From assembly GCA_029244725.1 (NCBI GenBank), contig JAQWQJ010000030.1:1-64000 (forward strand): a DNA stretch of 64,000 nucleotides, given 5' to 3'. The position numbers and the translations under genes were made by a program. This document shows positions 1-64,000 of the stretch, piece by piece (the stretch's first letter is position 1; the number at the start of each line of letters is the position of its first letter). The notes under the pieces are model-generated. The model was not told the origin of the DNA and made no database searches. It worked only from the letters and a program-made list of their open reading frames with translations. The DNA is from Paracoccaceae bacterium. Its GTDB lineage: Bacteria > Pseudomonadota > Alphaproteobacteria > Rhodobacterales > Rhodobacteraceae.

Positions 1-140
1 CCGTCAATCTCGTCATACGCTTTGAAGTCACCAAATTGCTTGGTGATCGCTGCTGTCAGTGTGGTCTTGCCGTGGTCAACGTGACCAATCGTGCCGATGT
101 TGCAGTGCGGTTTGCTGCGGTCAAACTTTTCCTTTGCCAT
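1..140 (-). CDS. tuf: Elongation factor Tu, N-terminal fragment (runs off window start)
   Basis: The minus strand encodes the first 46 residues of EF-Tu, beginning [20 protein letters not shown] and including the P-loop GHVDHGKTT. The rest lies outside the window. EF-Tu is the GTPase that delivers aminoacyl-tRNA to the ribosome. The start at 140 is supported by an AAGGAGG Shine-Dalgarno sequence about eight bases upstream. It follows fusA by 84 bp, the usual end of the str operon. Confidence 0.97.
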
Positions 141-200
141 GGTGGCCTCCTTGGAATTTTCGGGTGCCGGATTGAAATCCGACCTAAGTTGGATGGGTAG

Positions 201-218
201 GCCGGGCCTAAGCCCGGC
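201..218. other. Stem-loop between fusA and tuf
   Basis: Perfect 7-bp arms GCCGGGC/GCCCGGC with a 4-base loop, a few bases after the fusA stop. There is no T-run, so it is more likely an mRNA processing or stability structure between fusA and tuf than a strong terminator. Confidence 0.45.
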
Positions 219-224
219 ATCCCG

Positions 225-2342
225 TTATGCGTATTTCGCTTGGATCTCTTCTGAGATGTTCGACGGAACTGGTTCGTAGTGATCAAACTGCATGCTGAAC
301 TGGGCACGGCCTGACGACATCGAACGCAATGTGTTGATGTAACCAAACATGTTTGCCAGTGGAACAAACGAGTCAATCGCAACGGCGTTGCCGCGTGGCT
401 CTTGACCAGTAACCTGACCACGACGTGATGTCAGATCACCGATGATGCCGCCGGTATAGTCTTCAGGCGTAATCACTTCGACTTTCATGATAGGCTCAAG
501 CAGCTTCGCGCCAGCTTTGCGCATGCCTTCACGCATACACATACGACCAGCAATTTCGAAAGCCAGAACGCTTGAGTCAACATCGTGGAATTTACCGTCG
601 ATCAAAGCAACTTTGAAGTCGATCACAGGGAAGCCAGCCAAAGGCCCGCTGTCCATGACAGACTTGATGCCTTTTTCAACACCAGGAATGTATTCCTTTG
701 GAACCGAACCACCAACAACGCGGCTTTCGAAGGAATAACCTTCGCCAGGCTCTGTCGGCGAGATGACCATCTTAACTTCACCGAACTGACCAGAACCACC
801 CGACTGTTTCTTGTGGGTGTAGGTGTGCTCGACTTCGTGACCAATGGTTTCGCGGTAGGCAACCTGAGGGGCACCGATGTTCGCTTCAACCTTGAATTCA
901 CGCTTCAGACGATCAACAAGGATGTCCAAGTGAAGTTCGCCCATGCCCTTCATGATGGTCTGACCCGATTCAATATCGGTTTCGACGCGGAAGGATGGAT
1001 CTTCTGCCGCTAGGCGCTGAAGGCCTGTCGACATTTTCTCTTGGTCAGCTTTGGTCTTCGGCTCAACGGCGATCTCGATCACAGGATCGGGGAACGTCAT
1101 TGTTTCTAGGATCACTGGGTCGTTGACGGCGCAAAGCGTGTCACCAGTTGTGGTGTCTTTCAGACCAGCCAAAGCGATAATGTCGCCCGCGAATGCTTCC
1201 GTGATCTCTTCACGGTCATTCGAGTGCATCATCATCATCCGGCCAACACGCTCTTTACGACCTTTGGTCGAGTTGATGAGTGTGTCGCCCTTGTTCAGCG
1301 TACCAGAATAAACACGTGTGAATGTCAACGTACCAACAAACGGGTCGTTCATGATTTTGAACGCAAGACCGGCGAATGCCATGTCATCGTCTGCACGACG
1401 TGCAATATCACGTGTTTCTGTTTCGTCACCTGGTTTGAAGCCCATGTAATCAACAACGTCCAGCGGGCTGGGCAGATAGTCGATAACAGCGTTCAACAGA
1501 GGCTGAACGCCTTTGTTTTTGAACGCAGAACCACCAAGAACAGGAACGAAGTCCAGTGCCAATGTGCCTTTGCGAAGCAACGCGCGAAGAGTAGGAACGT
1601 CAGGCTCATTGCCTTCCAGATACTGCTCCATAGCGTCGTCGTCTTGCTCAACGGCCGTTTCGATCATCTTTTCACGCCATTCGTTGGCCATGTCCTGAAG
1701 ATCTGGACGGATGTCTGTTTTGATCCAAGATGCGCCAAGGTCTTCACCCTGCCACAGCCATTCCTGCATGGTCACCAGATCAACCAAGCCTTCAAGCTCA
1801 GTCTCAGCACCAATTGGAACAGCAACCGGAACAGCGCGGGCGCCAGTACGGTCTTCGATCATTTCAACACAGTTGAAGAAGTCCGCGCCGATTTTGTCCA
1901 TCTTGTTGACGAAAACCATACGAGGAACTTTGTAGCGGTCAGCCTGACGCCAAACGGTCTCAGTCTGAGGCTCAACACCAGCGTTGGCGTCAAGAACGCA
2001 TACCGCACCATCGAGAACCGCAAGCGAACGCTCAACTTCAATAGTGAAGTCAACGTGGCCTGGGGTGTCGATGATATTCATCCGGTGCTTTTCAGTTTCT
2101 GCGGTCTCACCGTCTTCGGTGCGCTCCCAGAAAGTGGTTGTCGCAGCCGACGTGATCGTGATGCCGCGTTCCTGCTCCTGCTCCATCCAGTCCATAGTGG
2201 CCGCACCATCGTGCACCTCACCAATGTTGTGGGATTTGCCGGTGTAATACAGGATGCGTTCTGAACAGGTAGTTTTACCTGCATCGATGTGCGCCATGAT
2301 ACCGAAGTTACGATACCGTTCGAGAGGGAAATCACGTGCCAT
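225..2342 (-). CDS. fusA: Elongation factor G
   Basis: A 705-residue translational GTPase that drives ribosomal translocation and, with RRF, ribosome recycling. The G domain shows the P-loop AHIDAGKTT near residue 18, the switch II motif DTPGHVDF, and NKMDK for guanine specificity. Domains II-V follow to a normal C-terminus; the length is typical. The start has an AAGGAG ribosome-binding site. It begins 12 bases after rpsG ends, in the canonical rpsL-rpsG-fusA-tuf order, so it belongs to the str operon. Confidence 0.98.
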
Positions 2343-2354
2343 GTTATGCTCTCC

Positions 2355-2837
<483 letters not shown>

Positions 2838-3209
2838 TTACTTAGGACGCTTAGCGCCGTATTTCGAACGACGTTGCTTACGGTCTTTGACGCCTTGGGT
2901 ATCCAAAACACCGCGGAGGATGTGGTAACGGACACCCGGAAGGTCTTTTACACGACCGCCACGGATCAGAACCACTGAGTGTTCCTGAAGGTTGTGACTT
3001 TCACCCGGAATGTAGGAGATGACTTCGAAGCCATTGGTCAAACGGACCTTGGCAACTTTACGCATCGCCGAGTTCGGCTTTTTAGGTGTCGTTGTATAGA
3101 CGCGCGTACATACGCCACGCTTCTGCGGGTTGCCTTCCAAGTGCAGTGACTTGGAACGCTTTACTTTAGGCTGGCGCGGTTTGCGGATCAGCTGTTGAAT
3201 CGTTGGCAT
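2838..3209 (-). CDS. rpsL: 30S ribosomal protein S12
   Basis: A 123-residue S12 beginning [15 protein letters not shown]. The decoding-centre segments [12 protein letters not shown] and the loop around [12 protein letters not shown] are intact; these hold the lysines usually mutated in streptomycin resistance, and both are wild-type (PKKPNS, RVKDLPG). It is the first gene of the str operon, with a long leader and a promoter-like sequence upstream. Its upstream neighbour is unrelated: the rpoBC operon is about 10 kb away rather than adjacent. Confidence 0.98.
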
Positions 3210-3494
3210 TCCGGTTTTATCCCCGTTAGCAACTTCATGTCATGCACACTTGCGTGTGCGGCGAATTTTCATGCACTTACGTTTCCACAAGCACAAAATC
3301 CGTGAGCGTTTCCATTCCGAGGTAAACGTCACGGTGAGTTTCCAGAGGATGCGAGCTACAAAATTGCCCGGAACTTGGCCACTACAGATATGAAATCGGC
3401 TGGCGAGGAGCTACCTCTATCGCCGAGATAGGCGGCTTTTAGGGGGAGTCGGGTGGGTTGTCAACAGCGACGGCACTACATGAACGCACACTGT
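3210..3494 (-). other. Leader and promoter region of the str operon; no gene
   Basis: This 285-bp gap holds no supported gene. It contains a small dyad with arms GCACAC/GTGTGC at 3244-3259, about 35 bases upstream of rpsL, and a GC-rich dyad near 3421-3436. The promoter listed separately lies at its far end, so the transcript would carry a 5' leader of roughly 220 nt. Confidence 0.5.
3436..3464 (-). promoter_or_regulatory. Predicted sigma-70-type promoter of the str operon
   Basis: On the minus strand TTGACA (3464-3459) is followed by a 17-bp spacer and TAAAAG (3441-3436). The -35 element is perfect, the spacing is ideal and the -10 is weak. It faces rpsL. Confidence 0.5.
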
Positions 3495-4418
3495 CTATGC
3501 AGATGTTTTCGCGACAATTCGAGAAAACAGGCGACCATCGGTAACCGCAAAGCCAAGCGCAATAACCGCAAAACCAAACCACGCTTCAGGTGCAATTCTT
3601 TCGCCAAGGAATAATACACCAAGACCTATAGCGAAAGGCGGGATCAACAGGGTGACTAGCAACAAGTTTGCAGCCCCTGCCCGCGCGAGAATGGCAAAAT
3701 AGAACACGTAAGCCAAGACGGTCGACAAAGTGGAAAGCCCGATTAAAGCGGCCCAAGTTGTTGGCGACATTGAGAACGTCGGCAGGCCGTCTGTCAGTAG
3801 AACAATCGGGATCATCAAGACGGTGCTGCCTATCAGCATCCCTAACGCATTCATCAACGCAGGTTGTCCACCTAAGGCTACTTTCCCCCATGTCCCGGCA
3901 AAAGCATACGAAAGGGACGCACAAAGTATGGCCAGCTGGGCAAGATTGCTTGGATTGAAGTTACTCAAGGCGCTCGGTCCCATGATGATTGCAACCCCAA
4001 CAATTCCCAACGCAGCACCGACAATCTTTTTGGCCGTCAAAGGTTCGTCCTTTAACAACACACCAGCGACCACGGCCGCAAACATCGCCGTTGTCCCGTT
4101 TAAGATCGACGCCAATCCACTGTCGATTTGTGTCTGCCCCCAGAATATCAGCGAAAAAGGTATCGCATTATTCAGCGCACCCATGACCAGATACGCGCCC
4201 CAAATCCGCTTAGAGCGCGGAATGGGTATTCCCTTGAGTCTTACAATTACTGCCAAAACCGGCACCGCCCAAAACACCCTATGGAGCGTTATGGTCAATG
4301 GCGGGATCTCGGATAATGCAACCTCGGCAAAAAAGAACGACCCACCCCAGACGGCAGCCAAAACGAACAGCATAATTGTCGACTTCAGGTCCAAGCTTGG
4401 AGCGGGTTTCACGGTCAC
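3495..4418 (-). CDS. DMT-superfamily (EamA) transporter
   Basis: A 307-residue inner-membrane protein with about ten hydrophobic segments arranged as two EamA repeats. The first starts near residue 14 (LFVLAAVWGGSFFFAEVAL) and the second near residue 160. Such proteins export small metabolites or amino acids; the substrate cannot be read from sequence. The start is GTG, preceded by AAGGAAA; no in-frame ATG is available. It is the last gene of a minus-strand run that begins with the lysE-LLM fusion, separated by 107 bp from a second DMT gene to which it is only distantly similar. Confidence 0.85.
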   Translation of the reverse strand: MTVKPAPSLDLKSTIMLFVLAAVWGGSFFFAEVALSEIPPLTITLHRVFWAVPVLAVIVRLKGIPIPRSKRIWGAYLVMGALNNAIPFSLIFWGQTQIDSGLASILNGTTAMFAAVVAGVLLKDEPLTAKKIVGAALGIVGVAIIMGPSALSNFNPSNLAQLAILCASLSYAFAGTWGKVALGGQPALMNALGMLIGSTVLMIPIVLLTDGLPTFSMSPTTWAALIGLSTLSTVLAYVFYFAILARAGAANLLLVTLLIPPFAIGLGVLFLGERIAPEAWFGFAVIALGFAVTDGRLFSRIVAKTSA

Positions 4419-4525
4419 GTCATTTTCCTTGGGTAATATTGCAAGGTCACGCTATTGCATATGGTGCCAGTACCTCGACCCGTTTCTTGCGGAATACGGT
4501 GCTCAGGCAAGATCCATGACGGACT

Positions 4526-5398
4526 TCACGTCGTCCTCTGCCGCTCCCTCGCAAACGTATAAACTCCCATCGATATGACGATGGCGGTTCCGATGAGGGA
4601 AAGCGTATCGGGATGCTCGTCGAAGACAAAGATGCCAAGCAAAATTGCCCAAATTATCGCCGTGAACCGGAAGGGTTGGACAAATCCCATCTCGCCTGTG
4701 CGCATGACCATCACGCTTAAAGTATATGCCGCAAAGATAAAGCTGGCCGCGAACGCGAGTGTCAGCGCGGCGTTTATCGACACAGGCTGCCATTCGGTTG
4801 CAAGCGTCGCAATGCCAGCGGAAGTCGTGATTCCAGCGGCCGTAAAAAACGCCACAAACATCGACGGCACGCTGGGGCTAAGGCTGCGCGTTGGCAGGTC
4901 CCTCAGCAAGATGAACGCCAAGGTCACGACAGCAGCCATCAGATAAGGGTTAAACCCGTCGCTGCCCGGTCTAACGATCAACAACACGCCAAACAGCCCT
5001 ACCCCAATCGCGGAAAACCGACGCCAGCCGACTTTCTCACGCAGGATAACTGCGCCGGCCAGAGTGATGACCAGCGGGGCGGATTGCAGTATCGCCGTGA
5101 CGTCAGCAAGCGGCGCGTTGAACAGAGCAAATAGAAACGTGATGGTCGCGCCAATATCGCCGAGGGTCCGTGCAATGATTAGCTTCCAATCGCGACGCGA
5201 AATCTCGGGGCGGAGTTGCCCCAAAAAGAACAGCACAACAAACAGACCAATCGTCACGATCGCACCGCGAATGAAAATCGACTGAAACAGCGGCAGTTGG
5301 CCAGATATGGTTTTGAAGATAGCGTCGTTGAACGTAAAGGCCGCCATGGTTGCGATCATCATCATCGCGCCGCGGATATTTTCGTTCGCCCCAGACAT
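4526..5398 (-). CDS. DMT-superfamily (EamA/RhaT-type) transporter
   Basis: A 290-residue protein with ten predicted membrane helices and duplicated EamA architecture. The first repeat opens with IRGAMMMIATMAAFTFNDAI and the end of the repeat has the usual acidic loop (AVILREKVGWRR). It is probably an exporter of unknown substrate. The start codon abuts the stop of the upstream glycosyltransferase-like gene with no gap (TGA immediately followed by ATG), so translation is probably coupled. The gene lies in a four-gene minus-strand cluster carrying two DMT exporters and a LysE exporter. Confidence 0.85.
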   Translation of the reverse strand: MSGANENIRGAMMMIATMAAFTFNDAIFKTISGQLPLFQSIFIRGAIVTIGLFVVLFFLGQLRPEISRRDWKLIIARTLGDIGATITFLFALFNAPLADVTAILQSAPLVITLAGAVILREKVGWRRFSAIGVGLFGVLLIVRPGSDGFNPYLMAAVVTLAFILLRDLPTRSLSPSVPSMFVAFFTAAGITTSAGIATLATEWQPVSINAALTLAFAASFIFAAYTLSVMVMRTGEMGFVQPFRFTAIIWAILLGIFVFDEHPDTLSLIGTAIVISMGVYTFARERQRTT

Positions 5399-6202
5399 TC
5401 AGAGCGCCTTCAACGTGGCAAGATCGGTGCCAAAACCAGATTGCAAAGCAGTGTCAATTTCAGCCCGCGTCATGCCTTTGCCTGCGCCGGTCGAGACTGC
5501 ACCGGAATCGTTGTCCTCATGTACCGAGCGAATGAACATTGGCCGGCTGACATCGGTGTAGCAATCGTAGAACTGATGCAAAAAGCGGTGGTTACGCCGA
5601 AAGACATTACTGCGCTGTTTGATTGGTACGACCAGCGTCAGCCCGATCCCAATCGGCGAACGCTCACGCACTTCGGTGATTGCGTTGTCCCTGTCACTGC
5701 GATCCAAAAAGAACCCCCGATTGAAGCCAATCGCGAACGGTTTTTCGGTGTCGGTGATCTGCGCCATTCCATTTGCGATTTCACGAATGCGCTCAACGGT
5801 TTCAAAATGCATGGCATCGTCATCGTCCAGCCTGAACCCCGCCACATGTGTCGCGCCGTCATCCGGCATCTGCTCAAGTGCTTCACGGGTCGCGGGATAG
5901 TGGTTCATCCGAGGCAGCTGAACAATCCGCGCCTGAGGCACGTCGGCAAGACCAGCCTGCAATCGCTTCAAAGCCCAAGCAGGAAGACCTTCACCTGTTA
6001 GAACCGCAAGGTGATAATCGCCATCGGTCTGCCCGCGCAAGGACGGCAAGGTCAGGCTTTCAAACAAATGAAACCGGCGCTCAAGCCGGTCGTGGTCGAA
6101 CAAAAAGGCCTCATGCTCTGTGGCGTTGGCGAAGTCTTTCGCGAACCCGCCCTCGGACGGATAGGAGAAGCGGATCACGCCTTTGATGATTGGTTTGAAC
6201 AC
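5399..6202 (-). CDS. Putative rhamnosyl transferase-family protein (PF11316-like)
   Basis: A 267-residue protein resembling the glycosyltransferase family annotated as putative rhamnosyl transferase. Visible features are an N-terminal RFSYPSEGGF, the block FHLFESLTLPSLRGQTDGDY, and an acidic FRLDDDDAM segment near residue 125. The acidic run is consistent with the DxD metal/nucleotide-sugar site of GT-A folds. There is no signal peptide or membrane helix, so it should be cytosolic. The start is GTG, 14 bases after the upstream fusion gene stops, and the stop is fused to the next ATG. The sugar donor and acceptor are unknown. Confidence 0.7.
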   Translation of the reverse strand: MFKPIIKGVIRFSYPSEGGFAKDFANATEHEAFLFDHDRLERRFHLFESLTLPSLRGQTDGDYHLAVLTGEGLPAWALKRLQAGLADVPQARIVQLPRMNHYPATREALEQMPDDGATHVAGFRLDDDDAMHFETVERIREIANGMAQITDTEKPFAIGFNRGFFLDRSDRDNAITEVRERSPIGIGLTLVVPIKQRSNVFRRNHRFLHQFYDCYTDVSRPMFIRSVHEDNDSGAVSTGAGKGMTRAEIDTALQSGFGTDLATLKAL

Positions 6203-6216
6203 GTCTGCCTGCCCGA

Positions 6217-7884
6217 TTAGCCTAGGATATCCTTCATCGCTTCGGCAGCGATTGCAAAGGATTTCACGCGGGCTTGGTGATCATGGATCATACCGGTCAG
6301 CATAACCTCGTCCGGTTGGTATTTCTCCACTACATCAGCCAGTTGTTTATGCACGATGTCGGGGCCGCCAACCGCAGAGACCGCGAACGCCTCTTCCACC
6401 GCGTAACGGACCTGCGGGATCATATGGTCATTGATATCCTCAACCGGCAAAGGCAGCTTTCCGGGCCGGCCTGTGCGTAGGTTTGCAAAGGCCAGCATTT
6501 GGGAAGACCTTAAGAAGTGCGCCTCGTCATCTGTGTCGGCAGCACAGACCCCCGCTGCGATCATCGCATAGGGGCGTTCAAGATATGTCGACGGTTGAAA
6601 GTTGGTTCGATAGACATGCAGCGCCTCTACAATCATTTCCGGCGCAAAATGAGACGCGAACGCATAAGGCAACCCAAGATACGCGGCGACCTGTGCGCCA
6701 CCCAAACTTGACCCGAGAATCCAGACCGGCACATTTGTCCCATGCCCGGGTATCGCCCGTACCGGCGCGCGCAAAGCGGGAGCGGCAAGATAACCCAACA
6801 ACTCGGACACCTCTTGCGGGAATTGTTCGGACCCATGCAAGTTTTTACGCAGCGCCCGTGCCGTCCCCATATCCGTCCCCGGCGCGCGGCCAAGACCGAG
6901 ATCAATCCGATCTGGGAAAAGCTCGGCCAAGGTGCCAAATTGCTCGGCCACCATCAGCGGTGCGTGGTTGGGCAGCATGATGCCACCTGAGCCAACGCGC
7001 ATTGTGGATGTCGCTGCAGCGACTTGTCCGATCATCACAGCCGTCGCGGAACTCGCGATACCTGGCATATTGTGATGCTCGGCCAACCAAAAGCGATGAT
7101 ATCCCTGTCGCTCAGCGTGCTGGGCGAGATCTATCGTGTTGCGCAAAGCGGTGGCGGCCGTTTCCCCTTCGGGAATTGGCGAAAGATCGAGCATTGAGAA
7201 ATGTTGAAGCATTGCCAGACTGTACCCCCGTAGGGTGGGTTTTAAACCCACCTTGATCGCACTTAAAACAGCCTCTCCTAGAATGAAACCACCCGCGCCG
7301 CCGATAAACATCGCCGCAAAGCGGTTCAGCCGCTTCAACGCCAAAGGCTTTGTCATCATCGACCGTGCACGGACAGCAAGCAACGCATAGGGCGTCATCA
7401 CCGCAAAAAGAACGGCGATTGTTATGATCGACAGGTAGAACCACCCAATAGCCGTAACGGCCCCCATGTCCAAAACCGCTGGCGCAAGTGCAAGGTAGAA
7501 GATCACGGTTTTGGGGTTCCCGATGGTGATCAAATAGCCTGACAGGAACGCAGCCAAGTTGGATCGGTCTTTGCGTGATCGAACCTCTGCGACGGCCGCC
7601 TCGGATTTCCAGAACCCGTACGCCAGATAAAGCAGGTACACGCCACCCAGCGCCTTGGTGACAGTCAACGCCCAAGCCCAATTTTGCGCGATGGCAGCAA
7701 GGCCCACGACGGCGACCGTCAGATAGGTGACGTCGCCAAGTGAAAGGCCAAACAGAAAGAACATCGAGGCCCGCAGCGACCCGCCAAGTGACTGCCCGAC
7801 CAACGCAGCAACGCCAGGACCCGGAATTCCTGCGGCAACTGCGAGGGCCGCTGCATAGGCGATGTAGGGTGTGATGATTTTCAT
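6217..7884 (-). CDS. LysE-family exporter fused in frame to a luciferase-like flavin monooxygenase
   Basis: One open frame joins two families. Residues about 1-215 from the ATG at 7884 form a LysE/RhtB amino-acid exporter with six hydrophobic segments and the hallmark [15 protein letters not shown] near residue 22. Residues about 225-555 form a complete bacterial-luciferase-like (LLM) oxidoreductase ([45 protein letters not shown]). The 11 linker residues around VGLKPTLRG are encoded by a REP-type palindrome. LysE proteins normally stop just before this point, and LLM proteins normally start at the methionines encoded at 7212 or 7194; neither has a good ribosome-binding site. The 40-residue extension upstream of 7884 looks non-coding. 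Confidence 0.8.
7230..7252 (+). repeat. REP-type palindrome (GTAG followed by 9-bp inverted repeat)
   Basis: GTAG at 7230-7233 is followed by GGTGGGTTT-T-AAACCCACC (7234-7252), perfect 9-bp arms around one base. A GTAG tetranucleotide ahead of a palindrome is the layout described for REP elements mobilised by RAYT transposases. It sits inside the LysE-LLM reading frame, without a stop on the coding strand. No RAYT gene is in the window and I noticed no second copy. Confidence 0.65.
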
Positions 7885-8307
7885 AGGACGACTCGTGGCA
7901 GACTGATTGCCAAATCGGTAACCGAGATTAACTGGCAGAGAAAGCGTGACATTGCGCAACGACAGACGCCCCACACAGGGCATTTGCCTTGGCGGGGGGC
8001 GCATTTCTGCGTCTGTTACTGCGGTATCTAAGGAAAATGGCGGGCCCGCCTAGTGCGGGGTCATACCAGTTTCAGAGGTCGCCCCCTGTACCTGTCGATC
8101 TATAGGTGGTCTGGCAGTCTGTTCGCATCCAAGCTTTCGCTAGCTAGTAAGACCATGACCCGTTTGACGTCGAGATTGGTTTTATCTGGACATCGGTTAA
8201 ATGTTAGTTGGAGTAGCGCACGGTGACGCGTGGTTTCATCTGGTCATCGCATAAACCGAGGACTAAGCAAGCACGACCTGCGCATCCATTCAAAGCAATA
8301 CATCTTC
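7885..8307. other. 423-bp intergenic region between divergent genes, with an imperfect direct repeat
   Basis: No coding or RNA gene is supported here. The region separates the leftward LysE-LLM gene from the rightward MFS gene. Two 24-base segments at 8178-8201 and 8232-8255, 54 bp apart, match at about 20 of 24 positions around ATCTGG-CATCG. They could be a regulator site ahead of the MFS gene or a small duplication. Confidence 0.4.
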
Positions 8308-9522
8308 ATGAGCGACAAAGCTAAACTACCGTCAGTCGAGTACATTGTGTTGGTCGCGATGCTGACCTCGATCGTTGCTTTGGGCACCGATGTGATACTG
8401 CCTGCACTGGATGTTATCGGCGAAGACTTGCACGCCCCAAGACCAAATGATGTCCATTACCTAGTCACGGTCTTTTTCTTTGGTTTCGCAATCGGTCAGC
8501 TTTTGTCAGGCCCACTTTCAGACTCGATTGGGCGCAAGCCCGCGATCTACATCGGATACGTGATCTTTGTCATCGGTTGCGTCATTTCAATGCTAACCGA
8601 AAGCTGGACGGTGATGCTGGCAGCGCGTTTGTTGCAGGGCATCGGCGCCGCGTCGCCTCGGATTGTCACCATGGCGCTTATTCGAGACGAGCATTCAGGC
8701 CGCCCTATGGCGCGCATTATGTCAATCGTCATGTCCGTGTTCATACTTGTCCCAATTGTCGCCCCCGCCATCGGCCAAGGGTTGATGTACATAGGTGGGT
8801 GGCCCTTTACCTTTGTCGGTCTTATTGTTTTGGCTGTTGCGGTTTCGATTTGGTTCGCATTTCGCCAACCTGAAACACTTGCCCCCGAAAACCGCCGACC
8901 ATTCAGCGCCAATAATATTTGGGTGGGCCTTGTCGAGGTCTTAAAAACGCGCGCAACGATGGGCTATACGTTGGCTGCGGGATGTATCTTCGGTGCGTTC
9001 ATGGGGTATCTAGGCTCGGCCGCCCAAATATTCAAACTGGCGTTTGACGTTGGAGATATGTTTTCGCTCTATTTCGCGGTGGCGGCGATGTCCTTGGGCA
9101 TTTCGTCCATGGCCAATGCAGCCTTTGTCATGCGCTTGGGGATGTACCGCCTGACGTTAATAGCTTTGGTTGGATTAACCCTTCTGTCTTTTGCATTTTG
9201 GGCTGTCCTGCCGATGTTCGGAGGCGTTCCACCCCTTTGGCTATTCATCACGTGGCAGTTATTGGCCTTTTTCTGTGTCGGGATTACGTTTGCCAATATC
9301 AACACGATGGCGCTTGAACCGTTGGGGCACATGGCGGGCTTAGGGGCGGCATTCATAGGCTCAATTTCGACCTTCATCGCGCTTCCGCTGGCCTCATTCA
9401 TCGGAAATGCGTTCGATGAAACTGTCTACCCACTTGTCATTGGGTTTGCCGTGCTGGGTTTTCTCACCCTCATAATTTCCGTGTGGACCGAGAAAGGCTT
9501 TAGCCGAAGTACTCAGAGCTAG
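8308..9522 (+). CDS. MFS multidrug/metabolite efflux transporter, Bcr/CflA type
   Basis: A 404-residue major-facilitator protein with twelve hydrophobic segments. The family motif between helices 2 and 3 appears as GPLSDSIGRKPAIY near residue 66, and AARLLQGIGAASPRIV near residue 103 matches the drug:H+ antiporter-1 motif C region of Bcr/CflA exporters. It probably exports drugs or small metabolites by proton antiport; the substrate is unknown. I chose the ATG at 8308 because the 26 residues encoded upstream are hydrophilic and unlike the family N-terminus, though no strong ribosome-binding site is visible at either start. It converges on the AlkD-like gene. Confidence 0.85.
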   Translation: MSDKAKLPSVEYIVLVAMLTSIVALGTDVILPALDVIGEDLHAPRPNDVHYLVTVFFFGFAIGQLLSGPLSDSIGRKPAIYIGYVIFVIGCVISMLTESWTVMLAARLLQGIGAASPRIVTMALIRDEHSGRPMARIMSIVMSVFILVPIVAPAIGQGLMYIGGWPFTFVGLIVLAVAVSIWFAFRQPETLAPENRRPFSANNIWVGLVEVLKTRATMGYTLAAGCIFGAFMGYLGSAAQIFKLAFDVGDMFSLYFAVAAMSLGISSMANAAFVMRLGMYRLTLIALVGLTLLSFAFWAVLPMFGGVPPLWLFITWQLLAFFCVGITFANINTMALEPLGHMAGLGAAFIGSISTFIALPLASFIGNAFDETVYPLVIGFAVLGFLTLIISVWTEKGFSRSTQS

Positions 9523-9576
9523 AGAAACGTGCCCAAGCTTTTAGAGGCTTTTAACTTCTCGCAAGAAAAGGCAGTT

Positions 9577-10218
9577 TCAGGCTCTCGCCTCAAGCTTGCC
9601 GACCTCAACTGAAATAAAATCTGGCAGGTAGTTTGGCGTGCACCCAGCGACCATTTTTTCGCCTGTATAGAGACCAAGCCGCTTTCCTAACGCAACGCAT
9701 TCCTTGCGATACTTGGCTTCGTAAATTCCAATCCAAGCGGCTGTGAAATTCATTGTCCACTGCACCTCTGGCAGCTCATTGCCCATGTCACTTTGCAAGA
9801 ATGAAAGCAGTTCTACCGCGTTGTCTTTTGGGATTTTACCCGTCCAGCGCAACCTCGCCTGATAGTACCAATATAGACGCCTCAAAGTGGGCAACTCATG
9901 CTCTCGCCAACTTTCGAGCAAGGCTATCGTCTTTTTAGATTTCATCAGTTGATTGGCCATCAACCATTCAGACAAGCGGTTTCTATTGGCCTCAGACATC
10001 GACCCCAAATCTGCCGCCAAAGTTTCAATTGTAGTCAAATCCAGTTGTACCTTGTCCATTATCAGCACCGCGACCAAACGCGGAACGTAGTCGCCGCTCG
10101 CCCAAAGCTCTAACGCCAAATCATGGTTCTTCTTGATTGAGGTCGCCAGTTTTTTGATCTCACCCATACGCGGGTTCTCAGGATCAAACTTGGAAATCAA
10201 GTCGTGAACATTTTCCAT
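9577..10218 (-). CDS. DNA alkylation repair (AlkD-like) HEAT-repeat protein
   Basis: A 213-residue, all-helical, hydrophilic protein resembling the DNA alkylation repair family (PF08713). It shows the repeat-like helices ATSIKKNHDLALELWASGDYVPRLVAVLIMDKVQ and a tryptophan-rich second half (WREHELPTLRRLYWYY). AlkD enzymes remove cationic alkylated bases without base flipping. I cannot confirm the catalytic Asp/Trp set, so it may instead be a non-catalytic family member. Its ATG directly follows the TAG of the upstream Fe-S protein (TAGATG), so the two are almost certainly co-translated. Confidence 0.65.
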   Translation of the reverse strand: MENVHDLISKFDPENPRMGEIKKLATSIKKNHDLALELWASGDYVPRLVAVLIMDKVQLDLTTIETLAADLGSMSEANRNRLSEWLMANQLMKSKKTIALLESWREHELPTLRRLYWYYQARLRWTGKIPKDNAVELLSFLQSDMGNELPEVQWTMNFTAAWIGIYEAKYRKECVALGKRLGLYTGEKMVAGCTPNYLPDFISVEVGKLEARA

Positions 10219-11391
10219 CTATTCAACCTTCCACCATTCTGCCGGTTTCTTTCTTTCGCCGTGATCTTTTGCCAACCTTAGCGCCAACTTACGCAACGGG
10301 CTTAGCGCTAATTTCAACCACATTCGGTTTACGGGTTTTTCGTAGTCCCGGTTGAACGGGCAAACCCGCATGCAAATGGCGCAGTCGGACGAAAGTTTCG
10401 CCCAAAAAGAAAAGCATTTCTCTGCGTCCGACGTCCATTTTCGTACGCCTTTAATCGCTGACACATTCGCCGTATCGGTTGAGGGTGGCCCAAACGGAAG
10501 CGCCTTCACGGGACAAGCATCAGCGCATTTTGTGCAGATGTCACAGAACGCCCGTACCCCTTGTGGCTTAGGTGTATCCTGCTCTAACGGCAGGTTTGTG
10601 AAGATCTTTGAAAATCGAAGACGCGGTCCGTATTCCGGTGTGATGACCATCTGGTTGCGCGCATATTCACCCAGACCCGCTTTGACTGCATAGGGGATGA
10701 CGAGGCCTGTGTCGTTCATCGAGGGAACGGCCTCATATCCTAAATTTCGGATGTAAGCGGCAACTTGCATCACAATGGAAGCCTCGTGGCTGTATTCCCG
10801 CCCCGTTGCAGCCCCCGCTAAGGCCGAAGGGTATGTCGCGACCAGTTCCTTGTCCATTTCGTGCCCGAGGACGATCACTGAATTGAGGCCCCCAGGTAGG
10901 TCGTGCGGCGCGTCCGTCATATCGCGCGTATCGACCCGCGACGTATAAAGCCAACGTTCGTCAAAATCCGTGACGCCGCAGAGATTGGCGCCAAAGAACT
11001 TCGAAATGCGCTTTACCTCAGCAGACATCTTAGCCGGATCGTCAACGTTGACCTTATCCTTGGCCACAGGCGTGTCGCACAGGATCGACGATTGGAACCC
11101 CTCTCGTTTGCCTTCAGCCGCGTTGCGGTCCGAGATTACGTCAGAGATCAGCCATGAGGCATTGCGCAGTGCAAAATCTTTTTGCGTGAACCCATCGCCA
11201 CGACGGGGCGCAGCCTCCATGCGGTATGACGCGAAAAACTTGTCTGTCTGCTTGGATTTGACGCCGTCATCCCAGAACGCACGGGTGAAAACATCGTTTC
11301 GTTGGGCGAACCGTTCAAATTCGTCAGTTACTTCGATACCGGCGGCTGCGTCGCCATCGCGTTGGGGCGGAGAGTTTTCTGGCCAAGACAT
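10219..11391 (-). CDS. Reductive-dehalogenase-like 2x[4Fe-4S] protein (RdhA/QueG superfamily), cytosolic
   Basis: A 390-residue protein from the ATG at 11391 (an upstream TTG would add eight residues). The middle holds the block GANLCGVTDFDERWLYTSR typical of RdhA proteins. The LGEYARNQMVITPEYGPRLR segment is also family-like. It is followed by the ferredoxin motifs CDICTKCADACP and a second cysteine set ending CAICMRVCP. Reductive dehalogenases use corrinoid plus two [4Fe-4S] clusters to remove halogens. There is no twin-arginine signal and no rdhB-like anchor, so it is not a classical respiratory enzyme. The downstream AlkD-like gene abuts it. It could be a QueG-type corrinoid enzyme of other function. 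Confidence 0.65.
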   Translation of the reverse strand: MSWPENSPPQRDGDAAAGIEVTDEFERFAQRNDVFTRAFWDDGVKSKQTDKFFASYRMEAAPRRGDGFTQKDFALRNASWLISDVISDRNAAEGKREGFQSSILCDTPVAKDKVNVDDPAKMSAEVKRISKFFGANLCGVTDFDERWLYTSRVDTRDMTDAPHDLPGGLNSVIVLGHEMDKELVATYPSALAGAATGREYSHEASIVMQVAAYIRNLGYEAVPSMNDTGLVIPYAVKAGLGEYARNQMVITPEYGPRLRFSKIFTNLPLEQDTPKPQGVRAFCDICTKCADACPVKALPFGPPSTDTANVSAIKGVRKWTSDAEKCFSFWAKLSSDCAICMRVCPFNRDYEKPVNRMWLKLALSPLRKLALRLAKDHGERKKPAEWWKVE

Positions 11392-11533
11392 GATCAAGTC
11401 GTAGCAAAACAACAAGTCCAGAGCAATTTCGAACCTCGGTCCTTATGTAATGACGCCATTGCTGGCTCTGCGCCTTTCCGAACCCTTTGATGCTTGCTAG
11501 AGACGAGCAATCAAAGCTGGTTCGGTTTTTCAC

Positions 11534-12391
11534 ATGCAGTCATCAGAACTTCTTCGCCTTGCTGGTATCGTTTTTGGGTCCGTCACATTCATCGTCGTCG
11601 GCGATACATCAGGCAAGCTTTTGACAGCCAATGGCGTTGATCCGTTTGTGGTTGCATGGTCGCGGTTTGGACTGGCCGCGTTGATCATGCTTCCGTTTAG
11701 TGGACTGGCCGTCAAAGAACTAAAAGGCTTTTTAGACTGGCGTGTTCTTGTTCGCTCTGCCCTCATCGCAGGCGGGATTTCATGCATCCTAACAGCCTTA
11801 AAAACCGAACCCATCCCTAACGTCTTCGGGGCGTTTTTTGTGGGTCCAATCGTGTCTTATATTCTCGCCATCCTGTTTTTGGGTGAGACCCCATCACGAA
11901 GTCGCAGCCTTTTGTTGGCCGTAGGGTTTATCGGTGTCCTTATGGTCGTCAAACCCGGATTTGGCGCGTCGACCGGCATGTTTTTTGCCCTCGCAGCTGG
12001 CACGTTTTACGGTTCATATTTGGCCATGACCCGCACGGTCGCGGGGTCATATAGACCGAGGTTTTTGTTGATATCTCAGCTAATCATCGGCTCGATTATC
12101 CTGACACCTTTTGGGCTATCTTCCCCGATGCCAGTCTTAAACTTGAACCTGTCGGTGCTGATAGCCCTTAGCGCACTCGGCTCAGCCATCGGCAACTACC
12201 TAATAGTCGTTGCCAACAGAAAAGCCGAAGCAAGCCTGATCGCGCCTTTGGTTTACAGTCAACTAATCTCAGCCACTGTTGCAGGGGTCTTAGTGTTCGG
12301 CGACTGGCCGGACATGTATTCGCTTATGGGATTGGGGCTAATTCTGATTTCGGGTTTTGGGTCGATGGTCGTCAAAATGCGCACCTTTTGA
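11534..12391 (+). CDS. DMT-superfamily (EamA) transporter
   Basis: A 285-residue inner-membrane protein with ten hydrophobic segments in two EamA halves. The first has FIVVGDTSGKLLTANGVDPF and LGETPSRSRSLLLAVGFIGV; the second begins near residue 145 (FALAAGTFYGSYLAMTRTVAG). It is likely an exporter of unknown substrate, the third such protein between the str and rpoBC operons. It is transcribed away from the reductive-dehalogenase-like gene across a 142-bp divergent region and is not clearly in an operon. Confidence 0.85.
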   Translation: MQSSELLRLAGIVFGSVTFIVVGDTSGKLLTANGVDPFVVAWSRFGLAALIMLPFSGLAVKELKGFLDWRVLVRSALIAGGISCILTALKTEPIPNVFGAFFVGPIVSYILAILFLGETPSRSRSLLLAVGFIGVLMVVKPGFGASTGMFFALAAGTFYGSYLAMTRTVAGSYRPRFLLISQLIIGSIILTPFGLSSPMPVLNLNLSVLIALSALGSAIGNYLIVVANRKAEASLIAPLVYSQLISATVAGVLVFGDWPDMYSLMGLGLILISGFGSMVVKMRTF

Positions 12392-12492
12392 TTGCCAAAA
12401 TCCATATTGCAACGAACATTTCAACCCGTAAGTCATTTTATGCGACATCACCTAACGCGTCCCAGACCAATGGCGGCACTCAATAAAGGTCG

Positions 12493-13023
12493 CTAGTCGC
12501 TATCCACATAACCGTCATCAATATCGTATTGGTCGTAGATAGCTTCGAAGAATGGTGGGTCCGAGACTTCGAGCGCGTAGTTGTTGGTGAATTCCTCGCC
12601 TGCTTTGATATCGCGTGTTGCGACCATGGCGTATCGATCATCAAGCAGCGCCTTTGTGACCGCATCAGTGTAGTTTGGGGATGTCTCATCAAGTGGGTTT
12701 TCTAGCGGCGTTGCGTTGTTCGTGATTAAACTGTGATCGCTTGAATGGTTAAAAAGTACGCCCGGATCAAAGACTCTGATCACGCAATTTGGAAATTCAG
12801 GCAGCCCGAAAACATGGGTGAGTTCATAAACGATTTCTTCGCGCGTCATGTCTGCGATCGGCTTGTTGAACGCACTTTCGTTGAACACTTTGTAGAGGCC
12901 CGGAACGTGGCGCCAAACAATGCTACCTTGTTTGATGTCCACTTCTGCAAAGACTCCTAAGCCTTTGTCCGATGTCTCTTTAACCACGTAGGAATAGCAA
13001 AACCCATCGGCTACTTTGTTCAT
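12493..13023 (-). CDS. SET-domain protein (putative lysine methyltransferase)
   Basis: A 176-residue single-domain protein. The start KGLGVFAEVDIKQGSIVW matches the first SET strand, LFNHSSDHSLITNN near residue 90 matches the NHxxxPN SAM/substrate motif, and AGEEFTNNYAL near residue 144 matches the GEELTxxY catalytic motif. SET proteins methylate lysine; bacterial targets are mostly unknown and may include ribosomal or chromatin-like proteins. No Zn-binding post-SET cysteines are present. It lies downstream of rpoC on the same strand, but the rpoC terminator separates them. Confidence 0.75.
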   Translation of the reverse strand: MNKVADGFCYSYVVKETSDKGLGVFAEVDIKQGSIVWRHVPGLYKVFNESAFNKPIADMTREEIVYELTHVFGLPEFPNCVIRVFDPGVLFNHSSDHSLITNNATPLENPLDETSPNYTDAVTKALLDDRYAMVATRDIKAGEEFTNNYALEVSDPPFFEAIYDQYDIDDGYVDSD

Positions 13024-13154
13024 AAAACCCCACCACTGTGATTTCGATTAGGCATATAGGACCGCCGGCTCTTATTGGACTTCAAGGGTCCAGTTCTGAA
13101 CTGGTGTTTATCGCCCACATTGACCCTAAGACTATTCTAGAACCTTAAACGAAA

Positions 13155-13182
13155 AAAGGCCCCGCCAGTTGGCAGGGCCTTT
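13155..13182 (-). terminator. Rho-independent terminator of the rplJL-rpoBC operon
   Basis: Arms AAAGGCCC/GGGCCTTT extend through one mismatch into three more pairs around a 4-base loop. On the minus strand the stem is followed by a run of six T. It lies about 25 bp after the rpoC stop. Confidence 0.85.
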
Positions 13183-13204
13183 CAAATTCTTATCAGACGA
13201 AAGC

Positions 13205-16200
13205 TTAGTCGCGGCTCTCTGGTGTCTCGACGAAGGTGCTTTCGATGTCGTCACCGAACACGTCAGACGCGAGATCGTCTTCAAGCGGAGCTGCCAACGC
13301 GGCTGCGGCTTCTGCCTCTTCGCGGCGGGCTTCCAGAACGACATTGTCACGCGATTGCGCAACCTGACGAACTTTCTGCGTAGCGCCACCCGTACCAGCC
13401 GGGATCAAGCGACCAACGATGACGTTCTCTTTCAGGCCAACCAGCTTGTCGCGCTTACCCTGAACCGAAGCTTCGGTCAGAACGCGTGTGGTTTCCTGGA
13501 ACGATGCAGCAGAGATGAAGCTACGTGTTTGCAGCGACGCTTTGGTGATACCCAGAAGGATCGGTTGACCCTTGGCTAGGCGGACACCTTTAGACGTAGC
13601 TTTTGCGTTGGCTTCATTAAACTCAGCTTTGTCGACGTTTTCGCCTTTGAGCAGTGTGGTTTCTCCGCTATCGAGGATCTCCCATTTCTGCAGCATCTGA
13701 CGCACGATGACTTCGATGTGCTTGTCGTTGATTTTCACGCCCTGCAAACGATAAACGTCTTGCACTTCGTCGATCATATAGTCAGCCAGCGCTTCAACAC
13801 CCATAATCGACAGAATGTCGTGAGGGGCTGGGTTGCCGTCCATGATGTAGTCACCCTTTTGGACAAAATCACCTTCCTGAACAGGAATGTGCTTACCCTT
13901 AGGCACCATGTATTCAACCTTGTGATCAGCATCGTCAGAAGACTCGATCGCAATGCGGCGCTTGTTCTTATAGTCCTTGCCAAAGCGCACGTAGCCATCG
14001 ATTTCTGCGATGATTGCGTGATCCTTTGGACGACGAGCTTCGAACAGTTCCGCAACGCGTGGAAGACCACCCGTAATGTCCTTAGTCTTGGCGCCTTCAC
14101 GCGGGATACGCGCGACAACGTCACCGGCTTTGACGACTTGACCGTCTTCTACCGAGAGGATTGCATCCACAGACATAGGATAGGTGATTGGGTTACCCGC
14201 ATCGTTGCGCATAGGCTCGCCACCTTTATCGATCAGAATGACTTCTGGCTTCAGCTCGTTGCCCTTTGGCGCTGCGCGCCAGTCGGTAACGATTTTCTGC
14301 GTCATACCAGTTGCGTCATCGGTCACTTCGCGCATGGCGATACCTGCCACAAGGTCAACGTATTTCGCTGTCGCATCCTTTTCCGCAATGATTGGCAGCG
14401 TGAATGGGTCCCATTCAAACAGCTTGTCACCACGGGCAACAGTGTCGCCTTCTTTGTGATAGATTTTGGTACCGTAACCAAGTTTGTGGCTGGCACGTTC
14501 GTCGCCAGTTTCACCCATGATCATAAGCTGCATGTTGCGGCCCATAACGATCTGCTCACCAGCTTCGTTGGTGATGACATTGGGGTTACGGTATTCGATC
14601 TTACCTTCTTGGCTGGCTTCGAGGAACGACTGTTGGCCACCCTGCGCAACACCACCAATGTGGAATGTACGCATGGTTAGCTGTGTACCAGGTTCACCGA
14701 TTGACTGCGCCGCGATGATACCGACAGCTTCGCCTTCGTTCACCATCGTACCACGTGCAAGGTCACGACCGTAGCAAGTGGCGCAAACACCCTCTTCCGC
14801 TTCACATGTCAGCGGTGAACGCATCTGCAAGCTGATTACGCCTGCTTCTTCAACACCGTCAGCCATGCGCTCGTCGATCAGTTGGCCTTTGGCCACAAGA
14901 ACTTCGTCTGTGCCTGGACGCAGGATGTCTTCACCCGCGACACGACCCAGAATACGCTCAGAGATCGAAGATACGATTTCACCGTCATTAACAGCCGGCT
15001 CAGCGTGGATCGTTTTCTCAGTTCCACAATCATGCATACGCACGATGCAGTCCTGAGCAACGTCCACAAGACGACGTGTCAGATAACCAGAGTTCGCAGT
15101 TTTCAACGCCGTGTCCGACAGACCCTTACGGGCGCCGTGTGTTGAGTTGAAGTACTCAAGAACGGTCAGACCCTCTTTAAAGTTTGAGATAATCGGAGTT
15201 TCGATAATCTCACCAGAAGGTTTCGCCATCAGACCGCGCATACCGCCCAGCTGTTTCATCTGTGTGACCGAGCCACGTGCACCAGAGTGAGCCATCATGT
15301 AAACCGAGTTCGGTTCCATTTCAGCTCCGGCATCGTCAGTTTTCGAAGCCGAGATGGTGCCCATCATAGCGTCGGTGACTTTGTCGTTACACTTGGTCCA
15401 AGCGTCGATGACTTTGTTGTACTTTTCGCCCTGAGTAATCAGACCGTCCATGTACTGCTGTTCAAAGCCCTTCACTTGATCGCGGGTATCGTCAACGATT
15501 GTCCATTTGTTGTCAGGAATAACCATATCGTCCTTACCGAACGAGATGCCTGCCTTGAACGCGTGACGGAAGCCCATGGTCATGATCTGGTCACAGAAGA
15601 TTACAGACTCTTTCTGACCGCAATAACGGTAGACAGTGTCGATGACTTTCTGAACGTCTTTCTTACGCAGCAACCGGTTTACAAGCGAGAATGGCGCCTT
15701 GTTGTTGATTGGCAGCAAGCTGCCCAACAAAACACGACCCGGAGTGGTTTCGACGATTTCAAAGACTTCGTTACCCTCAGTGTCGATCTGCTTAATACGC
15801 GATTTGATCTTGGTATGAAGGTGAACAGTGTCACTATCGAGTGCATACTGAACTTCTTCGATCGAGCCGAAGGTCATTCCTTCGCCTTTCATGCCTTCGC
15901 GTTCGATGGTCACATAGTAAAGACCAAGGATCATATCCTGCGAAGGAACAATGATAGGCGCGCCGTTTGCTGGCGACAGAACGTTGTTCGTCGACATCAT
16001 AAGGACGCGGGCTTCTAGCTGTGCTTCCAGTGAAAGCGGTACGTGAACAGCCATCTGGTCGCCGTCAAAGTCAGCGTTAAACGCTGAACAGACCAGCGGG
16101 TGAAGCTGGATAGCTTTACCTTCGATCAGAACAGGTTCGAATGCCTGAATGCCAAGACGGTGAAGCGTTGGCGCACGGTTCAGTAGAACTGGGTGCTCGC

Positions 16201-17458
16201 GGATAACCTCGTCGAGAATATCCCAAACTTCTGGACGCTCTTTCTCAACCAGTTTCTTGGCCTGTTTAACAGTCGAAGACAGGCCTTTGGCCTCTAGTCG
16301 CGAATAGATGAACGGCTTGAACAGTTCGAGCGCCATTTTCTTAGGCAGACCACATTGGTGCAGCTTCAGCTCAGGACCGGTCACAATGACCGAACGACCT
16401 GAGAAGTCGACGCGTTTACCCAAAAGGTTTTGACGGAAGCGACCTTGCTTACCTTTCAGCATGTCCGAAAGCGACTTCAGTGGACGCTTGTTGGCACCTG
16501 TAATCACACGACCACGACGGCCGTTGTCAAACAGAGCGTCGACAGATTCCTGCAACATACGCTTTTCGTTACGAACGATGATGTCTGGCGCACGAAGTTC
16601 GATCAGACGCTTCAAACGGTTGTTCCGGTTGATCACACGACGATAAAGGTCGTTCAGATCAGACGTTGCGAAACGACCGCCATCCAGAGGCACAAGTGGG
16701 CGCAATTCTGGTGGGATGACCGGAATAACTGTCAGGATCATCCACTCAGGACGGTTGCCCGACTCAAGGAAGCTCTCAACAACTTTCAGACGCTTGATGA
16801 TTTTCTTAGGCTTCAGTTCACCAGTTGCGACAGCCAGATCGGCTCGCAGTTGGTCAGCTTCGGCTTCTAGATCAATCAGGCTCAGCATTTCGCGGATCGC
16901 TTCAGCACCAATGTTGGCGGTGAAAGCATCCATGCCATAGACATCTTGTGCGTCCATGTACTCTTCTTCGGTCATCATCTGGCCGTAAGTCAGGTCAGTC
17001 AGACCGGGCTCGATAACAACATAGTTTTCAAAGTAAAGAACACGTTCCAGATCACGCAATGTCATGTCCAGCATCAGGCCGATGCGCGACGGAAGCGATT
17101 TCAGGAACCAGATGTGTGCGACAGGCGCGGCCAGCTCAATATGGCCCATACGCTCGCGGCGCACTTTCTGGAGGGTAACTTCAACACCACATTTCTCGCA
17201 GACAACGCCGCGATACTTCATGCGTTTATATTTACCGCAGAGACATTCGTAGTCTTTGATCGGGCCAAAGATACGAGCACAGAAGAGGCCATCACGCTCG
17301 GGCTTGAAAGTCCGGTAGTTGATGGTCTCAGGTTTCTTAATCTCACCGTATGACCACGACAAGATACGCTCTGGCGATGCCAAAGAGACCTTGATTTCGT
17401 CAAACGTTTTGATCGGTGCAACCGGGTTGAACGGGTTGGCTGTAATTTCCTGGTTCAT
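13205..17458 (-). CDS. rpoC: RNA polymerase beta' subunit
   Basis: A 1417-residue beta' subunit. The catalytic metal-binding loop [15 protein letters not shown] is intact, the N-terminal zinc ribbon cysteines are visible ([22 protein letters not shown]), and the bridge helix and trigger loop regions follow ([21 protein letters not shown]). The acidic C-terminus is normal for the group. It starts 49 bp after rpoB and ends just before a strong terminator. Confidence 0.99.
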
Positions 17459-17507
17459 TTTGATGTCCTCAAATTTGTACGAAAGATTGGGAAGGGGCTA
17501 AGGCCCC

Positions 17508-20500
17508 TTATTCCTCAACCTCCGTATCCAGGAGTTCCATGTTCAGGCCGAGGCCACGGACTTCTTTGACAAGAACGTTGAACGATTCTGGCACGCCAGC
17601 TTCGAAGTTGTCCTCGCCTTTGACGATGCTCTCGTACACTTTTGTACGGCCAGCAACGTCGTCCGATTTCACGGTCAGCATTTCCTGCAAAGTGTAAGCA
17701 GCGCCATATGCTTCAAGCGCCCAAACTTCCATCTCACCAAAGCGCTGGCCACCGAACTGCGCCTTACCACCCAGCGGCTGCTGAGTAACAAGCGAGTAAG
17801 GACCGGTCGAACGCGCGTGGATTTTGTCGTCCACAAGGTGATGCAGTTTCAGCAGGTACTTGATGCCCACGGTTACCGGACGAGCGAACTGTTCGCCGGA
17901 ACGACCGTCAAACAAGATAGACTGACCGCTTTCCGAGAAGCCTGCACGAACCAGAGCGTTGTTAACGTCTGCTTCTTTCGCACCGTCAAATACTGGCGTT
18001 GCGATTGGCACACCGTTGGTGACGTTGCCTGCAGCTTCGATCAGCTGACGTTCGTCCATGCCGTTGATCCCTTCGGCATATACGTCGTCACCATAAGCGA
18101 TGCGCATTGCGTCACGTACAGGTGTCAGGTCACCAGAGCGGCGATATTCGCCCAGCGCATCGTCGATGTGCAGACCAAGACCGCGCGCGGCCCAACCCAT
18201 GTGGGTTTCAAGGATCTGACCAACGTTCATACGCGATGGCACACCAAGCGGGTTCAGTACGAAGTCTACCGGAGTACCGTCAGCGAGGAACGGCATGTCC
18301 TCCATTGGAACCACTTTCGAAATCACACCTTTGTTGCCGTGACGTCCGGCCATTTTGTCGCCTGGCTGAAGCTTACGCTTCACAGCAACAAACACTTTGG
18401 CCATTTTCATCACACCCGGAGGCAGATCGTCGCCGCGGCGTACTTTTTCGACTTTGTCTTCAAAGCGCGCATCCAAAGCACGTTTCTGTGCTTCGTACTG
18501 GCTGTTCAGCGCTTCTACGACTTGGGCATCGCCCTCGTCTTCCAAAGCCAATTGCCACCACTGACCACGTGTCAGTGTTTCCAGCAACTCTTCGTTGATC
18601 GCCGAGTTTGCTCGAATGCCTTTGGGGCCTTTAACCGCAGTTTTGCCGATGATCATGCTTTTCAGGCGCGCGTAGATGTTGCGCTCAAGGATGGCAAGTT
18701 CGTCGTCACGGTCACGAGCAAGGCGTTCAACCTCTTCGCGCTCAATCTGTAGCGCACGTTCGTCTTTCTCAACGCCATGGCGGTTGAAAACACGAACTTC
18801 AACAACAGTTCCGAAATCACCTGGCTTAACGCGAAGCGAAGTGTCACGAACGTCCGAAGCTTTCTCACCAAAGATGGCGCGCAGAAGTTTTTCTTCCGGC
18901 GTCATTGGCGATTCACCTTTCGGCGTGATCTTACCAACAAGGATATCGCCCGGCTCAACGTCCGCACCGATGTACACAATGCCAGCCTCGTCGAGGTTAC
19001 GCAGAGCTTCTTCACCGACGTTTGGAATATCGCGCGTGATTTCCTCAGGGCCTAGTTTCGTGTCACGTGCAGCAACTTCGAATTCTTCGATGTGGATCGA
19101 AGTGAATACGTCGTCGCGTGCAATACGCTCAGAAATCAGGATCGAGTCTTCGTAGTTGTAGCCATTCCAAGGCATAAATGCGACAACCACGTTTTTACCA
19201 AGCGCAAGCTCACCAATATCAGTCGAAGGACCGTCAGCGATAACTTCCATCTTCGAAACCGTGTCACCCACCTTCACCAACGGACGTTGGTTGATACAGG
19301 TGTTCTGGTTCGAACGCTGGAACTTGCGAAGACGGTAGATGTCTACGCCAGCATCACCCAGCTCAAGGTCCTCGGTTGCGCGAACAACGATACGCTGCGC
19401 ATCAACTTGGTCGATGATACCGCCACGTTTCGCCATGATCGACGCACCAGAGTCACGAGCAACGATTTCTTCGATGCCAGTACCAACCAAAGGAGCCTCG
19501 GCCTTGAGCAGTGGAACCGCCTGACGTTGCATGTTCGAACCCATAAGGGCGCGGTTAGCGTCGTCGTTTTCAAGGAATGGGATCAGAGATGCCGCTACAG
19601 ATACCAACTGCTTTGGTGAAACGTCGATAAGATCAACGTTTTCACGTGGCGCCATGGTGTATTCACCAGACTGACGTGTGTTCACCAGATCGTTTTCGAA
19701 GCGACCGTCGTCATCAAGATGCGCGTTGGCCTGAGCCACAGTGTGGCGCATTTCTTCTGTTGCCGACATGTACTGAACGTCGTCAGTTACTTTGCCGTCA
19801 ACAACGCGACGATAAGGTGTTTCGATGAAACCGTACTTGTTGACACGTGCGAACGTCGCCAACGAGTTGATCAGACCAATGTTTGGCCCTTCCGGCGTTT
19901 CAATCGGACACATACGACCGTAGTGCGTTGCGTGAACGTCACGAACTTCAAAGCCAGCACGTTCGCGTGTCAAACCACCTGGTCCAAGCGCCGAAAGGCG
20001 GCGTTTGTGGGTGACTTCTGACAGCGGGTTGGTTTGGTCCATAAACTGCGACAGCTGCGAAGAGCCGAAAAATTCACGAACGGCAGCAGCTGCTGGTTTC
20101 GCGTTGATCAGATCCTGAGGCATGACGGTGTCGATTTCGACAGACGACATACGCTCTTTGATTGCGCGCTCCATACGAAGCAGGCCAACACGGTACTGGT
20201 TTTCCATCAGCTCGCCGACAGAACGCACACGACGGTTGCCGAGGTGGTCGATGTCGTCCACGTCGCCACGGCCGTCACGAAGCTCAACCAATGCTTTGAT
20301 ACACTGGACGATGTCTTCACGGTCAAGCGTGCGCTGAGTGTCTTCTTTATCGAGAGCCAAACGCATGTTCATTTTCACGCGGCCAACAGCCGAAAGGTCA
20401 TAACGCTCGCCGTCAAAGAACAGGGTCTCGAACAATGCCGAGGCTGCCTCAACGGTGGGCGGCTCGCCCGGACGCATAACGCGGTAGATATCCATGAGCG

Positions 20501-21644
20501 CAGTTTCGCGGTTCATGTTTTTATCTGCCGCCATGGTGTTACGCATGTAAGGACCGACGTTGATGTTATCGATGTCGAGCACAGGGATCTCAGTGATGCC
20601 TGCGTCGATCAATTCTTTCAGGCTACCGCCAGAAACTTCACCGGCTTTGTCGAGTTCCCAAGTCAGCTCATCACCGGCTTCGACATAGATCGCGCCGTTT
20701 TCTTCGTTGATGATGTCTTTGGAAACAAATTTGCCCACGATGTGATCAAACGGAACCAACAGATCGGTGATTTTGCCTTCGTCGATGATTTTCTTAACAG
20801 CGCGCGGGGTAACTTTCTTACCCGCTTCGCCGATAACTTCACCGGAAGCAGCATCAACAAGATCGTATGTTGGACGTGTGCCACGAACACGCTCAGGGAA
20901 GAACTTGGTTACCCAACCTTTGTCCTTCGAAAGCGTAAAGTCGACAGTCTGGTAGTAAGCATCCATGATGCTTTCCTGGTCGAGACCCAGTGCATAAAGC
21001 AGGGTTGTGACAGGCAGTTTACGACGACGGTCGATACGGGCAAAGACGATGTCTTTCGCGTCAAATTCAAAATCCAACCAAGAGCCGCGATATGGGATAA
21101 TGCGGCAAGCAAACAAAAGTTTGCCAGAGCTGTGGGTTTTGCCTTTGTCGTGGTCAAAGAACACACCAGGAGAGCGGTGCATTTGCGAAACGATCACACG
21201 CTCGGTGCCGTTCACAACGAATGTACCGTTCTGAGTCATCAGCGGCATGTCACCCATGAAGACGTCTTGTTCTTTGATGTCTTTAACCGATTTCGCACCG
21301 GTATCTTCGTCGATATCAAACACGATCAGACGGAGGGTCACCTTTAGCGGTGCGGCATATGTCATGTCGCGTTGCTGGCATTCCTCAACGTCGTACTTTG
21401 GTTTTTCCAGTTCATAATTAACGAATTCCAGCACGCTGGTTTCGTTGAAATCTTTAATCGGGAATACCGACTGGAAAACGCCTTTGATACCTTCGCCGTC
21501 GATCGGAATAAGTTGATCGCCGGATTTCAGGAAAAGATCATATGAGGATTTTTGGACCTCGATAAGATTCGGCATCTCCAGAACTTCGCGGATTTTGCCG
21601 TAATACTTACGCAAACGTTTCTGGCCAAGAAAGCTTTGAGCCAT
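17508..21644 (-). CDS. rpoB: RNA polymerase beta subunit
   Basis: A 1378-residue beta subunit starting [20 protein letters not shown] at the ATG at 21644; the 20 residues encoded further upstream are not family-like. The rifampicin region reads [20 protein letters not shown] followed by [11 protein letters not shown], the rifampicin-sensitive form. The hybrid-binding motif [12 protein letters not shown] is present. It is separated from rplL by a 232-bp structured spacer. Confidence 0.99.
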
Positions 21645-21734
21645 GGTTTGTGTTACCTTTCGATTCTCGTCGAATGCGGCCGCCGCTGGGCATCGGCGCC
21701 TCACCCAATTGAGACAGGGGGTTGATCAATTCAT

Positions 21735-21844
21735 GGCCTTTGTCCCACCAAAGGCCTCCCGATCTAACCTCACCTAGAAAAGGGTTTCTAAAAAACCCCT
21801 TGCTAGGACAGGTTCGGCTGGACGCGGAAAAACCGCATCCAGCC
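21735..21844 (-). other. Three tandem stem-loops in the rplL-rpoB spacer (possible attenuator/processing site)
   Basis: In transcription order the spacer folds into three hairpins. The first is at 21844-21816 (CCAGCC/GGCTGG plus inner GCGG/CCGC). The second, at 21807-21773, pairs CCTAG/CTAGG and GGGTTT/AAACCC. The third, at 21756-21735, has perfect 8-bp arms GGCCTTTG/CAAAGGCC. None has a clean T-run. Enteric bacteria carry an attenuator and RNase III site at this place, which sets the ratio of ribosomal protein to polymerase transcripts; a similar role here is an inference. Confidence 0.55.
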
Positions 21845-21876
21845 TATAAATCACGTCCGGGTTGCCCCGGCGTTGA

Positions 21877-22254
21877 TTACTTAACTTCGACCTCAGCGCC
21901 AACTGCTTCCAGCTTGCCTTTGATCTCGTCAGCTTCGTCTTTAGAGCACTGCTCTTTGACTGCTTTTCCGCCAGCTTCAACAAGCTCTTTAGCTTCTTTG
22001 AGGCCAAGACCAGTGATGGCGCGGACTTCTTTGATGACGTTGATTTTCGATGCGCCTGGTGCTTTCAGGATTACGTCGAATTCTGTCTGCTCTTCTTCAG
22101 CAGCGCCAGCGTCTCCACCAGCTGCAGCAACCATTACAGCGCCGCCAGCAGCAGGCTCGATGCCATACTCGTCTTTAAGGATAGTTTTTAGTTCTTGTGC
22201 TTCCAGCAGTGTCAATCCGACGATGCTTTCTGCGAGTGCTTTCAGATCAGCCAT
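21877..22254 (-). CDS. rplL: 50S ribosomal protein L7/L12
   Basis: A 125-residue L7/L12. The N-terminal dimerisation helices ([26 protein letters not shown]) lead through an alanine/glycine-rich hinge at residues 37-55 to the C-terminal factor-binding domain ([35 protein letters not shown]). It forms the ribosomal stalk that recruits translational GTPases. It follows rplJ by 73 bp. Confidence 0.98.
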
Positions 22255-22327
22255 TTTAGCTTCTTTCCGTTTCTAATGTTGTGTTCCAACGTCAGGCAAT
22301 TGCCCAATACGCGGTTCTCAAAGTTGC

Positions 22328-22846
22328 TTACGCAGCTTCCTGTTTTTCCTCAATGGTCGACAGGATGGATGCGATATTCGAAGCAGGAGCGCCAATTGCG
22401 CCAGCGATGTTCGAAGCAGGTGCGCCGATGCAGCCAACGATCGAAGCAATAAGCTCGTCACGAGAAGGCATTTTCGACACGGCTTGAACGCCGGCACGGT
22501 CTAGAGCGTTATCACCCATTGCACCGCCAAGGATTTCGAACTTTTTGTTCTCCTTGGCGAAGTCTTCGGCAACCTTGGCAGCAGCCACAGGGTCCTCAGA
22601 ATAGGTTAGAACGGTCATACCTGTCAGGTAGTCAGTCATGCTTGCGCAGGGCTTACCCTCGAGGGCGATCTTGGCGAGCCTGTTCTTGGCGACACGTACG
22701 GCACTTCCTGCTTCGCTTGCGCGTGCACGAAGGTCCTGCATGTCAGCAACCGTGAGTCCCTCGTAGTGTGATACTACGACGACGCCAGAGCTTTCAAAGA
22801 TTTGGCCGAGTTCCTCGACTACTTTCTCTTTCTGGGCTCTATCCAC
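22328..22846 (-). CDS. rplJ: 50S ribosomal protein L10
   Basis: A 172-residue L10 starting at GTG ([18 protein letters not shown]) with a GGAG site about ten bases upstream. The N-terminal rRNA-binding half includes [15 protein letters not shown] and [13 protein letters not shown]. The C-terminal helix that carries L7/L12 dimers is alanine-rich ([27 protein letters not shown]) with a short internal repeat of GAPASNIA. L10 is usually the autogenous repressor of this operon by binding the leader. The rplK-rplA pair usually found upstream is absent here. Confidence 0.98.
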
Positions 22847-23010
22847 AGTGTTACTCCAAGTTGGGAGGTTTAACCCTCCGGCTCAATTCAGCCGGGCAAA
22901 GGTGCCCGACCAGTCGGGTCCTTACGGGTCCGTCCAAGTTCACCCCGGGGACTGGCATAGGCCAAGCCCGAAGAAATCTGGGTCTTTCCCGTCTCAGGCA
23001 GGAATTATGA
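22847..23010 (-). promoter_or_regulatory. Probable L10 leader RNA
   Basis: The untranslated region before rplJ is rich in paired segments on the minus strand: GGAGG/CCTCC just before the Shine-Dalgarno, a CCCGAC/GTCGGG hairpin at about 22915, and CCCCGGGG near 22957. The position and the composition match L10 leaders, where L10-L12 binding represses translation. The identification is by location and appearance; a covariance-model score was not available. Confidence 0.55.
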
Positions 23011-23179
23011 CCTCTGGATTGAGGCCACCCACCGTCTCGGACGAATATCAGGCCGCACGACAGAATCGGGCGGCCCAATAGACGGTCATTTAGTGGCAAA
23101 TGGTTTCGGGGGCAAGGTCTGGCGTAAAGAAAGTGCAAACCCATCGTTCAGCCATAGAGCAACCTTGGCGATTGAAGCT
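23011..23179. other. Spacer upstream of the L10 leader
   Basis: Together with the leader this makes a 333-bp gap between rplJ and the SRPBCC gene. It should contain the rplJ promoter; a CATAAT-like -10 lies at about 23001-23006 on the minus strand but lacks a convincing -35. I see no gene in it, and no trace of rplA or rplK. Confidence 0.35.
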
Positions 23180-23698
23180 TTAAGCCGCAATCCCTTCTGC
23201 TTTGTTTTTGGCAACTTTGCGCGGATGTGGCTGTCCGGTTTCCATGATGTGTTTGATCTCTTCGAGATTACGGATGAAGCCGTCATCTAGGCTTTTCAGC
23301 AGCGGGCCGGACAGGACTTTACCAAACCAATGGATCTGGGCATTTCCGATCCACGTCACCTTGCTGGAACCGTCACTGATAGGTTCAATGATAACGGTTG
23401 AATCGTAGCCTTTTAGAGGCATCAGTTTTGGCGTTTTGCGCATTGTTACCTGAAAACTCACAGTTCGTTTAGCATCGCTGTACTCAGTGATGATCTCTTC
23501 TTGATACATCGGCTGGAATTTCTTGATCAGGAACGAGTTGCGCCCCTTGACCGGTGCACCTGGAATTGGCGTGCCCGAAATCGGCTCGGCGGTTGGTGTG
23601 GCGGCCATCCATTTATCCACTGCGGCGAAGTCTGGGCCAATCATCTGCCAGATGGCATCGGCAGAGGCATTTACGGTCATTGAGTTGGTCATTGTCAT
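23180..23698 (-). CDS. SRPBCC-family (START-like) protein
   Basis: A 172-residue polyketide-cyclase/START-like protein. The N-terminus MTMTNSMTVNASADAIWQMI is the usual first strand with the Trp of the hydrophobic cavity; DSTVIIEPISDGSSKVTWIGNAQ and a long C-terminal helix (SLDDGFIRNLEEIKHIM) follow. Such folds bind small hydrophobic ligands or act as lyases; the role here is unknown. The ATG at 23698 has an AAGGAAA site. A longer reading frame upstream would run into the divergent LysR gene and is rejected. It faces that LysR gene across a 145-bp spacer containing paired operators. Confidence 0.75.
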   Translation of the reverse strand: MTMTNSMTVNASADAIWQMIGPDFAAVDKWMAATPTAEPISGTPIPGAPVKGRNSFLIKKFQPMYQEEIITEYSDAKRTVSFQVTMRKTPKLMPLKGYDSTVIIEPISDGSSKVTWIGNAQIHWFGKVLSGPLLKSLDDGFIRNLEEIKHIMETGQPHPRKVAKNKAEGIAA

Positions 23699-23764
23699 GG
23701 GGCTGTTTCCTTGATCGATCTGTTGAATTCTCTTCGGCAAGGCTTGCCTTGCCGTTGGATCGAA

Positions 23765-23832
23765 CATACGTTTCAAAATAGAAACAAATAGAGCATCAAA
23801 CCGAACTCTTTGTTCCATATTTGGAACGTATG
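23765..23832. promoter_or_regulatory. Two inverted copies of an operator-like dyad between SRPBCC and LysR genes
   Basis: Each site reads CATACGTTYC-N6-GRAAC: one on the plus strand at 23765-23785 and one on the minus strand at 23832-23812. Their 16-bp dyads (GTTTC-N6-GAAAC and GTTCC-N6-GGAAC) are centred 42 bp apart, about four helical turns. The second ends 12 bases before the LysR start, so binding there could autorepress the regulator while controlling the SRPBCC promoter. Confidence 0.6.
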
Positions 23833-23843
23833 GTGGTGACACA

Positions 23844-24743
23844 TTGAAACCGACTGATTGGGCATTCGTTCCGTACTTTCTTGCCGTTGCACGTTCCGGC
23901 ACTCTTCGGGCTGGGGCCGAAACGCTTAACGCCAGCTTCGTAACAACACGACGTAACATTGAAGCGCTTGAAGGCAGTTTAGGCTCGAGGTTGTTCACCC
24001 GCTCTCGAAAGGGGTTTGAGCTGACAGAAGCGGGCGAAGCACTGATGCCGCTGGCAGAAGAGGCCGAAAAGACGTTCGCCGCAGCCAAACAACGTGTTCA
24101 AGGCTTGGACCGAACCGAAGCCGGTACGATCAAGTTCTCAATCTCGTCCGCCTTTGCGTTCGATATATTTGCGCCGATCCTTGCACGGTTCTCAGTCAAG
24201 TATCCTGCGATAGACGTTCAAGTTCAGATCACATCGCAAATAGCCGATATCCAACGCGCTGAGACCGATGTTTCGCTTCGCGCGGCACCACAGATTTCAG
24301 ACGATGTAATAGCACGTAAACTCTATGAGTTTGATGTTGGGACCTATGCCAGCAAGTCCTATCTTAAGACGCATTACGCCGATGCTGGCCCAGGTGGCGA
24401 AGGTCTCAATTGGATTGGGTGGACTGGACCGGGCTCTGATCCGTCTTGGTTGGCAAAGTCTCAGTTTCCTAACGCCACCGTTCGGCAGAGCGCAAATGAC
24501 GGCCATATGCACATTCATCTTGTAAGGCAAAATTGCGGGATGGCCAAAATACCTGTGATTACCGAACACCTGTTTGATGATCTTGAGCGTGTTCCCGGTA
24601 CAAAACCTGAAACCGGCAGTACGTTATGGCTGCTACTTCACAGCGATTTACGCCGCACGCTACGCGTTCGTCGGTTCGTCGATTTTCTGGCGGATGAGCT
24701 GATGGCATTGCGTTCTCAGATGCAGGATCGTGATCGGTCTTGA
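23844..24743 (+). CDS. LysR-family transcriptional regulator
   Basis: A 299-residue LTTR. The winged helix-turn-helix occupies residues 1-65 (VARSGTLRAGAETLNASFVTTRRNIEALEGSLGSRLFTRS), followed by a linker helix and a periplasmic-binding-like effector domain (GTIKFSISSAFAFDIFAPILARF). The start is TTG, the only plausible start after the operators. It is divergent from the SRPBCC gene, which is probably its target. It sits 81 bp upstream of a D-amino-acid-dehydrogenase-like gene on the same strand, which it may also affect. Confidence 0.88.
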   Translation: MKPTDWAFVPYFLAVARSGTLRAGAETLNASFVTTRRNIEALEGSLGSRLFTRSRKGFELTEAGEALMPLAEEAEKTFAAAKQRVQGLDRTEAGTIKFSISSAFAFDIFAPILARFSVKYPAIDVQVQITSQIADIQRAETDVSLRAAPQISDDVIARKLYEFDVGTYASKSYLKTHYADAGPGGEGLNWIGWTGPGSDPSWLAKSQFPNATVRQSANDGHMHIHLVRQNCGMAKIPVITEHLFDDLERVPGTKPETGSTLWLLLHSDLRRTLRVRRFVDFLADELMALRSQMQDRDRS

Positions 24744-24824
24744 ATTTAATCACCTCGATTTGATTTTGCATTGCCTGATCCACGACGCGCTTGTTTAGTG
24801 TTGCAAACTCTTGCGGAGGTTGGA

Positions 24825-26066
24825 ATGGCCCAAAGTGTGATCGTCATTGGAGCCGGTATGGTTGGTGTGTCCACCGCCATCTGGTTGCAACGCTTTGGAC
24901 GAGAGGTTCTTCTGTTGGACAAAGATGGCCCTGCGGCCGGCGCGTCTTTTGGGAACGCTGGCTTGATCGCTCAGTGGGCCGTCACCCCCGTGACAACGCC
25001 AGATTTATGGAAAAGCCTACCCAGTTACATGCTCAATCCAAACAGTGCATTGTTCTTGAAATGGTCCTACCTACCGAAAATGCTGCCTTGGCTGGCTAAG
25101 TTTTTATCGCACGCCAATGACAAAAGCGCGCAAAGCATTTCGCGCAATCTTGCACCCCTGTTGACGGACGGAGTCGAGCAACACAAAGCGTTGGTGGCTG
25201 GCACCAAGCTTGAGCGGTGGATTTCAGACAGTAAGTTCAGCTACGCCTACAAGACCCGCAAAGATTTTGACCATGATCGTTATGCGTGGGATCTAAAAGC
25301 TACGGTCGGAATGATCCCTACCGTTTTGAATGGCCGGGACGTTCAAGACGCCGAACCTATCTTGGGACCGGATGTCAAATGCCTCGCCGTGCTTGAAGGC
25401 CAAGGACATATCACCAATCCGGGCCAGTATATTCAGGAACTGACGGATCATTTTGTCAGCAACGGTGGCAAGTATGTTCAGGCCGAGGTCACAGGGTTGA
25501 ACAAAGTCGGTGGTCGCATTGCCTCGGTTGCGACCACTAAAGGGGTGTTTGATTGTTCTGAGACCGTAATCACCGCAGGGATATGGTCAAAAGACGTGAT
25601 GAAATTGCTCGGTCTAAAGGTACCTTTGGAAACAGAGCGAGGATATCATGTGATTTTCAAAAACCCATCTGAGGTGCCACGCAACCCGATGATGATTACA
25701 TGGGGCAAATTCGGTGTGAACCCGATGGACATGGGTATGCGGTGTGCAGGGACAGTTGAGATTGGCGATCACCATGCTGAGGCCAGCAAGAACCCGATAA
25801 AAGTTTTGCGTCGCAGTGCCAAGGAAGCGTTTCCTAAATTGAAATACTCAGACACAGAAGAATGGCTGGGGTTTCGCCCGTCGACTTACGATAGTTTGCC
25901 CTTGATTGGCGAGATCGGTGCATCCGGCATTTACACAGGCTTTGGTCATCAGCACGTCGGCGTGACTGCAGGTCCCAAAACAGGTCGATTGATCGCTCAG
26001 ATGATCAGTGGCAATACACCAAACCTAGACATGGCCCCGTATGCGCCAGATCGCTTTGGTGTGTAG
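24825..26066 (+). CDS. FAD-dependent oxidoreductase, DadA-like (D-amino acid dehydrogenase family)
   Basis: A 413-residue DAO-family flavoprotein. The dinucleotide-binding motif VIVIGAGMVGVSTAIWLQRFG lies at residues 4-24, with an acidic strand end (LLLDKDGPAAGASFGNAG) and a C-terminal FAD-contact block (GFRPSTYDSLPLIGEIG, GFGHQHVGVTAGPKTGRLIA). DadA enzymes oxidise D-amino acids to 2-oxo acids and pass electrons to the respiratory chain; the exact substrate is uncertain. The ATG at 24825 has a GGAGG site. It follows the LysR gene on the same strand. Confidence 0.8.
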   Translation: MAQSVIVIGAGMVGVSTAIWLQRFGREVLLLDKDGPAAGASFGNAGLIAQWAVTPVTTPDLWKSLPSYMLNPNSALFLKWSYLPKMLPWLAKFLSHANDKSAQSISRNLAPLLTDGVEQHKALVAGTKLERWISDSKFSYAYKTRKDFDHDRYAWDLKATVGMIPTVLNGRDVQDAEPILGPDVKCLAVLEGQGHITNPGQYIQELTDHFVSNGGKYVQAEVTGLNKVGGRIASVATTKGVFDCSETVITAGIWSKDVMKLLGLKVPLETERGYHVIFKNPSEVPRNPMMITWGKFGVNPMDMGMRCAGTVEIGDHHAEASKNPIKVLRRSAKEAFPKLKYSDTEEWLGFRPSTYDSLPLIGEIGASGIYTGFGHQHVGVTAGPKTGRLIAQMISGNTPNLDMAPYAPDRFGV

Positions 26067-26139
26067 CGAGATTGCTGAAAACCTATCACCCAGCAGACGA
26101 TAACACCAGAATGCCTCATCAGTTCGGATCGCTTGGTTA

Positions 26140-26367
26140 AGACGCGCGGGTGGGCGCGATGCCCCTGCGCCCATTGCATGTGACTACACAGGTTTAGCGC
26201 CTATCTACATGCAAGCTGGAGGGCGGGAGGATTTACGAGACATGATCGTTGAGTTTGCTGATGAACAGGCTGCAAAGGGCACTGACATCCAATTGGACCT
26301 CTGGCCCGATATGCCGCACAATTTTCTGCTCTATGACAGCTTAAAACTTCCTCAACGGAGTCATTAA
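26140..26367 (+). pseudogene. C-terminal remnant of an alpha/beta-hydrolase-fold esterase (HSL-like)
   Basis: This frame translates to about 75 residues ending at TAA, including YTGLAPIYMQAGGREDL and LDLWPDMPHNF. These match the C-terminal third of hormone-sensitive-lipase-type acetyl esterases, where the catalytic Asp sits near GGxExL(x)D and the catalytic His in WPxMPHxF. Nothing upstream encodes the HGGG oxyanion or GDSAG nucleophile motifs, and the frame closes a short distance upstream. It is best read as a decayed fragment left by a deletion. It fills most of the 26067-26438 gap. Confidence 0.65.
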
Positions 26368-26438
26368 CTAAATTGAGTGCAAAAATTGCTTCGAGGATTT
26401 GAATGCTCGCATGTTTACACTGCCGAGCGTGCGCATAT

Positions 26439-26813
26439 TCAGCTCGTTCGTTGTTTGAAATACGTGTCTTTGTGAACAATTAGTCCTTCGCGAAACGTTA
26501 GGATGTCGACGCTATGATAATCTTCGGCTGACCCATCTTTATGGGCGACAGTTTTGCGATACTCGCAATAGGCTTTGTCGCCTGAGATGCGGCAGTCCAG
26601 TGTTTCCCAGTGAACGTTCTCAACCTTGTTAAACAGCCCTTGGAATGCTCCGCGGATCGTTTCTAGACCTTCAAGGCGAACGCCGCAGGGTTCAGGCCCG
26701 ACAGCGTGATCAAAGATACAATCTTCGGCGAAATACTGCATCACCGCGTCGATATCCATTGCATTGAAGGCATCACCAACGGCGTCTGCCAAGTCTCGGG
26801 TTAGTTCGGTCAT
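26439..26813 (-). CDS. SnoaL/NTF2-like protein
   Basis: A 124-residue single-domain cone-fold protein with the typical pattern: N-terminal helix, AMDIDAVMQYFAEDCIFDHAVG near residue 20, and paired strands CRISGDKAYCEYRKTV and VDILTFREGLIVHKDTYF. Members include polyketide cyclases, isomerases and dehydratases, as well as limonene-epoxide-hydrolase relatives. The activity here is unknown. I chose the ATG at 26813; a TTG five codons upstream overlaps the stop of the hydrolase gene. It is the last gene of a four-gene operon (LLM, GST, hydrolase, SnoaL). Confidence 0.75.
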   Translation of the reverse strand: MTELTRDLADAVGDAFNAMDIDAVMQYFAEDCIFDHAVGPEPCGVRLEGLETIRGAFQGLFNKVENVHWETLDCRISGDKAYCEYRKTVAHKDGSAEDYHSVDILTFREGLIVHKDTYFKQRTS

Positions 26814-26824
26814 TATATGATCTT

Positions 26825-27709
26825 TCAATTGAGGCCGAGCATGGCGCAGGTTTTCTGGAAAAACGGGCTTTCAGGGTCTACCAAGACATTCAACTCGTCG
26901 AAATGATCGACACCGGGAACTTCGTAGAATTCTATATTGCGCTCGGTGGTTTGGAACTTCTCGACATACATCAGGGCTTGGCGCTTAAACTCATCCGTCT
27001 CATTCCCCCCAACAACGACGAGCTGCGTGGCGTTTGTCACCGGCGGATGGCTGATCATCGGGCTTTCGTCCTCGGCCTCGCGCGCGTCCATGCGGATACC
27101 GGCGTTAAGTGCCACGGTCAGGCGCACAGGTTCAAGATAGCTAAGTGGAGAAATTGGGATGCCTGTCTTGATAAGATCAATCGGCAGGTCATCGCCAAAC
27201 GCAGGCCAATCTGTCGCCATCATCATTTGCGTCACGTGACCCCCCGCCGAATGCCCCATAAAGGTGATGCGATCCCGATTAATCCCGAGTGGCCCAGCGT
27301 TTTGCCAAATGTGTGCCACAGCTTCACGCGCCTCAGCGGAAATGCGGGTAAGGCTAACACTTGGACAGAGGTCATATCCAATGATCACGACGTTTACGCC
27401 GGCTTCAACAAAGGGCGTTGCTATAAAGCTGTAGATCGACTTGTCGCCACGCTGCCAATAGCCACCGTGAAAGTAAATCAATGTCGGCGCCCCAGCGTCG
27501 CCGCAACGAAACACGTCCAACTTTTGCTTTTCGCCCTCGCCGTAGCGGATATCCAAGCTGCAATCGAGGGTTTCACGGGCGGTTGCACTGTTCGCTGCCC
27601 ATCCCGGAATGACGGTTTCTTCATAGTCCGGTCGCCCTGCGCGTAGGTTATACTGGGCATCCAGCTCGGCTGGGGTGAAACGGGTGTGATAAGTTAGGTG
27701 ATCGATCAC
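26825..27709 (-). CDS. Alpha/beta hydrolase, kynurenine-formamidase-like
   Basis: A 294-residue hydrolase with the arylformamidase signature HGGYWQ near residue 80 (oxyanion hole), the nucleophile elbow GHSAGG near residue 148, and VPGVDHFDEL near residue 270, giving a plausible Ser-Asp-His triad. Arylformamidases hydrolyse N-formylkynurenine, but no tryptophan-pathway gene is near, so another formamide or ester is likelier. The start is GTG and overlaps the stop of the upstream GST gene by one base (TAGTG), implying coupling. Confidence 0.8.
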   Translation of the reverse strand: MIDHLTYHTRFTPAELDAQYNLRAGRPDYEETVIPGWAANSATARETLDCSLDIRYGEGEKQKLDVFRCGDAGAPTLIYFHGGYWQRGDKSIYSFIATPFVEAGVNVVIIGYDLCPSVSLTRISAEAREAVAHIWQNAGPLGINRDRITFMGHSAGGHVTQMMMATDWPAFGDDLPIDLIKTGIPISPLSYLEPVRLTVALNAGIRMDAREAEDESPMISHPPVTNATQLVVVGGNETDEFKRQALMYVEKFQTTERNIEFYEVPGVDHFDELNVLVDPESPFFQKTCAMLGLN

Positions 27710-28386
27710 TAGATAACCCCTTCATTGGCGCAGGCTATTTCTAACGCGGCCCATTCATCTGGGTTGGTTCCGAAAGGGCGCATGACGTGCTTTTGATATG
27801 CTGGACGCTGCGACAGGCGCTCGTACCAAGCCTCAACATTCGGCAATGCTGGGCGCTCGACCTCAACGTTGAAATAGCGATAGGCAATGCAGCCAAGTGG
27901 TATGTCGGCCATTGTGAAATTGTCACCGCAGACGTAATCACGGTCCGCCAAATGTGCGTCGAGAATTACCAGCGCCGCATGCGCTTCGTCGCGTAATGCG
28001 GCAATCTTTGCTGGATCTCGATCTTCCGGCCTGGTGCGCACGGTTGCAAAAAACAGATAGATAACGGGTAAAAAGGCTTTGCTTGCAGACCATTCCATCC
28101 ATTGGTCGGCAATCGCATGGGTTTGAGGATCGTTCGGGCACAGCGTTCCGGCACCGTATTGGCCGCTCAAGTAACGCACGATCGCAAGGCTTTCCCACAA
28201 CGCAAAGTCTCCATCCTTGATCGCTGGGATCATTCGGTTGGGATTGATGCGGGCATATTCATCGGTATTCAATTTGCCGAAACTACCGCCTGCCAGTTGC
28301 AGCGTGTAGTCCAACCCCAATTCATTCGCCGCCCAAATCACTGGGATTACATTGGATGAATAGGGACGACCCCAAATCTCAAGCAT
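27709..28386 (-). CDS. Glutathione S-transferase family protein
   Basis: A 225-residue GST. The thioredoxin-like domain begins MLEIWGRPYSSNVIPVIWAANELG, with serine residues at the glutathione-activating position and the cis-Pro/gamma-Glu motif as NRMIPAIKDGDFALWESLAIVRYL. The helical domain contains CGDNFTMADIPLGCIAYR, the N-capping box of GSTs. It may conjugate glutathione to an electrophilic intermediate or isomerise it. The ATG at 28386 overlaps the end of the monooxygenase gene by eight bases (ATGCTTGA); a longer frame upstream is rejected. Confidence 0.88.
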   Translation of the reverse strand: MLEIWGRPYSSNVIPVIWAANELGLDYTLQLAGGSFGKLNTDEYARINPNRMIPAIKDGDFALWESLAIVRYLSGQYGAGTLCPNDPQTHAIADQWMEWSASKAFLPVIYLFFATVRTRPEDRDPAKIAALRDEAHAALVILDAHLADRDYVCGDNFTMADIPLGCIAYRYFNVEVERPALPNVEAWYERLSQRPAYQKHVMRPFGTNPDEWAALEIACANEGVI

Positions 28387-29569
28387 GGTTAGCCTTTCGC
28401 TTGTCGGCAATGGATTGCGTGCCAAAAAACGGCACAACATGTTCAAACAGACGGTTCCAGCTGGCAAGAATTTTCTCATACGGAACGCCAGTGTACTGCT
28501 GCATCAGCATGACGTGATCGAGCCCGGTTGTTTCTTGCTTCTCGATCAGTCTTTCTGTCACGAATTTGGCGTCACCGACGACAATGATCCCGCGCCTATT
28601 AAGAAAGTCGAACCAGTCTCCCTCTTCATCCTCGGTCGTCATTTCTTCCCCGACGTCGAGGTAACCGTGCTTGGACCATTCTCCCGCTGGTCGTGATCCC
28701 CCTAGGAATTCGTAATATGAGTTGATGGCGGGGCGGATCGTTTCGATTGCCTCTTCCATGTTTTCGCCAACGTAAACTTGCATACATACCCCGACGCCCT
28801 CGCCACGCGCCACATCGCGACCCTCGCGCTTTGACAGTGCCTCGCGGTAAGGTTCCCAGCAGGCCAAAGTGCTTTTCGGGGCTGCGGCCATTGAGATAAC
28901 TCCCCATCCGTTTTCACCCGCCAGCTTAAAGGTTGGCGGTGCATTGGACATTAACCAAACCGGCGGGTGACCCGCTTGATAGGGGCGCGGATGCACATAC
29001 ATCGCTTTATATTCGCCGTCTTCATTGTGATAGCGTGGGTCCAAGGGCTCAAAGAAGCGGTTCTTTTCTTTCCAGCCGGGAACTGGAAACTCGTAAAATT
29101 CGCCTTTGTGACTGAATGCCTCATTCGTCCATGCTTTGAGTATGATCTCAAGAGACTCTTGATAGAGACGCATAACTTTGGGGTTATCACGTCGATCTGC
29201 GTTAGGATTGAACTGGATCGTTGAGCGTTCGTTGATGCCCTTGGCCACACCGAAATCCACCCGCCCGAGCGTCATGTTATCTAACATCGCAATGTCTTCG
29301 GCCACGCGCAAAGGGTGCCAATCCGGAAGGACAATTGGCGCTGTCCCCACACGCAGCTTTTTACAGTGGGCCGCAACGTGGGTGCACATTTGGATCGGAT
29401 TGGGCGGCGCGTTCATAAAACCATTGTGGGCAAAATGATGTTCGGTGAACCATGCGGTGGTAAAGCCTGCATCTTCAGCCAGTAAGCACTGTTCTAGGAT
29501 CATCTCTAGAGCTCGAGTCCATGGGATCGTTTCACCGGGGCTAAAATTGGCGATGAGATCAAAGCGCAT
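28379..29569 (-). CDS. LLM-class flavin-dependent monooxygenase
   Basis: A 396-residue bacterial-luciferase-like enzyme. Visible are the N-terminal strand RFDLIANFSPG, AEDAGFTTAWFTEHHF near residue 31, the flavin segment LRVGTAPIVLPDWHPLRVAEDIAMLDNMTLGRVDFGVAKG, and WLMSNAPPTFKLAGENGWGV. Such enzymes use reduced FMN from a separate reductase, which is not encoded nearby. It is the first gene of the operon with GST, formamidase-like hydrolase and SnoaL-like genes, and is divergent from an XRE-cupin regulator. The substrate is unknown. Flavin ring-cleaving relatives such as TgnB yield formamide intermediates, which would suit the hydrolase. Confidence 0.85.
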   Translation of the reverse strand: MRFDLIANFSPGETIPWTRALEMILEQCLLAEDAGFTTAWFTEHHFAHNGFMNAPPNPIQMCTHVAAHCKKLRVGTAPIVLPDWHPLRVAEDIAMLDNMTLGRVDFGVAKGINERSTIQFNPNADRRDNPKVMRLYQESLEIILKAWTNEAFSHKGEFYEFPVPGWKEKNRFFEPLDPRYHNEDGEYKAMYVHPRPYQAGHPPVWLMSNAPPTFKLAGENGWGVISMAAAPKSTLACWEPYREALSKREGRDVARGEGVGVCMQVYVGENMEEAIETIRPAINSYYEFLGGSRPAGEWSKHGYLDVGEEMTTEDEEGDWFDFLNRRGIIVVGDAKFVTERLIEKQETTGLDHVMLMQQYTGVPYEKILASWNRLFEHVVPFFGTQSIADKRKANHA

Positions 29570-29590
29570 ATTGGTTTCCTGATGGGCAAA

Positions 29591-29649
29591 TTAGTTGATT
29601 TTTTGAATCAAATTCAACTAAGTAGAATTTCGCTCGAAAAATCAACTAA
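29591..29649. promoter_or_regulatory. Operator-like repeats between the LLM operon and the XRE-cupin gene
   Basis: TTAGTTGA (29591-29598) is inverted against TCAACTAA (29614-29621), which recurs directly at 29642-29649, 28 bp further. Between them lies a second dyad, TTGAAT-CAA-ATTCAA (29603-29617). The three octamers lie in the 99-bp divergent promoter region and end 20 bp before the regulator start. That position suggests autoregulation and control of the monooxygenase operon. Confidence 0.6.
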
Positions 29650-29668
29650 ATTCTTATAGTTCAGGGTC

Positions 29669-30286
29669 ATGGAAACTGAACCTCTCAAATCTGATGCGCA
29701 ACGACTGGGCAGCGAAGTCCGGGAAGTGCGAAAAGCGCGCGGTTTGACGCTGAACGAATTATCAAACGTAGTCTCGTGCTCAACCGCTTACTTAAGCCGG
29801 ATCGAGCGTGGATCAGCGAAGGTCTCGTCAGAACTTCTAGGTGAAATAAGTGCAGCGCTAGCGGTCGATCCCGACTGGTTCTTTCCCAAACAGTCAGGCG
29901 ATGGCCCGCTGGAACGACGTCACGTTGTTCGCGCCGAAAACCGCCGAGCTTTGTCTGGAATGTACACCCGCACCCCCGAAGAATTGGGGTTCGAGGATCA
30001 GTTGCTATCGAGCACTTTGTCCGGCCAATGTTACCTAATCCTATCTCGTTTCCCTGCTGGAAAAGGTGAAAAACCAGAATTTCTAGAAGGGTATGTGTTT
30101 GAGGGAGAACAGCACGCAATTGTTCTAAGCGGAGAGGTTGAGCTGAACCTAGGAGATGAAGTGATCGTCCTGCGTTCTGGGGACAGCTTTAGCTATCCGT
30201 CAACGATCGCTCACCGTTTTCGCAATAGAACAAACCAAGAAGCGACGATGGTTTGGGCGATGTCGCCGGTTCGTATCAGTTGGTAG
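29669..30286 (+). CDS. XRE-family regulator with C-terminal cupin domain (PuuR-like)
   Basis: A 205-residue two-domain regulator. A helix-turn-helix at residues 12-66 (LGSEVREVRKARGLTLNELSNVVSCSTAYLSRIERG) is joined to a C-terminal cupin (EGYVFEGEQHAIVLSGEVELNLGDEVIVLRSGDSFSYPSTIAHRFRN). This is the layout of PuuR and related regulators that sense amines or other small molecules through the cupin. It is divergent from the LLM operon with repeated octamers between them. It also ends ten bases before the 3' end of the monoamine oxidase gene, so the two genes converge. Confidence 0.87.
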   Translation: METEPLKSDAQRLGSEVREVRKARGLTLNELSNVVSCSTAYLSRIERGSAKVSSELLGEISAALAVDPDWFFPKQSGDGPLERRHVVRAENRRALSGMYTRTPEELGFEDQLLSSTLSGQCYLILSRFPAGKGEKPEFLEGYVFEGEQHAIVLSGEVELNLGDEVIVLRSGDSFSYPSTIAHRFRNRTNQEATMVWAMSPVRISW

Positions 30287-30296
30287 AGCAGATGCC

Positions 30297-31550
30297 CTAT
30301 GACATGGCGCGCGACGCGAGCACGTCTTTGGCTACATCAATCCCGCTTTGGTAGGCACCGTGAACCGTGGCGTACGAATTTGTGCTTGTCGCTTCACCCG
30401 CAAAATAGAGTTTTTCATCTATCGGTGCTGCAAGGACCTTACGCGCGCCAGCACCTCCTGGACGTGCATAGCTATAAGCACCTAGTGCGTTCGGTGTCGC
30501 GCGCCATGCAGTTTCATTGGTGGCGCGAATGTACTTGGTGACGCCATTTCCAAAAATGTTTTTCAGGCCCTCAAGACAAAATTCTGTCGCTGCGCCTTTG
30601 CCCTCAAGTTCTAGCTGATCTGCAAAACGACCGGCGACGAAGCCAACGGCCAAATCCGTTTCGAAAAAGCCGAACAAAATCGTACAGAACTCATCGTCAC
30701 TGGTATGATAGTCCGCCATTTCGCCTTCGACAGCGCGTTTCCAAGAAGGGTCGAAATCCAACCCTACTTTGTTGAGCAGACCGTTTGGCAGCTGATTGAT
30801 CGCATCGCGCTTTTCTGGCGGCAGATCGGGCACAAACTGAATGTTTTCGGCCGCCAGAACGCCGGTTGAGACAGTTACAATCACGTGCTTCGCGTTCAGG
30901 GTACCTTCGGTCGTTTCAACGTGAATTTCTGATCCCGTTGTGTCTATCTTAGTGACCGCACAATTGAGTTTTATCGGTAGATTTGGGAACAGGCTTTTAA
31001 CAAAGTCGCCGAGCCCGCCTTGGACCAACCAATTGCCTTCTGTCGAGTCGTACTGGACTATATCTTGCACCGAAGTGACGTCAGAGTCCCCTCCCTGCAT
31101 TTGGGCGATCCAATGCTTGGCAGCTTTCTTCCAGCAAGAGTTTGGCGTTACCTGATATGGGGTTTGATCCACAGGTTCTTTGCCGGCTAGCCTGACCGCC
31201 TTCCACATCTCAAGATGTTCGCTTGTAAAGTCCTCAAGCTCAGCGTCAGTCAAATTATGCTCGTCCGTCCAAGCCCAATTGTAGGTCCATTGCTTCTTGT
31301 AGAGACGTGCACCGCGCTGCTCTGCAAGCCGTGCCAATGGGTTGATCTCGGCTGAGTGAAACCATGCCCCGCCCATATCAAACGGTTGAGCGAACTGGTT
31401 TTTGTCCGTGTAACAACGCCCACCAACGTGACCTGCGGCCTCAAGTACAACAACATCGACCCCAGCTTTGGCCAATGCATCGGCCGCTGCCATCCCAGCC
31501 GCGCCTGCACCGATGACAATGACCTCTGGGTTTGTAGGGAGCGAATTCAT
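30297..31550 (-). CDS. Flavin monoamine oxidase family protein
   Basis: A 417-residue FAD amine oxidase. The Rossmann motif VIVIGAGAAGMAAADALAKAG is at residues 10-30. The family's second motif appears as EAAGHVGGRCYTDKN and MGGAWFHSAEINPL. The C-terminal FAD block is LYFAGEATSTNSYATVHGAYQSG. Family members oxidise primary, secondary or polyamines with O2. Covalent FAD attachment through the C-terminal Cys of vertebrate MAO is not expected, since no Cys is present there. It is the last gene of the five-gene operon starting with the TMADH-like gene, 12 bases after the 76-residue gene. Confidence 0.85.
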   Translation of the reverse strand: MNSLPTNPEVIVIGAGAAGMAAADALAKAGVDVVVLEAAGHVGGRCYTDKNQFAQPFDMGGAWFHSAEINPLARLAEQRGARLYKKQWTYNWAWTDEHNLTDAELEDFTSEHLEMWKAVRLAGKEPVDQTPYQVTPNSCWKKAAKHWIAQMQGGDSDVTSVQDIVQYDSTEGNWLVQGGLGDFVKSLFPNLPIKLNCAVTKIDTTGSEIHVETTEGTLNAKHVIVTVSTGVLAAENIQFVPDLPPEKRDAINQLPNGLLNKVGLDFDPSWKRAVEGEMADYHTSDDEFCTILFGFFETDLAVGFVAGRFADQLELEGKGAATEFCLEGLKNIFGNGVTKYIRATNETAWRATPNALGAYSYARPGGAGARKVLAAPIDEKLYFAGEATSTNSYATVHGAYQSGIDVAKDVLASRAMS

Positions 31551-31562
31551 GTCTACTTTCCT

Positions 31563-31793
31563 TCAATGTGTCAGCAAGATAACCGACAAGCCTTCGAACT
31601 TTGCCAGATCGACTGGGTCTTCTAAATCATCATGACAGCAACGACGGTAAATTTCCAAAACCTCGGGCGAGATTTGACCGCGAACGTAAAGGTACATCGC
31701 AGCCGCGTAACGGCGGGCGCCAGAACCAGGCACGCCAAGCTTGCTATTCAAATGGGCCGTCTGAAGCGCGAGTTCTTCAGTGGCCTCACTCAT
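31563..31793 (-). CDS. Small conserved-looking protein of unknown function coupled to the Rieske oxygenase
   Basis: A 76-residue acidic protein that I do not recognise. It is predicted mostly helical (SEATEELALQTAHLNSKLG, SGARRYAAAMYLYVRGQI, SPEVLEIYRRCCHDD) with an adjacent cysteine pair, CC, near residue 52. It has no signal peptide or membrane segment. Its ATG overlaps the Rieske stop codon (ATGA), and the monoamine oxidase follows 12 bases later, so it is firmly inside the operon. That position suggests an accessory, assembly or electron-transfer-related subunit for one of its neighbours, but this is only inference. Confidence 0.75.
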   Translation of the reverse strand: MSEATEELALQTAHLNSKLGVPGSGARRYAAAMYLYVRGQISPEVLEIYRRCCHDDLEDPVDLAKFEGLSVILLTH

Positions 31794-32989
31794 AGACTTC
31801 CGCTCGTTTGAAGCTGCGCGTTTAGGGCGCGCACCTCTTCTTCATTTGGAGCTTCTTCGACATTGTAGATCGGTAGGACTGCACGCAGATGGTCGTGATG
31901 TGTCCGCACGCCGTATTCCAGATCAGACAAGTAGAACCCCTGAAAGAATTCAGACGCCATGGATTCGTTTGACCAGATTGTCAGTTGGATATCCTCGACC
32001 ACGGTTTCGCGATCGATGCGGCTTGCCAAATACCGTGCTGCTGTCTGCTGTCGGTCTTCGTTTGGATAGCGATAGGTAGCGGAACGCAAGACAGACTGGT
32101 TCAACCCAACCGGAAACTCTTGATAAAAAAGAGAAGTTTCAGGCGTGATCGCGATCACTGAATTCGGGAATATTCCGTAGTAAATCCAGCTTTTGCTTTG
32201 ATCTTCTGGTAGAAAATCCTGCGCCTTTGAGAATTTCTTGTAATTCCGAACAGCCCAGCGTCGTCCTTTTGACGGCGTGTAATGGCCTTGCGAACGACTT
32301 ACCCCATCAACATAGGGTTCATCTTCGTAGCTCGAACCGTACAAATCTTGCAGCGCTGGATGCGCCATTGCTACATGGTACCCCTCATTGTCGACGTCGC
32401 GAATAGACTTCCAGTTTACAGGAGAGTCTTCCGCCCAAATGCCATCAATCGGGATCTGTTGATCCATACGATATAACGCGGCCTCTTCCGAAAATGGACC
32501 AAGCAATTCTGCGACGCTCGGCTGAGGTCCTTTTTTGAAGCGAACGAAGATTAACCCGTTCCAAACTTCGGATTCAAGCGCCAAAAGCGCGAATTCTTTT
32601 TTATCCATGGGCGGGAATGATGTCGGTTTGGCCGCGCCTCGAAGCGTCCCATCCAGATTGTAAACCCAACCATGGAACGGACAAATAAGAGCACTCGGGC
32701 AATTTCCATTGTCTTTGGCCACCAAACGCGAGCCACGATGTCTGCAAGTGTTGTGATATGCACGAACTTCGCCCTCGGCGTCGCGCAAAACAATGGCGCG
32801 CTCTCCGCACATGTCTAGCGTTTGAAAATCACCGCTTTTGGGGATGTCCGAAACATGACAGACAATCTGCCAATGCGTTTTGAACACTTCTTCCTTTTCC
32901 AATTCTAACAGTTCGGCGCTGTGATAACACCAGCCGGGCAATCCTTTGCGGTCCCAATCATTGGGGATACGTGTGTCTCTTTCTGGCAT
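31790..32989 (-). CDS. Rieske non-haem iron oxygenase, alpha subunit (GbcA/stachydrine-demethylase-like)
   Basis: A 399-residue ring-hydroxylating-type oxygenase. The Rieske [2Fe-2S] ligands are C82-x-H84 and C103-x2-H106 (CRHRGS, CPFHGW). The mononuclear iron site follows in RDVDNEGYHVAMAHPAL. Relatives GbcA, Stc2 and CntA cleave quaternary ammonium N-methyl or C-N bonds, which fits the demethylase neighbours. No ferredoxin-reductase partner is in the window. I prefer the ATG at 32989, 26 bases after the FAD oxidase stops, over an ATG at 33049 that would overlap it by 34 bases without a ribosome-binding site. Confidence 0.82.
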   Translation of the reverse strand: MPERDTRIPNDWDRKGLPGWCYHSAELLELEKEEVFKTHWQIVCHVSDIPKSGDFQTLDMCGERAIVLRDAEGEVRAYHNTCRHRGSRLVAKDNGNCPSALICPFHGWVYNLDGTLRGAAKPTSFPPMDKKEFALLALESEVWNGLIFVRFKKGPQPSVAELLGPFSEEAALYRMDQQIPIDGIWAEDSPVNWKSIRDVDNEGYHVAMAHPALQDLYGSSYEDEPYVDGVSRSQGHYTPSKGRRWAVRNYKKFSKAQDFLPEDQSKSWIYYGIFPNSVIAITPETSLFYQEFPVGLNQSVLRSATYRYPNEDRQQTAARYLASRIDRETVVEDIQLTIWSNESMASEFFQGFYLSDLEYGVRTHHDHLRAVLPIYNVEEAPNEEEVRALNAQLQTSGSL

Positions 32990-33015
32990 AGGTTTTCCAA
33001 AATTGTCGTTGGTCG

Positions 33016-34332
33016 TTAGGGTCTCAAAGTATCCATCATCCGTTTCCATGTCAGCGCAATGGTAATTCCCTGATTTCGAAAACGATTGAACGGTATTTTT
33101 GGCATCGGCGTAAGGGGTAGAAAGTCATCACCCTGTTTATCAGTGCAATGTGCCGCAAGAATTTTGCCAAACATCGTGCCCATTGCAACACCGCGACCGT
33201 TAAATCCAAGACCACTATAGAGCCCTTCGGCCAATTTATGGATATGGGGTACATGATCGAGCGTTAGCGCCACGCGGCCCGTCCACAAATGCTGGACAGT
33301 TTTGATATCCACCTCTGGGAAAATCTCACGCATGCGGCTTAGCCCGAAACCAAAGTTGTCCTCATGGATCACTTCTTTTTGCGTGTTGATGCGGCTTCCA
33401 AACAGCAGTCTATCCTCGGCGTCAATTCCGAACCAAGACAATAGCCGTTGAGTGTCTGCTGCGCCCTGCCGTTCTGGCAGTATCTTTGATTTCAGGTTGT
33501 CGCTCAATGGGTCAGTCGCCACTACGCCGGTTAATACAGGCACGATTGAGTTCGCAAGACCGGGCAACATAGTGCCGGTGTATCCGTTTGTGCACACGAC
33601 CACAGTCTCGGCCGAAATTGTGCCATTTTCGGTGGTAACCTGCCAATGTTTGCTATTGTGCTGTACCGCAGTTGCTGGCGTTTTTGGATAAATCTGAACA
33701 CCCAACGACAAGCAGGCCGCTGCCAATCCGCGTGCATATTTAAGTGGATGAAGGTTTCCGCCACGATCATCAATCAACCCACTGGCATAGGCCGTTGTGC
33801 CAATGCGCGGCTCAATCTCATCCTTGCGTAGCGTGCGAACCGAAACCCCGCGTTGGCCCCATTGATCGACATGCGAGTCCGTGGTGACCCGCCCGTGATC
33901 CCCTTTGGCCAACTGAAACCAGCCAGTTCGGCGTAGATCGCAATCGATCTTGTATCGATCGATCAGATCAAACACGAGGCCGGGCGCTGAGCCTGCTGTG
34001 GTTGCAATCTGTTCACCCCGTTCAGATCCAAAACGCTCAACCATTTCATCTGGCAAAATCTTGAGGCCAGGAATGACCTGCCCACCATTCCTGCCCGAAG
34101 CACCCCAACCGGGTTCGTGGGCATCAACAACCGCGACGTTCACCCCCTGCTCTGCCAAATGCAGTGCCGTTGACAAGCCACAAAAGCCTGCGCCAACGAC
34201 GGCCACGTCGACCGAAATATCTTGTGAAAGTGGTGACAACTCGGGCAGATCCCCCGCAGTTTTCCCCCAAAGAGACGTTTTGATATGGCAACTAGATTGA
34301 TACCACGCCGAGTTTTTCGCTGATGATGTCAT
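33016..34332 (-). CDS. FAD-dependent amine oxidase, PuuB/OrdL-like
   Basis: A 438-residue DAO-fold flavoprotein with the N-terminal tail of gamma-glutamylputrescine-oxidase-like enzymes (SSCHIKTSLWGKTAGDLP) before the Rossmann motif VAVVGAGFCGLSTALHLAEQG at about residue 43. EPGWGASGRNGGQV is the family fingerprint, and WTGRVALTLDHVPHIHKL with GLYSGLGFNGRGVAMGT forms the C-terminal flavin block. It should oxidise a secondary or primary amine to an imine. It overlaps the TMADH-like gene by four bases (ATGA) and precedes the Rieske gene. The true substrate is unknown. Confidence 0.83.
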   Translation of the reverse strand: MTSSAKNSAWYQSSCHIKTSLWGKTAGDLPELSPLSQDISVDVAVVGAGFCGLSTALHLAEQGVNVAVVDAHEPGWGASGRNGGQVIPGLKILPDEMVERFGSERGEQIATTAGSAPGLVFDLIDRYKIDCDLRRTGWFQLAKGDHGRVTTDSHVDQWGQRGVSVRTLRKDEIEPRIGTTAYASGLIDDRGGNLHPLKYARGLAAACLSLGVQIYPKTPATAVQHNSKHWQVTTENGTISAETVVVCTNGYTGTMLPGLANSIVPVLTGVVATDPLSDNLKSKILPERQGAADTQRLLSWFGIDAEDRLLFGSRINTQKEVIHEDNFGFGLSRMREIFPEVDIKTVQHLWTGRVALTLDHVPHIHKLAEGLYSGLGFNGRGVAMGTMFGKILAAHCTDKQGDDFLPLTPMPKIPFNRFRNQGITIALTWKRMMDTLRP

Positions 34333-36407
34333 GATGGAAACTCCGGCCAGACTTTTCCGACCTCAAAGTCGTTCTCACGTCGGAAAGGCATGTCTTTGTC
34401 TATCGGCATCTCAAGACTGCGGGCATATTCGTGGCCCCCGTAAACGGCTTGTGCGATTGTGCCGGGTACGTAGCAATCTCCAATTCTGACGACTGTTTTT
34501 ATGCCATTATCTGCCCATTCGTCCTGGCGTTTTATCAATTCGTTGTACAAGTTGTCATCGCTTGACCGAGACGTAACCGGCACCACTGCTCCCACGTCGA
34601 CCCGCCTAGGTTTGCCAGTAAAGACGCACTCAAGCTCGACGTAACCGTCGCCAATTGAGCCTATGCCTTTGTTGCAAATGATCTCAACATTCAGATTACG
34701 AAGGCGGGTTTGGATGTGTTCATATTCTAAGGTGAAATGGGTCCAACCTGAAACTTCGGCCGCGGGTGTTACTAGCACGACCTCAACTCCGCTGCTGGCA
34801 AGGTGTTCTGCAATGGAGCCGCCTAGATAGTAATGGTCATCGTCAAACACCATCACGGGCCCTTTGGGCGTGACACCGTTCATCACGTCCTCAGGTCGGA
34901 CGACCATGGGCGCGTGAATCTCAGGGGCAAATCGGTGGTGACTGCCGACGCAATCCAGTCGCCAACTTGAACCAGTCGCAATCGCAACATGGGCGCTACC
35001 CATCTCAAGTACACCGGCTGCGTCAAGCTTACTTTGCGTGAAGCTGTTGACGTTCGAACGTGTCGACAAAAGATTGGTACGATAGTCAGCGACGCGGTTC
35101 CATTGACGCAGAGGCGGCAAAGAGGATTCCCTTGCCACACGACCACCGAACTGATCGCTCGCTTCGGCCAACGTCACATCGTAACCGCGGTTTGATACTG
35201 CAAGTGTAGCCTCAAGCCCCGACGGACCGCCACCAACAACAAGCACACTGTCGTTTGATTTGGCTGCTGGAATTTTTTCTGGGTGCCAGCCCTTGCGCCA
35301 TTCTTCGCCCATCGTAGGATTTTGCGTGCAGCGCATTGGATAGGCTACATAATCCCCTGACGTACACATGTTGCAACCAATGCATTCGCGAATTTCGTCG
35401 CTGCGCCCTTCTTCAATCTTCTTGGGCAGGAACGGGTCCGCAATCGAGGGCCGCGCCGCGCCGATCAGATCGAGAACGCCGCGTTTTATCTGGCTAACCA
35501 TCGTGTCTGGCGACGTAAACCGCCCAACGCCGACAACAGGCTTGGTCGTCAGCTTTTTCACAAAGCTCACATAGTCTTCCTGAGACCCTTCGGTGCCAAA
35601 TCGCGAGGGCAGTGAATCGTTGCTCCAATCCGCGACGTTCACATCCCAAAGGTCCGGTATTTCCGCCAGAGAACCTACGATATCCTCGGCCTCGGCGACA
35701 TTCATGCCTTCCGAACCGAGCAACTCGTCAACAGCAAAGCGGAACGCGACAGCGCAATCCGCGCCGATTGCGTCTTTGGTTTCCTCAAGCACTTCACGCA
35801 CCAAACGCACGCGGTTTTCTAGGCTGCCACCGTATTCGTCGCTTCGTTGGTTAGTTCTTTTAAGCATGAACTGATACAGCAGCGTCATAAGACCATGCGC
35901 AGCGTAGACATAAACGATGTCGTACCCAGCACGTCTAGACCGCAGGGCAGCCTCTCGAAACCACCGACGCAATGTCTTGATATCGTCCTTGTCCATCGCC
36001 CGTGCCTGCGTGGAGTTCATGGTGTCCGTGGGGGTTGCAGACGGGGCCATGGGTGCCATGCGCGTCAGATAATTGCTGACGGACTGCCCATTGTGGACAA
36101 GCTGGATGCCGGCCAATGCACCTTGATCGTGAACTTTCCGTATCATCAGTTCGTGCACTGCAAGGTCGCTGTCATCCCACAGCCGCATTAAAGTGGCTGG
36201 CGTCAGATCGCTGGTTGGATGGATAGAACATTCCTCTGTGCAAATAACGCCCCAACCGCCTTCGGCTTTGACCCCCCGCATTTCCGCCATTGTGCGCGGC
36301 CAACGATGCCCCATGCCATTGCAATGGGGAACTTGGTAGAACCTGTTCTTGGTTGTTTTCGGTCCGATTTGAAGCGGCTCAAAAAGTATTCTGTGATTTT
36401 CTTCCAT
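34329..36407 (-). CDS. Trimethylamine/dimethylglycine-dehydrogenase-like iron-sulfur flavoprotein (paralog 1)
   Basis: A 692-residue member of the TMADH/DMADH/DgcA family: an FMN TIM barrel, a [4Fe-4S] site and a C-terminal ADP-binding domain (SVLVVGGGPSGLEATLAVSNRG). By recalled alignment to TMADH, Cys29 matches the FMN-linking Cys30 and Cys342/345/348/360 match the cluster ligands. Tyr168, His171 and Asp264 match the catalytic Tyr169-His172-Asp267. Of the aromatic bowl (Tyr60, Trp264, Trp355) only Trp261 remains; the others become Glu59 and an Asp. It should oxidatively demethylate an N-methyl amine that is not trimethylamine. It heads the five-gene operon. Confidence 0.85.
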   Translation of the reverse strand: MEENHRILFEPLQIGPKTTKNRFYQVPHCNGMGHRWPRTMAEMRGVKAEGGWGVICTEECSIHPTSDLTPATLMRLWDDSDLAVHELMIRKVHDQGALAGIQLVHNGQSVSNYLTRMAPMAPSATPTDTMNSTQARAMDKDDIKTLRRWFREAALRSRRAGYDIVYVYAAHGLMTLLYQFMLKRTNQRSDEYGGSLENRVRLVREVLEETKDAIGADCAVAFRFAVDELLGSEGMNVAEAEDIVGSLAEIPDLWDVNVADWSNDSLPSRFGTEGSQEDYVSFVKKLTTKPVVGVGRFTSPDTMVSQIKRGVLDLIGAARPSIADPFLPKKIEEGRSDEIRECIGCNMCTSGDYVAYPMRCTQNPTMGEEWRKGWHPEKIPAAKSNDSVLVVGGGPSGLEATLAVSNRGYDVTLAEASDQFGGRVARESSLPPLRQWNRVADYRTNLLSTRSNVNSFTQSKLDAAGVLEMGSAHVAIATGSSWRLDCVGSHHRFAPEIHAPMVVRPEDVMNGVTPKGPVMVFDDDHYYLGGSIAEHLASSGVEVVLVTPAAEVSGWTHFTLEYEHIQTRLRNLNVEIICNKGIGSIGDGYVELECVFTGKPRRVDVGAVVPVTSRSSDDNLYNELIKRQDEWADNGIKTVVRIGDCYVPGTIAQAVYGGHEYARSLEMPIDKDMPFRRENDFEVGKVWPEFPS

Positions 36408-36510
36408 TACTTTTCACTCGCCCTTTATTCCAAACGTTGTTTCCCTTCGCTGCTATCCGCTGCGAAAATTTAATCGCCAGAACGCCCGCAGAAGAACTTG
36501 GCAACTATTT

Positions 36511-36532
36511 TCTGACTGGTTGTTCAGTCAGA
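36511..36532. promoter_or_regulatory. TetR/BetI-type operator upstream of the TMADH-like operon
   Basis: Arms TCTGACT and AGTCAGA flank eight bases (36511-36532). The sequence shares TCTGACTG and GTTCAG at the same spacing with the palindrome at 37438-37459 before the ABC transporter. It lies about 105 bp upstream of the first TMADH-like gene and 60 bp after the bicupin gene. The probable ligand is the TetR-type regulator encoded at 41674. Confidence 0.6.
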
Positions 36533-36590
36533 GATTATACCGAACGGTGTCGCATATCCATTTTGCTAACCGATTACATTTCTTGCCGCC

Positions 36591-37319
36591 CTACGCAGCT
36601 TTTCCAATTCTACAGAAAAAGGCAGTTGTATGGGCGTCTGTTGCCCAATTGCATTCTGTGCCAGCGGGAACGAAAAACGCCTCGCCCTTTTCAAATATTT
36701 GGTCTGTTCCATTTTCTTTTAGATGCACGCGTCCACTCAGAACGTAGACAAATTCGTGACTATCTGAACTCATATCAACCGGCTGAGCGTGATCGACTAC
36801 CCTCATACCAGCCTCAAGATCAGCCGTGTCATTCACATGTGCGATTGCTTCTTTCCAATCACCAACTGGGGTCAACCGAGGTGACAATTCATGCTCGCGC
36901 AGAATATTTATACCGCCCTCAAAATCTGAATCTTTGAGAGCTGTTCGGTCTGGCGGACAGTGGATCACGAAAAACTTCCGGCAAAATCCTTGTTGCTTCC
37001 AACTGATTGGAAGGCCGTTTTTTACTGCAAATGTATCACCACATTCGACAAGCGTTTCTAGCCCATCACCGTCAATAAAAATAACATTCCCCTCCAGAAG
37101 GACCATGAATTCGTCGCCTGGGTAAGGGCCGAACGCTTCTTGCATGTCAGTGGTTGTCCAAACCCCCACATAGAGACCAGCGGCATCGTCTTCATAATAA
37201 AGATGCCAATTCTGCTCGGGCAGATCAGACTGGAAGTCTGCCGCATCTAATTCCATGCGGGACAACCCCATTCCAGGAGGTCCGTTTGGCTGGAGCCTTA
37301 TCGTAGACAGTTTCGTCAC
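36591..37319 (-). CDS. Bicupin protein, possibly (S)-ureidoglycine-aminohydrolase-like fold
   Basis: A 242-residue protein with two cupin halves. The first (residues about 50-120) contains GPYPGDEFMVLLEGNVIFIDGDGLETLVECGDTFAVKNG. The second (about 170-240) contains DSHEFVYVLSGRVHLKENG and KGEAFFVPAGTECNWAT. The second half keeps E/H-type metal-ligand candidates. There is no DNA-binding domain, so it is an enzyme or binding protein rather than a regulator. Function is unknown. The start is GTG with an AGGGGGA site. It lies between the TMADH-like operon and the divergent ABC operon. Confidence 0.72.
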   Translation of the reverse strand: MTKLSTIRLQPNGPPGMGLSRMELDAADFQSDLPEQNWHLYYEDDAAGLYVGVWTTTDMQEAFGPYPGDEFMVLLEGNVIFIDGDGLETLVECGDTFAVKNGLPISWKQQGFCRKFFVIHCPPDRTALKDSDFEGGINILREHELSPRLTPVGDWKEAIAHVNDTADLEAGMRVVDHAQPVDMSSDSHEFVYVLSGRVHLKENGTDQIFEKGEAFFVPAGTECNWATDAHTTAFFCRIGKAA

Positions 37320-37437
37320 TGGTTCCCCCTCAGTAAATCAAATTCAAAAATTTGATCAAATCACTGATTTTTTGTCGACTCATGCGCGAGTCTCTGCTTA
37401 GCTTGAACTTGACTCACTCGAATTTCCACGCTTACCT

Positions 37438-37459
37438 TCTGACTGAACGTTCAGATAGT
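37438..37459. promoter_or_regulatory. TetR/BetI-type operator upstream of the ABC transporter operon
   Basis: A perfect 12-bp palindrome CTGAACGTTCAG (37443-37454) lies inside a 22-base segment that matches the 36511 site over TCTGACTG and GTTCAG. It lies about 85 bp before the transporter start and about 120 bp before the leftward bicupin start. BetI-type regulators favour sites of the TGAACGTTCA type. Confidence 0.65.
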
Positions 37460-37542
37460 CAACACCAAGCATTCATCTTCTACGTCAATGTAGGCTTTGG
37501 GAATAAGGGCTGAACGTCACAATTGGGAGAGGATCACTGATC

Positions 37543-38652
37543 ATGAAAACGACCACGAAATTGATGGGTCTTACCATCACTGTCGCATCTAGTGCCTTGC
37601 TGGCCGGTTCGGCCTTGGCGCAAGACCGAGTTCTGAAAGTTACGAACTGGGGCGAGTATATTGCTGAAGACACCATCGCAAACTTCGAATCCGAGTACGG
37701 TATCAAGGTTATCTACGACACATACGATTCCGCGGAATCGATTGATGCGAAGCTTCTTGCTGGAAACAGCGGATACGACGTCGTCAGCCACTCGGGTGGC
37801 GATACCGCACGTCTGATCAAGGCTGGAATTGTTGCGCAGCTCGACAAGTCGAAACTTGACAACGTTCAACACATGGACCCCTCGCTGATGGCGCAACTGG
37901 CCGCTGATTGGGACCCAGGTAACAACCACTTCGTACCCTATATGTGGGGTACACATGGTGTGACATACAACGAAGCATTGGTGCTAGAGACCTATCCAGA
38001 TGCGCCTATCGGCTCAATGGACATGGTGTTTGATCCGGTTCACATGGCGGCGTTGGCAAAATGTGGCGTGTCGTTCCTTGATTCACCGGGCGACATCATT
38101 CCGATGGCACTGGCCCATCTTGGCCTAGACCCGAACTCAACAAAGTCCGAAGATTATGAGGCCGTTGGCGAAATGCTTGCGAAGATCCGTCCTCACATCA
38201 AGACATTCGACAACTACGCTTACCAGCGTATGCCACAGCGTGAATTCTGTGTGTCGACGACTTGGGGACCTGATGGCCTATTGGCAATGTCAGGCGCTGA
38301 AGAAGCTGATACCGGTGTTGTTCTCGACTTCTTCCTTCCTGAAGGAAAAGGCAAAGCGCAACTATGGATCGACGGTTGGTTGATCCCTGCCGACGCCAAA
38401 AACATCGATGATGCGCACCTGTTCCTGAACTACATGATGCGCCCGGAAGTTGGTGCAGCAGACAGTAACTACACATGGTACGCGACGGCTAACCTGACCG
38501 GTAAAGCAATGGTTGATGAGGATGTAACCTCAAGCCCAGCTGCGTTCCCGACATCAGCACAAGTTGATAACATGTACACAACTGCGGTTCTGCCTCCTAA
38601 AGTCGAGCGTCTACAGACACGTACTTGGACAAACTTCAAAGCTGGCAACTAA
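37543..38652 (+). CDS. Polyamine-type ABC transporter substrate-binding protein (PotF/PotD-like)
   Basis: A 369-residue periplasmic binding protein with a signal peptide (MKTTTKLMGLTITVASSALL..., likely cleaved after SALA at about residue 26). Compared with PotF, the amine-contact residues persist: the NWGEYIA motif keeps the Trp and Tyr, TTWGPD keeps Trp244 and Asp247, and LWIDGW keeps Asp278. This supports a cationic amine ligand, though changes at neighbouring positions suggest it is not simply putrescine. It heads a pot-type operon and is followed by a stabilising hairpin. Confidence 0.87.
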   Translation: MKTTTKLMGLTITVASSALLAGSALAQDRVLKVTNWGEYIAEDTIANFESEYGIKVIYDTYDSAESIDAKLLAGNSGYDVVSHSGGDTARLIKAGIVAQLDKSKLDNVQHMDPSLMAQLAADWDPGNNHFVPYMWGTHGVTYNEALVLETYPDAPIGSMDMVFDPVHMAALAKCGVSFLDSPGDIIPMALAHLGLDPNSTKSEDYEAVGEMLAKIRPHIKTFDNYAYQRMPQREFCVSTTWGPDGLLAMSGAEEADTGVVLDFFLPEGKGKAQLWIDGWLIPADAKNIDDAHLFLNYMMRPEVGAADSNYTWYATANLTGKAMVDEDVTSSPAAFPTSAQVDNMYTTAVLPPKVERLQTRTWTNFKAGN

Positions 38653-38677
38653 TCAGCAAGCTTTGCTTAAAGAAAAC

Positions 38678-38706
38678 GGCAGCGGTGGGTGTTTTCCTCC
38701 GCTGCC
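38678..38706 (+). other. Intercistronic stem-loop after the binding-protein gene
   Basis: Perfect 8-bp arms GGCAGCGG/CCGCTGCC extend past one T-T mismatch with two more pairs. It sits 25 bp after the binding-protein stop and before the ATPase. Such hairpins usually protect the binding-protein mRNA and lower downstream expression. Confidence 0.7.
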
Positions 38707-38745
38707 AAATTATCCCAAATCGATAAATTAAGGTGTGATTAGGCC

Positions 38746-39882
38746 GTGGAATCCTCGAACACAGACATGCCGTGGCTAGACCGCGACAACAACAAACCAT
38801 TCGTCGAAATACGTGGCCTCACAAAAAAATTCGGTGATGTAACTGCCGTCGATAATGTCGACCTTGAGATTTACCGAGGCGAATTGTTTTGTCTGTTGGG
38901 TGGATCAGGTTGCGGCAAAAGCACATTGCTTAGAATGCTCGCTGGCTTTGAATTCCCTGAGAGCGGTTCAATCATCATTGAAGGCACAGACATGTCCAGC
39001 GTGCCTGCTTACGAACGCCCAACAAATATGATGTTCCAAAGCTACGCCCTGTTTCCGCATATGAGCGTTGAAAAAAACATTGCGTTTGGTTTGCAACAGG
39101 ACGGCATGAACAAAAGCGAAATCGCCGATCGCGTACATGAAATCCTCAAGCTGGTTGAGCTGCAAGACTTTAAAAAGCGCAAGCCCCAGCAATTGTCCGG
39201 TGGTCAGCGCCAACGCGTCGCCCTAGCCAGATCGCTGGTGAAGGAGCCCAAGCTGTTGCTGCTCGACGAACCGCTTGCAGCTCTCGACAAGAAACTGCGC
39301 AAACAAACGCAGTTCGAACTGGCCAATATTCAGGAACAAGTCGGCGTGACGTTTATCGTCGTGACCCATGACCAAGAAGAAGCGATGACGCTTTCGACCC
39401 GCATGGCCGTCATGGACGCCGGTCGCTTCAAGCAGATCGGCACCCCTACCGAGATTTATGAATTCCCCGAATCCCGTATGGTCGCTGACTTCATCGGCTC
39501 GGCCAACTTTATCGAGGGGCGCGTCAAGGAAGATGGCGCGGATCACGTTTTGGTCGAAACGGATATGGGCGAGGTCTATATCGACCACGGCCACGCAGTG
39601 GTTTCCGGCAGCAAGATTTGGGTAGCAATCCGGCCCGAGAAGATATCGATCAGCAAGACCCCTCCGGCAAAGGCTGGTCCCAACCAAATCCAAGGCATTG
39701 TCGATGACATTGGTTATTTGGGCGATACTTCGATCTATAAAGTCCTACTCGAAAACGGTCAGATTGTAGATGTGACTTCCCCAAACCACATACGCCCGAT
39801 TAGTAGGAAACACGCGATCACTTGGGAAGACAAGGTCTATCTCAATTGGGCACCCTCTAGCGCTATGTTGCTGAATTCATGA
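38746..39882 (+). CDS. Polyamine-type ABC transporter ATP-binding protein (PotG/PotA-like)
   Basis: A 378-residue ABC ATPase. Walker A is GGSGCGKST near residue 56, the signature is LSGGQRQRVALARSL, Walker B is LLLLDEPLAALD, and the switch histidine follows in FIVVTHDQEEAMTLS. A C-terminal TOBE regulatory domain spans about residues 290-378. The start is GTG at 38746; an ATG seven codons downstream is an alternative. Its stop overlaps the first permease start (ATGA), so assembly of the complex is translationally coupled. Confidence 0.92.
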   Translation: MESSNTDMPWLDRDNNKPFVEIRGLTKKFGDVTAVDNVDLEIYRGELFCLLGGSGCGKSTLLRMLAGFEFPESGSIIIEGTDMSSVPAYERPTNMMFQSYALFPHMSVEKNIAFGLQQDGMNKSEIADRVHEILKLVELQDFKKRKPQQLSGGQRQRVALARSLVKEPKLLLLDEPLAALDKKLRKQTQFELANIQEQVGVTFIVVTHDQEEAMTLSTRMAVMDAGRFKQIGTPTEIYEFPESRMVADFIGSANFIEGRVKEDGADHVLVETDMGEVYIDHGHAVVSGSKIWVAIRPEKISISKTPPAKAGPNQIQGIVDDIGYLGDTSIYKVLLENGQIVDVTSPNHIRPISRKHAITWEDKVYLNWAPSSAMLLNS

Positions 39883-40832
39883 CTTCGGTTCCGGACAACA
39901 TGCCCAACGATAAACAGGTCTCGATCGGCAAGCGGCTAAGCCGGATGGCACAATCAAACTGGCGCGCCATCATCGTCTTTATACCCTATGTCTGGCTGCT
40001 GCTGTTCTTCCTTTTGCCGTTCTTTATCGTTGCAAAAATCAGCTTGGCTGAACTGCAAATCTCTAGCCCGCCATTTTCAGACATGATCGAGTGGACGGAC
40101 AGTGGGATAATGACCATACGACTGGTCTTTGACAATTACCTCTACATTATCTCCGACAATTTGTATTTCGATACATACGTCAATTCGCTTAAGATTTCGG
40201 TGACATCTACCATCCTGTGCCTGCTGTTTGGTTACCCAATTGCTTATGGCATTGTGCGCTCTGGCCCGACTGTGAAGCCGCTTTTGTTGTTTGCCATTAT
40301 CCTGCCGTTCTGGACGTCTTTTCTGCTGCGGGTATATGCGTGGATGGGGCTGCTTTCGGATCAGGGAACCATCAATAACCTGTTGATCCGACTTGGCATA
40401 ATCGACGACCCAATTCGCATGCTTTACACTGAATTCGCGGTTTATGTGGGGATCGTCTACACATACATGCCGTTTATGATCCTGCCGCTTTATGCCAATA
40501 TGGAAAAGCTTGATATCAGCTTGAATGAGGCCGCGGCGGATCTTGGCTCTCGTCCGACAAATACGTTTTTTAAAGTTACGCTACCACTCACAATACCCGG
40601 CATTATTGCCGGTTCACTACTCGTGTTCATTCCGGCAACGGGCGAATACGTTATTCCTGACCTGTTGGGGGGCGGGAATGTGCAAATGATCGGCCGGGTT
40701 CTCTACAATGAATTCGCGCGAAATACGGATTGGCCGGTGGCGGCTTCGGTCGCCATCGTTCTTCTCTTCCTTTTGGTACTGCCGATAATTGTATTCCAGT
40801 ACTACCAAGGCAAAGCATCGGAGAGGTCATAA
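39879..40832 (+). CDS. Polyamine-type ABC transporter permease (PotH/PotB-like)
   Basis: A 317-residue inner-membrane permease with six membrane segments after a cytosolic N-terminal tail of about 28 residues. The EAA loop that contacts the ATPase reads EAAADLGSRPTNTFFKVTLPLTIPG near residue 212. It overlaps the ATPase gene by four bases and is followed two bases later by the second permease. With it, it forms the heterodimeric channel of a cationic-amine importer. Confidence 0.92.
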   Translation: MTSVPDNMPNDKQVSIGKRLSRMAQSNWRAIIVFIPYVWLLLFFLLPFFIVAKISLAELQISSPPFSDMIEWTDSGIMTIRLVFDNYLYIISDNLYFDTYVNSLKISVTSTILCLLFGYPIAYGIVRSGPTVKPLLLFAIILPFWTSFLLRVYAWMGLLSDQGTINNLLIRLGIIDDPIRMLYTEFAVYVGIVYTYMPFMILPLYANMEKLDISLNEAAADLGSRPTNTFFKVTLPLTIPGIIAGSLLVFIPATGEYVIPDLLGGGNVQMIGRVLYNEFARNTDWPVAASVAIVLLFLLVLPIIVFQYYQGKASERS

Positions 40833-40834
40833 TC

Positions 40835-41677
40835 ATGCATGGTTCGCGCTCTCGATTTTTAACGATCATGATTTCCTTGGGGATGGCATTTTTCTACATC
40901 CCGATGATTTTGCTGGTGATCTATTCCTTTAATTACTCAAAACTCGTGCCCGTTTGGGGCGGGTGGTCAACGCGCTGGTACAAGGTTCTTTTTGAATCCG
41001 CCGACGTTTGGAACGCGGTCTCTCTTAGCCTTAAGATCGCATTTGTGAACGCCACTTTTGCAACGATCCTCGGCACTCTTTCAGCACTCGCCATGGTTCG
41101 CTTTGGAAGATTCAAAGGCAGAACGCTGTTTGGCGGTATGTTGGTGGCACCTCTAGTCATGCCAGAGATCATCACCGGCTTGTCTCTACTCGTTTTGTTC
41201 ATCTCGATGCAGCAATTGTTCGGTTGGCCGTCTGAGCGTGGTTTCACCACGATCACCATCGCCCACATAACTTTCTCACTGGCTTATGTGGCAGTCACCG
41301 TGCAAGCGCGCCTAACTGGCATGGGTGAAGACCTTGAAGAGGCTGCGGCTGACCTTGGTGCCAAACCCTTTAAGGTGCTAACTGCAATCACGCTACCGCG
41401 CCTAACCCCTGCGCTTGCATCAGGTTGGTTGTTGGCTTTCACGCTTTCGCTGGATGATCTTGTGATTGCCAGCTTCGTCACTGGCCCCGGGGCCAATACG
41501 CTACCCATCCTCATTTTCTCACGTATTCGTCTGGGCCTACGGCCTGATATCAACGCCTTGGCTACGATGATCATTCTGACTGTCGCAGTCTGCGTCGCCC
41601 TTGCAGCGCTGATTATGTACCGCCAGCACAAGCGCGATCTGTTGGATCAGCAAATGGCAAAACGGGGCGATTCATGA
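40835..41677 (+). CDS. Polyamine-type ABC transporter permease (PotI/PotC-like)
   Basis: A 280-residue permease with six membrane segments. Its EAA loop reads EEAAADLGAKPFKVLTAITLPRLTP near residue 165. I chose the ATG at 40835, which has a GGAGAGG ribosome-binding site just upstream and matches family N-termini; the longer frame overlaps the preceding permease gene. Its stop overlaps the TetR-type regulator start (ATGA). Confidence 0.92.
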   Translation: MHGSRSRFLTIMISLGMAFFYIPMILLVIYSFNYSKLVPVWGGWSTRWYKVLFESADVWNAVSLSLKIAFVNATFATILGTLSALAMVRFGRFKGRTLFGGMLVAPLVMPEIITGLSLLVLFISMQQLFGWPSERGFTTITIAHITFSLAYVAVTVQARLTGMGEDLEEAAADLGAKPFKVLTAITLPRLTPALASGWLLAFTLSLDDLVIASFVTGPGANTLPILIFSRIRLGLRPDINALATMIILTVAVCVALAALIMYRQHKRDLLDQQMAKRGDS

Positions 41678-42312
41678 GCGGAGAAATTGAAACTGCTCAG
41701 CCGAAAAAGCGCACAGCCCCGAAAGAGGTTCGACGAAAGCAGCTGATAATGGCGGCAATCGACTCAATCTCGAAACGGGGATTTTCAGACACGACACTGC
41801 GTCACGTAACCGAGGCTGCGGGGCTATCTCATGGCGTGGTGAACTACCATTTCGACAGCAAAGAGGCGCTCTACGACGCCACGCTTGGCTATCTTGCGCA
41901 AGAACATTACGGCATGTGGTCTCGGTATCTAGCCGATGCAGGGAACGATGCGGCCCAACAGCTTGAAAGCATTATCCGCGCAGATTTTGACAAGAAGATA
42001 TGCACACACACTAAGCTTGCCGTTTGGTTCGCGTTTTGGGGACAGGCGAAATACCGGCCAAACTATATAAAGATACACAATAAATACGACAACGAGCGGG
42101 ATCAGCATATCCTTGAGCTTTGCAGCCAATTGATAGCATCGGGTGGGTATACAAACCTTGAGGCTGAACGCGCAGCACGCATGATCGAAACGCAAACTGA
42201 CGGAGCATGGCTTAGCCTACTTCTTTATCCCAAAGTCGCGCCACGTCAGGAATTGCTGCAAGATTGCCTAGACCTGCTTGCACGGCTGTTTCCCGATCAC
42301 TATTCAGTTTAG
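41674..42312 (+). CDS. TetR-family regulator, BetI-like
   Basis: A 212-residue regulator. The N-terminal HTH covers residues about 20-65 (RRKQLIMAAIDSISKRGFSDTTLRHVTEAAGLSHGVVNYHFDSKEALY). The C-terminal ligand domain resembles BetI (HTKLAVWFAFWGQAKYRPNY). BetI represses choline-betaine genes and is released by a quaternary amine. Translationally coupled to the transporter, it probably autoregulates the operon via the palindrome at 37438 and the TMADH-like operon via the site at 36511. Confidence 0.87.
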   Translation: MSGEIETAQPKKRTAPKEVRRKQLIMAAIDSISKRGFSDTTLRHVTEAAGLSHGVVNYHFDSKEALYDATLGYLAQEHYGMWSRYLADAGNDAAQQLESIIRADFDKKICTHTKLAVWFAFWGQAKYRPNYIKIHNKYDNERDQHILELCSQLIASGGYTNLEAERAARMIETQTDGAWLSLLLYPKVAPRQELLQDCLDLLARLFPDHYSV

Positions 42313-42336
42313 CCCGAAACATAGGCGTACATAGCC

Positions 42337-44406
42337 ATGACGACTTCCCCCTATAGCATTCTGTTTGAACCCGTAGAAATTGGGCCGGTCACAGCAAAAA
42401 ACAGATTCTATCAGGTGCCCCACTGCACGGGCAGCGGCGCGCTGCGCCCCCGCATTCTGGCGGGTCTTCGTGGCTCAAAAGCCGAAGGCGGTTGGGGCGT
42501 GATCAATACTGAATACTGCTCTGTTCATCCATCATCAGATGATTTGCCCTACCCAAGTGCTACGCTTTGGGATGATCGCGACATCAAGGCGCACACCTTA
42601 ACAACCGACAAAATCCATGCTCACGGCGCCCTTGCCGGTGTTGAGCTTTGCTTAGGCGGTGCCCGTATGGCCAATCTGGCAACCCGCGAAGTTGCACTTA
42701 GTTCCGGCAATTTACCCAACTTGGCGGGCAACCCGTTTCAAACCCGCCAGATGGATAAAACCGATATCAAGAACGCCCGACGCTGGCACCGAGACGCGGC
42801 CCTTCGCGCAAAGTCCGCTGGCTTTGACATTGCCTACGTCTACGCCACCCATGGCTACCTGCTATCTCAATTCATGTCTGGAAAAATGAACCATCGCACG
42901 GACGAATACGGAGGGGTTCTGGCGAATCGTATCCGCCTTTTGCGCGAAGTCATCGAAGACACGAAAGATGCGGTTGGTGACACTATGGCCATCGCGGTCA
43001 GATTTTCGGCTGAAACCAACGGAGGCGGCGGCGGTGACGGCGCACCTATCCCGGGTGAAACCGAAGAGATCTTTGGAATGCTTGGCGAATTGCCCGATCT
43101 GTGGGACATCAACGTCAGCGACTATTCCCTAGAAATGGGTCTGTCCCGTTTTGTGCCAGAAGGCGCATTGGAACCCTACGTTGCCGCTATGAAGTCGATG
43201 ACCTCAAAGCCAGTTGTTTCGGTTGGACGCTTCACCTCGCCCGATACAATGGTCAGCCAAATCAAGCGCGGCATTATGGATTTCATTGGCGCGGCGCGTC
43301 CATCAATTGCTGATCCGTTCTTGCCAAATAAGATCGCCGAGGGCCGACCAGAGGATATCCGCGAATGTATAGGTTGCAATATTTGCTACACAGGCGACGG
43401 CAAAGGCGTGCCGATCCGCTGCACGCAAAACCCGTCAATGAGCGAGGAATGGCGACGCGGTTGGCACCCTGAGACCATGAACAAAAAACGCTCGGACGAC
43501 ACGGTTTTGATCGTCGGCGCTGGTCCAACTGGTCTAGAGGCCGCGCAAGCCTTGGGCAAACGTGGGTACAATGTGATGTTGGCCGAAGCCACCCGAGAGT
43601 TGGGCGGTCGGGTGACCCTTGAATCTCAACTTCCGAGTTTGGGTCAATTGGCGCGCGTGCGCGACTATCGTCTTGGGCAAATCGAAAAACTAGATAATGT
43701 CGAAATCTTCCGTGAAAGCGATTTAACGGCTGAACAGGTATTTGAGATCGCACCCGATCATGTTGCTATCGCAACTGGCGCAACTTGGCGACGCGACGGC
43801 TACGGCGCAAATGCGCTGGGATGCATCACGGGTCTTGCCGGGGCGCGTAACATCTATACCCCCAACGACATCATGGCAGGTAATATACCCCAAGGTCGAA
43901 CCATCGTTTACGACGACGACCACTATTACATGGGGTCGGTGATTGCGGAAACCCTGCGCCAAAAAGGTTTGGACGTGACCCTGGTGACGCCTGGGGACGT
44001 CTTGTCGAGTTGGGGCGCATACACGATGGATCGCGGTCGGGCGCAAAGCCGGCTTATGGAGCTGGGAGTAGAATTAATCGTGTCAAAAAGCCTGACTTCG
44101 TTTGACGGTCAAAGCGCCCATTTCGAGTGTAATTACACCGGACGCAAAACTATGCGTGAGACTGGTTCAATGGTGCTGGTCACAGCGCGCAAACCAAACG
44201 ATCAGCTTTATCAAGACTTGATCGCGCATCCATCGTACGAAAACGGAGCTGCTTTTAAGTCCCTCAAAAAAATAGGCGACTGCGACGCGCCGGGCATAAT
44301 AGCGGCTGCCACTTTTGCAGGACACCGCTATGCGCGTGAACTTGAAGAGAATGTCGATATCGACAACCCATTAAAGTACGACCGCGTTTTTTCTTGTTGT
44401 GACTGA
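42337..44406 (+). CDS. Trimethylamine/dimethylglycine-dehydrogenase-like iron-sulfur flavoprotein (paralog 2)
   Basis: A 689-residue paralog of the protein at 34329-36407 with the same FMN-barrel, [4Fe-4S], ADP-binding layout (VLIVGAGPTGLEAAQALGKRG). By recalled TMADH alignment, Cys30 (FMN link), Tyr60, Tyr169 and His172 are retained and Cys344/347/350/362 bind the cluster. The bowl Trp264 is Tyr263, Trp355 is an Asp, and catalytic Asp267 is Glu266. Compared with paralog 1 there is a glycine-rich insert (GGGGGDG) near residue 230. It follows the TetR gene by 24 bp and closes the transporter operon. Electron transfer to ETF is expected from the family. Confidence 0.85.
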   Translation: MTTSPYSILFEPVEIGPVTAKNRFYQVPHCTGSGALRPRILAGLRGSKAEGGWGVINTEYCSVHPSSDDLPYPSATLWDDRDIKAHTLTTDKIHAHGALAGVELCLGGARMANLATREVALSSGNLPNLAGNPFQTRQMDKTDIKNARRWHRDAALRAKSAGFDIAYVYATHGYLLSQFMSGKMNHRTDEYGGVLANRIRLLREVIEDTKDAVGDTMAIAVRFSAETNGGGGGDGAPIPGETEEIFGMLGELPDLWDINVSDYSLEMGLSRFVPEGALEPYVAAMKSMTSKPVVSVGRFTSPDTMVSQIKRGIMDFIGAARPSIADPFLPNKIAEGRPEDIRECIGCNICYTGDGKGVPIRCTQNPSMSEEWRRGWHPETMNKKRSDDTVLIVGAGPTGLEAAQALGKRGYNVMLAEATRELGGRVTLESQLPSLGQLARVRDYRLGQIEKLDNVEIFRESDLTAEQVFEIAPDHVAIATGATWRRDGYGANALGCITGLAGARNIYTPNDIMAGNIPQGRTIVYDDDHYYMGSVIAETLRQKGLDVTLVTPGDVLSSWGAYTMDRGRAQSRLMELGVELIVSKSLTSFDGQSAHFECNYTGRKTMRETGSMVLVTARKPNDQLYQDLIAHPSYENGAAFKSLKKIGDCDAPGIIAAATFAGHRYARELEENVDIDNPLKYDRVFSCCD

Positions 44407-44412
44407 TTAAGG

Positions 44413-44440
44413 GGTGGTCGCCGCACAAACGCCGACCACC
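44413..44440. terminator. Bidirectional stem-loop between convergent genes
   Basis: Perfect 8-bp arms GGTGGTCG/CGACCACC with a 12-base loop lie in the 50-bp gap between the second TMADH-like gene and the leftward dipeptidase gene. The poly-T run is short, so the terminator call rests on position and stem strength. Confidence 0.55.
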
Positions 44441-44456
44441 GTTGTCTACAAAAAAT

Positions 44457-45437
44457 TTACTGAGGAACAAAGTTCTCGGCGTAGAACCGGTGCCAGTTTG
44501 CACCCATGATGCCAGCAACCTCGTCTTCAGACATGCCTGTTGCTTTTAGTCCGGCTTCGATGTTGTCGAAATCTCGGTTGTCTTTGAACCAGCTTGGCAT
44601 GTCTGGAAAGCCCGGCGCTGCAGCAGAGCCTTCGCCGTAATCAACGACCTTGCTCCAACGACCGACACGCATCCACTCAACGATACTGTCAGGCTGATCC
44701 TGACACAGGTCAGTCCCTATCCCGAGCCTGTCAGCGCCGAATTTCTCTGCTGTACGGGCGATCATTTCGCAAAAGCTTTCGAGCGTACAATCGGTTTTAC
44801 CCTTTAGGTGGTGAGGATAAACCGAAAAGCCCAGCATGCCGCCGTTTTCAGTCACCGCGCGGATCACATCATCTTTTTTGTTGCGCAGCGCAGGTGACCA
44901 TTCATACGGGTTGGCATGTGTGATCGCGATTGGGCGCTCTGAGATATCCGCCGCTTCGATGGTAGAACGATCCCCAGAATGGCTCATGTCGACAACCAGA
45001 CCAACGCGGTTCATCTCTTTGATAACCTGCTTGCCCATTCGCGTTACGCCGCCGTCTTCGGCCTCATAGCAACCCGTCGCGAGAAGCGATTGGTTGTTAT
45101 AGGTCAACTGCATGAAACGCGCACCAAGAGTGTGCACGATCTCAACCAAACCAATATCGTCTTCAATCGGGCTTGGATTTTGAAAGCCAAAAAAGATCGC
45201 CGTGCGGCCAGTCTCACGCGCTAGGTCCACGTCCGATGCCCACTGACCCTTCATTATCAGGTCCGGATATTGCTCAAACCAACGGTTCCACTGCTCGAAG
45301 TTTAGAACAGTCTCTCTGAACGTTTCATGGTACGAGATCGTGACGTGAACGGCGTCCACGCCACCTTCACGCATCTCACGAAAGATCTTAGGCGACCAGT
45401 TCGCATACTGTAGATTATCTATCCGAAGTGATCGCAT
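44457..45437 (-). CDS. M19-family membrane-dipeptidase-like metallohydrolase
   Basis: A 326-residue member of the renal dipeptidase family with the TIM-barrel amidohydrolase fold. Metal-site candidates are the His in DAVHVTISYHETF near residue 30, the DMSHSGDRS histidine near residue 152, and ITHANPYEWSP near residue 174. Relatives such as PA5396 of Pseudomonas sit beside dgcAB of dimethylglycine catabolism, matching the neighbouring TMADH/DgcA-like gene. The link to demethylation is conserved context, not a known reaction. Its ATG overlaps the aldehyde dehydrogenase stop (TAATG). Confidence 0.85.
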   Translation of the reverse strand: MRSLRIDNLQYANWSPKIFREMREGGVDAVHVTISYHETFRETVLNFEQWNRWFEQYPDLIMKGQWASDVDLARETGRTAIFFGFQNPSPIEDDIGLVEIVHTLGARFMQLTYNNQSLLATGCYEAEDGGVTRMGKQVIKEMNRVGLVVDMSHSGDRSTIEAADISERPIAITHANPYEWSPALRNKKDDVIRAVTENGGMLGFSVYPHHLKGKTDCTLESFCEMIARTAEKFGADRLGIGTDLCQDQPDSIVEWMRVGRWSKVVDYGEGSAAAPGFPDMPSWFKDNRDFDNIEAGLKATGMSEDEVAGIMGANWHRFYAENFVPQ

Positions 45438-46882
45438 TATAGCGGCGTCCCAGCGCTGATGTATGCAGTCTTAACCGTCGTGTAGAACTCTGCTGCTGCT
45501 TTACCCTGCTCACGCGGGCCATATGAACTATCGCCGCGTCCGCCAAATGGCACGTGATAGTCAGTGCCAGCCGTTGGCAAGTTGACTGTGACGACACCTG
45601 TTCGTGCGTTCCGACGGAAGTGCGTTGCGCGTGCTAGGCTCTGGGTCACGATGCCAGACGTAAGACCAAAGTTGGTATCGTTAACCACTGAAAGTGCTTC
45701 GTCGTAGCTGTCAACTTTGATGACAGAAGTCAGCGGCGCGAACATTTCCTCACGGTTGATCCGCATACCATTGTTTGAGTTCAAAAACACGCCAGGAGAC
45801 ATGTAAAAACCGTCATGAGGCATTTCCAAACGTACACCACCGCAAGCCAGTTCCGCACCTTCAGACTTCCCTAAATCAACATAGCGTAGGTTTTCCGAAA
45901 GCTGCTGAGCGCTCACCACTGGCCCCATCTGAATGCCAGCTTCCTGAGCGTGGCCAACCTTCATGGCCTTCGCGCCAGCAACCAGCTTTTCTACGAAAGC
46001 GTCATGGATAGAGGCATGAACCACCAGACGTGATGACGCAGTACATTTCTGGCCTGTGCTTCCGAAGGCGCCACCCAATGCAACTGTAACCGCTAGTTCA
46101 AGATCGGCATCGTCCATTACGGCCAATGCGTTTTTTGAACCCATTTCCATTTGAACTTTAGTTAGATTTTGAATCGCTGCCGAGGCAATACCTTTTCCTA
46201 CCGGAACAGATCCAGTGAACGAGATGGCGTTAACCTTTGGGCTTTCTACAATTCGCTGACCGACATCGCGGCCAGACCCCATAACCAGACTGAACAATCC
46301 CTTTGGGATATCTTGGCGGGAAATGATCTCGGTAAGTGCGACTGCTGACGCAGGTGTAACGTTCGCTGGCTTCCATAGAACCGCGTTGCCGTAGCAAAGT
46401 GCGGGCGCGATTTTCCAAGAAGCCGTCGCCGTTGGGAAGTTCCAAGGCGAGATGATTGCGACAACACCAACCGCTTCGCGGCGCACGTCAACCTCAACAC
46501 CCGGGCGAACTGAATCCGCGTTCTCGCCTAACTGACGTAGACATTCTGCTGCATAATAAGTGAAAAACTGACCGGCGCGGTACACTTCGCCTTTGCCTTC
46601 TGCGATAGGCTTGCCTTCTTCGCGGCTTAGTAACGTTCCAAGCTCTTCTGCGCGGGCCATCAGTTCGTTGCCGATAGACATCAGAACAGCTTGCTTGCGC
46701 TCCATTCCGTATGCTTCCCACTCGACTTGGGCAACGCGCGCTTGATCTAGTGTCGCCTCAAGTTGGTCTGCACTTGCCTGCGCAAACATACCAACAAGAT
46801 CAGTTAAGTCAGAGGGATTGCGGTTCTCGATTTCCGAAGTACCGTTTGTCCATTCGCCAGCGATATAGTTTTGTCCGAGCAT
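45437..46882 (-). CDS. NAD(P)-dependent aldehyde dehydrogenase (2-oxoglutarate-semialdehyde-dehydrogenase-like)
   Basis: A 481-residue ALDH with the signature SPWNFPTATASWKIAPAL near residue 148, ISFTGSVPVGKGI near residue 222, the catalytic glutamate in MEMGSKN, and the catalytic cysteine in GSTGQKCTASSR near residue 283. It most resembles enzymes oxidising omega-oxo acids such as 2-oxoglutarate semialdehyde. It is coupled to the M19 dipeptidase gene. Its leftward promoter lies in the 101 bp before the LysR gene end. It may oxidise an aldehyde released by the amine oxidases of the island. Confidence 0.85.
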   Translation of the reverse strand: MLGQNYIAGEWTNGTSEIENRNPSDLTDLVGMFAQASADQLEATLDQARVAQVEWEAYGMERKQAVLMSIGNELMARAEELGTLLSREEGKPIAEGKGEVYRAGQFFTYYAAECLRQLGENADSVRPGVEVDVRREAVGVVAIISPWNFPTATASWKIAPALCYGNAVLWKPANVTPASAVALTEIISRQDIPKGLFSLVMGSGRDVGQRIVESPKVNAISFTGSVPVGKGIASAAIQNLTKVQMEMGSKNALAVMDDADLELAVTVALGGAFGSTGQKCTASSRLVVHASIHDAFVEKLVAGAKAMKVGHAQEAGIQMGPVVSAQQLSENLRYVDLGKSEGAELACGGVRLEMPHDGFYMSPGVFLNSNNGMRINREEMFAPLTSVIKVDSYDEALSVVNDTNFGLTSGIVTQSLARATHFRRNARTGVVTVNLPTAGTDYHVPFGGRGDSSYGPREQGKAAAEFYTTVKTAYISAGTPL

Positions 46883-46983
46883 TGCGTATTAGTCCCTATG
46901 ATGCGTGTTGTGCAACGCAGCATACACGCCGCGATCGATTCAGGCACTTAGAAATAATTGATTTCTATTTCAGGATACTTGAA

Positions 46984-47874
46984 TTAACGGCCGCTAAGCA
47001 GCGCACCGCTTTTCTTCATTTTTAGCACGCGGTCTATAAAAGCTTTCGCTGCAGGCATTAGCAGATGCGTCCGTGGCATCATCATATGCACGGCGCGTCG
47101 CGCGCTTACGTCTGTCATTGGCAAAAATGCAAGCTCGTCGTGCAACTCGGATACGGCCATTTGTGGAAGAACCGTAAAGCCAACATCGGCTTTAACCAAC
47201 CCGAGCAACGAAGACGTGTTGAGCACTTTCAAACGGGAATTTGCCAAGATCGGCGCAAATTCTGGTTCGGTTATCATTTCGCACAAACCGTTGGTTATCA
47301 GGGTCTCTTTGTGCATGGCCTTCCATGACAAACTGCCCCAATCACGGGCGAGAACTGAATCCTTGCGGCAAACGACGCCAAACGCATCACTGAACAATTC
47401 TTGCCTGTTTAGCCCCTCAATTTCAGGCAAAGAACCAATACCCATGTCTACGCGCTCGCGTCTTAATTCATGGGTGATAGCAGCGGAATCCATATCGCGG
47501 ATATCAATTTGCACCTGAGGATGCTCAGAGACAAAGTCTTTGATGATCGGTGGCAGAACCGAACTTGCAACGGACGGTGTCACAGCCAGCCGCAGATATC
47601 CGATTTCTGACCGCGAAACGCCTTCAATGATCGAGACTGTGTTTTCGAAATGCGAAACTTCGCGCCGGGCTTCTTCGTAAATAATAGTGCCAACGGCCGT
47701 CAGACGTGATTTCCGCGCGGTTTCAAAAAGCGGTGTTCCAACGTGATCCTCAAACTGTTTGAGCATCATGGAAACAGCTGACGGAGTGCGGCCCAATGCA
47801 TCGGCTGCGTCCGCAAGGCTGCCGTGCTGCGCTACGGCGGCAAAGCATTTCAACATGTCCAACTTTATGGCCAA
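46984..47874 (-). CDS. LysR-family transcriptional regulator
   Basis: A 296-residue LTTR. The wHTH is LKCFAAVAQHGSLADAADALGRTPSAVSMMLKQFEDHVGTPLFE (residues 8-52), followed by an effector-binding domain with the first strand GYLRLAVTPSVASSVLPPII. The start appears to be TTG at 47874; an ATG six codons later is possible but shortens the first helix. It is divergent from ridA and the BCCT gene, and the ALDH-dipeptidase genes lie downstream on the same strand, so it could control both sets. Confidence 0.87.
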   Translation of the reverse strand: MAIKLDMLKCFAAVAQHGSLADAADALGRTPSAVSMMLKQFEDHVGTPLFETARKSRLTAVGTIIYEEARREVSHFENTVSIIEGVSRSEIGYLRLAVTPSVASSVLPPIIKDFVSEHPQVQIDIRDMDSAAITHELRRERVDMGIGSLPEIEGLNRQELFSDAFGVVCRKDSVLARDWGSLSWKAMHKETLITNGLCEMITEPEFAPILANSRLKVLNTSSLLGLVKADVGFTVLPQMAVSELHDELAFLPMTDVSARRAVHMMMPRTHLLMPAAKAFIDRVLKMKKSGALLSGR

Positions 47875-47998
47875 CTTCAGCGTTCCTGAACTAAATTCAA
47901 CAATTTTCTATTTGCCTGAATCGTAGTTAAGAGTCCATGAATACGTGTAAGGGAATAAGACAACCCATAATATTCACAACACACGAGACCCACGAGAA

Positions 47999-48340
47999 AT
48001 GATCGAACGCATCGAAACCAACGCCCGCTCTTCAAAAATAGTCAAATACAATGGCGTTGTTTATCTCACTGGCCAAGTTGCTGAAGGGGACACAATTCAA
48101 GACCAAGTTCGCACTTGCTTGCAAAAGATTGATGCGTTGCTCGAGCAAGCCGGTTCATCAAACAAAAGCATGTTGCGGGTTCAAATTTGGCTTGCTGACA
48201 TGAGCGACTTTGCAGGCCTGAATGAGGTGTGGAACGCATGGGTACCAGAGGGTCACGCCCCTACCCGCGCTTGCGGAGAGGCAAAACTAGCGCGAGCCGA
48301 ACTAAAGGTAGAATTTATCGTCGAAGCGGCAGTCGAATAA
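47999..48340 (+). CDS. RidA-family enamine/imine deaminase
   Basis: A 113-residue RidA-family protein. YLTGQVAEGDTIQDQVRTCLQKIDALLEQAGSS is the family core, the segment ACGEAKLARAELKVEFIVEA matches the C-terminal motif, and RACGEAKLAR provides the conserved arginine next to the trimer cleft. RidA hydrolyses reactive imines formed by amine or amino-acid oxidation, consistent with the flavin amine oxidases nearby. It is divergent from the LysR gene and 238 bp upstream of the BCCT gene. Confidence 0.87.
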   Translation: MIERIETNARSSKIVKYNGVVYLTGQVAEGDTIQDQVRTCLQKIDALLEQAGSSNKSMLRVQIWLADMSDFAGLNEVWNAWVPEGHAPTRACGEAKLARAELKVEFIVEAAVE

Positions 48341-48578
48341 ATCGCGAAGTCGTTCACGGCCACAGTATCAAGACCGCGCTGGAGAGTTTCGCCAGCGTTT
48401 GGATGTGTAGGTGTATCCATAAGCGCCATGTAAAACAGGCCAATTGGATGAGTAAGTAGAATAAAATGCGACTTTTAATATATGTCGCTGACGTATCTTA
48501 GAGAGGCGGTGATCAAGCAGATCGCAGCCTCAAAGAGATTGAAAAGTCCATACCTAGGGATGCAATGGGTGGAATCGC

Positions 48579-50396
48579 ATGTCCACTAATTCACCATTCA
48601 CAGCGGTCGAAGTCCGCAGAGCCGCTTCTGGCTTTTATAAAGGGCACAGCATTGAAATTGCTTTGCTCAGCAAAGGCATAATGATCGCGCTTGTGGTCTG
48701 GGCCCTTGTTTGGCCGGCCAATGCAACAGGCACGTTGGGAAGCCTCAACTGGTCGTTGCTAGAAAGCTTCAACGGCTTTTACATTGTCGTCGTAGGTCTT
48801 TTTGCGTTTTTCTTGGCCATAGTCGCCATCCTACCGCAAACCGGTAAACGCAGAATGGGACCCGAAGGCGAAGCGCCAGAGTTCTCAAACTTCTCATGGT
48901 TCTCCATGATGTTCGGTGCCGGTCTCGGTGTCGGATTGATGGTTTTCGCGACGGCAGAGCCTCTCGGCCTTTGGGGTTCAAACCCACTGACTGTTGGCCA
49001 AGATGTTGCCCCTAACACGGAAGAAGCCCTGACAGGCGCGTATCGTTACACGTTCCTACATTACGGCTTCCACGCATGGGCGATCTACGTTGTCACAGGT
49101 CTAAGCCTTGCTTACTACGCCTACACTCGCAACATGCCGCTGACGATCCGTTCGGCACTGACCCCACTATTGGGTCGCTACGTGAATGGCTTTATCGGTC
49201 ACATCGTTGACGTTCTTGGCGTTGTAGCAACGATCTTGGGTGTTTCCGTAACCATCGGTTTTGGCGTTAGCCAGTTCATCGATGGCGTATATGCAATCAC
49301 CGGCGCTGACTGGTTGATGGATATGACCGGCGACGTTCCAAAGCCGGGCACCGTTGGTTTGATTGCTGGTCTCGTGACCATCATGGGCCTATCGATCCTG
49401 TCCGCTGTTTCTGGCGTTGGCCGGGGCGTTAAGTATCTATCAAACCTCAATCTTGTGTTGTCGTTGATCCTGCTTTTAACTTTCGTTGTGTTTGGATCGT
49501 TCATTTTCGCAATGACAACCTACGCAACAGCATTCGTTGACTACATCCTACAGTTCGTATCGCTAAGCTTTGGCGCTTACGGCCCTCAATCTGCAGACAC
49601 GTTCGCAGCAGCCCTGCCCGAGGCAGCCAAGCCACTTGCAAGCGACCTAATGGGCGGAGCAACAAACGCTTGGGGCAGCTTCGGAGGGTTCAAATCAGGC
49701 CTTGAAGGCGCTGCAGCAGAACTAGACGAAACAACTTTGGCAGCAGTTTACGACGCTGGTGAGCAAGGTCGTCAGTTTGGCTGGCAGGCTGGTTGGACCA
49801 CGTTCTACTGGGCTTGGTGGATTGCGTTCTCGCCATTCGTTGGATTGTTCCTTGCGCGTATCTCAAAAGGTCGCACAGTGCGCGAATTCATCCTCGGATG
49901 TGTGTTCGCACCAGCAATGGTCTGTTTCGCATGGATGACAATCCTTGGCGCAACAGCGATCGATCTTGAGCTGACCGGCGGCGCAAACGGCGCAATCATC
50001 GGTGCATCCAACACAAACAAACTGTTTGTGACGCTTGGCCAAATGATAGATGGCGGCTTGCTTCAGGCCCTGACAGTGATGTCTGTGGTGTTGATCATGA
50101 CGTTCCTAGTCACATCAGCAGACTCCGGTATCCTAGTGATGAACACCATCATGTCGGGTGGCGATCAGAACATCGGTAACAAGCACAAAATCGTGTGGGG
50201 CGTTATCCTAACTGCGGTTATCGGTACACTACTTGTGGCTGGAAAAACCAACGGCGGGGCTGACCCGATGGAAGCGCTTAAAAGTGCGATGATCATCGGT
50301 GCTTTGCCATTCACAATGGTTATGGCACTGATGATGCTGTCCCTGATTAAAGCGCTATATCGCGACAACGCTCGCGACAAGGCAAGCCAGTCTTAA
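48579..50396 (+). CDS. BCCT-family transporter (betaine/carnitine/choline type)
   Basis: A 605-residue transporter with twelve membrane segments. The BCCT fingerprint GAGLGVGLMVFATAEPLGLW lies near residue 112 and the tryptophan box reads WTTFYWAWWIAFSPFVGLFLARISKG near residue 407. The GAGLGVG form, rather than GMGIG, hints at Na+-coupled symport. A loop of about 75 residues (340-400) is inserted before the Trp box, longer than in BetP or CaiT as I remember them. Substrates of the family carry a quaternary ammonium or dimethylsulfonium group. A GGTGG ribosome-binding site precedes the start. Confidence 0.9.
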   Translation: MSTNSPFTAVEVRRAASGFYKGHSIEIALLSKGIMIALVVWALVWPANATGTLGSLNWSLLESFNGFYIVVVGLFAFFLAIVAILPQTGKRRMGPEGEAPEFSNFSWFSMMFGAGLGVGLMVFATAEPLGLWGSNPLTVGQDVAPNTEEALTGAYRYTFLHYGFHAWAIYVVTGLSLAYYAYTRNMPLTIRSALTPLLGRYVNGFIGHIVDVLGVVATILGVSVTIGFGVSQFIDGVYAITGADWLMDMTGDVPKPGTVGLIAGLVTIMGLSILSAVSGVGRGVKYLSNLNLVLSLILLLTFVVFGSFIFAMTTYATAFVDYILQFVSLSFGAYGPQSADTFAAALPEAAKPLASDLMGGATNAWGSFGGFKSGLEGAAAELDETTLAAVYDAGEQGRQFGWQAGWTTFYWAWWIAFSPFVGLFLARISKGRTVREFILGCVFAPAMVCFAWMTILGATAIDLELTGGANGAIIGASNTNKLFVTLGQMIDGGLLQALTVMSVVLIMTFLVTSADSGILVMNTIMSGGDQNIGNKHKIVWGVILTAVIGTLLVAGKTNGGADPMEALKSAMIIGALPFTMVMALMMLSLIKALYRDNARDKASQS

Positions 50397-50422
50397 GCGC
50401 TTAACATCTGCTTAGAAAACCA

Positions 50423-50451
50423 ATTGGGCGGGGGACATTCCCTCGCCCAAT
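50423..50451 (+). terminator. Stem-loop after the BCCT gene
   Basis: Arms ATTGGGCG plus GGGG pair with CCCT plus CGCCCAAT (12 pairs, one G-T) around a 5-base loop, 26 bp after the BCCT stop. There is no T-run. A second hairpin, AGCGGCC/GGCCGCT at 50503-50521, overlaps the stop of the convergent ligase gene and probably ends that transcript. Confidence 0.6.
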
Positions 50452-50519
50452 GTCGTTAAGGGCAACAAAGTCTGGTTTCACAGTGGCGAACGGCGAATTT
50501 GCAGCGGCCGTTTAGGCCG

Positions 50520-52022
50520 CTATTCCGCAGGCTCTGCGATTAGTCCCGCTAACTTAAGACGTTGGATTTTTCCGGAAGGTCCCTTTGGTAGATCGTCCAA
50601 AATATGAACCTTCTCAGGTGCTTTGAATTTTCCAACACGCGCGACGCAAATCGAAATCAGCTCATCCGCTGAGGCATTCGAACCCTCACACAAGCGCACA
50701 GCAGCTTCAACACGCTCACCATAGGTTTTACATGGACGCGCAAAGGCTGCGGCCTCAACCACATCGGCGTGGGTATAAAGCGCTTCATCAATTTCGCGTG
50801 GCGCGATGTTTTCTCCGCCCTTGATGATCAGTTCTTTTAATCGGCCAGTCACGTAGATGAAGCCGTCTTTGTCCATGCGCCCTAGATCGCCAGTTCTTAG
50901 CCAATCGCCAGTAAACGTGCCTTCCGTAGCTTCCGGATTTTTCAAATACCCCAACATGACGTTCGGCCCGCGCACCTGAATTTCACCCTCTACTTCCAAG
51001 GGACATGGCTTTTGGTCGGGATCAGCAATCCGCGCTTCATTGCCGTATGCTGTGCCGGGTGATCCGATTTTCTGGAGGCTTCTTTCAAGCGGGTTTGACA
51101 GAATTTGTGCAGCTGTCTCGGTTAAGCCCATCGTTTCAACTATGCCGATACCAAAGCGCGCCTCAAATCCCTGCTGGGTTTCTATTGCCAAGGCTGACGA
51201 CGCCGAGCGGCCAAAACGGATGCGCTCTTTCGTTTCTGCGTCAGGCTCGGAACTGCCGTGAAGCAAGTGGCTGATGATTGTCGGAACCACCGAGAACCAT
51301 GTCACCTCGGCCTGTGCAGCCTGTTCCCAAAACCTGCTGGCCGAGAATTTTGAAACCATCGAAATGGATCCGCCCGAGACAAGTGCGCTAATGACCGTCA
51401 CGCACAGCCCGTTGATGTGGTAAATCGGCAGAACGCAAAAACCGCGATCGCTTGAAGTTAATTGATGCGCGACCGCAGTTGTCCAACCGCCTGCAAGTAA
51501 GCTTGCATGACTGTGCAGAACACCTTTGGGACGACCTGTTGTGCCGGACGTGTACATCAGTAATGCGTGATCTTCGGGCTTTAAAGGCAAAAGCTCAATT
51601 TCTGCTGCCTCGTTTGCGACTGGTACAACTTGCGCGCCCTCTGGCGCCACTTTTTCAAACAGCTCAGTCTGGGAGGCATGAACGAATGCAATTTTGGCTT
51701 CCGAATGCTCAAGACAATATGAAATCGCATCAGGACCAGCGGCAAGATTGAGCATCGTCGCGCGGAAACCACCGTAGAGACAGCCGTAAAAGGCGATTAC
51801 ACCTTCGCGGCCATTGGGCTGCAGGATGGCAACGCTTTCGCCTTTGCTAAGCCCTCGCGTCGTCAGGTCGCTTGCTACGACTTTGGCAGCAGCGCGTAGG
51901 TCAGCCCAAGTCAAACGGTCGCCAGTTTCGGGGAACACGATTGCCGTTCCGCCGCTTTGCGCGCGTTCGTCCAACCATGTGCGAACTGTACCACCAGGAG
52001 GTTGAGTTTTACTGGAACTCAT
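50520..52022 (-). CDS. AMP-forming acyl-CoA ligase, probable sulfoacetate-CoA ligase (SauT-like)
   Basis: A 500-residue adenylate-forming ligase. The phosphate loop YTSGTTGRPKG lies near residue 158, GETWF-type region A5 as VETMGLTETAAQ near residue 303, the hinge GRLKELIIKGGENIAP near residue 397, and the C-terminal catalytic lysine in LPKGPSGKIQR. The ATG at 52022 overlaps the stop of the acylating aldehyde dehydrogenase gene (ATGA). In Cupriavidus a ligase (SauT) and acylating dehydrogenase (SauS) pair converts sulfoacetate to sulfoacetaldehyde. The pairing supports that role; another small carboxylate cannot be excluded. Confidence 0.65.
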   Translation of the reverse strand: MSSSKTQPPGGTVRTWLDERAQSGGTAIVFPETGDRLTWADLRAAAKVVASDLTTRGLSKGESVAILQPNGREGVIAFYGCLYGGFRATMLNLAAGPDAISYCLEHSEAKIAFVHASQTELFEKVAPEGAQVVPVANEAAEIELLPLKPEDHALLMYTSGTTGRPKGVLHSHASLLAGGWTTAVAHQLTSSDRGFCVLPIYHINGLCVTVISALVSGGSISMVSKFSASRFWEQAAQAEVTWFSVVPTIISHLLHGSSEPDAETKERIRFGRSASSALAIETQQGFEARFGIGIVETMGLTETAAQILSNPLERSLQKIGSPGTAYGNEARIADPDQKPCPLEVEGEIQVRGPNVMLGYLKNPEATEGTFTGDWLRTGDLGRMDKDGFIYVTGRLKELIIKGGENIAPREIDEALYTHADVVEAAAFARPCKTYGERVEAAVRLCEGSNASADELISICVARVGKFKAPEKVHILDDLPKGPSGKIQRLKLAGLIAEPAE

Positions 52023-53422
52023 TGACCGGTCTCTGCCCAATAATCTCCGAAAATGTCCTCAACAGCGGGTTCGTTCGGCGGGATTTCACGGACGATTTTG
52101 GTACTTTGCATGAAGTGCTTCCAATGCAAATTTTCGTCAATCGAGTTTCCACCCCATGAGCCGCAACCCATAGAAAGAGAGAAAGGCATGCCGTTGTTGA
52201 AACCACCACCAGTCGCGAAAGTATGCGCTTGGTTTACAATGACACGACATGTCGGAATTGCATTGGCCAGCATAACAGGGCGTTGATCGTCTGCAGTGTG
52301 GATACCGACCGAGTGCCCAGCGCCTTGGTGAAGCTGAATATTGCGCGTGACTTCGACAGCGTTGCCAAAATCTCTAGCGCGATAGACCGTCAACACGCGG
52401 CTAAGCTTTTCGCCAGACAACGGGTGATCTGCCCCAATGCCGCTGGTTTCAACAGCGACGTACTCTGTATCCGCAGGCACCTGGCCTTCAAGACCTAGGG
52501 CCGCGACCAGTTTGCTTGCGTCTTGTGCAATGGCTGCGGGATTCAGGTGACCACCCGGCCAAAGCTTGGCAACCACTTCTTTTTCATCTTGAACAAACGC
52601 TCCGCCGTTTCGACCCATGGCCGCAACGAAGTCGTCAAAAATCTCTTCCACAACAACGACCGAATTTTCGGACGAACACGAGGTCGCATTGTCAAAACAT
52701 TTTGAGGCTTTGATTTTGGCGGCAGCAACGTCCAGATCGGTGGTCTCGTCCACAATCACTGCGACGTTGCCTGCACCTACCGCGATCGCTGGTGTGCCAG
52801 AAGTGTAAGCGCGGCGAACGTTGTTCTGGCTGCCGGTCACGACAATCATGTCCGAAACCTCAAGCAATCGTTGTGTCTTTTCCTTCGACCCGGGGGCAGG
52901 AAGCATCTGCACGAGGTTCTTGTTCTCGCCGAATTTATCAAACTCTGCGTAGATATGTTCAAGCAACCGCTCACAAGTCGGAACACCTTTAGGACTTGGC
53001 GACATGACGATAGCGTTTCCGCATTTCAATGCGTTGATAATATTATTGGCGGGCGTCGCACCGGGATTGGTAGAGGGAACGACAGAACCAATCACGCCAA
53101 TGGGACGCGCAATTTCAGTGATACCGGTCGCGGGATCGTCTTTGATAATCCCGTACGATATTACCGGTTTAATATCGCGCATCAAACCAAGGGTTTTGCG
53201 GTGGTTCTTGGTAATCTTGTCAGGCACATTGCCCAGTCCTGTCGTCGCGACAGCCATCTCGGCCAGTTCGCGGTTGCGCTCAGGTTTCATGATCGCCCAT
53301 GCAACGGCCGCGGCAGCACGGTCATAGCGTGTCTGACTTCCGTTCCGCTCATATTCGCTTTGTGCCTCGCGGGCTTTTGCGACGATAGCTTCGACTTCGG
53401 CTATGGGATCAAGAGCGGTCAT
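52019..53422 (-). CDS. sauS: CoA-acylating aldehyde dehydrogenase, probable sulfoacetaldehyde dehydrogenase (acylating)
   Basis: A 467-residue acylating ALDH of the SauS/SucD/AdhE-N class. Features are GVIGSVVPSTNPGATPANNIINALKCGNAIVMSPSP near residue 110, the nucleotide motif VTGSQNNVRRAYTSGTPAIAVGAGNVAV near residue 200, and the catalytic cysteine in FDNATSCSSEN near residue 252. It lacks the general-base Glu layout of hydrolysing ALDHs. The ATG at 53422 has an AAGGAAA site; a longer frame upstream is rejected. It reduces an acyl-CoA to aldehyde, here probably sulfoacetyl-CoA. The identification combines family resemblance with the ligase-transporter-regulator context. Confidence 0.65.
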   Translation of the reverse strand: MTALDPIAEVEAIVAKAREAQSEYERNGSQTRYDRAAAAVAWAIMKPERNRELAEMAVATTGLGNVPDKITKNHRKTLGLMRDIKPVISYGIIKDDPATGITEIARPIGVIGSVVPSTNPGATPANNIINALKCGNAIVMSPSPKGVPTCERLLEHIYAEFDKFGENKNLVQMLPAPGSKEKTQRLLEVSDMIVVTGSQNNVRRAYTSGTPAIAVGAGNVAVIVDETTDLDVAAAKIKASKCFDNATSCSSENSVVVVEEIFDDFVAAMGRNGGAFVQDEKEVVAKLWPGGHLNPAAIAQDASKLVAALGLEGQVPADTEYVAVETSGIGADHPLSGEKLSRVLTVYRARDFGNAVEVTRNIQLHQGAGHSVGIHTADDQRPVMLANAIPTCRVIVNQAHTFATGGGFNNGMPFSLSMGCGSWGGNSIDENLHWKHFMQSTKIVREIPPNEPAVEDIFGDYWAETGQ

Positions 53423-53444
53423 TGTAATTTCCTTTGAGGTAGTA

Positions 53445-53469
53445 ATGGGGCAGGCCAAGCCCGCCCCAT
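53445..53469 (-). other. Intercistronic stem-loop after the TctC-type gene
   Basis: Arms ATGGGGC/GCCCCAT extend inward past one mismatch with three G-C pairs. It lies between the binding-protein gene and the dehydrogenase gene, the usual place for an mRNA-stabilising hairpin. Confidence 0.65.
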
Positions 53470-53480
53470 TTGAGAGTGTC

Positions 53481-54449
53481 TTAGAGACCTGCAAGCAGCT
53501 CTGTAAGGGTAACCTGACGGGCAGCCCACATTTCCAGAACTTCATCACGTGTCATGATGTGCATTGGCGAACCGCCAGCCTTCATTTTGCCAGCAACACG
53601 GCTGTTGGCAAACATTTCAGGGACTGTTGCGGCCAGATCGTCAATGATCGCCTGAGGCGTTCCTTTTGGCACCATCACACCGCGGAAGTTAACCGAGCTG
53701 TTGTCGATGTCGTAACCCTGCTCTTGCATGGTTGGAACGTCTTCCATGAACTCGTTACGCTCGTTGTCGAATACGCCAAGGATCTTCACGTTGCCTGCAG
53801 CGCGCGCACGGAATGCGTCAGACAGGTTGTTTACACCACCAAGAACTTCGCCTGCGATGACGGCTTTCATCGCTCCTGAACCGCCAGCGCTGTTCGGAAT
53901 ATAAGCCAGTTTCACGCCAGCAGCTTTTTCAAGCTGAAGAGCTGCGATGTGGTGACCCACAAACAAGCCAGCGCCAGAGAACGTCAAACCACCTGGGTTT
54001 GCTGTTGCGTAAGAAACAACGTCAGCCATCGAGTTGAATTCACTGTCTGCAGCGACAACAAACACGGCTGGGTCTGCACCCCAGTTTGCAATCGGCTCAA
54101 AGCTGTCTGCGCTATAAGACACACCACCTTCAATCGACTGAGCGATGAAGTGCGGGATGTTATATGCACCCATAGTGTAGCCGTCGGCATCGGCTTGGGT
54201 TGCAAACCAGTTCCAACCAACACGTCCACCAGCACCTGGCTTGTTGATAATCGCAACCGGCATGCCCAAGGCATCTTCGTTGCCTGCCGTCATTGTTACG
54301 ATACGCGCCTGAAAGTCAGTCGCACCACCGGCGCCATAGCTTACCATCAGCATCACTGGACGCTCTGGGTAGTCGCCGTGACCGTCAGCGAAGGCGCTTC
54401 CCGTCATAGCTGTGAGAGCCACTGCGGCTGCTGCAATATATTTTTTCAT
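53481..54449 (-). CDS. Tripartite tricarboxylate transporter substrate-binding protein (TctC/BUG-like)
   Basis: A 322-residue periplasmic binding protein. The signal peptide MKKYIAAAAVALTAMTGSAFA is followed by mature DGHGDYPERPV. The TctC loop that binds a carboxylate appears as SYGAGGATDFQAR near residue 37, and the second as SGAGLFVGHHIAAL near residue 148. TTT systems import di/tricarboxylates or sulfonates. It sits between the membrane subunits and the acylating dehydrogenase. Confidence 0.88.
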   Translation of the reverse strand: MKKYIAAAAVALTAMTGSAFADGHGDYPERPVMLMVSYGAGGATDFQARIVTMTAGNEDALGMPVAIINKPGAGGRVGWNWFATQADADGYTMGAYNIPHFIAQSIEGGVSYSADSFEPIANWGADPAVFVVAADSEFNSMADVVSYATANPGGLTFSGAGLFVGHHIAALQLEKAAGVKLAYIPNSAGGSGAMKAVIAGEVLGGVNNLSDAFRARAAGNVKILGVFDNERNEFMEDVPTMQEQGYDIDNSSVNFRGVMVPKGTPQAIIDDLAATVPEMFANSRVAGKMKAGGSPMHIMTRDEVLEMWAARQVTLTELLAGL

Positions 54450-54493
54450 GGGTTAAATCCTCCCGTTGAAGTTAATTCTGCCACTTTTGCGGT

Positions 54494-54958
54494 TCAGAAA
54501 AGAATTTCGCGTGGTGTGAAGACACTCAGCAACATCGCGAAAAGACCGTACATAACCACCAGATATCCGGCGGAGATGACTATGCGTTTGATCCAAGTGC
54601 GCACCTCGTTGTGAGGTGCTGGATCATACAATGATAAAAGCGTGAAAAAGACGATTGTGGACGCCGTGTAAAAGCCCAGCCCTTTTGCCGCCCAGAAGAC
54701 GAACACAATTGCGACGATCAGACCAGGCAAAATCTTTTTCATTGAGTCGGCTGTTAGACCGTTCCCGACTTTGCTTTTCCCCATCAAGGCCTTGCCGAAA
54801 GTCCACAAAGCTAAGACTGCGAAGACCGTTGAAATAATGCGCGGAAATAAGAAAGCCGCTGCGGGTTCTTGGGTGTAACTTACAAAGCAAACCCAGACGC
54901 CTACTGCTGCGACAAGTCCACTTGCTACGATGTGCTGACTACGAGGAAGATTATTCAT
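54494..54958 (-). CDS. Tripartite tricarboxylate transporter small membrane protein (TctB-like)
   Basis: A 154-residue protein with four hydrophobic segments (IVASGLVAAVGVWVCFVSY, IISTVFAVLALWTFG, ILPGLIVAIVFVFWAA, IVISAGYLVVMYGLFAMLL). The ATG at 54958 shares its first base with the last base of the TctA stop (TGATG), so translation is coupled. It is the poorly conserved small subunit of a TTT system. A longer frame upstream within tctA is rejected. Confidence 0.85.
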   Translation of the reverse strand: MNNLPRSQHIVASGLVAAVGVWVCFVSYTQEPAAAFLFPRIISTVFAVLALWTFGKALMGKSKVGNGLTADSMKKILPGLIVAIVFVFWAAKGLGFYTASTIVFFTLLSLYDPAPHNEVRTWIKRIVISAGYLVVMYGLFAMLLSVFTPREILF

Positions 54959-56484
54959 CACAGCGCCTCCTCTTTCGACACGGCATCGTCTTTCGTGACA
55001 TAGCGTTTGTTGCGCATTTCCATCCAAACAGAGTAAGCGACCGAGGCGAGCACGATCATCAACAGTGTCACGTTCAAAGGACCGGTAAAGAAGTACTGAC
55101 CGATTCCAGAAGTGGCGTTTGCGATCATGCTGCCTTGGATAAAGTTCGCTTCTGCAATCGGTCCAAGGATCAGGCCCAAGACCAGTGGAGCGGCTGAAAA
55201 CCCAAAACGCTCAAGAAAGTACATGCCGGTGCCCAACGTCATCATCACGTAGACATCACCCATTGAATTCTGAACTGAATAGCTACCAAAAACGGCTAGT
55301 CCCAGCACCGTTGCAGCCATGACCGATTGAGGCACCTGAGCGACCCGTGCAGCCAAACCAGCGATATAGAGACCAAAGATACACATCAGAATTTGGCCGA
55401 TCAGCATCGAATTGATAAACGTCCAAGCGACCTCGGGGTGGTTATCAAACAGATCCGAACCAGGGAAAATTCCATGAATTAGAAGGCCACCTAAAAGAAC
55501 AGCCGCCGTCGGCGATCCAGGGATCGATAGGGTCAACAGCGGAACTAGGCTTGGTCCAACCATCGCATTATTTGCGGACTCGGCGGCTATGATACCTTCA
55601 CTGTGGCCCGTGCCAAACTTATCACGCTCAGGGCTGAATTTCTTGGATTGGTCGTAGGCCACCAATCCTGCAATCTGACCGCCAACGCCGGGTATTAGAC
55701 CAATAACTGAACCCGTCAGCGTACCAATTGTCAAAGAGCGGGAACGACGGAAGATTTCTCGGATTGCATCACCGATGGGGCTTGGTTCGACCTTTATGAC
55801 TTCGGCGGATGCCTGTGTGCGCCCGTTTGAGAACATTGTGATCACCTGCGGTATCGCAAACAAACCGATAAGCGCAGGGATAACGTTGATCCCGCCAGAC
55901 AGGCTAGGATGGAAGATGAAACGCTGTGCACCCATGATGTCGTCAAAGCCAATCGTCGCCAACCATAGACCGATACAACCGGCCAACAAACCCTTCACAA
56001 CCGAACTGGAGTCCAGCGTTCCGATGATCGTCACACCAAGAATTGCCAGCCAGAAAAGATGCGATGGACCGAACGCCAACGCCCATGTGGCAAGAACCGG
56101 CGTCAGGAAGATCAACAGCAACACCCCGAAAACGCCACCAACTGCTGAAGCAAGGAACGAAAGCTGAAGGGCACGGGCCCCTTGCCCTTTCTTAGCCATG
56201 GTATGGCCGTCAAGTGTTGTAGCAATATTCGCAGGCGCACCTGGGATTTTCAGCAGAATGGCACTGACGGCGCCACCGGCTACGGTCGACGTATATGCCG
56301 CCCCGAGAAGTATCAGCCCCTGTGCCGCCTCTAGGCGGAACGTGAATGGGATTAGCAACGCGACCGCCATCGTCGGTGACAGACCCGGCGTGGCCCCTAA
56401 TATCAAACCGCCAATCGTTCCGATTAGCAGCAGCCCAAAACTAAATGGCGTAAACACTTCGCCAAAATATCCCAAAAACTCCAC
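54958..56484 (-). CDS. Tripartite tricarboxylate transporter permease (TctA-like)
   Basis: A 508-residue permease with about twelve membrane segments. The glycine-rich LIGTIGGLILGATPGLSPTMAVALLIPFTF near residue 21 and its repeat LTGSVIGLIPGVGGQIAGLVAYDQSKKFS near residue 258 are the family signatures. It is the first gene of the operon tctA-tctB-tctC-acylating dehydrogenase-CoA ligase, starting about 105 bp from the divergent LacI-type gene. Confidence 0.92.
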   Translation of the reverse strand: MEFLGYFGEVFTPFSFGLLLIGTIGGLILGATPGLSPTMAVALLIPFTFRLEAAQGLILLGAAYTSTVAGGAVSAILLKIPGAPANIATTLDGHTMAKKGQGARALQLSFLASAVGGVFGVLLLIFLTPVLATWALAFGPSHLFWLAILGVTIIGTLDSSSVVKGLLAGCIGLWLATIGFDDIMGAQRFIFHPSLSGGINVIPALIGLFAIPQVITMFSNGRTQASAEVIKVEPSPIGDAIREIFRRSRSLTIGTLTGSVIGLIPGVGGQIAGLVAYDQSKKFSPERDKFGTGHSEGIIAAESANNAMVGPSLVPLLTLSIPGSPTAAVLLGGLLIHGIFPGSDLFDNHPEVAWTFINSMLIGQILMCIFGLYIAGLAARVAQVPQSVMAATVLGLAVFGSYSVQNSMGDVYVMMTLGTGMYFLERFGFSAAPLVLGLILGPIAEANFIQGSMIANATSGIGQYFFTGPLNVTLLMIVLASVAYSVWMEMRNKRYVTKDDAVSKEEAL

Positions 56485-56527
56485 GGGCCCCTCCCAGAGA
56501 CTAGTTGTTGACAGACTAAGCTAATTC

Positions 56528-56555
56528 ATGAAAATAGTTTTGCAAATGTTTTCAT
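56528..56555. promoter_or_regulatory. Operator-like dyads between the TTT operon and the LacI-type gene
   Basis: ATGAAAA (56528-56534) is inverted against TTTTCAT (56549-56555) over a 14-base spacer. Inside and just after lie TTTTGCAAAT and ATTGCAAAA, two inverted copies of TTGCAA-type half-sites. The AT-rich region fits LacI-family operators and both promoters, but AT-richness lowers the weight of each match. Confidence 0.45.
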
Positions 56556-56589
56556 AAAATTGCAAAAAATATAAGTTAGTGTACTGATA

Positions 56590-57606
56590 GTGAACGATAA
56601 ACCTGACATATTTGCTGTTGCAAAAGCTGCTGGCGTCTCGCCTTCAACGGTGTCGCGTACGTTCAATCATCCCGACCTTGTGAAACCCACGACACGCAAA
56701 AAAATCGATCGTGTTGTCCGTCGATTGGGCTACATTCGCAACCGCGCCGCGCAAACCATTCACGGTATTCGGAGCGGTACTATTGGCCTCATCGTGCCCA
56801 CAATCGACCACGCAATTTTTGCCGAAGTCGTGCAAGCTTTCTCTGAAGCTGTTGCTGAAAATGGCTTTACGATCTTATTGGCGACACATGGTTATGATCT
56901 TCAGCAAGAATATTCGGTTGTTCGCAAACTGCTCGAGCATCGTGTTGATGGCGTTGCTTTAATTGGCACTGAGCATCGACAGGAAACCTACGAGTTGCTG
57001 GAACAACAGGGCATTCCCGCGATTATCATTTGGAACTACGATGAAAGTGCCCCTCTGCCCTGTGTAGGCTCGAACAACTTCGAGGCTGGAAAGTTGATCG
57101 CCCAGCATTTAGTTGACAGTGGCCATAAGAAAATTGCGCTGATCTTCCCGCCTTTGTCTGGCAATGATCGTGCCGCAGATCGATATATGGGCGTAATGCA
57201 CGTTCTTGAGAAATCCGGCATCGACATCTCACCACATTGGACGATCGAGTCGCCCTACAGCGTTTCTGCAGCAAAATCCGCTATTTTGCCCGTACTCGAT
57301 AGCCCAGATCGTCCGACGGCTGTTCTTTGCGGCAACGATATTTTGGCTTGGGGTGTCATCAATTGTGCCCGTAGTCTGGATCTGGATGTGCCCTCGTCAT
57401 TGTCGGTTCTGGGCATCGGCCACTTTAAAGCCTTTCAAGATATGGAGCCATCGCTTACGACGGTGCGTTTGCCCGCGCAGCGTATCGGTAGCATGGCAGG
57501 CACGACTATTTCCATGGCGATCACCCAGCCTGACGAAGAGATTACGCACTCGTTTTGCCCGTCTGAACTGGTTGTTGGGAAAACCCTTAAACCGTTGGTG
57601 GGCTAA
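56590..57606 (+). CDS. LacI-family transcriptional regulator
   Basis: A 338-residue regulator starting at GTG. The HTH IFAVAKAAGVSPSTVSRTFNHPDLVKPTTRKKIDRVVRRLGYIRN and hinge helix occupy residues 7-55, followed by a sugar-binding-like effector domain (GTIGLIVPTIDHAIFAEVVQAFSEAVAENG). It resembles GntR/GntH-type LacI regulators of organic-acid systems. Being divergent from the tctABC-sau-like operon, it is the obvious controller of it. In Cupriavidus a divergent regulator gene (sauR) also flanks the sulfoacetate genes. Confidence 0.88.
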   Translation: MNDKPDIFAVAKAAGVSPSTVSRTFNHPDLVKPTTRKKIDRVVRRLGYIRNRAAQTIHGIRSGTIGLIVPTIDHAIFAEVVQAFSEAVAENGFTILLATHGYDLQQEYSVVRKLLEHRVDGVALIGTEHRQETYELLEQQGIPAIIIWNYDESAPLPCVGSNNFEAGKLIAQHLVDSGHKKIALIFPPLSGNDRAADRYMGVMHVLEKSGIDISPHWTIESPYSVSAAKSAILPVLDSPDRPTAVLCGNDILAWGVINCARSLDLDVPSSLSVLGIGHFKAFQDMEPSLTTVRLPAQRIGSMAGTTISMAITQPDEEITHSFCPSELVVGKTLKPLVG

Positions 57607-57609
57607 GGA

Positions 57610-60600
57610 TCACTCTTGTGCGGCCAGCAAGCTAGCGTTCCCACCTGCGGCAGTTGTGTCGACGCAAAGGTGTCTCTCCATCAAGACATGAGCATGATCA
57701 GGATACCCACAAATCAACGGAATAATCGCACCGTCTCGATCGGCCAAAGCCGTTGCATATTCCTTGCCCAACGTGGCATCGCCCCACCAGATGAGCCCGC
57801 CAAAATCGGGAAGGTCAGCGATGGAATTTGGATCGAGCCATTGATCGACACCAAGGGCTACGCCGCCCAGCGCTTGAACAAGCGAAACCTGTTCTTCGAC
57901 CGCGGCCTTACTTGGCCCGAGGCACAACAACGGCTTACGAGGCATAGTTGTCAAACGGTTAAGCTCACCCGTCGGTCCGGGAAGCATGATGCTGGTGGCT
58001 TTGACCTTCAGCGTTGCCGCGGCAGTTATGCTCTCTGCCAGTTCCCGCGCGTCTGCAACGCCCAGCGCTTGGCCTCCACGCAGAACAGGCTGGCCTGAAA
58101 CAAACCGCTTTAGGTAAAACGGTCCACCCGCTTTAGGACCGGTGCCTGATAGCCCTTCGCCCCCAAAAGGTTGACTGCCTACGACTGCACCGATCTGATT
58201 TCGGTTCGCATAGATGTTGCCTGCATGAACTGCTTCTGAGATTTTCTGAACTCGATCATCAATGCGTGTGTGCAAACCAAAGGTCAGGCCATAGCCTGTC
58301 GCGTTGATATCCTCGATCACTTGGTCAAGCTGATCGCTTTCAAACGTCGCAAAATGCAAAACGGGGCCGAACACTTCGGTCCCAAGATCACCGACCCCGG
58401 TTACCTCGATCAGCGTCGGCGCAACGAAATTACCGGTTCTTGGCCGCACCAACTGATGTTTCACGCGACCGTCCTTTGACGCTTTCGCTATGTAGGCGTC
58501 GATGTCGGTCGCGGCTTTCGTGGTGATCAACGGACCAATGTCAGCGGCAATATCCCACGGATCGCCCATCTCTAATTCGTTCATTGCGCCAATCAACATC
58601 TTCAAAAACGAAGGCCCGATATCCTTTTGCACATATAGGCATCGCAATGCCGAGCATCGCTGCCCCGCCGACTGAAACGCCGAGGCGACGATATCCCTGA
58701 TCGCTTGCTCCGGCAGTGCAGTCGAATCCACGATCATCGCGTTCAATCCGCCTGTCTCGGCGATCAACGGTGTCCCTGGCGCACAGTTTTCCGCGATGGC
58801 CCGCTGGATATGGCGGGCGGTTGCTGTTGATCCGGTAAAGGCCACTCCGTTGACCCTGCTGTCGGAAGTTAAAGCATTGCCGACGTCGTGCCCCTCGCCA
58901 GGTAAAAGCTGCAACGCCTCACGCGGCACGCCTGCCTCGTGCAGTTTTTGCACACCCCAAGCTGCAATCGCCGGCGTCGTCTCTGCCGGCTTTGCAAGCA
59001 CAGCGTTCCCAGCAGCCAAAGCGGCGGCGATCTGACCAGAGAATATCGCGAGAGGGAAATTCCACGGCGAAATGCAGGTGTATATCCCGCGCGGAGGTTG
59101 CTCTGACTTTGCGCCTTCACCCGCGTAGAACCGCAGAAAATCCACGGCCTCTCGCAGTTCCGCAACCGAATCCATCAATGTCTTCCCAGCCTCAGCCGCC
59201 AAAAGAGCAAAAACGGTGCCGTAATCCGCCTCATAGAGGTCCGCTGCGCGGTTAAGGATCGCCGCCCGTTCTTGCCTACTGGCTTGCCAAGGTTTCGCGC
59301 AGGTAAAAGCTGTTTCGACGTCGGCTAAACTTGCCAATGTGACCGTCGCAATTTCATCGCTCGTGGTCGGGTTGACAGATGGCTCGACGGCGCCACCCTT
59401 GACTGGACCGGCCAAAATCGGCCCTATTACCAGCTCCTTCGGCAACACTCGTGCCTCTTCAATTGCCTGAAGTTTGGTCACATCAAACAGATCAAACCCC
59501 ACAGAATTCACACGTTCTGGCGCATAAAGATCGGAGGCCTTAGTGATACTGCCCTGCGCGACGGCCAACGCGTCAAACGGACATGCCACCACCTCATCAG
59601 CTGGGACATCCTCGTCGACGACCTTATTCACAAAGGATGAGTTTGCACCGTTCTCAAGCAACCGTCGCACCAGATAGGCCAACAGGTCACGATGTGCCCC
59701 CACCGGTGCGTAAATACGACAGCGAGTTCCTTCAGTTTGCTGTACAATCGCATGAAGCGCCTCGCCCATTCCGTGCAGGCGCTGAAACTCATACATTGAG
59801 GGATCAATCGCATCAGCCAAATGCAAAATCGTCGCGACGGTGTGCGCGTTGTGCGTGGCAAATTGCGGATATATCCGGTCGGTCATGCCAAGCAATCGCT
59901 TTGCGTTAGCAATGTAGCTAACGTCCGTTGCGACCTTCTGTGTAAAGACCGGAAAATCACTTAGACCTTCCACCTGTGCATGCTTAATCTCGGTGTCCCA
60001 ATAGGCCCCCTTAACCAAGCGCACCATTATGCGGCGATCATACCGCTGCGCCATTTCGTAAAGCCCTTCGAGGATATCCCCCGCCCGTCGACCATACGCT
60101 TGAACGACGACGCCAAAGCCATCCCATCCCGCAAGCGCGGGATCGGACAGAACCTCTTCGATAACAGCCATAGACAGCCCGAGACGATCCATTTCCTCGG
60201 CATCAATGTTCAGGCCCATTCCAGCCGCCGCGGCCTTGCGCGTCAGTTGCTTTAGAATTGGCACTAATTCGGACATCACACGCGCAGTTTTTGCGACCTC
60301 ATACCGGGGGTGCAATGCCGATAGCTTGATCGAAATCCCTGGATTTTCGGCGATTTCAGTTTGGGTGCAGCGCGAAGAAATCGCCTCAATCGCTTTATCA
60401 TAGGCATTGGCGTAGCCGCGTGCATCTGCCGCCGTCATAGCCGCTTCGCCCAGCATGTCGTAGGAATAAGTGAAGTCATTCGCCTCGGTCTTTGAGGCCC
60501 GCTTCATCGCCGCTTCGATATCTTGTCCAAGTACGAACTGTCTGCCCATTTCGCGCATTGCACCCGCAACTGCTTTGCGAATGACAGGTTCACCCACGCG

Positions 60601-61038
60601 CTTAATCATCGAACGCAATCGACCCGCAATTCCGGGATCAGGATCGTCAAGAACCTTACCAGTCAACAGCAATCCCCATGTTGAAGCGTTCACCATTGGC
60701 GACGAAGATTTGCCGATATGGGTGGACCAATCCGAAGGCGCGATTTTGTCCTCAATCAGCGCATCAATCGTTTGGGCATCGGGAACCCGCAACAGCGCCT
60801 CGGCCAAACACATGAGCGCAACGCCTTCGTCGGTGGACAGGCCGTATTCCGCCAAAAAGACATCCATCATGCTGGGACGCGAAGCAGACCGTATTGACGT
60901 GACCAGTCTTGCGGCCTGTTGCACAATCCCTGCTCGGCGCGCGGCATCGAGATCAGCCAGCTTTACCATCTCAGCCATAAGGCCGGCTTCACTGCGGCGC
61001 TTATTGCGGTCCCATCTGGGGTCTAAGGCTATCATCAT
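57610..61038 (-). CDS. putA: Bifunctional proline dehydrogenase / L-glutamate gamma-semialdehyde dehydrogenase
   Basis: A 1142-residue PutA that oxidises proline to glutamate. The FAD proline-dehydrogenase barrel spans about residues 120-470 (EDKIAPSDWSTHIGKSS, IMVRLVKGAYWDTEIK, YAPVGAHRDLLAYLVRRLLENGANSSFV). The aldehyde dehydrogenase spans about 540-1010, with SPWNFPLAIFSGQIAAAL and the catalytic cysteine in SAGQRCSALRCLY. It lacks the N-terminal ribbon-helix-helix DNA-binding domain of enteric PutA. Regulation therefore likely rests with the divergent Lrp-type gene. An AGGAG site precedes the ATG. Its stop lies three bases from the end of the LacI-type gene. Confidence 0.95.
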   Translation of the reverse strand: MMIALDPRWDRNKRRSEAGLMAEMVKLADLDAARRAGIVQQAARLVTSIRSASRPSMMDVFLAEYGLSTDEGVALMCLAEALLRVPDAQTIDALIEDKIAPSDWSTHIGKSSSPMVNASTWGLLLTGKVLDDPDPGIAGRLRSMIKRVGEPVIRKAVAGAMREMGRQFVLGQDIEAAMKRASKTEANDFTYSYDMLGEAAMTAADARGYANAYDKAIEAISSRCTQTEIAENPGISIKLSALHPRYEVAKTARVMSELVPILKQLTRKAAAAGMGLNIDAEEMDRLGLSMAVIEEVLSDPALAGWDGFGVVVQAYGRRAGDILEGLYEMAQRYDRRIMVRLVKGAYWDTEIKHAQVEGLSDFPVFTQKVATDVSYIANAKRLLGMTDRIYPQFATHNAHTVATILHLADAIDPSMYEFQRLHGMGEALHAIVQQTEGTRCRIYAPVGAHRDLLAYLVRRLLENGANSSFVNKVVDEDVPADEVVACPFDALAVAQGSITKASDLYAPERVNSVGFDLFDVTKLQAIEEARVLPKELVIGPILAGPVKGGAVEPSVNPTTSDEIATVTLASLADVETAFTCAKPWQASRQERAAILNRAADLYEADYGTVFALLAAEAGKTLMDSVAELREAVDFLRFYAGEGAKSEQPPRGIYTCISPWNFPLAIFSGQIAAALAAGNAVLAKPAETTPAIAAWGVQKLHEAGVPREALQLLPGEGHDVGNALTSDSRVNGVAFTGSTATARHIQRAIAENCAPGTPLIAETGGLNAMIVDSTALPEQAIRDIVASAFQSAGQRCSALRCLYVQKDIGPSFLKMLIGAMNELEMGDPWDIAADIGPLITTKAATDIDAYIAKASKDGRVKHQLVRPRTGNFVAPTLIEVTGVGDLGTEVFGPVLHFATFESDQLDQVIEDINATGYGLTFGLHTRIDDRVQKISEAVHAGNIYANRNQIGAVVGSQPFGGEGLSGTGPKAGGPFYLKRFVSGQPVLRGGQALGVADARELAESITAAATLKVKATSIMLPGPTGELNRLTTMPRKPLLCLGPSKAAVEEQVSLVQALGGVALGVDQWLDPNSIADLPDFGGLIWWGDATLGKEYATALADRDGAIIPLICGYPDHAHVLMERHLCVDTTAAGGNASLLAAQE

Positions 61039-61151
61039 CGGCGCTCCTGTTTGTCCCGTGTATTATAGTTCTTTCGATATGGACGTTTGGGCCATAATTT
61101 CCTATTTTGTAGACTATCAGGCCAAATTTATCGTGAAACTTAGGTGATCAA

Positions 61152-61622
61152 ATGTCCTCTAGCGAGTTATCCGACAGAATCGACCAAGCCATTTTGAACA
61201 TCCTGACCAACGACGCCCGCGTTTCGATGACGGATTTGGCCAAACAGGTCGGCCTGTCAAAGACCCCCGTCATTGCGCGTGTGAAGCGGTTAGAGACCAC
61301 CGGCGTTATCACAGGTTATCGCGCAGAGCTGTCCGCCAAAAAGCTTGGCTTGCAGCATGTCGCGTTCTTAGAGGTCCGCTTGTCCGACACCCGTGAGAAA
61401 GCGTTGCAGGCATTCAACAAAGCAATCCGCGCGATCCCCGAGGTCGAGGAATGCCATATGATTGCTGGTGGCTTTGATTATCTCGTGAAAATCCGCACCA
61501 GTGATATCGGCGCTTATCGTCGGGTGTTAAGTGAAAGCGTTTCGCAACTGCCACACATGGCCTCAACCTCGACGTATGTGTCGATGGAAAGCGTCCGTGA
61601 TCGCGGTGTACAACAAATCTAG
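61152..61622 (+). CDS. Lrp/AsnC-family regulator, probable PutR
   Basis: A 156-residue Lrp-type regulator. The HTH is LNILTNDARVSMTDLAKQVGLSKTPVIARVKRLE (residues 16-49) and the RAM ligand domain includes VEECHMIAGGFDYLVKIRTSDIGAYRRVL. It is divergent from putA across 113 bp, the standard alphaproteobacterial putR-putA arrangement in which proline activates the regulator. An AT-rich spacer with ATAATTT and AAATTTAT blocks could hold its sites. Confidence 0.88.
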   Translation: MSSSELSDRIDQAILNILTNDARVSMTDLAKQVGLSKTPVIARVKRLETTGVITGYRAELSAKKLGLQHVAFLEVRLSDTREKALQAFNKAIRAIPEVEECHMIAGGFDYLVKIRTSDIGAYRRVLSESVSQLPHMASTSTYVSMESVRDRGVQQI

Positions 61623-61628
61623 CGTGCG

Positions 61629-64000
61629 TTATTTTTCGTCGCGAATAATCGGTGCAACTTTCCGAAGTCTGAGCGCGTTGGTCAATACAAACACTGACGA
61701 CAACGCCATCGCGCCTGCCGCCAGCATAGGCGACAATAGGATGCCCAACATTGGATAAAGAACACCCGCCGCGACGGGGATAAGCGCGGTGTTATAGCCG
61801 AACGCCCAGAACAAGTTTTGGCGGATATTGCGAATGGTCCGACGCGAGATTTCAACCGCATTGACTACGCCACTTAGATCGCCTGACATCAAAACAACAT
61901 CTGCAGACTCAATCGCGATATCTGTTCCGGTACCAATCGCGATGCCCACGTCGGCATGCGCAAGCGCGGGCGCGTCATTTATCCCATCACCGACAAACGC
62001 GATTTTTTGGCCCTGGGATGAAAGCCTCGACAATGCGTCGACTTTGCCATCGGGCAGCACGTCCGCAACGATTTCGTCGATACCAATCTCGGCCGCGATA
62101 GCTTCTGCGGTTTCGCGCTTGTCACCTGTGATCATCGCGACCTTTAGCCCTTGCGCTTTAAGTGCAGCAATCGCCGCCTTGCTGGACGGCTTCACTGGAT
62201 CAGACACGCCAAGCACTGCTGTCAACTTGCCATCAACGGCCACAAACAAAGCCGTGCGCCCGTTTTGCGCCAACTCAGTTGCATCGTCACCGAGAGCCCC
62301 CAGCGCGAAGCCTTGTTGCTTCATCAACCGCCCTGCCCCTACTGCCACTGCTTTGCCAGAAACTGTCGCCGTCACGCCGTAGCCGGTAATAGACTTGAAA
62401 TCTTCAATGGCTGGTACGCTCTCAGGCGCGGTTCGTAAAATGGCTTGCGCAATCGGATGCTCGGACTGTCGCTCGACCGCAGCGGCCAACACCAAGACTT
62501 CGTCGCGAGTGAAGCCCCCGGCTAGAATAACATCTGTCAACTCGGGTCGTCCTTCGGTGATCGTGCCGGTTTTGTCTAAGGCCACTACACTTATCGACGA
62601 CAGCTCTTGCAGCGCATCCCCTTTTCGGAACAACACCCCTAGATCGGCAGCTCGACCAGTGCCCACCATAATCGAGGTCGGCGTCGCCAAACCCATGGCG
62701 CAAGGGCACGCGATAATCAGGACTGAAACTCCGGCAACCATAGCCAATGTTAATGCCGGTTGTGGTCCAACAATCAGCCAAACAACAACGGTTAATACCG
62801 CTGCAGCCATCACCGCAGGCACGAACCACATCGTGATTTTATCAACGAGGCTCTGGATCGGCAGTTTCGCCCCCTGCGCCTGTTCGACCATCCGAATGAT
62901 CTGCGAAAGGGTGGTATCCGCCCCTATCCGAGTGACCCTAAACCGAAAAGCCCCGGCACCATTTACTGTTCCGCCGGTCACCATTGCCCCTTCGGTTTTC
63001 AGCACAGGCAAGGGCTCGCCCGTAATCATGCTTTCGTCCACATGGCTTTCACCGCCGCACACCTGCCCGTCAACAGCGATACGTTCTCCGGGACGAACCT
63101 GAACAATCTCGCTCACCAGCAAATCCTCAATCGCGACCTCGACAGCCTCACCCTGCCTCAGAACGCGGGCCGTGCGGGCTTGAAGTCCTAGTAGCTTTTG
63201 AATTGCGGCGCCGGTTCGTCCCTTGGCGCGCGCTTCCAAGTACCGCCCTATTAGGATCAAAACCACAATAACGGCAGCGGCTTCAAAATACACAGCACGC
63301 ACCGCGCTTGGTAAAAGACTAGGCGCAAATGTTGCCGTCAGCGAATAAAGATAGGCCGCGCCAGTTCCGACAGCGACCAGACTGTTCATGTCCGGCGCAC
63401 CCTTTAGAAGTGCCGGTATTCCTTTCAGATAAAATTGCCGTCCAGGCCCTGCCAGTACCAACGTCGTTAGTGCAAATTGAACAAGCCAACTGGTTTGGTG
63501 GCCAATCGTACGTCCGATAAGCCCGTGCATCCCAGGGATCAAATGCCCGCCCATTTCCAGCGCAAACACAGGCAATGCAAGGACAGCCGCGAAGATCGTC
63601 TTGATTGCTAGTTTTGCGGCCTCTTCCTGCTTGCGGGCAGAATGGTCGAGCGTGGCAACAGATTGAACGACCTCTGCGCGATAGCCTGCTTTGGTTGCGG
63701 ATGCGGCCAGCGACGCGGGGTCGGTTGCCTCTTCCAAATAACATACGGTCGCGGTTTCCGAAGCCAGATTGACGTTCACGTCCAAAACGCCCGGCACCGC
63801 TGCCAAAGCCCGATCAACCCGCCCAACACACGAAGCGCATGACATCGACGAAACGTTTAAGACCACCTCAGACTTGCGCGCTGGATAGCCCAATTTGCCA
63901 AGTGCCTCAGACGCCGCAACCACGGTGGTCGCGTCTTTAACGGATAACATCGCCGTTTCGCTGGTCAAATTGACCGCGACGTCTTCTACACCCTCTAACG
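61629..64000 (-). CDS. Copper-type P1B ATPase (CopA-like), N-terminus beyond window
   Basis: At least 790 residues are in the window; the 5' end lies outside. The reading frame stays open to the window edge and encodes the tail of a first heavy-metal-associated domain ([17 protein letters not shown]). A second HMA domain follows with MSCASC. Further on come the transport motif [13 protein letters not shown], phosphorylation site [24 protein letters not shown] with the P1B histidine, and [13 protein letters not shown] plus two MxCxxC-type domains indicates Cu(I) export. It converges with the Lrp-type gene, seven bases apart. An apparent internal start at 63968 is an artefact. Confidence 0.9.

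Follow-up and report, generated by a model that had tools for sequence, protein, structure and literature searches.

A candidate TetR-regulated gene cluster for uptake and oxidation of a cationic amine in a Paracoccaceae bacterium

Marine bacteria of the Roseobacter group feed on methylated nitrogen compounds, yet for many of their amine oxidases and Pot-type importers the substrate is not, to our knowledge, established. Trimethylamine dehydrogenase (TMADH) has an aromatic bowl made of Tyr60, Trp264 and Trp355, and histamine dehydrogenase, of the same superfamily, carries out a deamination. According to the portion of PMC10180351 consulted, the histamine dehydrogenase pocket comprises Gln65, Ile74, Phe77, Glu79, Asn115, Tyr181, Trp267 and Asp358, and the clade members already characterised oxidise histamine, agmatine, putrescine and 1,3-diaminopropane. 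Another relative, 6-hydroxypseudooxynicotine oxidase, releases methylamine (PMC5500553, in excerpt). Among the Rieske oxygenases, the bridging glutamate of the carnitine monooxygenase CntA is E205, and a Cys-X-X-Cys pair is described as unique to some group V members in the available part of PMC10952381. The putrescine importer PotFGHI has a binding protein whose pocket carboxylates are D39, E185, D247 and D278 (residue list from PMC8666671).

Here we investigate a 64,000-nucleotide stretch of a Paracoccaceae genome (the window), in which an initial annotation had proposed the import and stepwise N-demethylation of a methylated cationic amine. As a whole that interpretation is partly supported. 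All of the genes it named are intact open reading frames inside positions 30297-44406, and their content and conservation can be read directly from the sequence. An operon in the order bicupin, HADH1, PuuB, Rieske, MAO faces a second operon of PotFGHI, TetR and HADH2. This is not a chance grouping, for in one other genome, G248 (loci L165 and L072), the complete set recurs in identical layout. A Rieske-PotFGHI-MAO core is common to eight relatives, G248 included. At the eight other loci whose Rieske is 70-75% identical, PotFGHI (74-85% identity) and a MAO-like gene (33-55%) are present in 8/8, as is an aminotransferase gene that is absent from the window. In two of these closest clusters, L170 and L172, the 21 kb examined contains a GcvT-type gene and lacks any HADH gene.

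HADH2-type genes occur in 19 of 295 family genomes. Within 9 kb of those in the 18 other genomes we found TetR (17/18), PotG (14/18), bicupin (10/18), MAO (8/18) and PuuB (7/18) genes; within 9 kb of histamine-dehydrogenase-type genes, used as a control, PotG was found in 13/20 and TetR, bicupin, MAO and PuuB each in 0/20.

The TetR regulator (41674..42312, plus strand) has a BetI-type C-terminal domain and scores 101.2 bits with the BetI model (NCBIfam TIGR03384), below its cut-off of 201.3. Its candidate operator is the palindrome TCTGAAYGNTCAGTCAGA (37438..37455, minus strand), located in the divergent intergenic region between the operons; this is the only exact copy in the genome. At all 7 loci that carry the cluster TetR, the window among them, the operator is present in the gap between importer and enzyme genes; it is present at 0/6 loci without this TetR, and a control of 473,705 bases gave 0 matches with up to 3 mismatches. 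A degenerate operator-like palindrome (36511..36532, no strand assigned, 3 mismatches) is in the gap between bicupin and HADH1, and G248 has a weaker copy (2 mismatches) at the equivalent place. The two operons are probably under the control of the cluster's own TetR. The operator tracking this TetR, the HADH2-specific neighbours relative to the control, and the complete set in G248 together suggest that the genes form one unit, and the pathway looks real. The proposal of one unit, probably co-regulated, that takes up and oxidises a cationic amine is upheld.

The importer genes span 37543-41677 on the plus strand. They encode a PotF-like periplasmic binding protein (37543..38652), a PotG-like ABC ATPase (38746..39882; potA subfamily model 402.1 bits, cut-off 355.6), a PotH-like permease (39879..40832), recognised by homology to the permeases of relatives, and a PotI-like permease (40835..41677), whose ATG start is inferred from homologues, the mechanical reading frame beginning at TTG 40730. 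Like PotFGHI, the window has all four parts and a diamine-type pocket. The acidic amine contacts are kept as had been proposed (E39, D185, D247 and D278), and the aromatic box (W37, W244 and W276) is intact. In contrast to PotFGHI, the window PotF has lost R254, has gained Asp88 and sits within an oxidase cluster; it scores 305.6 bits with the equivalog model NF007962, below the 636 cut-off. Asp88 is present in 6/7 close orthologues with an intact gene (the window and six at 76-83% identity), and is not conserved in G189, L205 and L213. The four carboxylates, the aromatic box and the recurrence of Asp88 argue for a cationic amine as ligand.

The Rieske oxygenase (31790..33049, minus strand) has a CRH/CPFH cluster motif, bridging Glu222 and His225/His230. 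In profile comparison it scored 168.8 bits with CntA and 148.3 with 3VCA/4QUP, which we take to be Stc2, the stachydrine demethylase; the next entry scored 127.2. CntA, Stc2 and the window protein share the bridging glutamate and the 2-His site, and by these sequence features the window protein is of the group V kind, closest to the carnitine and stachydrine oxygenases and not to aromatic-ring oxygenases. The assignment to the quaternary-ammonium kind is supported, and the profile scores and bridging glutamate suggest a quaternary nitrogen as target. Unlike CntA and Stc2, the window protein has no Cys pair (EGYHV instead of ECYHC at that position) and no adjacent reductase gene, and single-sequence similarity is weak (101 bits). 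No dedicated Rieske reductase was found among the genes of the cluster or the only two FAD_binding_6 genes of the genome: judged by eye, one of these two looks like a membrane ferric-reductase-like protein, and the other, C115:219708, was rejected as the Rieske reductase since it looks like PaaE and lies beside a PaaC-like gene.

HADH1 (34329..36407, minus strand) and HADH2 (42337..44406, plus strand) keep the flavin-linking Cys30 and all four 4Fe-4S cysteines, which places them in the TMADH/histamine dehydrogenase superfamily and argues for oxidation of amine C-N bonds. Their best solved relatives are the histamine dehydrogenases of Nocardioides simplex (3K30) and Rhizobium sp. (6DE6), at 680-776 bits, with which they share these cysteines, the catalytic Tyr/His pair and Asp358; HADH1 and HADH2 nevertheless fall in tree clades separate from the histamine dehydrogenases and each keeps 2/8 pocket residues, so that neither was accepted as a histamine dehydrogenase with histamine as substrate. 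In the N. simplex numbering the HADH1 site is Cys35, Glu65, Trp267, Asp270 and Asp358; in HADH2, Cys35, Tyr65, Tyr181, Tyr267, Glu270 and Asp358 are invariant in 19/19. The superfamily is also shared with trimethylamine/dimethylamine dehydrogenase (550.6 and 516.1 bits). Compared with TMADH, Tyr60 is Glu in HADH1 and kept in HADH2, where Trp264 is Tyr and Asp267 is Glu. Trp355 is absent in both, the alignments showing a gap there with the histamine-dehydrogenase Asp beside it. The bowl is thus Glu/Trp/no Trp in HADH1 and Tyr/Tyr/no Trp in HADH2, and TMADH with trimethylamine as substrate was rejected. HADH1 and HADH2 appear to be two uncharacterised subfamilies of the clade. Neither pocket is present, and the nearest characterised relatives take off an amino or methylamino group and not a methyl group; the naming of both enzymes as demethylases is not supported as it stood.

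Three further proteins complete the enzyme operon, all on the minus strand. These are a MAO-like flavin amine oxidase (30297..31550), recognised by its PF01593 domain; a PuuB/AmaA-like DAO-family flavin oxidase (33016..34332), whose best NCBIfam model is L-pipecolate oxidase AmaA (331.7 bits, cut-off 600); and a bicupin (36591..37319; Cupin_3/Cupin_2), in which no HxH metal motif was seen by eye.

What does the cluster do? Our preferred reading, to which we give about an even chance, is a TetR-regulated catabolic unit for the uptake and oxidative N-dealkylation or deamination of a cationic amine, probably dicationic and N-methylated. PotFGHI would bring the amine into the cell, where the substrate-bound TetR would release its operator copies and turn both operons on. 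The Rieske enzyme, with a reductase supplied from elsewhere in the genome, would oxidise a quaternary N-methyl group, and HADH1 and HADH2 would oxidise C-N bonds, whether tertiary, secondary or primary, and probably pass the electrons to ETF. The remaining amine would be converted to an aldehyde by the PuuB-like and MAO-like oxidases and, in relatives, also by the omega-aminotransferase. We infer this order of steps.

The N-demethylation theme of the initial annotation gains backing from relatives: a GcvT-type protein (at least 100 bits) lies near 14/24 related Rieske loci, and the one tested had its top score with a TMAO demethylase model. The strict quaternary-tertiary-secondary series fared worse. 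Of the 18 other genomes with HADH2, 15 have no Rieske within 20 kb of that gene and 11 have no such Rieske at all (E <= 1e-80), so the core enzymes should need no methylated substrate. The binding protein lacks D39, D247 and D278 in 10/18 HADH2 clusters, which would accordingly need no dication. These losses, the missing Rieske reductase and the aminotransferase in 8/8 clusters disfavour a fixed quaternary-to-primary series. That the cluster encodes the whole breakdown of an N-methylated diamine, with the Rieske opening the quaternary end of the imported dication and the HADHs stripping off the remaining N-substituents, is a tentative reading with a modest chance; equally tentative is that the HADHs would then be two new active-site types (Glu/Trp/Asp/Asp and Tyr/Tyr/Glu/Asp). 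No route for N-methylated diamine catabolism was found in the literature searched. Homarine was also considered as a substrate, and the searches made for it turned up no description of genes that could be set beside this cluster.

Ordinary catabolism of a non-methylated di- or biogenic amine (putrescine, agmatine, histamine or similar), with the Rieske serving a side reaction or another compound, is unlikely, though it is the strongest competitor. It would account for the PotF carboxylates, for membership of the histamine-dehydrogenase clade and the PotG-like genes near its control members, for the resemblance of the relatives' aminotransferase to polyamine:pyruvate and putrescine transaminases, and for G274, which keeps the importer, MAO, HADH1-type and HADH2 genes without the Rieske. 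Against it are the poorly kept histamine pockets, the R254 and Asp88 changes in PotF, and the position of the Rieske within the operon, downstream of the pre-HADH1 operator copy, in the window and G248.

Rather less probable is a cyclic or aromatic, alkaloid-like N-methyl amine, following the nicotine pattern in which a clade member cuts a methylamino side chain beside a Pot-type importer and TetR. The 6-hydroxypseudooxynicotine oxidase NdpC (82% identical to 6L6J) is 47-48% identical to HADH1 and HADH2, and its gene on pShin-05 is accompanied by ABC binding proteins, permeases and TetR; in A. tumefaciens S33 the enzyme's gene lies beside putrescine/spermidine-type binding proteins (PMC5500553, in the part available). 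However, both window proteins keep the flavin-linking Cys and Asp358, which are absent from NdpC, the pockets differ, and two nicotine-cluster binding proteins deviate from PotF at the pocket carboxylates. The nicotine cluster has a ring-degrading set, with no Rieske annotated in the stretch examined, whereas the window cluster has no recognised ring-opening gene.

That the cluster serves one of the known betaine routes, for glycine betaine, choline, carnitine or proline betaine, is very improbable, despite the relation of the Rieske to GbcA, CntA and Stc2, the BetI-like regulator domain and a BCCT transporter at 48579-50396. The initial annotation's departure from the glycine betaine GbcA/DgcAB route stands, as that route failed on all three of its proteins. 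The Rieske scores 124 bits against a GbcA cut-off of 670 (NCBIfam NF058607), and the genome has no GbcA over this cut-off and no DUF3483/DgcB domain. Of the label "TMADH/DgcA-type", the TMADH superfamily part is retained and DgcA is not: HADH1 and HADH2 are 25-31% identical to six proteins adjoining DUF3483 (DgcB) genes, five of which form a clade (100/99) across a 100/100 split from them. A C25 protein of the same genome, considered as a possible DgcA, is placed far off in the tree. The PotF carboxylates would be expected to disfavour a carboxylate ligand, and for glycine betaine the roseobacters that have been studied rely on methyltransferases of the MtgB type (PMC12478193, in excerpt).

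Diatom N-methylated long-chain polyamines as natural substrate, the source suggested initially, are hardly credible: the named closest clusters are from Roseobacter-group bacteria, but related modules of Rieske and importer occur often among Rhizobiales, which supply many of the loci at 60-64% identity (among 80 kept of 589) and whose two aligned binding proteins are of another type than the window PotF, the residues PotF keeps belong to a pocket that binds putrescine (PMC8666671), and nothing specific was found in the literature searched.

Under the preferred reading of a cationic-amine unit, the cluster offers a defined candidate regulon, a candidate operator, a binding protein that can be screened for ligands and two dehydrogenase subfamilies. 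Identifying the ligand would give a function to genes whose only present label is "polyamine ABC transporter" or "FAD-dependent oxidoreductase".

The XRE-cupin regulator, M19 dipeptidase, aldehyde dehydrogenase, LysR and BCCT genes were rejected as parts of the cluster, since close clusters have no good match to them. Across the 3.85 Mb genome the weaker operator copy is no better than 20 other matches with 2-3 mismatches; the reversed pattern gave 5 matches against 23. Of these others, C46, C115:79250, C30, C63:25276 and C115:218590 were inspected and rejected as operators, with no amine gene adjoining. The match at C115:218590 falls within the PaaC-like gene.

The initial annotation placed the cluster at 30297-44406, and this span matches the extent of the unit conserved in relatives. 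It lies on contig C71, part of a 3.85 Mb genome, and consists of two operons starting from a divergent gap at 37320-37542. The leftward operon carries genes, in order, for a bicupin, HADH1, a PuuB-like oxidase, a Rieske oxygenase and an MAO-like oxidase. The rightward operon carries PotF, PotG, PotH, PotI, a BetI-like TetR regulator (41674-42312) and HADH2; HADH1 and HADH2 are the two members of the trimethylamine/histamine dehydrogenase clade. Operon-like 4-base overlaps are present at HADH1/PuuB, PotG/PotH and PotI/TetR. Domain content was assigned with Pfam and NCBIfam, and PotH and PotI by homology.

Among 295 family genomes searched, including its own, the Rieske oxygenase has 71-75% identical counterparts in G063, G098, G161 and G248, each adjoined by PotFGHI at 76-85%. 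Four further relatives (Tropicibacter sp. Alg240-R139, an uncultured Sulfitobacter, Ruegeria denitrificans CECT 5091 and a Tateyamaria MAG) have the Rieske at 70-74% and PotFGHI at 74-84% identity. All eight of these closest clusters contain an MAO-like gene (33-55% identity) and a class III aminotransferase, the single one tested exceeding the NCBIfam NF005447 cut-off. The window and the other 49.8 kb of its contig contain no class III aminotransferase; the best one in the genome, 54% identical, is on a different contig. TetR is present in five of the eight, the bicupin in two and a close PuuB (68% identity) in one. A clade gene is at the locus in five; G098, a sixth, has one some 19 kb away from its Rieske. 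In loci L170 and L172 a GcvT-type gene takes its place. The complete window set occurs, among these eight, only in G248 (loci L165 and L072). Three neighbours of the cluster are without a good match in close clusters: the M19 dipeptidase and aldehyde dehydrogenase genes adjoining HADH2 (44457-46882), and, adjoining the MAO-like gene (29669-30286), an XRE-cupin regulator that matches PuuR weakly. The dipeptidase is 33-34% identical to those adjoining dgcA-like genes, and the aldehyde dehydrogenase could handle an aldehyde product.

The association of Rieske and importer extends further. This Rieske is present at E <= 1e-80 in 39 of the 295 genomes, its own included. Its surroundings were examined in 24 of the other 38, and in 23 of these a PotG-like gene scoring at least 240 bits lies within 9.5 kb. 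By the same measure it is found at 40 of 44 Rieske loci, these being the loci of at least 45% identity out of 80 and possibly overlapping with the 24 genomes. No Pot match was found near three other Rieske genes of the window's own genome (L114, L115). The remainder of these modules varies, with a GcvT-type aminomethyltransferase, two FAD oxidoreductases, a class III aminotransferase and sometimes a second Rieske; these genes suggest a general theme of N-demethylation followed by transamination. At 7347-10931 of locus L038, a 52% identical Rieske and a Pot-type importer have kynureninase and tryptophan 2,3-dioxygenase domains beside them, hinting that the substrate in that genome is derived from tryptophan.

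A profile of 14 Rieske sequences matched CntA best (168.8 bits, profile positions 19-353 of 401), followed by 3VCA, which we take to be Stc2, and 4QUP (148.3 bits), with the best other entry at 127.2. The Rieske cluster ligands, the bridging Glu222, His225 and His230 are kept in all 14. Unlike CntA and Stc2, the window type does not have the Cys pair. The cluster carries no reductase gene; by eye, the genome's two FAD_binding_6 genes resemble PaaE and a membrane ferric reductase. A Leisingera caerulea plasmid (L091, 980-12900) carries a possible further methylated-amine cluster. This one stretch encodes agmatinase, an ABC importer and two solute-binding proteins, together with a Glu65-type clade dehydrogenase, an MttB-family protein and a Rieske that is GbcA-like and has the Cys pair.

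What surrounds HADH2-type genes elsewhere? Within 9 kb of 18 others there is TetR at 17, PotG at 14, the bicupin at 10, a second clade member at 8, MAO at 8, PuuB at 7, an aminotransferase at 4 and a Rieske at none, all lower bounds since some stretches end at contig ends. Near 20 control genes of the histamine dehydrogenase type, PotG was found at 13 and every other marker at none. The distance from HADH2 to the Rieske is 9.7 kb in G248, 10.5 kb in G063 and 19.2 kb in G098, so that three of the 18 genomes have it within 20 kb; it is at least 53 kb in G025, G166, G200 and G303, and the remaining 11 have no Rieske at E <= 1e-80. In most of the genomes compared, the core set occurs with no Rieske accompanying it.

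Among solved structures, HADH1 and HADH2 are most closely related to histamine dehydrogenases, with 6L6J next and TMADH third. 6L6J shares 82% identity with Shinella sp. HZN7 NdpC, whose annotation is 6-hydroxypseudooxynicotine oxidase. HADH1 and HADH2 are 25-31% identical to six putative DgcA proteins, identified by an adjoining DgcB (DUF3483); the five entered in the tree form their own clade (100/99) past a 100/100 split from HADH1 and HADH2. HADH1 groups with G161 and G248 (99/100) and HADH2 in a group of eight rows (100/99), and neither group falls within the TMADH/DMADH-like or the histamine dehydrogenase clade, in a tree with several unresolved deep forks and 6L6J on a long branch. The N. 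simplex histamine dehydrogenase pocket, according to passages of PMC10180351, is Q65, I74, F77, E79, N115, Y181, W267 and D358; these positions read E, L, A, L, S, L, W, D in HADH1 and Y, D, Y, S, R, Y, Y, D in HADH2. Cys35, Tyr65, Tyr181, Tyr267, Glu270 and Asp358 are invariant in HADH2 and 18 of 18 family members (59-74% identity), with Phe65 (L210) and Glu358 (L080) in remoter relatives. Asp358 fell in a gap in one alignment and was resolved in later ones; Trp355 of TMADH aligns next to it as an insertion. In G300 and G313 (L168, L169), dehydrogenases of the Tyr60 and Gln60 types occur as pairs and contain Trp355; they look like genuine trimethylamine and dimethylamine dehydrogenases, and nearby ORFs appear ETF-like by eye.

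The PotF pocket was compared using residues from the relevant passages of PMC8666671. The reference row, 7OYX, is engineered and differs from wild type at 38, 88, 182, 276 and 348, so the argument rests on positions 37, 39, 85, 185, 244, 247, 278 and 314. The window PotF has W37, E39, Y40, S85, D88, D185, W244, D247, W276, D278 and Y314, with Gly at the position of R254. Asp88 is kept in the window, G063, G098, G161, G248 and G274, and is Met in G189 and, more distantly, Gln in L205 and Ala in L213 (L170, L171, L172 and L190 were outside this comparison); the G150 gene is interrupted by an in-frame stop. In 10 of the 18 other HADH2 clusters the binding protein has W37, W244 and W276 with Gly39, Ser247 and Cys278; the PotF type is present in G274, G248, G063 and G098, and none was assigned in G193, G266, G270 and G114.

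Characterised clade members are described as oxidizing histamine, agmatine, putrescine and 1,3-diaminopropane (passages of PMC10180351), and one as liberating methylamine from an N-methylaminoalkyl chain (passages of PMC5500553). These activities, the affinity of the Rieske and the PotF pocket together favour an N-methylated di- or polycationic amine as the substrate, and do not fix its identity. Searches of open-licence PMC papers turned up neither an account of the cluster nor one of how methylated polyamines are catabolised.

A candidate operator, TCTGAAYGNTCAGTCAGA, is present at 37438-37455 as the sole exact copy in the genome. The motif is in the importer gap of all seven loci with the cluster TetR (0-1 mismatch at best); since it was derived from sites in the window, L069, L070, L072 and L298, full independence applies to L170 and L172 only. 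It is missing from this gap in all six loci without that TetR (L071, L301, L171, L190, L205, L213), of which L071 and L301 end at contig ends, so their TetR is possibly missing only from the data. No match at up to 3 mismatches occurred in 26 control loci (473,705 bases). The motif is lacking in 13 of 14 other HADH2 loci, the exception (L306) being a 3-mismatch match. A second candidate copy, a 3-mismatch palindrome, is at 36511-36532. Because the genome holds 20 other matches at 2-3 mismatches, the support for this copy is its position, its symmetry and G248, where counterparts of both copies occur at the corresponding positions (0 and 2 mismatches). In G063 (L166), a 2-mismatch palindrome lies inside a clade gene.

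Downstream of the window (C71:89984-97390; L117 6984-14390), ORFs resembling, in size and N-terminal sequence, tetrameric sarcosine oxidase subunits precede a gene whose product matches the MttB family weakly. Together they may form a separate route for compounds of the glycine betaine type.
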